Assembly (NCBI RefSeq): GCF_003333315.1
Contig: NZ_PSYR01000004.1
Coordinates: 1 to 32,739 of the forward strand
Reading direction: 5' to 3'
DNA from: Acidiferrobacter thiooxydans
Lineage (GTDB): Bacteria > Pseudomonadota > Gammaproteobacteria > Acidiferrobacterales > Acidiferrobacteraceae
DNA: 32,739 bases
Numbering within the stretch: the stretch's first letter is position 1; each line of letters starts with the position of its first letter. Shown piece by piece: positions 1-32,739 of this stretch. Both the position numbers and the translations under genes were made by a program. The notes under the pieces are model-generated. The model did not search any database, was not told the origin of the DNA, and worked only from the letters and a program-made list of their open reading frames with translations.

Positions 1-834
1 GTCGTGGGTCTGGCGAATTTATTGAACTGCGCATAGTCCATGTGCCGCGGGAACTTCTGGATCGACTGTATCCAGTGCGTAAAGTGCGCGCTGCTCACCA
101 CGTGCGTCTTGAACCCCATCCACGAGAAGCCGGCGCCGCTGAAGTTCGCGGAATATCCCCTGTATTGACGATCTTGTCAGCCACCAGCACCTGCTTTGTG
201 CGCATACCGGGCATGACATCGATCATGCCGGCCAAGTTGGGTATGAAGAAGTCATTCACGACAGTGGCCGACGTCATATGGAATACCACCGGCGTCCCGC
301 GCGGGATCACGAGTTCATTGGCGACGGCGATATGCTGCTTTGGATAGACGAACAGCCATTGCCAGTCGGTGGTGATGACATCGACGTTCAGGGGTGCGCT
401 CCGGGATTGGCGGCCGATGCGGTCTTGGTCTTGATCATACGTGGATCGTAGGGATTGACCGCATAGGTCCCCTTGTACGACTCATAGCCGAGCATCGCCA
501 CGGTGAGCAACGGGATCGCCACACTATAAGTTCTATGAGATTCGAATGAGACCAGTGGGGGTCATAGGCGGCGTTGGTGTTGGTCTTGCGATAGCGCAGC
601 AGAAAGTAGGTGGTGATAATCGCCGTGGGGACAATGATCCCGAGCATGACCGCGACATCGAGAATCGTAAATCGCATATCGGCCCCTGACAGGGGCCCCG
701 CCGGCCGAAAGATCAGGAATTGTCGGGCAAGGCCATGGGCGGAACAACCGGAAGAAAACAGCAGGGAGAGGGAACCAGGGACGGGCGAGATGCCCAATCC
801 TACGTGCAATCATATCGTACCGCCTGGCCAGCAT
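1..834 (-). pseudogene. cyoA: Cytochrome bo3 quinol oxidase subunit II (CyoA-like), frameshifted, cut by window edge
   Basis: Subunit II of a proton-pumping bo3-type terminal oxidase in the inner membrane. The pieces read in order across three frames: a lipoprotein-like leader (LLFSSGCS), a TM hairpin (MRFTILDVAVMLGIIVPTA then SHSNLIELIVW and IPLLTVAMLGYESYKG), the cupredoxin strand LNVDVITTDWQWLFVYP, then SATVVNDFFIPNLAGMI, and GYSANFSGAGFSWMGFK near the left edge. The Cys ligands of a CuA centre are absent from the last stretch, as in quinol rather than cytochrome c oxidases. The start at 834 is chosen for a GGGAGG ribosome site 7 bp upstream. Frame changes are needed near 770, 521, 392 and 170. 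With four breaks in 0.8 kb this gene is far more damaged than its neighbours and sits beside transposase debris, so it may be a true pseudogene, although base-calling error cannot be excluded. Confidence 0.75.
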
Positions 835-909
835 CGTGACGCCTCCCGCGTGTTTCCTTGGGCGAACGGACAGGAGCCCCAATGCGGCGGGCCCCTATAC
901 ATCATTCGG

Positions 910-943
910 GCATATAATAATATGCGAAATCGCAATACGCCAA
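910..943 (-). promoter_or_regulatory. Candidate promoter with AT-rich inverted repeat upstream of cyoA
   Basis: Reading leftward, TTGGCG (943-938) is followed after 18 bp by TATTAT (919-914), a plausible sigma-70 pair about 80 bp before the cyoA start. The -10 region lies inside a 16-bp inverted repeat, GCATAT-AATA-ATATGC (910-925), which could be an operator. The call rests on motif resemblance only. Confidence 0.3.
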
Positions 944-1087
944 GAAGATTTTGCCACAGTACCCATAAAAAAGATCGACGGGTCGGTGCCCCCGGGACTC
1001 GGTGGCGCGCGATCGGTCACGCGGATCGGTATCTGGGGCAGCAGACAGGAATAGCGTACGAGCCGCTGACGTCTGCGACCCACAACG

Positions 1088-1210
1088 ATGGGAATTGATC
1101 TGGTAAAGACGGTTTTTGCCGTCCACAGCGTCCATGCCCTGCGTCAAAGACCCACAAGAACGATGCCGTCGCTGCCGAAGCGATCTCGGAAACGGTCTCG
1201 CATCCAGCGA
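1088..1210 (+). mobile_element. IS110-family transposase remnant
   Basis: GIDLVKTVFAVHSVHA at 1088 matches the start of IS110-type DEDD transposases (typically GIDLAKNVFQVHGV). About 60 bp on, in another frame, KTHKNDAVAAEAISETVSHP (from 1147) matches the internal KNDAADAEAICEAVARP region. In intact proteins these two blocks are roughly 80 residues apart. The gap here is about 20, so most of the first domain is deleted and the rest of the gene is missing. This is a dead fragment. Confidence 0.6.
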
Positions 1211-1329
1211 GGCGCGGCCCGCGAAGATCGGACAGCCGACAGTCGAGAAGAATATCTGGTCACGAGCGCCCAGGCAGAACCGGTGCCGAGCGGATCGAAC
1301 CGGCGCATTCCCCTTGCCGGTCAGCGCCC

Positions 1330-1690
1330 CGTGCTGGCGCTGGGCCCTGCTCCTGGTCTATCAGAACCCGGCCCGGGTCGAGATGTGGCTACAAAACCGA
1401 CTACCCGAGGCTCCGCGCCCCAATGACGCGTGTGGGGGCCGATATCCGCCATCAGGGTACAGCTCACGGCCGCACGACCGTCGGTCTCTGCCCATGGAGG
1501 CTTGTGAGATCGCCATGATTCGTGGCGACAACGGCCGGTGGAGCGGGAAGCCCCGCTCTTTAGGGTGGCGCGCGTCATAACCTTTCTCAAGCGCTTGCGG
1601 GCAGGCAGGGGTTACCCCATCTTTCTCATTGTTGACGGCCGCCTTGCGCATCGCACGAAGCGTGTTCAGCGCCTTGTCCCCGCAGGATCC
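1330..1690 (+). mobile_element. IS630-family transposase remnant
   Basis: Two blocks typical of IS630 transposases are visible in order. WALLLVYQNPARVEMWLQNRLP (1338 onward) corresponds to the stretch before the DDE domain. VITFLKRLRAGRGYPIFLIVDGRLAHRTKRVQ (about 1575-1670) corresponds to the second catalytic strand, normally FLIVDGHPAHR, here with the His after DG replaced by Arg. Frames change between the blocks, and the first-Asp region and the terminal PPYSPELNP block are missing or unrecognisable. It is non-functional. No terminal repeats were found around it. Confidence 0.6.
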
Positions 1691-1782
1691 TTCCCCGCCC
1701 TGATCGGCGGGCTTGGCGCGCGCCCGACCATGATCGCCACCCGGCGAACCCGCGTGCAGGCGACTTGCGAGGGCCGGGGCGA

Positions 1783-2336
1783 TCAGGAGCGGTTCTTGGC
1801 GGCGATCCCGGTCTCTATGCCATCGAGACTGACGGCGTTACGCTCATGCCAATATCGCCGTACACCCTCCTCGCCCTTCTTCTCGGTCCAGATACGCAGG
1901 TCCGGCCGGTCGCCGGCGAAATCGAAGTACGGTACCCCGAAGCCGCACGAGGTCTGCACGAGGTCGATCGCGACATCGAAGATCTGACGGGCGCCGGGCA
2001 ACGGCGGAAAGAGCGCGGCAAGTACCGGCCAGTCGGGATCCGTATGGTGGAGGGCGCGCGCGGTGCCGTAGAGCCGCAGAATGACAGGGTCGCCGCTAAA
2101 GGCGCAGAACATGAGTGTCATGCGCGCATCGCTCTGGACATGGGCCGCGACTCGTTGCCGCTACCTGTGAGGTTCAGCCATGCCACGCGATTGGGATCGA
2201 GGATGCGCAGGCTATCTAGTCCCTTAGGCGAGACATTGACGCGCGAGTCGCAGGTGGCGGTGGCCACGAAGAAGATCTTCTGTTCCGTTATAAAGCGCGC
2301 CCAGCGTTCAGGGATATGCGCGTACTGCTTGGCCAT
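1783..2336 (-). CDS. Pyridoxamine 5'-phosphate oxidase-family (FMN-binding split barrel) protein, frameshifted
   Basis: A small cytosolic FMN-binding-fold protein of about 184 residues; substrate unknown. The N-terminal part carries IFFVATA and VNVSPKGLDSLRILDPNRVAWLNLTGSGNE. The C-terminal part, in another frame, carries MTLMFCAFSGDPVILRLYG, ARQIFDVAIDLVQTSCGFGVPYF and WTEKKGEEGVRRY, all characteristic of this PPOX subgroup. A one-base gain near 2149 joins the halves (GNES-AAHVQSDARMTLMF). The ATG at 2336 follows a GAGGTGGGG purine tract. It starts 47 bp after the treY stop, so it may be the last gene of the glucan operon, though no metabolic link is evident. Confidence 0.75.
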
Positions 2337-2383
2337 CGACCACCCCACCTCAACTGTCGCGGGAACTCCGGGGCCTTAGGGTA

Positions 2384-5332
2384 TCACGCAGGCCGTCTCC
2401 AGGCCCCGCGACACTCATCCGCGGGCGTCGTCCGCCCGTTCGTAGGCGCGATCAGGACCGCAATGGGGAAGCGCGCCACGATCGCTTCGAGCTCCCAAAA
2501 ACCGCTGTCGGCCATGGATGACGTCCCGAGCTCACCTGTCAAGACATCGCGCCATGACGATGGCGCAAGGTCTGCGGGTCGCGGGATGCGTGTCGCGCCC
2601 CACACCGCGCGTCCCAGCGGCAGGCGCAGGCCGCCCTCGGTGAGTGCCCAGTAATGGCGGGGCACGACCACGAGCATAGTCGCCTCTTCGTTGCGGCGGA
2701 CGAAACCCACGATATGCCGGGCATAAGGCCCCTCGGCCTGCAGGGGCTCGTAGTGCCCCTCGGCAAACAGCCGGGGATAGGCGCGCCGCAAATGTAAAAG
2801 GCGGCGGGTCAGGTGCATCTTTGCACGCCCGTCCTCGGGGTGCGCAAGCCACGCGGCCAGCAAAGCCGCGCGTCCGGCGGCATCCTCGTCATCGAAGCGC
2901 GCGACCTCGGCCAGCATGTGCGCACGGCACTCATAGTCCACCGGGCCCCTATTGTCCGGGTCTACGAGATGAAAGTCCCACAACTCGGTCCCCTGATAGA
3001 AGTCCGGGACCCCGGGCACGGTGAGCTTCAGCGCCACCTGACTTAGCGCCGTCCATAGCCCGGTGCGCGCGATCGGGCGACGAAGGCCGCGAGCGCGGCG
3101 AGTGTCTCGCCGTTTGTCACAGGGTCTGTGACGGCGTCTACGAACGCCGCCACGGCGCCCTCGTACTCGGGGCGGGCTTGACCCAGCTCGTCTCGGCCTT
3201 GGCCTCGCGCGCCGCCTTCAGCACATAATCTTTGAGGCGCCCGCGCATGTCGGCCCATGCCTCAGGACTGGGGGTAAGGGGCCAGATACCGATCAGGGTC
3301 TGATAAAAGAGATATTCATCGCGCGATGACGGTGCCGTCCCATCTAAGCCCTTGAAGGTCATGTGTCGCGCCTTCAGCCACTGCCCACGCGTGCCCCACG
3401 CCTCCGGGATCTCGGACAGGACATGCAATCGCGCGCGCACGTCCTCGCTGCGTTTGCTGTCATGGGTGGAGGTCGCGAGCAGTGTCCCAGGATGATCGCG
3501 CAGGCGCTCGATGTTGGCCTCATGGAAGTCCGCGCACGACACCGCAAAACGCGAAGGGTCGCCTCCCACCTCGTTTAGCGACACCATGCGATTATAGCGG
3601 TAGAAGAGCGTGTCCTCGAGGCCCTTGGCCATAACCGGACCTGTGTACTGCTGAAACGCCCCCACGAACTCCAGGATCTCGCCACGCTCCTCGGCGGCGC
3701 GCGCGTCCAGACCTTCGAGCAGCAACAGGTCATGAATAAAATCGACCGCCGCCGGCTCCACGAGCGCATTACGCTCCTTGGCCTGCGCGCATGCTGCGTC
3801 GATCACGGCACGATCCGCCGCACTCACACCGTCTGCCGTCACATAGGTACGGTACACGGGCAGGCACGCCACGATCTCAAAGAGCGCGGTCCTTTGCGCC
3901 GATAGCGTAAGATCACGTGTCCGCCGGTCACGCTCGGCGATGCGATCGAGCGCCATCCCCAAGGTATGGATCTCGCTGCCGAGAATGGTGTGCATAATCA
4001 GCACCTTGCACTCATAGAGCAGATTTGCGTAGTGGTCATGGGTGCCCACAAACGCCTCATAGGCTGCGTCGATGCCCGTCTCCCCATCGGCATCCACGAG
4101 CACGCCGCTCACAAGGCGTGTGAAATCGTAGCCGGTTGTGCCATGGACCGGCCAATCCCCGGGCAACGATTCATCGGCCCCCAGGATCTTCTCTACCACC
4201 ACATACAAAAGTCCGGGGTCGGTCGCGCCAACCATCCCTTTGGTCCGTCGCCGATCCCGCGCCCAGTCCTGGAGCCTCGCGCAATAGCCGCGCGGGTCGC
4301 GCAGCCCGTCAGGGTGATCGATCCTAAGTCCGGTCACATCACCGGCGGCAATCCAGCGGCCGATCAGTTCGTGCGTCGCCGCGAACACCTCGGGGTCTTC
4401 CATACGTAGCGCGGCGAGTTCGTTGATATCAAAGAAACGCCGGTAGTTGATCTCGTAGCCGGCGACGCGCCAGAACGCTAGCCGGTAGGCCTGCTGTTCC
4501 AAAAGCGCATGCAGGGCGTCGTAGCGGCGTGCGCCTGCGCCCTCATCCCCGTTATAGCGCGCCAGTACCGCCTTCAAGGCCTCAGCGCAGCGCGCATGCC
4601 CAGTCACCCACACAGCCATGCGGCTTACGCCCTCTGTGACAAGGCCGACCAACTCGGCGGCTACCGCGCCGTCTGCGATCTGACTCGAGGCGCGCTCGAA
4701 AAGCGCGATGAGATCTGATATCTCCTGCCCGATGGCCTCATCGCCGGGGCCCAAACCTTCGACACATTGCGCAACCTCCGCCAGAAGCTGCGGATAGGAC
4801 GCGGGGCTAAGCGGCAGTAGGTGATCGTAATACCGCACCACGAACCCGCCGTGACCGGCCTCGAAATCGAGCACAATGGCGCCGGCCTCCAGCACCTCGC
4901 CATAAGGTCCGCCGAGGATCGGAATGACGATCTTATCCTCGTAGGGCCGCTCGGGCGTCACCCAATCGATATCGAAATAATGCGCGAACCGGGACCGCCT
5001 CCCGAGCGCCAGTACGTCCCACCACAAGCGGTTTTCTGGATCGTCGACGCGCATATGGTTTGGGACGACATCGAGGATCTGGTAGAGCCCGTGGGCATTG
5101 AGTGTCCGCACGAAGGCCTGCCGCTCGGTCTCGGTGCCGACCTCGGGATTGATGCGTGTATGGTCGACGATATCGTAGCCATGATTGCTGCCGGCGTGGG
5201 CCTTGAGGTACGGTGAGGCGTAACAATGGCTGATACCGAGTTCGGCCAGATACGGGACAAGTCGTATGGCATCGCGAAAACCAAAGCCTTTGTGAAACTG
5301 CCAGCGGTAGGTGGCGCGCACGGGGTACCCAT
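2384..5332 (-). CDS. treY: Maltooligosyl trehalose synthase (TreY), with frameshifts
   Basis: A GH13 enzyme that isomerises the reducing-end alpha-1,4 bond of maltodextrin to the alpha-1,1 bond of trehalose, making the substrate for TreZ. The N-terminus RATYRWQFHKGFGFRDA and the barrel motif LDVVPNHMR are typical. The three active-site blocks are GLRIDHPDGLRDP (nucleophile Asp), YVVVEKILGADE (acid/base Glu) and ATSTHDSKRSEDVRAR. The C-terminal third is split by single-base losses at about 3175 (in the CCC run after WVK) and about 3076. After them the conserved VALKLTVPGVPDFYQGTELWDF and the tail resume. At the start, ATG 5332 gives MGTP and one more C in the CCCC run would lead into VRATYRW; a GTG at 5321 is already in frame. 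Full length is about 980 residues, normal for the family. The gene lies 54 bp after treZ. Confidence 0.9.
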
Positions 5333-5386
5333 GATGCGCCCGCCCGAGGGCCGACAATGCCGCGCGCGATGTGCTCGGATGCCGGC

Positions 5387-7260
5387 TCACGGACCGCCTG
5401 CCGTCGTGTCGGCCGCACCCGGCCATAGGCCCCAGCGGACCTCCCAGGGACCGAGCCGCCCCCGGCCGGCGCGCACGTCTCATAGAGGGTCATGGGCGCG
5501 GGACTCATGCGATCCGCAACGACTGCATCCGCGTCCCCCAGATTCGCGGCGAGATGCAATTGCGCGCCGTCGGCAAAAAGCCAGCCCACGGTCAGGCCAC
5601 GCGCGCCGAAGCGATTAAAGCCCAAGGTACGCACCTCGCCTGCCGCCAGCCGTGCGCCGATATGGCGCGCACGGGTTGCGAGCAGCTCACGATGGAACGT
5701 GAGCCAGTCCCGGCCCGGCGAGCGCTCTGCCTCTGTCCAGTCGAGCCGGCTCTTTATCAATGTTGCGGGATCGTTGGGATCCGGGATGTGGGCGCGACGC
5801 GACTCGTCGGCAAACTCAGGGAAGCGCGCGAATTCCCGGCGCCGCCCTTCGGTCACGGCGGAAGCGAGCTCAGGCCCGAAATCACAAAAAAACAGAAACG
5901 GCCGGCTGCAGGCAAACTCCTGACCCATGAACAGCAAGGGTGGCGAGGGCGCGAGCAGGAGCACAGCAGTCGCCGCGCGCACCGCCGCAGGCGATGCGAG
6001 CGCCGTTATGCGCTCCCCGAAGGCGCGGTTTCCGATCTGGTCATGATTTTGCAGAAATCCCACGAACGCTGTCGGCGACAGTCCGCGCGTCGATTCGCCG
6101 CGCACCCCTTCGCGGACCGCCGACCACTCACCCTGGTAGGCAAAGCCCTCGGTCAGGCAGCGACCGAGCCGGCCCGCCGGGTCATCCATGTAATCCGCAT
6201 AATAGCCATCGCGCTCGCCTGTCAAAAGTACATGCAGGACGTGGTGGATATCGTCGTTCCATTGCGCAGTGAATCCCTGGGGCCCGTCGCTACCATTGAG
6301 ATGGCCCGCCTCGTTGTTCTCGTTCTCCAAAACCAGATGGATGTGGCGCCCGCAAGCCCGCAGCGGTGCCACGGCCTCGGCGATGGCGGTTAATATCGAT
6401 TGCGGCGAATCGTCGACAATGGCATGCACGGCATCGAAACGCAGACCGTCGCAATGGTACTCGTGAAGCCAGTAGCGCGCGTTGGCGGTAAAGTAGGCAC
6501 GTACCGTAACGCTGCCCGGTCCATCGAAGTTTATGGCATCGCCCCACGGTGTACGATGACGCGAGGTAAAAAACTCGGGGGCATAGACGCCGAGATAGTT
6601 TCCATCCGGGCCGAAGTGGTTATAAACGACATCGACGAACACCATGAGCCCAAGACCGTGGGCGGCGGCGATCAGGGCCTTCAGGTCCTCGGGGCGACCA
6701 TAACGGCTGTCGGGGGCAAACGGCAACACACCGTCATAGCCCCAGTTGGCGCGCCCCGGGAAATCGGCGAGCGGCATGAGCTCTATGGCCGTCACCCCAA
6801 GCGTGGCCAGTCGCGGCAGGAGCGCCATGGCACCTGCGAAGGTTCCTTCGGGACTAAAGGTGCCGACATGAAGCTCGTAGACCACTACCTCGCCCCACGG
6901 ACGCCCACGCCACCCCCCATCACTCCACGCAAAGGCGTGCGCATCCACCACCTCGCTTGGACCATGCACATCTCGCGGCTGAAAGCGCGATGCCGGGTCC
7001 GGGACGTGCAGGCCGCCATCGATGCGGTAACGATACAGGCTTCCCGGGCGCGCCTGTCCGCTCGTGACCTGAAACCAGCCGCCCTCCAAGGCGTCCATGG
7101 GGACCACCACCCCCTCATCCTCCAGCACCACGTCGACCTGGCGCGCCGCCGGGGCCCACAACCGGAACCGTACCCCGTCCTCGACGCACTCGGCCCCGAA
7201 GCCCAGGGGTTCGTGACGCCTCGCCACCCCCGGAGTACGCGTGTCCTCGTGAACCGTCAT
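5387..7260 (-). CDS. treZ: Malto-oligosyltrehalose trehalohydrolase (TreZ), 3' frameshift
   Basis: A GH13 hydrolase that releases free trehalose from the maltooligosyl trehalose made by TreY. It has an N-terminal beta-sandwich (about residues 15-110, FRLWAPAARQVDVVLE), then a barrel with FVDVVYNHFGPDGNYL, DGLRFDAVHAI (nucleophile Asp276), HLVLENENN (acid/base Glu312) and GFLQNHDQIGNRA. The ATG at 7260 has a GGGAGG ribosome site 6 bp upstream. Near 5448 the reading frame leaves the family pattern. One extra C in GTCCCTGG restores the typical tail PWEVRWGLWPGAADTTAGGP and a stop at 5387. Without this correction the frame would run about 450 bp into treY, which is not credible. About 625 residues, as usual. 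It starts 32 bp after glgX. Confidence 0.92.
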
Positions 7261-7292
7261 GACGCCTCCCGAACGAATGCTGCCATTGCCAC

Positions 7293-9476
7293 TCAGTGCC
7301 CAAGCCCCATGCGCCGATCCGGGGTCGCTTCGCGCAACAGCACAAGCGAGCGCCCTTGCAGGGGATAAACACCGCTTGTGATCACCGCCCCCGTGGCGCG
7401 CGCCGGGACGCTATAGCTGGTATCGATATCCACCTGCCACCCCTGGGTCCTATAGGGGGGCAGCGCAAACGGGATCTCCTCGTGATGCGCGTTCAATAAC
7501 CACAGGAAATCGACATCCCCTATCATGCGCCCCCGGTCGTCGAACTCCTCCAGCCCCTCGCCGGCCAGGAACAACCCGAGACAGCGGGCAAAGCTCTGGC
7601 GCCACTCCTCATCGTTCATCTCGGTCGCGTCAGGCTTCAACCAAGTGATGTCCTTGATATCGCTGCCGTGGATACGCCGGCCCTGAAAAAACGAACGTCG
7701 GCGGAATACCTTATGGTTTTGCTTGATGCGGATCACATGCTGGACGAACCGCAAGAAATCGTGGTCCTCCGGTGTCAGCTCCCAGTTCACCCAATTGATC
7801 GGGTCGTCATGGCAATAGGCGTTGTTGTTGCCGCGTTGCGTGCGCCCGATCTCATCGCCGGCAAGGATCATCGGGACCCCCTGCGACAGCAGCAGGGTTG
7901 CAATCATGTTGCGCTTCTGGCGCGCGCGCAGGGCGCGTATGGCAGGGTCGTCCGTAGGTCCTTCGGCCCCACAATTCCATGACAGGTTGGTGTCGGTACC
8001 GTCGCGGTTGTCCTCGCCATTGGCCTCGTTGTGCTTGTCGTTGTAGCTCACCAGATCCTCGAGGGTGAAGCCGTCGTGCGCGGTCACAAAATTGATCGAG
8101 GCATAGGGATTGCGGCCGCCATGCCCATAGAGATCACTTGAACCCGTCAGCCTGTAGGCGAGCTCGCCGATGACCCCACCCTCCCCCTTCCAGTAGGCGC
8201 GCACCACGTCGCGGTACTTGCCGTTCCACTCAGTCCAGCCCACCGGAAAGTTGCCGACCTGGTAACCGCCTTCGCCGAGGTCCCAAGGCTCTGCAATGAG
8301 CTTGACCTGCGAGAGCACCGGATCCTGGTGGATGATATCGAAAAACGCCGACAACCGGTTCACGTCGTGCAGCTCGCGCGCCAAGGTCGAGGCGAGATCG
8401 AAGCGAAAACCATCGACATGCATCTCCAGGACCCAATAACGCAGTGAGTCCATGATGAGCTGCAAGACACGCGGATGGAGCATGTTCAGCGTGTTGCCAC
8501 AGCCCGTGAAGTCCATGTAATAACGTGCGTCCTCGGACGACAGGCGGTAATAGGAGAGGTTGTCTATGCCCCTGAACGACAGCGTCGGGCCCATGTGGTT
8601 GCCCTCGGCCGTATGGTTGTATACGACATCGAGAATGACCTCTATCCCGTTTGAATGAAACGCCTTCACCATCGTCTTGAACTCGGATATCTGGCCGCTC
8701 GCCGAATAACGCGCATCGGGTGCAAAGAACCCGATCGAATTGTAGCCCCAGTAGTTGCGCAGCCCGCGCTCGACCAGATGACGATCGTCTATGAAGGCGT
8801 GCACCGGCATGAGCTCGACGGCGGTGATGCCAAGCGACTTCAGGTATTCGATGACGCGCGCCGATCCGAGGCCGGCATAGGTACCGCGCAAGTCCTGGGG
8901 TATGAGCGGGTGCAGCCAAGTGAAGCCCTTCACGTGCAGCTCATAGATGATGGTGTCATGCCAGGGCGTGCGCAAAAGCCGGTCGTCGCCCCAGCTGAAT
9001 GCCGATTCCACGACCCGCGCCTTGGGCATGAATGGCGCGTTGTTGGCGCGATCGAACGACAGGTCCTCGAGCTTGTGGCCGACACGGTAGGCAAAATGCG
9101 CATTGCTCCAGCGCAACTCGCCGGCAATGGCCTTGGCATATGGGTCTAGGAGCAGCTTATGGCCATTGAAGCGATGGCCATGGCGCGGGTCGTAGGGCCC
9201 ATAGACCCGATAGCCATAGAGCCAGCCCGGCCGCGCCTCCGGCCGGAGGTAGCAGTGCCACACCTGATCGGTCTGCCAGCGCACCGGGATGCGCGCAGTC
9301 TCGTGACGTCCGTCCTCGGTGAACAAACACAGTTCCACCCCTTCGGCATGTTCGGAAAAGAGTGCGAAGTTGACGCCTTCGCCGTCCCAGGTGGTACCCA
9401 AAGGATAGGGCCGTCCAGGCCAGACCGCATGGCGGCCTGCAGCCCGTGGTCCGGTGGTCCGACGCTCTTCGCTCAT
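7293..9476 (-). CDS. glgX: Glycogen debranching enzyme (GlgX/TreX type isoamylase)
   Basis: A GH13 subfamily 11 enzyme that hydrolyses alpha-1,6 branches of glycogen, supplying linear maltodextrin for TreY/TreZ and MalQ. The N-terminal domain PYPLGTTWDGEGVNFALFSEHAEGVELCLF is diagnostic. Barrel motifs are LDVVYNHTAEGNHMGP, HVDGFRFDLAST (nucleophile Asp), KLIAEPWDLGEGGYQVGNFP (acid/base Glu) and NFVTAHDGFTLEDLVSYNDKHN. The reading frame is intact for 727 residues from the ATG at 9476, slightly longer than E. coli GlgX. The frame remains open for 36 more codons upstream, but the ATG at 9476 follows GGATGAGG and begins just before the conserved part. It sits 10 bp downstream of the membrane-protein gene. 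In trehalose operons this protein is often named TreX. Confidence 0.95.
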   Translation of the reverse strand: MSEERRTTGPRAAGRHAVWPGRPYPLGTTWDGEGVNFALFSEHAEGVELCLFTEDGRHETARIPVRWQTDQVWHCYLRPEARPGWLYGYRVYGPYDPRHGHRFNGHKLLLDPYAKAIAGELRWSNAHFAYRVGHKLEDLSFDRANNAPFMPKARVVESAFSWGDDRLLRTPWHDTIIYELHVKGFTWLHPLIPQDLRGTYAGLGSARVIEYLKSLGITAVELMPVHAFIDDRHLVERGLRNYWGYNSIGFFAPDARYSASGQISEFKTMVKAFHSNGIEVILDVVYNHTAEGNHMGPTLSFRGIDNLSYYRLSSEDARYYMDFTGCGNTLNMLHPRVLQLIMDSLRYWVLEMHVDGFRFDLASTLARELHDVNRLSAFFDIIHQDPVLSQVKLIAEPWDLGEGGYQVGNFPVGWTEWNGKYRDVVRAYWKGEGGVIGELAYRLTGSSDLYGHGGRNPYASINFVTAHDGFTLEDLVSYNDKHNEANGEDNRDGTDTNLSWNCGAEGPTDDPAIRALRARQKRNMIATLLLSQGVPMILAGDEIGRTQRGNNNAYCHDDPINWVNWELTPEDHDFLRFVQHVIRIKQNHKVFRRRSFFQGRRIHGSDIKDITWLKPDATEMNDEEWRQSFARCLGLFLAGEGLEEFDDRGRMIGDVDFLWLLNAHHEEIPFALPPYRTQGWQVDIDTSYSVPARATGAVITSGVYPLQGRSLVLLREATPDRRMGLGH

Positions 9477-9486
9477 TGCCTCATCC

Positions 9487-10188
9487 TCACCGCCGATCCA
9501 GCCCTTCGCCGATACCCTGTGGACGCTCGCGCGGCCAATCGCGTTCCAGTACATGCGCCGCCCAACGTCGGCCCCCAAGGCCAAAGGCGAGGGCTGCCGC
9601 GAGCGTCACTCCACCAAGCAGGATGAGAAACGAGTCACGTATGAGCCTCTGGCCTATGTGTAACTCGCCCAATACCATGAGTATCACAAATGCGATCACG
9701 ATCGAGCGCATCAGGCGCCCAAGGAGCGGGGCATCGGCAAGCCCCAGTTCATTTCCGTACAACGTCACCGATTGCGCCACGAAACGCGCGAAGTACAAAC
9801 CGGCCGTGAGCATCAGGAGCGCGACCATAAGGCGCGGGATATAGAGCGCGATGCGCGTGGTCACGGCCGCGCCCGCCGACAGGCCGGCGATATCGAGGGC
9901 CCATACCATGGCGATCAGGATCGCGAGCGCCGCCACCAGCATCCCCATGAGACCGGTGGTGTCGGTCCCGGCACCGCCTGCCGCTAACAATCCGTCGAGT
10001 CCGGCGCGCTCCGTCACAATATGAAAATTCATGGCGCGCAGCGTCTTCGTGGCCACGAACCGCAGAAAGCGGGCCGCCAACCACCCGCCGCCAAGAATAC
10101 CGAGCGCAATAAGAATAGGCGGCAACCACCGCTGCCACTGCCAGACGATCGCTGGCAGGGGCGCGAGCGCCGCGTGTAGGATAGTCAT
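9487..10188 (-). CDS. Mechanosensitive channel-like TM-helix-repeat membrane protein
   Basis: An integral inner-membrane protein of 233 residues, with five likely TM segments at about 21-41, 78-98, 112-135, 160-176 and 186-206. The pattern of short helices with Gly/Ala-rich turns and the ending LLGGVTLAAALAFGLGGRRWAAHVLE resembles the conserved TM-helix family (PF05552) of MscS-related and CmpX-like proteins. It lacks the cytoplasmic beta/alpha domain of a full MscS. The start at 10188 is fixed by the ribosome site AGAAGGAGG 8 bp upstream, the strongest in the operon. It lies between the treS-maltokinase fusion (88 bp gap) and glgX (10 bp gap). A role in sensing or relieving osmotic stress beside trehalose genes is attractive but unproven. 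Confidence 0.75.
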   Translation of the reverse strand: MTILHAALAPLPAIVWQWQRWLPPILIALGILGGGWLAARFLRFVATKTLRAMNFHIVTERAGLDGLLAAGGAGTDTTGLMGMLVAALAILIAMVWALDIAGLSAGAAVTTRIALYIPRLMVALLMLTAGLYFARFVAQSVTLYGNELGLADAPLLGRLMRSIVIAFVILMVLGELHIGQRLIRDSFLILLGGVTLAAALAFGLGGRRWAAHVLERDWPRERPQGIGEGLDRR

Positions 10189-10276
10189 GATGTCAGCCTC
10201 CTTCTCCGTATGAATCGCCCAACGCCCCGTCCCGGACAGCCCCCCAGGGGCGCCGACCTCAGGCGTTTTTGTGAAT

Positions 10277-13200
10277 CTACGCGCCCGACGAACCCTGCGC
10301 CACGGCCTCACGGTCAAGCTCCTGCAAAAGGCCCTGCAGGGGAATCGCAAGTGCCTGGGGGCGGTTATTCATCTCGTAACGCAGTTCATAAAAGGCCTTC
10401 TCGAGGATGAAGAGCCGCAACCAATCCGCAGCCTCGTCAAAGCCGCCCCAGAGGCTGGTGGCCTCCATAGCCGCGGCATAGGAGGCGATGAACGCCGCGA
10501 CCGTGGCCTGCTCCCAGATGCGGGCGTGAGGCAGTAACGTCGCCCTATGCTCGGATTGCCCGGCGGCGACACGATCAAGCGCCGTATAGAGGGCATAGCT
10601 GAACGACCGTAGCATGCCCGCGACATCGCGTAGCGGTGTATGCTTGCGTCGGCGCTCGTGAAGCGGCCGCCCGGGCTCGCCCTCGAAATCGGTGATCGCG
10701 AAATCGTTTTGCTGGAGCAGGACCTGCCCTAGGTGGTAATCCCCATGGTAGCGGATCTTTTGTCCCACGGTCGGGGCAGCCAGTGCGGCGCGTGCAAGAA
10801 ACGTCTCGCGACCGGCGAGCACGGCCTTGGCGTCATCCTGGACCTCGGGCGGGAGGGCGGCAAGCCGCGCGGAGAGCATATCGAAGGTCTCCTCCATCTC
10901 GGCGCGCACCCCCGCGACCCAGCGCGCACCATCGTCTGGGGTGAGCGGTTCGGGATCGAAGGCCGGATCGCCGTAAGGCGTGGCCAGGGCCTGATGCATC
11001 TGCGCGGTGCGCAAAGCGAGCGTGCGCACGAGCGCGAGATAGCCGCCATGCACCTCCTCACTGCCTCCCGCCGGGGCCGCGCCATGCAGGCACAGTTCGA
11101 GATGGTTGTCGAGATAGTTCAGGGTATAGTCCCAACCATCCCCCTGGTTCTCGACATAGGCCTGGAGCAGCGCAAGCGTGATGACACCACCTGCAGCCGG
11201 CCTATACTCGAGGGTCCCGAGCACCGGCACGGTATGGCGAAAGCCTGCCACGTCGCATAAAAACCGGCCCATCTCGACCTCCGGGTTGATACCCTCCTGC
11301 AATCGCCGATAGCCCTTCAAGAACAACCGCTCGCCGATCGCCACCGCCGTGTTGCTGCTGTGCGTATTGGGATGGCGGACCGCCTCGTCTGCGGCCACCG
11401 GCTGCTCAAGCGTACCCGCCGCCACGCCCTGCACGACGCCGCCCTCACCCGCAAAGGCCAGTCCCTCGCGCATCACAGCGACAAGTCCGCGGCAAAAAGC
11501 GTCGTCGGCAAAGGCATCGCCCAAGATGCCAAGCGTCGCCTGTTGGCGTACGCGCGCCATGGCAAGCGGCAAAACCGTGCGCATGCGCGCCTCGCTATCG
11601 CTCTCCCACAGCAGCGATACCGGCACGAAATAGCGACCCGCGGACGCCCCCTCACTCGATTCCACCACGTCTGCGATCATGAAGAAAAACTGGCCGTCGG
11701 GCCCCGCCCATTCGGCGGTCTCGGTCATGGCGACCCGCTTTGGGACCACGCCCTTCTCGGCATACCAACGCTGCGCCATCACAAAGCGTGGCAAGGCATC
11801 GCGTTCCCACTGCTCACGGACGCGGTCGGCCATGGCCATACGCCACGGCACCACGCGCTCGCGAAACAGGCTGCGCCATCCGTCGAACAGCACGAGCAGC
11901 GGCAGTTCCTCGGGGGTAGGCGCTCCTCGTGCCAGGCCGGAACTTCCCCTCCGGCGGCGAGCCGGAACCAATAGAAGCCATGGCCGTGGAGGGTCAAAAG
12001 ATAGGGCAGGTCACCGATCGGCGGAAACGGCGTCCGACCCATGAGCTCGATCGGCACGCGCCCCTTGTAGGCCGACAGATCGAGCTCCACGGGCTGCGCG
12101 GAGTGCGACAGATTGGCGACACACAGGATCGTCTCATCGCCATAGGTGCGCACATAGGCGAGGATCTTGCGGTTGCCGGGCTCCAGGAACTCAAGCGCGC
12201 CCCGCCCGAACACCTTCGTGCTCTTGCGGATCGCGAGCATGCGCCGCGTCCAATTCAACAAAGACGAGGGGTCGCGCGCCTGCGCCTCGACATTCACCGC
12301 GCCATAACCATAAATGGGGTCCATGATCGGCGGCAAAAACAGGCGTTGCGGGTCAGCGCGCGAGAAGCCGGCGTTGCGGTCCGGGCTCCACTGCATGGGT
12401 GTACGAACACCGTTGCGGTCGCCTAAGTAAATATTGTCACCCATGCCAATCTCGTCGCCGTAGTAGATGATCGGCGATCCTGGCATCGACAAAAGCAGGC
12501 TATTCATGAGCCGGATCTTGTCAAAATCATTGTCCATGAGCGGCGCGAGCCGGCGGCGTATCCCAAGATTGAGGCGCGCCTTCCGGTCGGCAGCGTACAT
12601 CTGGTACATATAGTCACGCTCATTGTTCGTGACCATCTCCAGGGTGAGTTCGTCGTGGTTGCGCAGAAAGATCGCCCATTGGCAGGTCTCGGGGATGTCC
12701 GGCGTCTGCTTCATGATCTCGACGATCGGATGCCGGTCCTCCTGGGCGATGGCCATATACATTCGCGGCATGAGCGGAAAGTGATAGGCCATATGGCACT
12801 CATCCCCCGCGCCGAAGTAGTCGCGCACATCCTCCGGCCACTGATTGGCCTCGGCAAGTAACATACGATTCTCGTAGCGCTGGTCGATCACCGAGCGCAT
12901 GTAGCGCACCACTGCGTGGGTCTCCGGCAGGTTCTCGTTGCTCGTCCCTTCGCGCACGCACAGATAGGGGATGGCGTCGAGCCGCAGGCCGTCGACGCCC
13001 AGGCCGAGCCAAAACTCCATGACCCGCACCACCGCCTTCACGACATGGGGATTGTTGTGGTTCAGGTCCGGCTGATGGAAAAAGAAGCGATGCCAGTAGT
13101 AGGCCTGGGCGACATCATCCCATGCCCAGTTCGACTTCTCGCTGTCTGTGAATATGATGCGCGTATCCTCGAACTTCTTGGCGGTGTCGCTCCACACATA

Positions 13201-13617
13201 GAAGTTGCGCTTGGGTGAACCCGCAGGGGCCTGGCGCGCCGCCTGAAACCAGGGGTGCTGGTCGGAGGTATGGTTTATGACAAGCTCGGTGATGACGCGC
13301 AACCCCCGTTCATGGGCGGCACGCACGAACTGCAGGAAATCGCGACGCGTCCCATAGTCGGGGTGGACATTGCGGTAATCGGCGATGTCATACCCGTCGT
13401 CGTGCATGGGGGACGGATAGAAAGGCAGGACCCACAAGGTATCGACGCCCAGGTCCTGTAGATAATCGAGCTTCTCGGTGAGCCCCGCGAAATCACCGAT
13501 ACCATCGCCATTGCCGTCGAAGAAGGCACGTACATGCAATTCATAGATGACTGCGTCTTTGTACCAGAGCGGATCATTCGAAATCCGCGATTCCTCGCTT
13601 CTTGTTTTTTTGTGCAT
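10277..13617 (-). CDS. treS: Trehalose synthase-maltokinase fusion (TreS-Mak), one frameshift
   Basis: A bifunctional cytosolic protein. TreS interconverts trehalose and maltose, and maltokinase phosphorylates maltose to maltose-1-phosphate, the GlgE donor. The TreS half (residues 1 to about 560) has [30 protein letters not shown] (Asp214), LLAEANQW (Glu256) and FLRNHDEL (Asp322). The C-terminal half has [59 protein letters not shown] (kinase catalytic HGDYHLGQ and Mg-binding DFEGEP) and a helical tail. The halves are in different frames. Adding one C to the CCCCC run at 11912-11916 joins them as [22 protein letters not shown], giving about 1113 residues, the usual length of proteobacterial TreS-Mak fusions. 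Two separate genes are less likely because the linker reads through smoothly. The gene starts 7 bp after the glgE stop. Confidence 0.93.
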
Positions 13618-13624
13618 GGATTAC

Positions 13625-15637
13625 CTAAGAGTAGTAATCGAAGTCGTGCTCGGTGCCGACATAGCTGCGCGGGCGGAATATGTGCGCCGGCATCTGCTCG
13701 GGCGCGAGTTCCACGTAATGGCGACCACCGCTCCACAGATAGCGCGCATCCGACAGGAGATCATGCATCTGCACTGCGCGGTCGTTGCAAGCGCCGGCGA
13801 TTTGTGCCGGCCACTCGAGCCATCCGGACTGACGGTGATAGGGGTCGAGATTCACCACCACGAGAATGACCGAAGCGCCGTCTCCGGAGGTCTTGCTGTA
13901 GGCAATCAGGTTGTCGTTATCGATGGCATGGAACACGAGATGGCAATCGGCCATGAGCGCCGGATGTGCGTGGCGTATAGTGTTGATGCGCGTGATGATC
14001 GCCTGCAGGCTGTCGGGCCGGGCGACATCCCAGTCACGCTGCTCGTACTTCTCGGAGTCCCGGTACTCCTCGCTGCCCGGCTCGCGCGGTACCGATTCCA
14101 TGAGCTCGAAGGCCGGCCCATAGATGCCATAATTGGCGCTCAGGGTCGCGGCCAGCACCAGGCGGGCGATGAACGCCGCGCGCGGCGCGTGTTGCAGGTA
14201 GGGCGGCAGGATGTCAGGGGTGTTCGGCCAGACATGGGGCCGGAAATACTCACGGCCAGGTCCATGCATGAGCTCGGTGAAGTATGCGATCAGTTCGTGC
14301 TTGCTGTTGCGCCACGTGAAATAGGTATACGAATGCGTGAACCCGAGCTTGGCGAGTCTGTGCATCACCTTGGGGCGCGTGAAGGCCTCGGCCAGAAACA
14401 GGACATCGGGGTACTCGGCGCGCACCGCGCCTATGAGCCATTCCCAGAAGGCAAAGGCCTTAGTATGGGGGTTGTCGACCCGGAAGATGCGCACTCCGGC
14501 GTCGATCCAGAACAAGACGATGCCTTTCAATTCCTGCCAAAGGGCTTGCCAGTCCTCGGTCTCGAAGTCCAGTGGGTAGATGTCCTGGTATTTCTTGGGG
14601 GGGTTCTCGGCGTACTGGATGCTACCGTCCGGGCGGTGACGGAACCACTGCGGGTGCTCGGTCACATACGGGTGGTCAGGGGCACACTGAAAGGCGATGT
14701 CGAGCGCGACGGCGAGCCCGAGCCGTTCGGCCTGCGCACAGAATGCCCGGAAATCCGCGAGCGTACCCAGGGTGGGGGCCACGCTCTTGTGGCCACCCTC
14801 AGCGCTGCCGATCGCCCACGGACTGCCGACATCCGCGGGACCGCAGCTTGCGGTATTATTCGGACCCTTGCGGCGCTCCGTCCCGATCGGTGATATCGGT
14901 GGCAAGTACACGACATCGAAACCCATGGCCGCCACATGCGCCAGGATCGGACCGGCATCGCGCAATCGTCCGCCGGCGGACCCCCACCGCGAACGCGGAA
15001 AGAATTCATACCAGGCCGCAGCGCGCGCGCTCTCGGGGTCCACACGCACCGCCAGTTCCTGTCCCCACGCCGTCTCATGCGCGGGTTGCGAAAACCGGTA
15101 GACCCGCTCGACCAGGACCTCGTCTAACAGCGCCGCGCGCTTGTCGGCGGAAGACGCCTGACCCTCGAGCAGCGCCTGTACGACGCGCAACGGACGTGCT
15201 TCACGCGCCGGCGCACGCTCCGCGGCGGCCGCAATCAGGAGTGCAGCCTGCTGAAACACCAGGACCAGATCCGGGTCGTCTGCCGGCCGCCGCGCGAGTT
15301 CCTGGGTAAGCGATCCGAAGCGGTCGATATGGGCGCGTACCGTATAGTGATAGACACCGAGCTCGGCGACCACAAAGCGTCCCTGATAGCGATCATTGCC
15401 AAGCGCTGTCATGCGCGTCGTGCCCACCGTGCGGCCGCCTGGTTTGCGTACGCACAACACACAGGCCACGGCGTCGTGACCATCGGCAAACACATCGGCC
15501 TCCACGATTACGGTGTCGCCGATCACCCGCTTTATGGGGAAGCGCCCGCAGTCGACCACCGGGCTCACCGCCTCGATCACCACCCGATACCGGCCATCGG
15601 CTGGCAGGGGCGGCCCCTTGCCCAGACGCCGCGCCAC
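13625..15637 (-). CDS. glgE: Alpha-1,4-glucan:maltose-1-phosphate maltosyltransferase (GlgE)
   Basis: A GH13 subfamily 3 enzyme that transfers maltosyl units from alpha-maltose-1-phosphate to the non-reducing end of alpha-1,4-glucans. The frame is intact, 670 residues. An N-terminal beta-sandwich begins RYRVVIEAVSPVVDCGRFPIKRV. The barrel has AAWYEFFPRS, DVVYLPPISPIG, GVRIFRVDNPHTKAFAFWEW (nucleophile Asp388), VLFLAEAFTRPKVM (acid/base Glu417) and the GlgE-specific ENPPKKYQDIYPLDFE loop. The likely start is GTG at 15637, 3 bp after the glgB stop, which suggests translational coupling. Its product feeds GlgB upstream and its donor comes from the TreS-Mak gene downstream, the standard GlgE pathway arrangement. 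Confidence 0.96.
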   Translation of the reverse strand: MARRLGKGPPLPADGRYRVVIEAVSPVVDCGRFPIKRVIGDTVIVEADVFADGHDAVACVLCVRKPGGRTVGTTRMTALGNDRYQGRFVVAELGVYHYTVRAHIDRFGSLTQELARRPADDPDLVLVFQQAALLIAAAAERAPAREARPLRVVQALLEGQASSADKRAALLDEVLVERVYRFSQPAHETAWGQELAVRVDPESARAAAWYEFFPRSRWGSAGGRLRDAGPILAHVAAMGFDVVYLPPISPIGTERRKGPNNTASCGPADVGSPWAIGSAEGGHKSVAPTLGTLADFRAFCAQAERLGLAVALDIAFQCAPDHPYVTEHPQWFRHRPDGSIQYAENPPKKYQDIYPLDFETEDWQALWQELKGIVLFWIDAGVRIFRVDNPHTKAFAFWEWLIGAVRAEYPDVLFLAEAFTRPKVMHRLAKLGFTHSYTYFTWRNSKHELIAYFTELMHGPGREYFRPHVWPNTPDILPPYLQHAPRAAFIARLVLAATLSANYGIYGPAFELMESVPREPGSEEYRDSEKYEQRDWDVARPDSLQAIITRINTIRHAHPALMADCHLVFHAIDNDNLIAYSKTSGDGASVILVVVNLDPYHRQSGWLEWPAQIAGACNDRAVQMHDLLSDARYLWSGGRHYVELAPEQMPAHIFRPRSYVGTEHDFDYYS

Positions 15638-15640
15638 GGC

Positions 15641-17586
15641 CTAGTTACCCGACCCCGGCCGTGGTGGGGCCTTGAACACGAGTACCGCAAGGGGCGGCAA
15701 CACGAGATTCAGGGACTGCAACGCGCCGTGCGCGGCTACCGGGGCGGTGGCAAGCCCCCCGAGGTTGCCCTGCCCACTGCCGCCGTAGATCGTGGCATCG
15801 GTGTTCAGGATCTCCTGCCAGAGCCCTGGCCACATCACCCCCAGGCGGTAGTTGTGGCGCGGCAGGGGCGTAAAATTGGCGACTACCAGCAACGGCTCGG
15901 CGGCGGGCTCGGCGAAGCGGTAGAAACTGATGACGCTCTGCTCCCAGTCCCCGGTGTCCAGCCACCGGAAGCCTGCGGGCTCGGTGTCGGCCCGGTGCAA
16001 CGCCGGCTCCCCGCGGTACAGGGTGTTCAGATCACGTACCAGACGCTGGATGCCGCGGTGCGGCTCATAATCGAGAAGATGCCAGTCGAGGCTGTCTTCG
16101 TGGGCCCACTCCCGCCACTGGGCGAACTCCGCCCCCATGAACAGCAGCTTTTTGCCGGGGTGACAGAACATGTAGGCAAACAGTACGCGCAGATTGGCGA
16201 ATCGCTGCCAGTCATCGCCCGGCATCTTGGCAATCAGCGAGCGTTTGCCATAGACCACCTCGTCATGGGAAAGCGGCAGCACGAAGTTTTCCTGAAAGGC
16301 GTACCACAGGCTGAACGTAAGCTGCCCCTGGTGGTGCTTGCGGTAGACGGGGTCCTTTTCCATGTAATCGAGCGTGTCGTGCATCCAGCCCATATTCCAT
16401 TTATAGCCAAACCCGAGCCCCCGGCATAGACCGGCCGTGACACCTGGGGCCAGGCGGTAGACTCCTCGGCTATGGTCTGCGTGTCGGGATAATGCCGGTA
16501 CACAGCCTCGTTCAGCTCCTGCAAAAACTGGATCGCCTCCTCGTTCTCCCGGCCACCGTGGGCATTCGGGATCCACTCCCCCGGCGCGCGCGCATAATCG
16601 CGATACAGCATGGAGGCCACGCCATCGACGCGCAGACCGTCTATGTGAAACCTGTCGAGCCAGTAAAGCGCACTCGAGACCAATATCGAGCGCACCTCGT
16701 GGCGGCCATAGTTGAATAGGCTCGAGTGCCATTCCGGATGATAGCCGCGCCGCGGGTCGGCATGCTCGAAAAGATGCGTGCCGTCGAAAAACCCGAGGCC
16801 GTGAAGATCCGTCGGAAAGTGCGACGGCACCCAGTCGAGGATCACGCCGATACCCTGGCAATGCAGGGCATCTATGAGGTACATGAGGTCCTCGGGCGCG
16901 CCAAAACGCGCGGTGGGCGCGAAATACCCCGTAGTCTGATAGCCCCATGAACCATAGAAAGGATGTTCGGTAAGCGGCATGAATTCGACATGGGTAAAGC
17001 CCATGTCCGCGACATAGGACGGCAATATCGAAGCCAGTTCGCGGTAACTGAGCCAGCGCCCGCCCTGCTCGGGCACGCGCCGCCAGGATCCGGCATGCAT
17101 CTCGTAGATGCTCACCGGCGCGGTCAGCGCCATGCGCTCGCCGCGTCTTGCCATCCACGCCGCATCCTGCCAGGCATAACTGCCATCGCATACCACCGAC
17201 GCCGTACGCGGCGGCAGCTCACCACGAAATGCGAACGGGTCGGCCTTCTCCACTTCATAGCCGCTGTCACGCGCGACGATGTGATATTTATAGAGCGCCC
17301 CGGGACTGATCCCGGCGATGAACCCCGCCCACAGACCCGATCCATCGTCGCGGACCTTGAGCGGATGGGCATCCTTTCGCCACCCGTTAAAATCGCCGAT
17401 TACTGACACCGATTGCGCATTGGGCGCCCATACCGCGAAATGCACACCGGTATCGGCCGCGACTCGTACCGGGTGCGCGCCGAGCTTCTCGTAGAGCCGC
17501 ACATGCCGCCCCTCGCGGAAGAGATAGATATCCTCCGGACTAAACCATGCGTCCGTACTGCCGCTCGCCGCCCTGCCGCCTGGCAT
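15641..17586 (-). CDS. glgB: 1,4-alpha-glucan branching enzyme (GlgB), one frameshift
   Basis: A GH13 subfamily 9 enzyme that makes alpha-1,6 branches in glycogen. It has an N-terminal CBM48-type domain ([31 protein letters not shown]) and a barrel with [42 protein letters not shown] (nucleophile Asp about 321) and [10 protein letters not shown] (acid/base Glu about 374). After VYAGG the frame breaks. One extra G in the GGGGG run (16418-16422 on the + strand) restores [20 protein letters not shown] and the rest, [16 protein letters not shown] and [12 protein letters not shown]. The ATG at 17586 is chosen for the ribosome site AAGGGAGGG; the frame stays open to 17742 without a ribosome site there. 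About 648 residues, a short-N-terminus type. It is the first gene of the leftward operon. Confidence 0.93.
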
Positions 17587-17959
17587 GCACTGCCCTCCCT
17601 TGCCGAAGTCCGCGCGCCCGGAACGCACAATCTGCACCATTTCTCCGGTCATGTTACGGGCCATGCCCGTCCATGACAAGTAGCGAAACGTCCGCAGCCC
17701 ATCCCCCTCAGGGCCGGTAAGCATCATCTTTTCGATGCCCATAGGATGGTCATGAGCACCAGGGCGGGTCGGTCCGAGATGCGGTCGCCGTCAGGCACAA
17801 GACGCGCACAGACGCGGTGATCGGTATTTATGCACCAAGCCGGGTCCGCCAAAGGCGCCTGCCATCGGCGACAGTTGTATGATACGAGTGCGATATTTCG
17901 TGTCCGCGCAAGCGCTAAGCTTCTTGTCGCGTTACACGGTTAAGGGCCATGCGCCACCT
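17587..17959. other. Gene-free control region between glgB and the insertion element
   Basis: No convincing gene lies here. Before the element inserted, this region plus 20532-20594 would have formed a divergent intergenic space of about 450 bp between glgB (left) and glgP (right). It should contain the promoter of the leftward operon. Reading leftward, a TTTGGC about 15 bp from CATAAA near 17830-17850 is the only sigma-70-like pair I noticed, and it is weak. An imperfect palindrome, GCCAC-CT-GTGGC, lies at 17953-17964 and overlaps the target duplication. Confidence 0.5.
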
Positions 17960-17969
17960 GTGGCATAAT
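17960..17969. repeat. Target site duplication, left copy
   Basis: GTGGCATAAT directly abuts the left inverted repeat and is repeated exactly at 20522-20531 next to the right one. A 10-bp duplication is within the 9-12 bp range of IS4-family elements. Confidence 0.93.
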
Positions 17970-18144
17970 CTTTCTATTGCACACATCTTTGGCGATTTTC
18001 TCTGATTGTTTGACGCGCCTAACGAAAGTGCTGGACACACGCGCCGAGATTGCGTAAGGTGGCGGTTGTCGCGGCGTGCGACAAGGACAGGCGGACGGCG
18101 TGCAAAAGTCGAGGCGTTGTGGGGATCCGGATGTGCGGGCGATC

Positions 18145-19586
18145 ATGGAGGCCGGCACAGAGTCGGTCGAGTGGGTGAGACAAGAGTTTGCCCGCGCCGA
18201 CCTCTCCGATAAACGCCTGGATCGTCGCTTGGTGAAAACTGCGGAATATCTCGCCCAATCTCCCGGCTCGCCGATCAATGAAGCGTGCGGCAATTGGGCC
18301 AGTACGCAAGCGGCGTATCGGCTGTTCAATAATGCCAAGGCGAGCGCGGCGGGGATCCTCAAACCCCATTGGGAAGCGACGGCCGCGCGCATGGCCGGCT
18401 GCGGGGGTGCGGTGCTGGTGATGCAGGACACGGTCTTCTTCTCCTACGGCCGGCACGTCAGGACTCGGGGCCTCGGACCGATTGGCAAGAGCAACGCCGC
18501 GCATGACCGGGGCCTCATCATGCATAACGCACTGGCCTTCACCACCTCGGGCGTGCCGCTCGGGATCGTGAGCCAAAGCATCTGGGCGCGCGGGGAGATC
18601 CCGGAGGAAGACTATCAGGAGAAGATCGAGCGCCTGCAGGTCACGGCGATCGAGGAAAAAGAGAGCGCGAAATGGCTTATTGCGCTCAAAGAGACGGTCG
18701 AGCGGGCGCCCGCGGGCGTGCCGGTCGTCACCGTGGCCGACCGCGAATCGGACTTCTTCGAGTTCTTGACACGCGCCCAGGACCTGCAGGCGCACTATCT
18801 CATCCGCGCGCGCACCGACCGCAAGCTCGTGCCCGAAGACAGCGCGGGCTGCACGCGGATGCTCGAGGCGTTGAGCGATGCCCCGGCATGGGGGAGCATG
18901 ACGATTGAGGTTCCTGGCAACGGCAGTCGTAAGGCGCGCACGGCGGCGATCGAGGTGCGCACAGCCGAGGTCACGATCCAGCCCCCACCGCGCCGTGGGG
19001 CGGCCCAGACGTCCGGCTCCAGCGAGCCTGTGACCGTCACCCTGATCGGGGCGACCGAGTCGTCCCCGCCGGCCGGGGTGGAGCCGATCAGCTGGGTGTT
19101 GCTCACAAATCTCATCGTCAAAGACTTCGCGTCCGCCACCGAGAAGGTGCGGTGGTATGGGCGGCGCTGGGGCATCGAGATCTGGCATAAGGTGCTCAAA
19201 TCCGGCTGCAAGGTCGAGGACTGCCTGCTCGAGGAGGCCTTGCGCCTCAAGCGCTATCTGACGCTTTTCAGCATCATCGGCGTGCGCCTGATGCATGTGA
19301 CCTACCTGGCCCGCGCGCACCCGGATCGGCCGGCCACCGAGGTGTTCTCCGAGGAGGAGGTCGAAGCGCTGCATATCCGCGTCACGCGGGCATTGCCCCC
19401 GCAGGTCCTGCCCCGACGCTGCGCGACATGGTGCGCATGCTGGGCCGGCTCGGCGGCCACTTGGGCCGCAAGGGGGATGGCGAACCCGGCGTCACCGTGC
19501 TCTGGCGCGGCTGGACGAGTCTTTACGAGACGGTCGAGACACTGCGTGCCCATAAACATGTCCTCAGCCCGCGCGACTCGAGCTGA
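18145..19586 (+). CDS. tnp: IS4-family Tn5-type DDE transposase, one 3' frameshift
   Basis: A cut-and-paste transposase. The N-terminal region (VEWVRQEFARADLSDKRLDRRLVK, WASTQAAYRLFNN) is the Tn5-type DNA-binding domain. The catalytic residues, numbered from the ATG at 18145, are Asp95 (VMQDTVFFSYGRH), Asp199 (VADRESDFFEF) and Glu345 in a Y-x2-R-x3-E-x6-K signature (YGRRWGIEIWHKVLK). Tn5 has D97, D188 and E326. After RALPP the frame breaks at a CCCCC run (19396-19400). One added C restores TLRDMVRMLGRLGGHLGRKGDGEPGV and LWRGWTSLYETVETLR, the conserved dimerisation tail, and the stop at 19586. A GTG at 18076 is an alternative start. About 480 residues. If the frameshift is real, the copy is inactive. 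Confidence 0.92.
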
Positions 19587-19589
19587 ACG

Positions 19590-20444
19590 ATGCGCTACTG
19601 CGGACGAGAGTTTACACCAGCCGAGATCGCGCTGATCCGCGAGTGGCTCACGACCCCCCAGATGAACCGTGCTCGTTTATCCCGGGAAGTCTGTGAGAGG
19701 CTCGGATGGCGCCGGGAAAATGGCGCTCTGAAGGATATGAGCTGTCGCGTGGCCCTCAACCGCATGCACGCCGATGGGCTGATCACACTGCCCCCGCCGC
19801 GCAACCCCAAGCCCGTCACCTACCGGTCCTATCCGGACATCGAACAGGCGGTTTGCGAACCCGCCGTCATCCCGGCCATCGATCTCGCTACGCTCACCAT
19901 TGATCCGGTCCTCGGCAGAGCCGAATCGCGGCTGTGGAACGCCTATATCGAACGCCACCACTACCTCGGGCATACCCTCATGCCCGGGGCGCAACTGCGC
20001 TACTTCGTACGCGCCCAAGGCCAGATCGTCGCGGCCCTGGGCTTCGGGGCCAGCGCCTGGAAGGTCAAGCCCCGCGATCAGGCCATCGGCTGGACGGTCG
20101 ATCAGCGGCAACGCAATCTGCACCTGATCGTCAACAATGCCCGTTTCCTTATTCTGCCGTGGATCCATTGCCCAAACTTGGCCTCACGGATCCTGGCCTT
20201 GGTCAGCCGCCGACTCCCCGACGACTGGCACGCCCGCTACAGCTATCGCCCGGTTCTGCTCGAAACCTTCGTCGAGAAGCCGCGCTTTACCGGTACCTGC
20301 TACAAGGCGGCCAACTGGCAAAACCTTGGGGATACTCAAGGGCGCGGTAAGCTCGACGTCTTGCATCGCCACGCAAAGCCCGTCAAAAGTATCTGGATCT
20401 ATCCGCTCGTGCGGGACTTTCGCCGGCATCTCTGCAACGCATAA
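19590..20444 (+). CDS. DUF4338 / DruA-like protein, transposon cargo
   Basis: An intact 284-residue protein of the DUF4338 (PF14236) family, the family of DruA from the Druantia anti-phage system. The N-terminal part (about 1-70: FTPAEIALIREWL, NRARLSREVCERLGW, ALNRMHADGLITLPPP) looks like a winged-helix DNA-binding module. The core carries conserved blocks RHHYLGHTLMPGAQLRYFV, ALGFGASAWKVKPRDQAIGW, RNLHLIVNNARFLILPWI, NLASRILALV, PVLLETFV, FTGTCYKAANWQNLG and TQGRGKLD, ending in KSIWIYPLVRDFRRHL. Its ATG lies 3 bp after the transposase stop, so the two are almost certainly co-expressed and moved together. No Druantia helicase (DruE) or other Dru gene is nearby. It could be a transposition accessory factor, a defence or exclusion factor, or a selfish passenger; the sequence does not decide. 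Confidence 0.88.
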   Translation: MRYCGREFTPAEIALIREWLTTPQMNRARLSREVCERLGWRRENGALKDMSCRVALNRMHADGLITLPPPRNPKPVTYRSYPDIEQAVCEPAVIPAIDLATLTIDPVLGRAESRLWNAYIERHHYLGHTLMPGAQLRYFVRAQGQIVAALGFGASAWKVKPRDQAIGWTVDQRQRNLHLIVNNARFLILPWIHCPNLASRILALVSRRLPDDWHARYSYRPVLLETFVEKPRFTGTCYKAANWQNLGDTQGRGKLDVLHRHAKPVKSIWIYPLVRDFRRHLCNA

Positions 20445-20493
20445 GACAGGCCATTCGATTACCTATCGATATTCATCGATGCCTCATGCTTTG

Positions 20494-20538
20494 TTGACAG
20501 AAAGATGTGTGTAATAGAAAGGTGGCATAATACCTGCA
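20494..20538 (+). promoter_or_regulatory. Candidate sigma-54 promoter of glgP, next to the element's right end
   Basis: TGGCATAATACCTGCA (20523-20538) has the invariant GG and GC of sigma-54 promoters separated by exactly 10 bp, a near-consensus -24 (TGGCAT for TGGCAC) and a good -12 (CTGCA for TTGCA). It ends 56 bp before the glgP start. The right copy of the target duplication forms its first half, so the promoter core survives although everything upstream is now the insertion element. A consensus -35 hexamer TTGACA (20494-20499) faces outward just inside the element, but no -10 lies 16-18 bp away. Confidence 0.5.
20522..20531. repeat. Target site duplication, right copy
   Basis: GTGGCATAAT immediately follows the right inverted repeat and is identical to 17960-17969. 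Outside the two copies the flanks differ (CACCT on the left, ACCTG on the right), as expected for a target duplication. Confidence 0.93.
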
Positions 20539-20594
20539 GGCCAGTCTGAACGAATCAGGTCACCTACCCCAACGATCACACAAAAGGTCATCAC

Positions 20595-23150
20595 GTGCCC
20601 GGTACCCGTTATCCCCTGGAAGTCCAGCCGCTCATTCCGCAAAGATTGGCGCGCCTCACAGAGCTCGCAGCTGACCTTCTCTACAGCTGGAACCGATCCA
20701 TCCGCGCGCTGTTCGTGCGCCTCGACCCGAGACTCTGGGAGCAGTGCGGGCGCAACCCCAAACTCATGCTGCGCCGTGTCGCGCAATCGCGGCTCGACGA
20801 GGCCGCGGCGGATCCGCTGTTTCTGGAGGAGTATCAGCGCGCCCTGTCCATATACGACACCTACCACGCCGTGCGCCTGTCCTCCAAACGGACGGACATC
20901 GACCCGCGGACCGATCTTGTCGCCTACTTTTGCGCCGAATTCGGTCTCCACGAGAGCCTGCAGATCTACTCCGGCGGCCTTGGCATACTGGCCGGCGACC
21001 ACTGCAAGGCGGCAAGCGACCTGGGCCTCCCGTTCGTCGCCGTGGGTCTCCTGTACCGGCAGGGGTACTTCACCCAGACCATAGACGCGCAGGGTAACCA
21101 GATCGTCGGCACCGCGCCGGCCTTGCTCGCTGATCTCCCGGTGACGCCGGTGTGCGACCATGAGGGGCATGAGCTGCGGGTGTCGGTCACCCTTCCCGGG
21201 GGCCTTGTGGCACTTAAGGTGTGGCGCGTGGCGGCCGGGCGCATCCGCCTCTATCTGCTCGACAGCGATGTCCCAGAAAACACTAGCGCCGACCGTGGCA
21301 TCACCTGCCAACTCTACGGTGGCGACCGCGACACCCGGTTGCGTCAGGAGATCGTCCTGGGCATAGGCGGCGTACGCGCGCTGCGCGCGTTGGGTCTTGC
21401 GCCCACCGTCTGGCATATCAACGAGGGCCACCCCGCCTTCCAGATCATAGAGCGTATCCGCGAACTCACGACCCAAGGCCAGGATTTCGACAGCGCCATG
21501 GAGGTCGTGGCGGCCGGCACGGTGTTCACCACCCATACACCCGTACCTGCCGGCCATGACATCTTCGACCAGGAACTGTTCGGGCGCTACCTCGAACCCT
21601 ATGTCGCCGATCTTGGGATCACCCTGGATGAACTGAAGTCTTTGGGATCGAGCCCTATAAGTCAGGGTGGATTCAACATGACCGCCTTCGCCCTGCGCGC
21701 ATCGCGTCTGCACAATGGCGTAAGTCGCATCCACGGCGGGGTCGCCTCGCGTATGGAGGCCTACGTCTGGCCGCAGATCCCATGGATGGAAAACCCCGTC
21801 GGGTATGTGACCAACGGCGTGCATGTGGCAACCTTTCTTGCCCACGAATGGAGCAGCTTGTTCGACGTACGCTTTGGCAGCGAGTGGCGCAACAAGCTCA
21901 CCGAGGCCGACTACTGGGCGCGCATCGACACCATTCCTGACCACAGCTACTGGAGCGTCCACCAGTCCCTGAAGGGCGCGATGCTGGAGGCTGTACAAAA
22001 GCGCGTCACCCGCCAACATCGGCGGAACGGGGCAGGTGAGGGCGTGATCCGGCGACTTACGCGGCAACTGGAGCCCGACGCCAAGACACCGCTTGTCATA
22101 GGCTTTGCGCGGCGCTTTGCGACCTACAAACGCGCCGGCCTGCTGTTCGAGGACCCCAAGCGGCTCGCGCGCCTTTTGAACGACCCAGATCGGCCGGTGC
22201 TGCTGCTCTTTGCCGGCAAGGCCCACCCTCATGACCACCCGGGTCAAAACCTGATCCGCCTGATCCACGAGTTCTCACGCAGCCCGGAATTCGAGGGCAA
22301 GGTTATCCTGATCGAGGGCTACGATCTCGCGCTCGCGCGAAGGCTCGTGACCGGCGTCGATGTCTGGCTGAACACCCCGGAGTATCCCCTGGAGGCGAGC
22401 GGCACATCGGGACAAAAGGCTGCCATCAACGGCGTCGTGAATCTGAGCGTCCTTGATGGCTGGTGGGGTGAAGGCTATGCCGGCGACAACGGTTGGGGCA
22501 TCTGTCCGCACAAGGGTCCGATCGACAACGATCAGCGCACCCGAGAGGAGAGCGCGGAGGTGCTGGATATCCTGGAGCAGCAGGTCGTGCCTCTCTATTT
22601 CAATGCCGCCGAGCACGGCTATTCCCGATCGTGGATCGCCATGTCCAAAGCGGCGATGCGGCGCGCCATGCCGGTCTTCAATGCCGAACGCATGGTGCTC
22701 GAATACGCGCGCGACTATTATCGCAAGGCCGCCGGCCATGCGCGGCAGCTGGCGGCCGACGAGGCCGCGGGAGGGCGCGCGCTGGCACGCTGGAAGCGGC
22801 AGGTGAGCAGCGCCTGGAGCGGGGTGCGTCTCGAGCGCGGCCAGGACATCCCTGAAGCGGTCAAGGTTGGCGAATCCCTGCACCTTACGGTACTCGTCCA
22901 CGGCAACGGCCTGCGCCCGGACGACCTCATCGTCGAATGCCTGTTCGAGTCCAGCGACGACCTAGGCGAGGTGCTGCTCCGCGATCAGGCGCCGTTCGTG
23001 GCAGACGGCGTCGATGGCGAGGGGCGCCTCGTCTTTCGTCTCGACCACGAGCCCCGGACATCGGGATTCCAGACGCTTCGTATCCGCGCCTACCCCTACC
23101 ACGCCCTGCTCGCCCATCGTTTCGAGCTCGGCTGCATGGTGTGGTTATAG
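20595..23150 (+). CDS. glgP: Alpha-glucan phosphorylase (GlgP, short/thermophilic-type subgroup)
   Basis: A PLP-dependent enzyme that releases glucose-1-phosphate from alpha-1,4-glucan ends. The 851-residue intact frame belongs to the distant phosphorylase subgroup with an N-terminal DUF3417 (LAADLLYSWNRSIRALFVRLDPRLWE), seen in thermophilic and many environmental bacteria, not the E. coli GlgP/MalP type. Conserved blocks are VAYFCAEFGLHESLQIYSGGLGILAGDH, WHINEGHPAF, TVFTTHTPVPAGHD, YVTNGVHVATFL, IGFARRFATYKRAGLL and the PLP region EASGTSGQKAAINGVVNLSVLDGWWGEGY with Lys608. The start is GTG at 20595 after AAAAGG. It faces away from the glgB operon, was probably divergently expressed with it, and ends at a hairpin shared with the converging regulator gene. 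It provides the degradative arm of the glucan cycle. Confidence 0.93.
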   Translation: MPGTRYPLEVQPLIPQRLARLTELAADLLYSWNRSIRALFVRLDPRLWEQCGRNPKLMLRRVAQSRLDEAAADPLFLEEYQRALSIYDTYHAVRLSSKRTDIDPRTDLVAYFCAEFGLHESLQIYSGGLGILAGDHCKAASDLGLPFVAVGLLYRQGYFTQTIDAQGNQIVGTAPALLADLPVTPVCDHEGHELRVSVTLPGGLVALKVWRVAAGRIRLYLLDSDVPENTSADRGITCQLYGGDRDTRLRQEIVLGIGGVRALRALGLAPTVWHINEGHPAFQIIERIRELTTQGQDFDSAMEVVAAGTVFTTHTPVPAGHDIFDQELFGRYLEPYVADLGITLDELKSLGSSPISQGGFNMTAFALRASRLHNGVSRIHGGVASRMEAYVWPQIPWMENPVGYVTNGVHVATFLAHEWSSLFDVRFGSEWRNKLTEADYWARIDTIPDHSYWSVHQSLKGAMLEAVQKRVTRQHRRNGAGEGVIRRLTRQLEPDAKTPLVIGFARRFATYKRAGLLFEDPKRLARLLNDPDRPVLLLFAGKAHPHDHPGQNLIRLIHEFSRSPEFEGKVILIEGYDLALARRLVTGVDVWLNTPEYPLEASGTSGQKAAINGVVNLSVLDGWWGEGYAGDNGWGICPHKGPIDNDQRTREESAEVLDILEQQVVPLYFNAAEHGYSRSWIAMSKAAMRRAMPVFNAERMVLEYARDYYRKAAGHARQLAADEAAGGRALARWKRQVSSAWSGVRLERGQDIPEAVKVGESLHLTVLVHGNGLRPDDLIVECLFESSDDLGEVLLRDQAPFVADGVDGEGRLVFRLDHEPRTSGFQTLRIRAYPYHALLAHRFELGCMVWL

Positions 23151-23170
23151 TCGCCGGCGTGATCGGCCCA

Positions 23171-23209
23171 CCTGCATCCCCGGTTTGGAACCGCCGGGGA
23201 TGGGGCAGG
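23171..23209. terminator. Bidirectional hairpin between converging glgP and sigma-54 activator genes
   Basis: ATCCCCGG and CCGGGGAT form an 8-bp stem around a loop of about 10 bases. Flanking CCTGC and GCAGG can extend it past a GGG bulge. It lies 21 bp after the glgP stop and 13 bp beyond the opposing stop. There is no long T tract on either side, so intrinsic termination is plausible but not certain. Confidence 0.5.
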
Positions 23210-23221
23210 CGTGTATCCCGG

Positions 23222-24580
23222 TCACGATGGCGTAAGCCAGCGATAGAGCGTGCGTCGCTCGATCCCGAGGATACGCGCCGCCGCCCGCTTATTGCCACGC
23301 ACCCGCCGCAGGACCTCGTGCACGTAGGCGCGCTTGCATTCCTCCAGGGTCACGAGATCGCTCGTGCCGGCCTGGTCGGGGGGCGTGGCGCACGCCACCG
23401 GACCCTGCGCCCGACCATCGGGACGACACACGCGCTCGGGCAGATCCCAGACACCGATGCGCGGGCCACGCGCAAACGCCGCCGCCGACTGGACGATGTT
23501 GCGAAGCTCGCGGACATTGCCCGGGAAGGCATAGCCGTGCAGCACATGCAAGGCCTCGGTCTCGAAACCGTCTACGGCACTACCCATCTCCGTATGGCAC
23601 GCGCGCAGGAAGTGCCGCGCCAAGACTGTGATGTCATCACATCGACCGGCGAGGCCCGGCAGGCTCACAGTCAGCACATCAAGGCGATACAAGAGGTCAT
23701 CGCGAAAACGCCCGCGCGCGGCCGCCAGCGCCAGGTTTCGGTGGGTGGCGGCGACGATACGCACATCCACCTGATGCTCGCGCACCGCCCCCACCGGCCG
23801 CATCCACCCGCCCTCGAGGGCGCGCAGAAGCTTGGCCTGGGCAACCAGGGGCATCTCCCCGATCTCGTCTAGAAACAAGGTCCCACCGTGGGCTGCGGCA
23901 AACAGCCCCTCGCGGCTGCGATTCGCGCCGCTGAAGGCCCCGGCGGTATAACCGAAAAATTCGCTCTCCCACAAAGACTCGGGTACCCCTCCGCAATTGA
24001 CGGCTACGAAGGGGCCCTTGCGGCGCGCACTCTCACCATGGATCGCGCGTGCCGCAAGCTCCTTGCCGGTGCCGCTCGGCCCACTCAGCAGTACCGGCAC
24101 ATCGACACGCGCGGCGCGTACCAGGCGCTCGATCAGCGCCCGCATATCCGTGCCACATCCGAGCATTCCGTGAAACCGCAGGACGTCCGGTACGGGCGGC
24201 GACGATCGACGCGCGCCGGCCGCAGACAAGCCCAGCGCCTCGTGGGCCTGGACAACGGCCGCCGGCAGGGCGGCACCCTCGGCACGACGCGGGCCCCCGT
24301 CGTGCCCATCGCCCGCAACCGGCGCCGCGGGCCGCGGCGACAGCATCATGAACGCCGGTGGCCTTGCCGCGGCGCGTATCCCCGCACACAAGGCCATGCT
24401 GCCGACCTCCCATGGCAGGCCGCTCACCACCAGATCCGCCGGCCAGCGCGGCAGGAGCGCCAAGGCATCATGGGCGCTCGCCGCCGTCTGCACCACGGCG
24501 CCGGCGTCCGACAGTCCCTGCTCTAGCTGCGTACGCGCGATATCACTCTCATCCACTATCAGGATCTTTGATCCTTGCAT
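23222..24580 (-). CDS. Sigma-54-dependent Fis-family activator with degenerate receiver domain
   Basis: An NtrC-type enhancer-binding protein of 452 residues. The N-terminal receiver-like domain (KILIVDESDIARTQLEQGL...ADLVVSGLPW) has Gly54 where the phospho-accepting Asp belongs, and the conserved Lys is not recognisable, so canonical phosphorylation is unlikely. The AAA+ domain is complete: Walker A GPSGTGKE (167-174), the sigma-54 contact loop GAFSGA (214-219, Ser for the usual Thr), Walker B GGTLFLDEIGEMP and FRDDLLYRLDVL. The C-terminus is a Fis-type helix-turn-helix (GNKRAAARILGIERRTLYRWL). The ATG at 24580 follows GGGGGGAGGAGG. No sensor kinase gene is in the window. It lies between two candidate sigma-54 promoters, at glgP and at the divergent small gene, which are its obvious targets. 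Confidence 0.9.
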   Translation of the reverse strand: MQGSKILIVDESDIARTQLEQGLSDAGAVVQTAASAHDALALLPRWPADLVVSGLPWEVGSMALCAGIRAAARPPAFMMLSPRPAAPVAGDGHDGGPRRAEGAALPAAVVQAHEALGLSAAGARRSSPPVPDVLRFHGMLGCGTDMRALIERLVRAARVDVPVLLSGPSGTGKELAARAIHGESARRKGPFVAVNCGGVPESLWESEFFGYTAGAFSGANRSREGLFAAAHGGTLFLDEIGEMPLVAQAKLLRALEGGWMRPVGAVREHQVDVRIVAATHRNLALAAARGRFRDDLLYRLDVLTVSLPGLAGRCDDITVLARHFLRACHTEMGSAVDGFETEALHVLHGYAFPGNVRELRNIVQSAAAFARGPRIGVWDLPERVCRPDGRAQGPVACATPPDQAGTSDLVTLEECKRAYVHEVLRRVRGNKRAAARILGIERRTLYRWLTPS

Positions 24581-24643
24581 GCCTCCTCCCCCCTGGCACC
24601 ACGCCCACGACCTGTGGCATGACGCCTCTGTATTACCGCCTCA

Positions 24644-24660
24644 TGTGTCGTTTCGACACA
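24644..24660. promoter_or_regulatory. Perfect 17-bp palindrome, candidate activator-binding site
   Basis: TGTGTCG-TTT-CGACACA has 7-bp perfect arms. It lies about 100 bp upstream of the sigma-54 promoter at 24759 and 64 bp upstream of the divergent activator gene, the usual distance for an enhancer site bound by a Fis-type dimer. A partial second copy, GTGTCG-N7-CGAC, occurs at 24675-24691. Confidence 0.55.
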
Positions 24661-24758
24661 GGCGCGCACCGAAAGTGTCGCGCTCGGCGACCACCGCGCA
24701 CCCGCGTCCCGGCGCACAACCGCGCCCCTCACCCCGCAGACGGCGGCAGACGGGGCGG

Positions 24759-24775
24759 CTGGCACGGGCATTGCA
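24759..24775 (+). promoter_or_regulatory. Sigma-54 promoter
   Basis: CTGGCACGGGCATTGCA matches the sigma-54 consensus YTGGCACG-N4-TTGCW at every defined position. Transcription would start near 24787, giving a leader of about 28 bases before the small secreted gene at 24815. Confidence 0.88.
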
Positions 24776-24814
24776 CTCCCTGGGCGAGCCAATCAATCGA
24801 GGAAAGACATCACG

Positions 24815-25213
24815 ATGGAGTCATCCCGAACCGCCCTGCGCCTCGCCCTGACGACCGCGATCACACTCGCCTCCGCAAGCGCGTTTGCCGCCACCCAGGC
24901 GCCCGCTGCCGCCACCGCGCATATGCCGCCGCCGGGGGCCACGGCCATGCCGCGCATCGGCCACACGACCCTGAAACACTTCGTGACCGCCATTCGTCAT
25001 GTCTCGCAGATCCGCGCCGCCTACGCCAAAAAGTTGCAGGCGATGAAGGGGCAGCCGGGCGCGGCCCGCGGGATCCAGGTGCGCGCGCAGCAGTCCATGA
25101 TCGCCGCCATCAAGGGGCAGCACCTCACTCTGCCGCAATACAACAACCTCGTCCGGCAGGTCGACGCCGACCCCACACTGCGGGCCCGCGTGCTGCACAT
25201 GCTGCGCCAGTAG
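24815..25213 (+). CDS. Small secreted protein, DUF4168-like
   Basis: A 132-residue protein with a clear Sec signal peptide (RTALRLALTTAITLASASAFA, cleavage near residue 25), so it is periplasmic or exported. The mature part is Ala/Pro-rich to about 45, then helical: LKHFVTAIRHVSQIRAAYAKKLQ, QSMIAAIKGQHLTLPQYNNLVRQVDADPTLRARVLHML. This layout (a helix with V-x2-I-x3-Y, then an I-x10-LT-x2-YN-x10-D-x2-L-x2-R block) resembles DUF4168 proteins, whose function is unknown. GAGGAAAG 7 bp before the ATG is the ribosome site. It has its own sigma-54 promoter and a strong terminator, so it is a single-gene unit, probably controlled by the divergent activator. Confidence 0.8.
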   Translation: MESSRTALRLALTTAITLASASAFAATQAPAAATAHMPPPGATAMPRIGHTTLKHFVTAIRHVSQIRAAYAKKLQAMKGQPGAARGIQVRAQQSMIAAIKGQHLTLPQYNNLVRQVDADPTLRARVLHMLRQ

Positions 25214-25217
25214 TCAC

Positions 25218-25256
25218 AAGGCCGTGGCGCCCCACGGGCGCCACGGCCCTTCTTTC
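25218..25256 (+). terminator. Strong intrinsic terminator of the small secreted gene
   Basis: A 12-bp perfect GC-rich stem, GGCCGTGGCGCC (25220-25231) and GGCGCCACGGCC (25237-25248) with a 5-base loop, begins 6 bp after the stop and is followed by CTTCTTTC. Flanking AA/TT can extend the stem. Confidence 0.85.
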
Positions 25257-25320
25257 CTATCTTTTTGCCCGCGCCGCGTCCCAGCAACAGTTGCGTGCGC
25301 GCGACCCATGCCGGCTGCCT

Positions 25321-26511
25321 CTAATCCGATGAGGCGGAGACCCCGGTCCGGCGCACCGTCACCCCCTCTCCCAAGGCCCGCGCCATGCGCGCGGCCGGTC
25401 GCTCCAGCCAGCGGTAGGCCATATCGGCCGTCAATAGCGTGGCCACGAAGGTGCCCGCCAGCAAGGGCGCGAGAGCGATATGTCCATAGAACAAATGGAG
25501 CGCCGCGAGAAGCACGAGCGGGTGAAAGAGGTAGAGACTGTAGGATATGCGCCCGAGATACTGGAAGACGCGGTGGTCGAGCAGCGCCTTGACGGCGGGT
25601 TCATAGGCGATCACCACGAGTCCCAGGGCGGCCCCCATCATGGTCGGCCAGTCGTGGACCAACATGCGGTGATCGCCGAGCACAGCCAGGGTGCGCGATC
25701 CGTAAAAATAGAGCGCGAAGGCCAGCACCCCAAGGATGAGTCGCCGTCCCGATGATAGCGTAAGATAACGCCTCTTCACCGCATCCCTGTGACAGGCGAG
25801 CAGGGCGCCCAACGCAAACGGCGCGAGATAATAGACCGTATCGCTATAGGCGGTAAGCCCTCCGCCCATGACCGTCGCCGCCCACGCCCCGCCCGCAGCC
25901 GATGCCGCGCCGCGCACGAAGATAGTCGCGACGGCCAGGGCCGCAAAGGGCAGCCAGGCCACGGTCCACGCCGACCGCCTCACCCACACGACGATCAGCG
26001 GAAAGATGAGCGAGACCCGCATCTCCTGCACGAGCGTCCAGATCGTGAAGTCGTAGCGATCCGAATTGAAGGCATCCACGAAACCGGCGTGCTCCCAGAG
26101 TGAGCTTACATTCGGCGACCAGGACCAGAACTTGTTGATCCACGGGCCCAGCCCCGGCAACGGTCCGGTATACAGGAAGGCGGCGCCCAGGATGCCGAGA
26201 ATCACCGCCCCGGCGTAGGGCAGATAAAGGCGCACGACGCGCTTTTTGAGATAGGCGCCATAGCTCAGACCGCCACGCTCCCACATGATGTAGAGCACAT
26301 AGCCGCTCAATACAAAGAAAAAGACCACCGCCGCGCGGCCCGCCCAGGCCAGTCCAAGCGGGGTATAAGACAGCCATTGCAGGGTATGATAAGCGTGCGC
26401 ATAGCGGCGTCGGCCGGCATCGGCCAGGACCAGCACATAGTGCGACAAGACCACCGACACGGCCGCGAGTCCGCGCGTGGCATCCAGTGATCTGACCCGC
26501 CCATCCGCCAA
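25321..26511 (-). CDS. Acyltransferase-3 family (OafA/YrhL-type) membrane protein
   Basis: A polytopic inner-membrane acyltransferase of 396 residues with about ten TM segments. The family signature is at the N-terminus: RSLDATRGLAAVSVVLSHYV, including the conserved Arg and catalytic-type His. Other typical blocks are FFFVLSGYVLYIMWER, YLKKRVVRLYLPYAGAV, the late FQYLGRISYSLYLFHPLVLL and a final RWLERPAARMAR. Such enzymes acetylate or acylate surface polysaccharide, lipopolysaccharide, peptidoglycan or small glycans; the substrate cannot be read from sequence. The best start is TTG at 26511 after GGGGGA, because the signature begins only a few residues later. It is transcribed alone, and no glycan-export genes flank it. 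Confidence 0.88.
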   Translation of the reverse strand: MADGRVRSLDATRGLAAVSVVLSHYVLVLADAGRRRYAHAYHTLQWLSYTPLGLAWAGRAAVVFFFVLSGYVLYIMWERGGLSYGAYLKKRVVRLYLPYAGAVILGILGAAFLYTGPLPGLGPWINKFWSWSPNVSSLWEHAGFVDAFNSDRYDFTIWTLVQEMRVSLIFPLIVVWVRRSAWTVAWLPFAALAVATIFVRGAASAAGGAWAATVMGGGLTAYSDTVYYLAPFALGALLACHRDAVKRRYLTLSSGRRLILGVLAFALYFYGSRTLAVLGDHRMLVHDWPTMMGAALGLVVIAYEPAVKALLDHRVFQYLGRISYSLYLFHPLVLLAALHLFYGHIALAPLLAGTFVATLLTADMAYRWLERPAARMARALGEGVTVRRTGVSASSD

Positions 26512-26937
26512 CGCAGTCCCCCGTGCCCCAACGCCACGCCCGCCCCTTGCCGACGCCTACCTCTGTGTAGAGGGCCGTAGACCTCAGCAGTTCCCGTCGT
26601 ACGCCGATCAATCCGGCACCGTAGGTGGTGGGTAACAGGTACGGCCTGGGTGCGATGCGCCACGATCATGGCGCTGCGACCGACATCCTTCCCCTCGGTG
26701 GGCATCGCCATCGACCCTGAGGTACCCATCGGCGCAGGCCCCGACCCCCTATTCGACCGCTCGCTGCAACGGGGGTTGATCTGCTACGACGGGCGATGTT
26801 TGTGCGCAAGGGGCCCCAGCATTGATGCCGGAGAGGGAGGGTGTCGATCGCGAGGCGATCACCGTCCCCTGGTTGATCCATGGGGCGCAATCGTCGCTGA
26901 GTACCACAATATTATTGATTATTAATTCTATAAAACA
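26512..26937. other. Gene-free interval with an AT-rich tract
   Basis: No reading frame on either strand resembles a known protein. The last 34 bases (about 26905-26938), just after the malQ stop, are almost entirely A and T (including ATTATTGATTATTAATTC), in sharp contrast to the GC-rich surroundings. I found no hairpin for a malQ terminator and no convincing promoter pair. Confidence 0.5.
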
Positions 26938-28428
26938 TTAGCGGCCCGGATTCGTGCGCCCATACAGAAATGCCAGACGCGCGAGACGCGCTGGGATGGC
27001 CTCCGCGACATCCTCCCAATGGAACCGGAATCCCCAATTTCCGCCGCACTTCCCCGGGGTATTCATGCGCGCGCTACTGCCAAGACTCAGCACGTCCTGC
27101 CACGGTACCACGGCGAGACCGGCAACCGAGGCGATGACCGCGCGCATCACCGCCCACGCCGGGTCGCCGTTGGCATCCGGCAGATAATCATGCACGAGGG
27201 TCCGTTCGCGCGCGGTCAGCGCCGCATACCAACCGGTCGTGGTGTCATTATCGTGGGTGCCAGTATAGGCCACGCTGTTGGCCTGGTAATTGTGCGGGAG
27301 ATGCGGATTCCCGGGATCACCGTCGAAGCCAAATTGCAGGACACGCATGCCCGGCAGATCGTAGCGGTCGCGCAGGGCATGGACATCGTCTGTGATGATA
27401 CCGAGATCCTCGGCAATCAAGGGGAGATCCCCAAAGGCCTCTTGTAGGGCCTGGAGCAAGGCATCGCCGGGCACCGCCATCCATTCCCCGCCGGCCGCGG
27501 TAGGTGCCGAAGCCGGGACCGCCCAGGACGCGACGAAGCCGCGGAAATGGTCTATCCGCAACCAGTCGAACAGCTCCCGCTGGGTGCGCACCCGCTCGCG
27601 CCACCAGGCAAAGCCGTCGGCGGCCATGCGCGCCCACCGGTAATGCGGATTCCCCCAGCGCTGGCCGTGCGCCGAGAAATAATCGGGCGGCACGCCGGTC
27701 ACGATCTCCGGGCGTCCGTCGGCATCCAGCACGAAAAGATCGCGGTGTGCCCAGACATCGGCGCTGTCCTCGGCGACAAAGATCGGCATGTCCCCGAAAA
27801 GACGCAGGCCGCGCGCTGCGGCATAGCCGCGCAGCGCGTGCCACTGCCGGAAAAATACAAACTGCGCGAACGCCACCGCCTCGCAGGAATCGGACCCCGG
27901 ATAGGCCGCCAGTGCCTGCGGATCGCGATCCTTGAGGGCCGCCGGCCACTGCCACCAAGGCGCCCCGCCACACTGGGCCTTGATGCATTCGTAGGCGCAG
28001 TAATCCGGCAACCAAGCCGCATGGCGTACACGGAATTCCTGGAATTCGGCCTGGTCGGCGGCCGACGCATGCACCGCAAAACCGTGATAGGCGGCGCTGA
28101 GTGCCACCTCGCGCGCGGCGGCATCGGCCAAGGCCGCGCGGGCCTCGGCCATCCCGATCCAACCGCATTCAGCGAGATCTTCGAGGTCTATAAGTCCGAC
28201 ATCACCGGCATGCGCTGAGGGGCTATTGTAGGGTGAGCCGCCACCGGGCGGACCGAGCGGCAGGACCTGCCAGACGCTCACCCCGGCCGCCACCAAGACA
28301 TCCACGAAGCGTCGCGCGTGCGCGCCCATGGTGCCCTTGAGACCGTCCCCGGGCAGGGAGCTTGGATGTAGCAAAACGCCCAGGCGGCGACGATCGAGGA
28401 CCGGCGTGCCGCGCCGCTTAACCGTCAT
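26938..28428 (-). CDS. malQ: 4-alpha-glucanotransferase (MalQ, amylomaltase)
   Basis: A GH77 enzyme that transfers glucan segments between maltodextrins and releases glucose. The 496-residue intact frame is the short amylomaltase type. Motifs: RRRLGVLLHPSSLPG, WQVLPLGPPGGGSPYNSPSA, GDMPIFVAEDSADVWAH, DWLRIDHFRGF (nucleophile Asp293), LPLIAEDLG (acid/base Glu340), VAYTGTHDNDTTTGW (Asp393) and the ending MNTPGKCGGNWGFR. The family usually has N-x-PG-T near that end; the region is slightly divergent. Its ATG overlaps the GH57 stop by 4 bp, so the two are translationally coupled. It is the last gene of the leftward glgC-GH57-malQ group. Confidence 0.95.
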   Translation of the reverse strand: MTVKRRGTPVLDRRRLGVLLHPSSLPGDGLKGTMGAHARRFVDVLVAAGVSVWQVLPLGPPGGGSPYNSPSAHAGDVGLIDLEDLAECGWIGMAEARAALADAAAREVALSAAYHGFAVHASAADQAEFQEFRVRHAAWLPDYCAYECIKAQCGGAPWWQWPAALKDRDPQALAAYPGSDSCEAVAFAQFVFFRQWHALRGYAAARGLRLFGDMPIFVAEDSADVWAHRDLFVLDADGRPEIVTGVPPDYFSAHGQRWGNPHYRWARMAADGFAWWRERVRTQRELFDWLRIDHFRGFVASWAVPASAPTAAGGEWMAVPGDALLQALQEAFGDLPLIAEDLGIITDDVHALRDRYDLPGMRVLQFGFDGDPGNPHLPHNYQANSVAYTGTHDNDTTTGWYAALTARERTLVHDYLPDANGDPAWAVMRAVIASVAGLAVVPWQDVLSLGSSARMNTPGKCGGNWGFRFHWEDVAEAIPARLARLAFLYGRTNPGR

Positions 28429-30125
28429 AGCGCCCCGGACGAACGCATGGCACCACCGCGCTCGGAGCGGTCTGCGCCCTGCTGAGTGAACCCCTCCCCG
28501 GCAAGCGGAGATGGCGGCTCACCGAGGATGTGATAGAGGTCGGCGATGTGGCGGCGATACAGACGCTCGAAATCCTGCACCGTATCGCGCGGATTATAAT
28601 CGCCGAACCACCAGCACCAGTCGGAGCCCTCGCATACCGCCAGCGCCTCGCTGGCGCGCTCGGCGTCCTCGGGTGACAGCCGACCCTGGGCCATGACGCG
28701 ATCATAGTCGGCCTTCGCCTGGACGAGGATGTCCCAGGCACGGTTCTTGTCGGGGCTGCCGATCCAGGTCGCGAAGGTGCCATTCACCCAGCTACCGGCG
28801 ATGAGCGGCGGAAGCATGGCCGGGGCATGGCCCTCATCGATATATTGCGAGAAGGTCGTGAGATGGATCTGTGGGTGGGCCACCAATCGCTCGTAGAGCG
28901 CACGCAGGAAGTAGTACCCGTTCTCGGGGTAATACTCCCAGGCATTCTCCCCATCCATGATGATTGCGACCAGCGGCGCGTGACCGGGCTGCGCGGCGCG
29001 GGCGATGGTCTCCAGGTGCGAGATCAAGTTGCCGACGGCATCGTCGGCGTGCCAATCGGCATAGGAAAACCCGATCAGATCCGACAGGCCGTCGTCGCGA
29101 AAGACGCAGCGCACGGTCCGCCCCGGCTCCCCATAGATCCTGTGACACTGGCCATGGCCGCCGTCCTTGCCGCCCGCCTGCAGACTATGGCGCAGGACAC
29201 GCTCACCCGATGCCGTCCACTTGATCCCGGCGTCATCAAGCAACGCCAGCATCTGCGCGCTAAGACCGCCCTCGGCCGGCCAGCAGCCGGCGGCAGCGAA
29301 CCCGAAATGTCGAGCGAAGGCCTCCTGACCTGCCCGGATCTGCCAGCGCGCCCGCGCCTCGCCGCCCGGATAGTGCGGGGCGACCGGCAGGCGCACGTCC
29401 GGCTGCGCCTCGCGCGCCACCGCAAAATCGAGCAAAAGCGGCACGATCGGGTGCGTGTAGGGGGTAAACGACAGCTCCACTTGTCCGCTTTCGGCAAGCC
29501 TCCGGTAGCGAGGCACGAGGCCGGTCAGGATCTCCTCCGCCACCCTCAACACGGTGATCGCCGACTCCTCGTCGAAGCCCTCACCTCTTTGCAGAAGTGG
29601 GGCGATGCGCGCGTCCGCGCGCCGTACCGTCTCACCGAACCAGCCCAGGTGATACCAGACGACGAGATCGCGCAGATAATGGCAGTCGAGGTAACCGGAA
29701 AGCCCGGGGTCAGCGACCACGGGCGCGGCCAGCGCCACCAGGCGCTTGAACGCCGGGAACCGGTCGATCACGCGTGCCTTGTTGGCCTTGAGACAGGCCG
29801 CGATGAGCGCCGCGCGCTCCGGCCCAGGCGGCGGCCAATGACCGGCGAGCGCCGCGAGCAGCGGATCGCGCAGCGGCGTGCGCTCGCGTAGATAGGCCTG
29901 CAGCTGTTGCCCATAATCCGCAATCTGATCGAGCAGAACAGGTGAGAAATTGACGACGGCGCGCGCCCCTGGCACCGACTCGATATGCGCCGCCATATCG
30001 ACGTAATCCTTGATGGCATGCAGATACACCCATGGCTGCTGGTACTGGCCATCGGACAGGCGCCGGTACTGCGGCTGATGCATGTGCCAGCACAACACCA
30101 GATTCAAGCGGTCATCACCGGACAT
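28425..30125 (-). CDS. Glycoside hydrolase family 57 alpha-glucan enzyme
   Basis: A retaining alpha-glucan hydrolase or transferase with the GH57 barrel, 566 residues. The N-terminus LNLVLCWHMHQPQYR carries the HMHQP signature, and the catalytic pair is Glu285 in CWPAEGGLS and Asp391 in IIMDGENAWEYY. Other family blocks are SFTPYTHPIVPLLLD, GSWVNGTFATWIG and WCWWFGDYN. GH57 includes amylases, amylopullulanases, 4-alpha-glucanotransferases and branching enzymes; this sequence looks closest to the alpha-amylase/amylopullulanase-like group, but exact activity cannot be assigned. No signal peptide, so it acts in the cytosol on storage glucan. The start overlaps the glgC end by 11 bp and the stop overlaps malQ by 4 bp, so this is a tight operon. 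The tail after about residue 540 is low-complexity. Confidence 0.9.
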   Translation of the reverse strand: MSGDDRLNLVLCWHMHQPQYRRLSDGQYQQPWVYLHAIKDYVDMAAHIESVPGARAVVNFSPVLLDQIADYGQQLQAYLRERTPLRDPLLAALAGHWPPPGPERAALIAACLKANKARVIDRFPAFKRLVALAAPVVADPGLSGYLDCHYLRDLVVWYHLGWFGETVRRADARIAPLLQRGEGFDEESAITVLRVAEEILTGLVPRYRRLAESGQVELSFTPYTHPIVPLLLDFAVAREAQPDVRLPVAPHYPGGEARARWQIRAGQEAFARHFGFAAAGCWPAEGGLSAQMLALLDDAGIKWTASGERVLRHSLQAGGKDGGHGQCHRIYGEPGRTVRCVFRDDGLSDLIGFSYADWHADDAVGNLISHLETIARAAQPGHAPLVAIIMDGENAWEYYPENGYYFLRALYERLVAHPQIHLTTFSQYIDEGHAPAMLPPLIAGSWVNGTFATWIGSPDKNRAWDILVQAKADYDRVMAQGRLSPEDAERASEALAVCEGSDWCWWFGDYNPRDTVQDFERLYRRHIADLYHILGEPPSPLAGEGFTQQGADRSERGGAMRSSGAL

Positions 30126-31380
30126 AATGCAATTCCTGGCCCAGCATCTCGGGCGTCACCACGACGACCCCTTCCGGCGTCACATGATAACGGCGTGCGT
30201 CCTCGTCGTGATCCCAGCCTATGACACTGCCCTCAGGTATGCGACACCCTTTGTCGATGATCGCGCGCCGGATACGGCTATGCCGGCCTATGTCGACACT
30301 GCCCATGACCACCGAATCGATCACCTCCGCGTAGGAATGCGCATGCACCGCCGAAAACAACAGCGAATGACGGATACGCGCCCCAGAGATCACACAGCCG
30401 CCCGACACCATGGAGTCCACGGCCATGCCGCGGCGCCCGTCATCCTCATCGAAGATGAACTTGGCCGGCGGATACTGCTCCTGATAGGTCCAGATCGGCC
30501 AGGAGGTGTCATACAGGTTGAGCTCCGGGGTCACGCCGACCAACTCCATGTTGGCCTCCCAGTAGGCATCCAGCGTGCCGACGTCGCGCCAGTAGGCCGA
30601 TTGTCCACTGCCATCGCCCGAGAAGGCATAGGCCATGACCCGGTACCGATCTATGGCCCCGGGAATCACGTTATGCCCGAAATCATGCCGCGAGGCCTTG
30701 GTATCGGCATCCTTGACAAGCTGCTCATAGAGGAAGCGTGCGCTAAACACATAAATTCCCATGGAAGCGAGTGCGGTGTTGCCACCCGCGACGGTCGGTA
30801 TCGGATCGGCTGGCTTCTCGTCGAAGCGCACAATGCGCCCCATGTCGTCTGTGGCCATGACCCCAAAATCGCTCGCGCGATCGAGTGGGACATGCACGCA
30901 GCCTACGGTGAGGTCTGCGCCTTTGCGCACATGATGGGCAATCATCGGCCCGTAATCCATCTTGTAGACATGATCGCCGGCCAGGATCAGGACGTAATCC
31001 GGGTCATGATTGCGCACGATATCGAGGTTCTGGTAGACCGCATCGGCGGTCCCCGCGTACCACGAGGACTCGATACGCTGCTGCGCCGGTAAAAGTTCCA
31101 CGAACTCCCCGAAATCCCCGCGCAAGGTCCCCCAGCCTTTCTGGATATGATGGATGAGGGAGTGGGCCTTGTATTGGGTCAAGACCCCGATGCGCCGGAT
31201 GCCCGAGTTCACGCAATTCGACAGCGGGAAATCGATGACCCGGAACTTGCCCCCGAACGGCACTGCCGGTTTCGCGCGCCACATCGTCAGGTGCTTCAGC
31301 CGCGACCCGCGGCCGCCGGCAAGGATGAGCGCCAGGGTGTTGCGGGTAAGCTGGCTTACAAATCGGGGGGCCTGATCCAT
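30115..31380 (-). CDS. glgC: Glucose-1-phosphate adenylyltransferase (ADP-glucose pyrophosphorylase, GlgC)
   Basis: Makes ADP-glucose from glucose-1-phosphate and ATP, the committed step of bacterial glycogen synthesis. 421 residues. The nucleotidyltransferase domain shows LALILAGGRGSRLKHLT, RAKPAVPFGGKFRVIDFPLSNCVNSGI, WYAGTADAVYQN, ILAGDHVYKMDY and RFDEKPADP. A C-terminal left-handed beta-helix (VSGGCVISGARIRHSLLFSAVHAHSYAEVIDSVVMGSVDIG) is the usual allosteric and tetramer domain. The ATG at 31380 is chosen because GAGGAAATG lies at proper distance; an ATG nine bases earlier abuts that ribosome site. ADP-glucose normally serves glycogen synthase GlgA. No glgA is in the window, although GlgA/GlgM-type enzymes can also make maltose-1-phosphate for GlgE. 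Confidence 0.96.
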   Translation of the reverse strand: MDQAPRFVSQLTRNTLALILAGGRGSRLKHLTMWRAKPAVPFGGKFRVIDFPLSNCVNSGIRRIGVLTQYKAHSLIHHIQKGWGTLRGDFGEFVELLPAQQRIESSWYAGTADAVYQNLDIVRNHDPDYVLILAGDHVYKMDYGPMIAHHVRKGADLTVGCVHVPLDRASDFGVMATDDMGRIVRFDEKPADPIPTVAGGNTALASMGIYVFSARFLYEQLVKDADTKASRHDFGHNVIPGAIDRYRVMAYAFSGDGSGQSAYWRDVGTLDAYWEANMELVGVTPELNLYDTSWPIWTYQEQYPPAKFIFDEDDGRRGMAVDSMVSGGCVISGARIRHSLLFSAVHAHSYAEVIDSVVMGSVDIGRHSRIRRAIIDKGCRIPEGSVIGWDHDEDARRYHVTPEGVVVVTPEMLGQELHYVR

Positions 31381-31488
31381 CGACAGCATTTCCTCATGTT
31401 GTGGTGAAAGGGTGGATCCCATGGCTCAGCGCCGCCCACGGCCTTTGTCCGGCCTTGTCTTGCAGGACGCTCATCCACGCATAGTGCA

Positions 31489-32739
31489 TCAACTCCCGGT
31501 GCGGCGCGCCAAATAACGGCCGATCAGGGCACGGGTGGAGCTGTCGTGGGCACCCTCGCCGATGCCGCCGCGGATCTCGGAGGCGATGCGCCGCGCAAGC
31601 ACCTTGCCAAGCTCCACCCCCCACTGATCGAAGGAATCGATACCCCACACCACACCCTGCGTAAACACGCTGTGTTCATAAAGCGCAATGAGCGCGCCCA
31701 GCACACGCGGCGTCAAGGCCTCGCCGAGAACGATAGTGGTCGGGCGATTGCCCTCGCACACCCGATAGGGGATCTGCGCCGCCGGCACGCCCTCTTCGGC
31801 AAGCTGCGCCGCCGGGCGCCCAAAGGCCAGGGCCTCGGCCTGAGCCAGAAGGTTGGCCATCAAAAGGTCCTGGTGACCCGGCAGATCGGCGGATGAGCGG
31901 CAAAATCCGATCAGGTCGCAGGGCACGGCCTTGGTTCCCTGGTGCAGCAGCTGATAGAACGAGTGCTGGGCGTCGACCCCGGGCTCGCCCCACACGATCG
32001 GACCGGTCTGATAGGTCACCGGCCGTCCGGCGAGATCGACGTGCTTGCCGTTGCTCTCCATCTGCAACTGCTCCAGATAGGCCGGCAGACGCGCCAGCCC
32101 GTGCGCATAGGGCAATATCGCCTGGGTCTCCATGCCATGGAAATTGTTGTACCACACAGACAGCATCCCCATGAGCACCGGCAGATTACATTCGAGCGGC
32201 GCCGACTGGAAGTGCTCATCCATGTCGCGAAAGCCGGCGAGCATCTCCCGGAACCGCTCGGGCCCGATGGCGATCATAAGCGCCAGGCCGACCGCCGAAC
32301 CCAGGGAGTACCGTCCCCCGACCCAGTCCCAGAATACGAACATATGGGCGGCATCGATGCCAAAGCGCGCGACCTCCGCCGCGTTGGTCGAGACCGCGAC
32401 GAAATGCGCGGCCACTGCCGCGTCAGAGCCCAGCCCGGCCACGCACCATTGGCGCGCACTGCGCGCATTGGTCATGGTCTCCTCGGTCGTAAAGGTCTTG
32501 GAACAGACGATGAAAAGGGTCTCCGCGGGGTCCAGGTCCGCGGTCGCAGCACGCAACGCCTCGGAGTCGACGTTAGCCACGAAGCGCACGGCGATCGCCG
32601 GATCGGCGAACGGCCGCAGCGCCTGGCAGGCCATTTCCGGGCCGAGGTAGGAGCCGCCGATGCCGATATTGATCACCGTGCGGATGCGCTTGCCGCTATA
32701 GCCAGTCCACCTACCGTCGCGCACCTTGTCGGCGAACGC
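31489..32739 (-). CDS. pgi: Glucose-6-phosphate isomerase, 5' end cut by the window
   Basis: Interconverts fructose-6-phosphate and glucose-6-phosphate in the cytosol, here likely feeding hexose phosphate into glucan synthesis. The visible 416 residues start inside the protein ([16 protein letters not shown]) and include [104 protein letters not shown] and [23 protein letters not shown], with [13 protein letters not shown] at the end. The missing part is roughly 130 residues beyond the right edge. The gene precedes glgC in the same direction by 108 bp with no clear terminator between them. Confidence 0.97.

Follow-up and report, generated by a model that had tools for sequence, protein, structure and literature searches.

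A two-gene insertion sequence of the Tn5 group

The window, i.e., the whole 32,739-nucleotide stretch of Acidiferrobacter thiooxydans DNA that was analysed, contains a clean two-gene insertion sequence (IS) of the Tn5 (IS50) group, bounded by a 10-bp target duplication (Table 1). The transposase gene is followed by a second gene, which belongs to the Pfam DruA family (PF14236). Structure models and sequence comparison give good support for a GNAT fold like that of phage Mu Mom in the C-terminal domain of its product, along with the key residues of Mom. In our reading, the element is an IS50-group element carrying a co-mobile, Mom-like enzyme that would modify DNA bases and be coupled to transposition. 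Models and sequence together give this reading roughly an even chance of being right.

Table 1. Features of the insertion sequence in the window
Feature	Position	Strand	Basis
Target duplication, left copy, GTGGCATAAT	17960..17969		Sequence; present once at each of two empty sites
Left terminal inverted repeat, CTTTCTATTGCACACATCTTT	17970..17990	+	Fits IS50-subgroup end consensus at 7/7 positions
IS4-family (IS50/Tn5 group) transposase gene	18145..19586	+	Domains and Tn5 alignment; out of frame past a C-run in this copy
IS-borne DruA/Mom-like gene, 284 aa	19590..20444	+	PF14236, 153 bits; starts 3 bases past transposase stop
N-terminal domain of second gene, residues 1-97, three predicted helices, perhaps helix-turn-helix DNA-binding	19590..19880	+	Models; fold matches weak
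Predicted C-terminal Mom-like GNAT-fold domain of second gene, residues 99-284	19884..20441	+	Model; fold and profile comparison
Ser199 codon, counterpart of the phage Mu Mom serine at which substitution by Ala gives an inactive enzyme	20184..20186	+	Alignment
Right terminal inverted repeat, CTTTCTATTACACACATCTTT	20501..20521	-	Fits IS50-subgroup end consensus at 7/7 positions
Target duplication, right copy, GTGGCATAAT	20522..20531		Sequence

The initial annotation described 21-bp terminal repeats, an exact 10-bp target duplication, a Tn5-type transposase, and an intact DUF4338 gene 3 bp past the transposase stop. All of these are found in the sequence, though the last part of the window's transposase is out of frame. 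The terminal repeats are identical at 20 of 21 positions, the two flanks match exactly, and the 10-mer has just these two occurrences in the window, compared to 0.02 expected. The three-base spacer is ACG in the sister copy L002.

The transposase (P0001) contains the domains Tnp_DNA_bind, DDE_Tnp_1, and Dimer_Tnp_Tn5, and it is homologous to Tn5 transposase across residues 7-473 (E = 8.9e-33). Its D, D, and E line up with the catalytic residues of Tn5 transposase. The stretch YGRRWGIEIWHKVLK is an exact match to Y-(2)-R-(3)-E-(6)-K, the signature of the IS50 subgroup in PMC2266710. The same paper gives this subgroup the end consensus CW------Y---CA-A--W-, target duplications of 8-9 bp, and a typical size of 1350-1550 bp. 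In transposase homology, signature, and end consensus, the element is like the IS50/Tn5 subgroup of the IS4 family. Its duplications, of about 9 bp, span 9-10 bp against the subgroup's 8-9 bp, and its length (2552 bp in the window, 2552-2553 bp among copies) lies outside the subgroup's size range, which is typical rather than an exclusion rule. The element is larger because of the second gene.

Copies in the genome

Both ends of the element are found at nine places in its own genome. A pair of them, located at contig ends, has the same flanks and is counted as one locus, giving eight distinct copies. Six of the eight have target duplications of 9-10 bp, four of them with 9 bp and the other two with 10 bp. 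The remaining two carry each other's duplications (swapped pairs of 8 and 9 bp), indicating an inversion between opposite copies. Two places with identical flanks lack the element and contain a single GTGGCATAAT each, which confirms insertion. Terminal repeats arising by chance are rejected on these empty sites and on the mispaired controls described below. The transposase and the second gene move as one unit, as had been concluded from the clean ends.

Aligned copies in this genome are near-identical and therefore young. The second-gene protein (284 aa) is identical in seven of the eight distinct copies; in the eighth (C2:237346) the frame ends after 24 codons. The transposase is full (480 aa, no stops) in six sister copies. 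These copies show the IS4-family trait of a transposase gene without frameshift and the window copy does not: in its last part the frame is lost at a C-run near 19396-19400 whose length differs by one base. As each of the two faults comes down to one base more or less, a recent mutation or an assembly error may lie behind it.

Comparison with the DruA of Druantia

The second gene scores 153 bits against PF14236 (cut-off 27), matching profile positions 49-225 of 297 only. Judged from its sequence, it is not the DruA of Druantia; the family assignment made at the outset stands for PF14236 membership and fails for Druantia's own protein. Against the PADLOC DruA model, four canonical DruAs score 268-701 bits and the second gene 17.2 bits, in a match of 80 residues. 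In a quick, unrooted tree of PF14236 genes that carries a long-branch warning, the branch parting the second gene from true DruAs has a length of about 10 changes per column. At the Mom-site positions where the second gene keeps Ser, Arg, and His, the four canonical DruAs have Gly, Val (in one of them Thr), and Trp, and from Arg162 to Ser199 the alignment of canonical and IS-type genes has one single-residue gap, beside the serine. Replacement is claimed for these three residues only, because the alignment of the two types is less secure at Tyr238 and Asn242.

The second gene and Druantia type I DruA (PADLOC PDLC00002) have in common PF14236 and the RD and T-G-G positions. They differ in length (284 aa vs. 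about 400 aa) and in context. The element holds two genes only, so none of the partner genes of Druantia, chief among them the one for the DruE helicase, lies within it, in agreement with the earlier observation that no further Dru gene is present. A functional Druantia unit is rejected on the absence of a partner gene in the element, the weak PADLOC score, and the replaced residues. NCBIfam has no model for the second gene, and among PDB sequences no relative is found by phmmer (none) or by profile (best E = 0.22, unrelated). The function of DruA itself is given as unknown in PMC7251935.

Likeness to phage Mu Mom

When the predicted C-terminal domain is compared with PDB structures by Foldseek, phage Mu Mom ranks first of 780 (E = 2e-6). 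Mom (8bv8) is also the top match in VIA-align (Z = 15.0, rmsd 3.4, 164 residues), where the next match has Z = 13.0. Profile comparison by hhalign gives E = 8.5e-8 with a probability of 94, and Pfam Mom matches 38 of 56 members at E <= 1 (best 8.2e-6). A single Mom sequence against the profile gives E = 0.053 only. None of 60 genomes, this one included, reaches the gathering cut-off of Pfam Mom (PF25680); only weak matches are found.

Ser199, aligned with the site of Mom's inactive mutant, is invariant in 89 of 89 relatives. The other Mom-site residues are kept nearly as well (Arg185 in 89, His124 in 88, Tyr238 in 88, and Asn242 in 86), and this holds across genes from many phyla. The second gene is like phage Mu Mom and Mom-like phage proteins in fold, motif order, the inactivating serine, and the His, Arg, Tyr, and Asn. 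Unlike Mom, it has an extra N-terminal domain (best fold match Z = 5.0), sits in insertion sequences and rarely in viral contigs, falls below Pfam's Mom cut-off, and shares 15% identity in the fold alignment. The model has a moderate pTM of 0.67. In total, 98 PDB chains match at E <= 0.001, and the 50 matches listed are mostly GNAT enzymes. The GNAT fold is also compatible with acylation of proteins or small molecules.

Relatives beside and fused to transposases

Relatives of the second gene were taken from 164 loci with a match, 132 of which have at least 170 residues and no stop; these yield 89 non-redundant genes. Their neighbour transposases include IS4, IS66, ISAs1, one unassigned type, and others. 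Pfam and NCBIfam gave no name to the transposase of the second element, here labelled ISNCY. A transposase adjoins 79 of the 89 genes, meaning that a modelled transposase lies on the same strand within 600 bases or that a Pfam-named transposase-like gene is next to it; this is not an unbiased rate, since 80 loci are the best of 566 confirmed, picked by likeness to IS-type genes. The 600-base test uses profiles trained on those very loci, and some places are represented by two loci (L089 and L100). For the other 10 relatives no transposase was identified nearby.

Terminal repeats with target duplications enclose the gene pair in 49 of 91 loci, compared to 0 of 273 mispaired controls. Natural in-frame fusions exist as DruA-IS4 (L092, L185), IS66-DruA (L173), and DruA-ISAs1 (7 non-redundant). 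Rough dN/dS values (many dS exceed 1) of 0.125-0.218 for the second gene and 0.083-0.240 for the transposase indicate that IS-type PF14236 genes are under purifying selection. It had been asked whether DUF4338 genes follow their transposases in evolution. Co-inheritance is clear for the IS66 set (r = 0.944, 0/2000 permutations, n = 32 with near-copies included) and weak for the IS4 set (n = 5, 145/2000 permutations). In delimited TnpC-first IS66 elements, TnpC and the second gene occupy nearly the whole element. For example, L065 (2740 bp) has its repeat at -1799, a TnpC frame from -1763 to -9, and its right end 90 bases past the domain.

These comparisons support a standing tie of IS-type PF14236 members to transposition. 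The initial annotation went further and proposed an ancestral role in transposition from which the defence system recruited the gene. The tie is seen in recurrence across several IS families, purifying selection, co-inheritance, and fusions; the order, transposition first and defence later, is not readable from a quick unrooted tree with a branch of that length.

Distribution in mobile DNA

In a transposase-first search covering 60 relatives, the second gene is present in 11 of 11 near-full-length close or fused homologues. Eight of the 11 are this genome's own copies; neither remnants nor a single copy truncated at a contig end are counted. The truncated copy (G013) ends ahead of the gene's expected start, and in a decayed remnant (G012) the matching pieces stop short of the gene. 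At the phylum level, where at most a handful of candidates were scored per genome, the gene lies beside a Tn5-like transposase in 2 of 18 other genomes with such transposases. On the refuting condition set at the outset, that homologous elements mostly lack the gene, the outcome is mixed: none of these close homologues lacks it, and most of the distant ones scored do. The gene as a constant part of Tn5-like elements is rejected on the phylum-level count. Since most distant Tn5-like elements are without it, the second gene appears to serve an accessory rather than a core function. While 638 plasmid records match the transposase, only 2 contain the second gene. None of the 50,697 phage records has a detectable relative of the second gene; such relatives occur in 2 of the 72,556 plasmid records and at four loci in viral contigs. 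A search of viral contigs for relatives of the transposase gave none.

Possible roles of the second gene

We infer that the second gene modifies DNA. Its acyltransferase-like enzyme would act on DNA bases, most likely adenine, and either its own N-terminal domain or the transposase would bring it to element ends, donor DNA, or target DNA. Such a mark would make the element more successful, in that it would shield the moving DNA from nucleases or tell element copies or ends apart. Host Dam methylation has a comparable role for Tn5 and Tn10. Recurrence and fusions with transposases suggest that some relatives mark DNA as part of moving. A broader proposal, tentative and possible rather than probable, is that at least four IS families have repeatedly joined with one Mom-like hypermodification enzyme whose chemical marks, set on DNA in cis, protect or steer transposition, with Druantia DruA as a derived, possibly non-catalytic relative.

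The GNAT domain might instead acylate the partner transposase or a host factor and tune its activity, leaving DNA unmodified. Many protein acetyltransferases among the PDB matches, the close coupling, and the natural fusions would agree with this, and a host-factor target would fit one gene type serving different transposases. We nevertheless regard it as unlikely: the best match overall is Mom with key residues kept, and transposases from different families make a single shared protein substrate less likely. A non-enzymatic helper, an accessory subunit bound to DNA or to the transposase and with the GNAT pocket as a relic, seems similarly improbable. Classical IS66 elements need TnpA and TnpB, and the near-filling of TnpC-first elements by TnpC and the second gene (L065) as well as the HTH-like N-terminal helices, which are without a firm fold match, would suit a helper. 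Near-invariant Ser, Arg, His, Tyr, and Asn over many phyla are, however, unexpected for a dead pocket, and canonical DruA illustrates how replaced residues look.

Cargo that guards the host against phages or rival elements is suggested by the distant kinship to Druantia DruA via PF14236, and by a GNAT domain annotated as DUF4338 that PMC10853773 reports as fused to DndF defence proteins. Such a role is quite improbable, given that no druE or other Dru gene fits in the element, that PADLOC gives 17 bits, that the gene lies inside repeat-bounded elements of several families and is also fused to transposases, and that phage, plasmid, and viral-contig sequences hold so few relatives. A functionless hitch-hiker copied in the recent expansion, as near-identical young copies and a gene broken in one of eight might imply, is very hard to credit: it is already contradicted by adjacency, fusions, repeat-bounded loci, and dN/dS, which stays below 0.25 across relatives. 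Fusions, IS66-set co-inheritance, and repeated ties to several families argue against the second gene having no part in transposition.

IS elements with passenger genes are known, transporter IS among them. The present element is like such elements (e.g., IS231 elements, which carry passenger genes according to PMC2266710) in having an extra gene within the terminal repeats that moves along. Their cargo varies, whereas the present gene belongs to one family that is met again in several kinds of IS, close to the transposase and also fused to it. Among the literature matches listed, which cover few subscription journals and not ISfinder, no description of a PF14236 gene in insertion sequences was found. 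The name of PF14236 marks it as a defence family, and IS-borne members are easily mistaken for orphan defence genes or absorbed into transposase names. If the Mom-like reading is true, there are bacterial transposons that bring along an enzyme of their own for modifying DNA bases, and with it a means of controlling or shielding transposition. DruA would then gain a probable fold and an ancestry, as well as a definite prediction, the loss of catalysis. In a public record, a domain of the PF14236 kind lies under a gene named 'ISAs1 family transposase'.

Structure of the insertion element

The insertion belongs to the IS50/Tn5 group of the IS4 family and ends in 21-bp inverted repeats that are identical at 20 of 21 positions. 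It is flanked on both sides by GTGGCATAAT, which has no other occurrence in the window (0.02 expected). The transposase has Tn5-type DNA-binding, DDE, and dimerisation domains in Pfam and is classed as IS4 family by NCBIfam; its alignment with the Tn5 transposase spans residues 7-473 (E = 8.9e-33). The second gene, a 284-aa match to PF14236 (DUF4338/DruA), starts 3 bases past the transposase stop. The repeats, the exact 10-bp duplication, the Tn5-type transposase, and the position of the DUF4338 gene had all been described in the initial annotation, and all were found in the sequence. In the window copy the transposase loses its frame in its last part; in six sister copies it reads through as 480 aa. 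The surroundings of the element are a glycogen and maltose pathway cluster.

Locations of the insertion, its copies and flanks, and associated features
Feature	Location	Remark
Insertion	window 17970-20521	in a 32.7-kb contig of a four-contig, 3.25-Mb genome
Second gene	window 19590-20444 (+)
Transposase frame break	window, near 19396-19400
Pathway cluster around the element	window 3138-17191 and 20595-28428	alpha-amylase-family, GlgE, maltogenic amylase, carbohydrate phosphorylase, and 4-alpha-glucanotransferase domains (10 frames scanned)
Copies with swapped duplications	same genome, C2:171750-174302 (+) and C2:733812-736364 (-)
Interrupted copy (L025)	same genome, C2:781864-787855	split by another element
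Insertion flank	window 17000-17969; same genome, C3:14034-15003 and C2:241021-241990	three occurrences at 100%
Insertion flank in G005	C1:1168874 and 1184370	two occurrences
DruA-like domain (L252)	3028-4362	Candidatus Thiodictyon plasmid pTs417

Mobility of the two-gene unit

The transposase and the second gene move together, as had been claimed from the window alone; eight distinct copies, their duplications, and empty sites agree on this. Both exact ends occur at nine places in the genome, two of which have common flanks at contig ends and were counted as one. Six of the eight copies have their own 9- or 10-bp target duplication. The other two lie about 560 kb apart in opposite orientation with their duplicated bases swapped, a pattern that suggests a 560-kb inversion through recombination between them. 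The second gene is identical in seven of the eight copies and broken after 24 codons in the remaining one. The element that splits one copy has two genes, which we take to resemble an IS21-type pair.

The window flank is found without the element in contigs C3 and C2 at 100% identity. In these empty sites the target 10-mer is present once, and identity extends at least 1.1 kb to each side and 5.0 kb rightward in C3. The corresponding site is also empty (~91% identity) in G005, a congener with a complete genome. With three occurrences of the flank in this genome and two in G005, the region around the insertion seems to have been amplified or repeated.

Recurrence in other insertion sequences

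The Mom-like gene recurs in different insertion sequences. A second element, present in four copies in the same genome, differs in its ends (CAGCAATTCT...), has 9-bp duplications, and carries a related gene at the same position; neither Pfam nor NCBIfam gave its transposase a name. G005 has 32 matches to the gene, some fragmentary or split, carried by IS66-like, ISAs1-like, second-type, and IS4-like elements, of which several occur in multiple copies. Scanning bacterial and archaeal species yielded 566 confirmed relatives; the best 80 of them come from many phyla. A same-strand transposase of the modelled families lies within 600 bases in 69 of these 80 loci, and a Pfam transposase or integrase core adjoins in five more (L109, L113, L155, L161, and L164). 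Partners of the 89 non-redundant genes are IS66 (47), IS4 (14), ISAs1 (7), the second element (4), other DDE_Tnp_1 (4), and DDE_5, rve, and UPF0236 (one each); ten have none identified. UPF0236, a transposase-like family, adjoins the gene in L183 (G196) and is a possible additional partner.

Inverted repeats with an 8-12-bp duplication delimit the gene/transposase pair at 49 of 91 loci, compared with none of 273 controls that combined left and right flanks from different loci. Candidatus Accumulibacter ACC003 has 19 loci, of which 18 are delimited copies of IS66 type with an 8-bp duplication apiece. Since TnpC and the gene fill nearly all of the 2.6-3.0 kb of delimited IS66-type elements (L065, L114, L116, L117, L119, L122-L139 without L128, L151, and L163), TnpA and TnpB seem to be missing from them.

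Passenger genes in insertion sequences are already known (PMC2266710). In literature, mostly outside subscription journals, on DUF4338, DruA, or Mom-like genes in insertion sequences, no Mom-like gene across several families with transposase fusions was among the matches listed.

The gene is a mark of certain element clades. In a 398-genome phylum sample (Tn5-like at E ≤ 1e-20, few candidates scored per genome), Tn5-like transposases occur in 18 other genomes and the gene adjoins in only two (G208 and G183). For the initial annotation's refuting condition, homologous elements that mostly lack the gene, the outcome is mixed: close homologues carry it, and most distant ones do not. Among plasmid records, 638 match the transposase, all below 60% identity, and two the gene. 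For these reasons the gene is dispensable for the Tn5-like group at large. Relatives of the gene occur at four loci in viral contigs and in none of 50,697 phage records.

Fusion and co-inheritance with transposases

The Mom-like domain is fused in frame with IS4 transposases (L092, 794 aa; L185, 679 aa), with an IS66 transposase (L173, 827 aa; remnant in L179), and, in seven non-redundant cases, with the N-terminal part of ISAs1 transposases. In four ISAs1-type fused elements (L077, L086, L098, and L099) the first frame stops shortly past a GCCCAAAAAAAGT run that is conserved at the same position in three genomes, while the transposase continues in the -1 frame; this looks like programmed -1 frameshifting. 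On plasmid pTs417 the domain overlaps a gene annotated only as "ISAs1 family transposase".

In the comparison of gene and transposase evolution proposed earlier, the distances of the two are correlated in the IS66 set (r = 0.944, 0 of 2000 permutations, n = 32 including near-copies); for IS4 it is a weak test (r = 0.969, 145 of 2000, n = 5). The second gene has a dN/dS of 0.125-0.218 and the IS4 transposase one of 0.083-0.240, many of the underlying dS values being above 1; the ratios support purifying selection. In a quick tree, for which the program warns of long branches, the ten-member clade that includes the window's gene is wholly IS4-linked (support 99), and nine changes of partner family are required over five transposase families.

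Similarity to Mom of phage Mu

An AlphaFold model built from an alignment of 56 relatives (mean pLDDT 86.9, pTM 0.67) has phage Mu Mom (8bv8) as its top Foldseek match among solved structures (E = 2e-6). VIA-align gives Mom a Z of 15.0 across model residues 99-283 (following row, 13.0), and a Mom protein ranks third among viral models. Ten phage Mom proteins combined in a profile match the alignment with probability 94 (E = 8.5e-8), but one Mom sequence alone only with E = 0.053. The Pfam Mom model matches 38 of the 56 members at E ≤ 1 (best 8.2e-6), though none of 60 genomes has a match above its cut-off. Ser199 is paired in the profile alignment with Mu Mom Ser114, where the inactive mutant used for crystallisation has Ala. 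All 89 genes have Ser199 and Arg185; 88 keep His124, 88 keep Tyr238, and 86 keep Asn242. The protein is Mom-like in predicted fold and in this serine and lies below the Pfam cut-off; together these data support a Mom-like GNAT domain with the catalytic residues. DUF4338, found fused to DndF, has already been assigned to the GNAT superfamily (PMC10853773).

Possible roles

Mom-family GNAT enzymes are described as adenine modifiers (PMC7824862). The second gene's protein may modify DNA bases close to the element. It would be guided there by the transposase or by its own N-terminal domain, whose three helices are perhaps an HTH (weak, model-based fold matches). Modification could protect excised or newly joined DNA, or could serve as a chemical tag telling old copies from new. 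There are precedents: Tn5 and Tn10 transpose under the control of Dam methylation, and fungal transposons have TET/JBP genes for base modification. An enzyme with this fold might alternatively acylate the transposase, with which the domain is fused in several elements. A helper without an enzymatic role is a further rival, against which the near-invariant catalytic residues speak.

The gene could also be defence cargo. It is not the defence protein DruA itself: the PF14236 match is confined to profile positions 49-225, and PADLOC DruA scores 17 bits over 80 residues, compared with 268-701 bits for four genes with full-length PF14236 matches. Between these canonical DruAs and all 89 genes lies a branch of ~10 changes per column (support 100; quick tree with the long-branch warning). 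The earlier assignment to the DruA family holds for the PF14236 match; the gene lies far from canonical DruAs. In all four of the latter the Ser, Arg, and His of the Mom-like site are replaced, in an alignment where one single-residue gap adjoins Ser199. Three open frames of 702-1297 aa (L190, L191, and L197, in G061, G130, and G096) have a partial PF14236 domain and are unlike both the insertion-sequence type and the short DruA.
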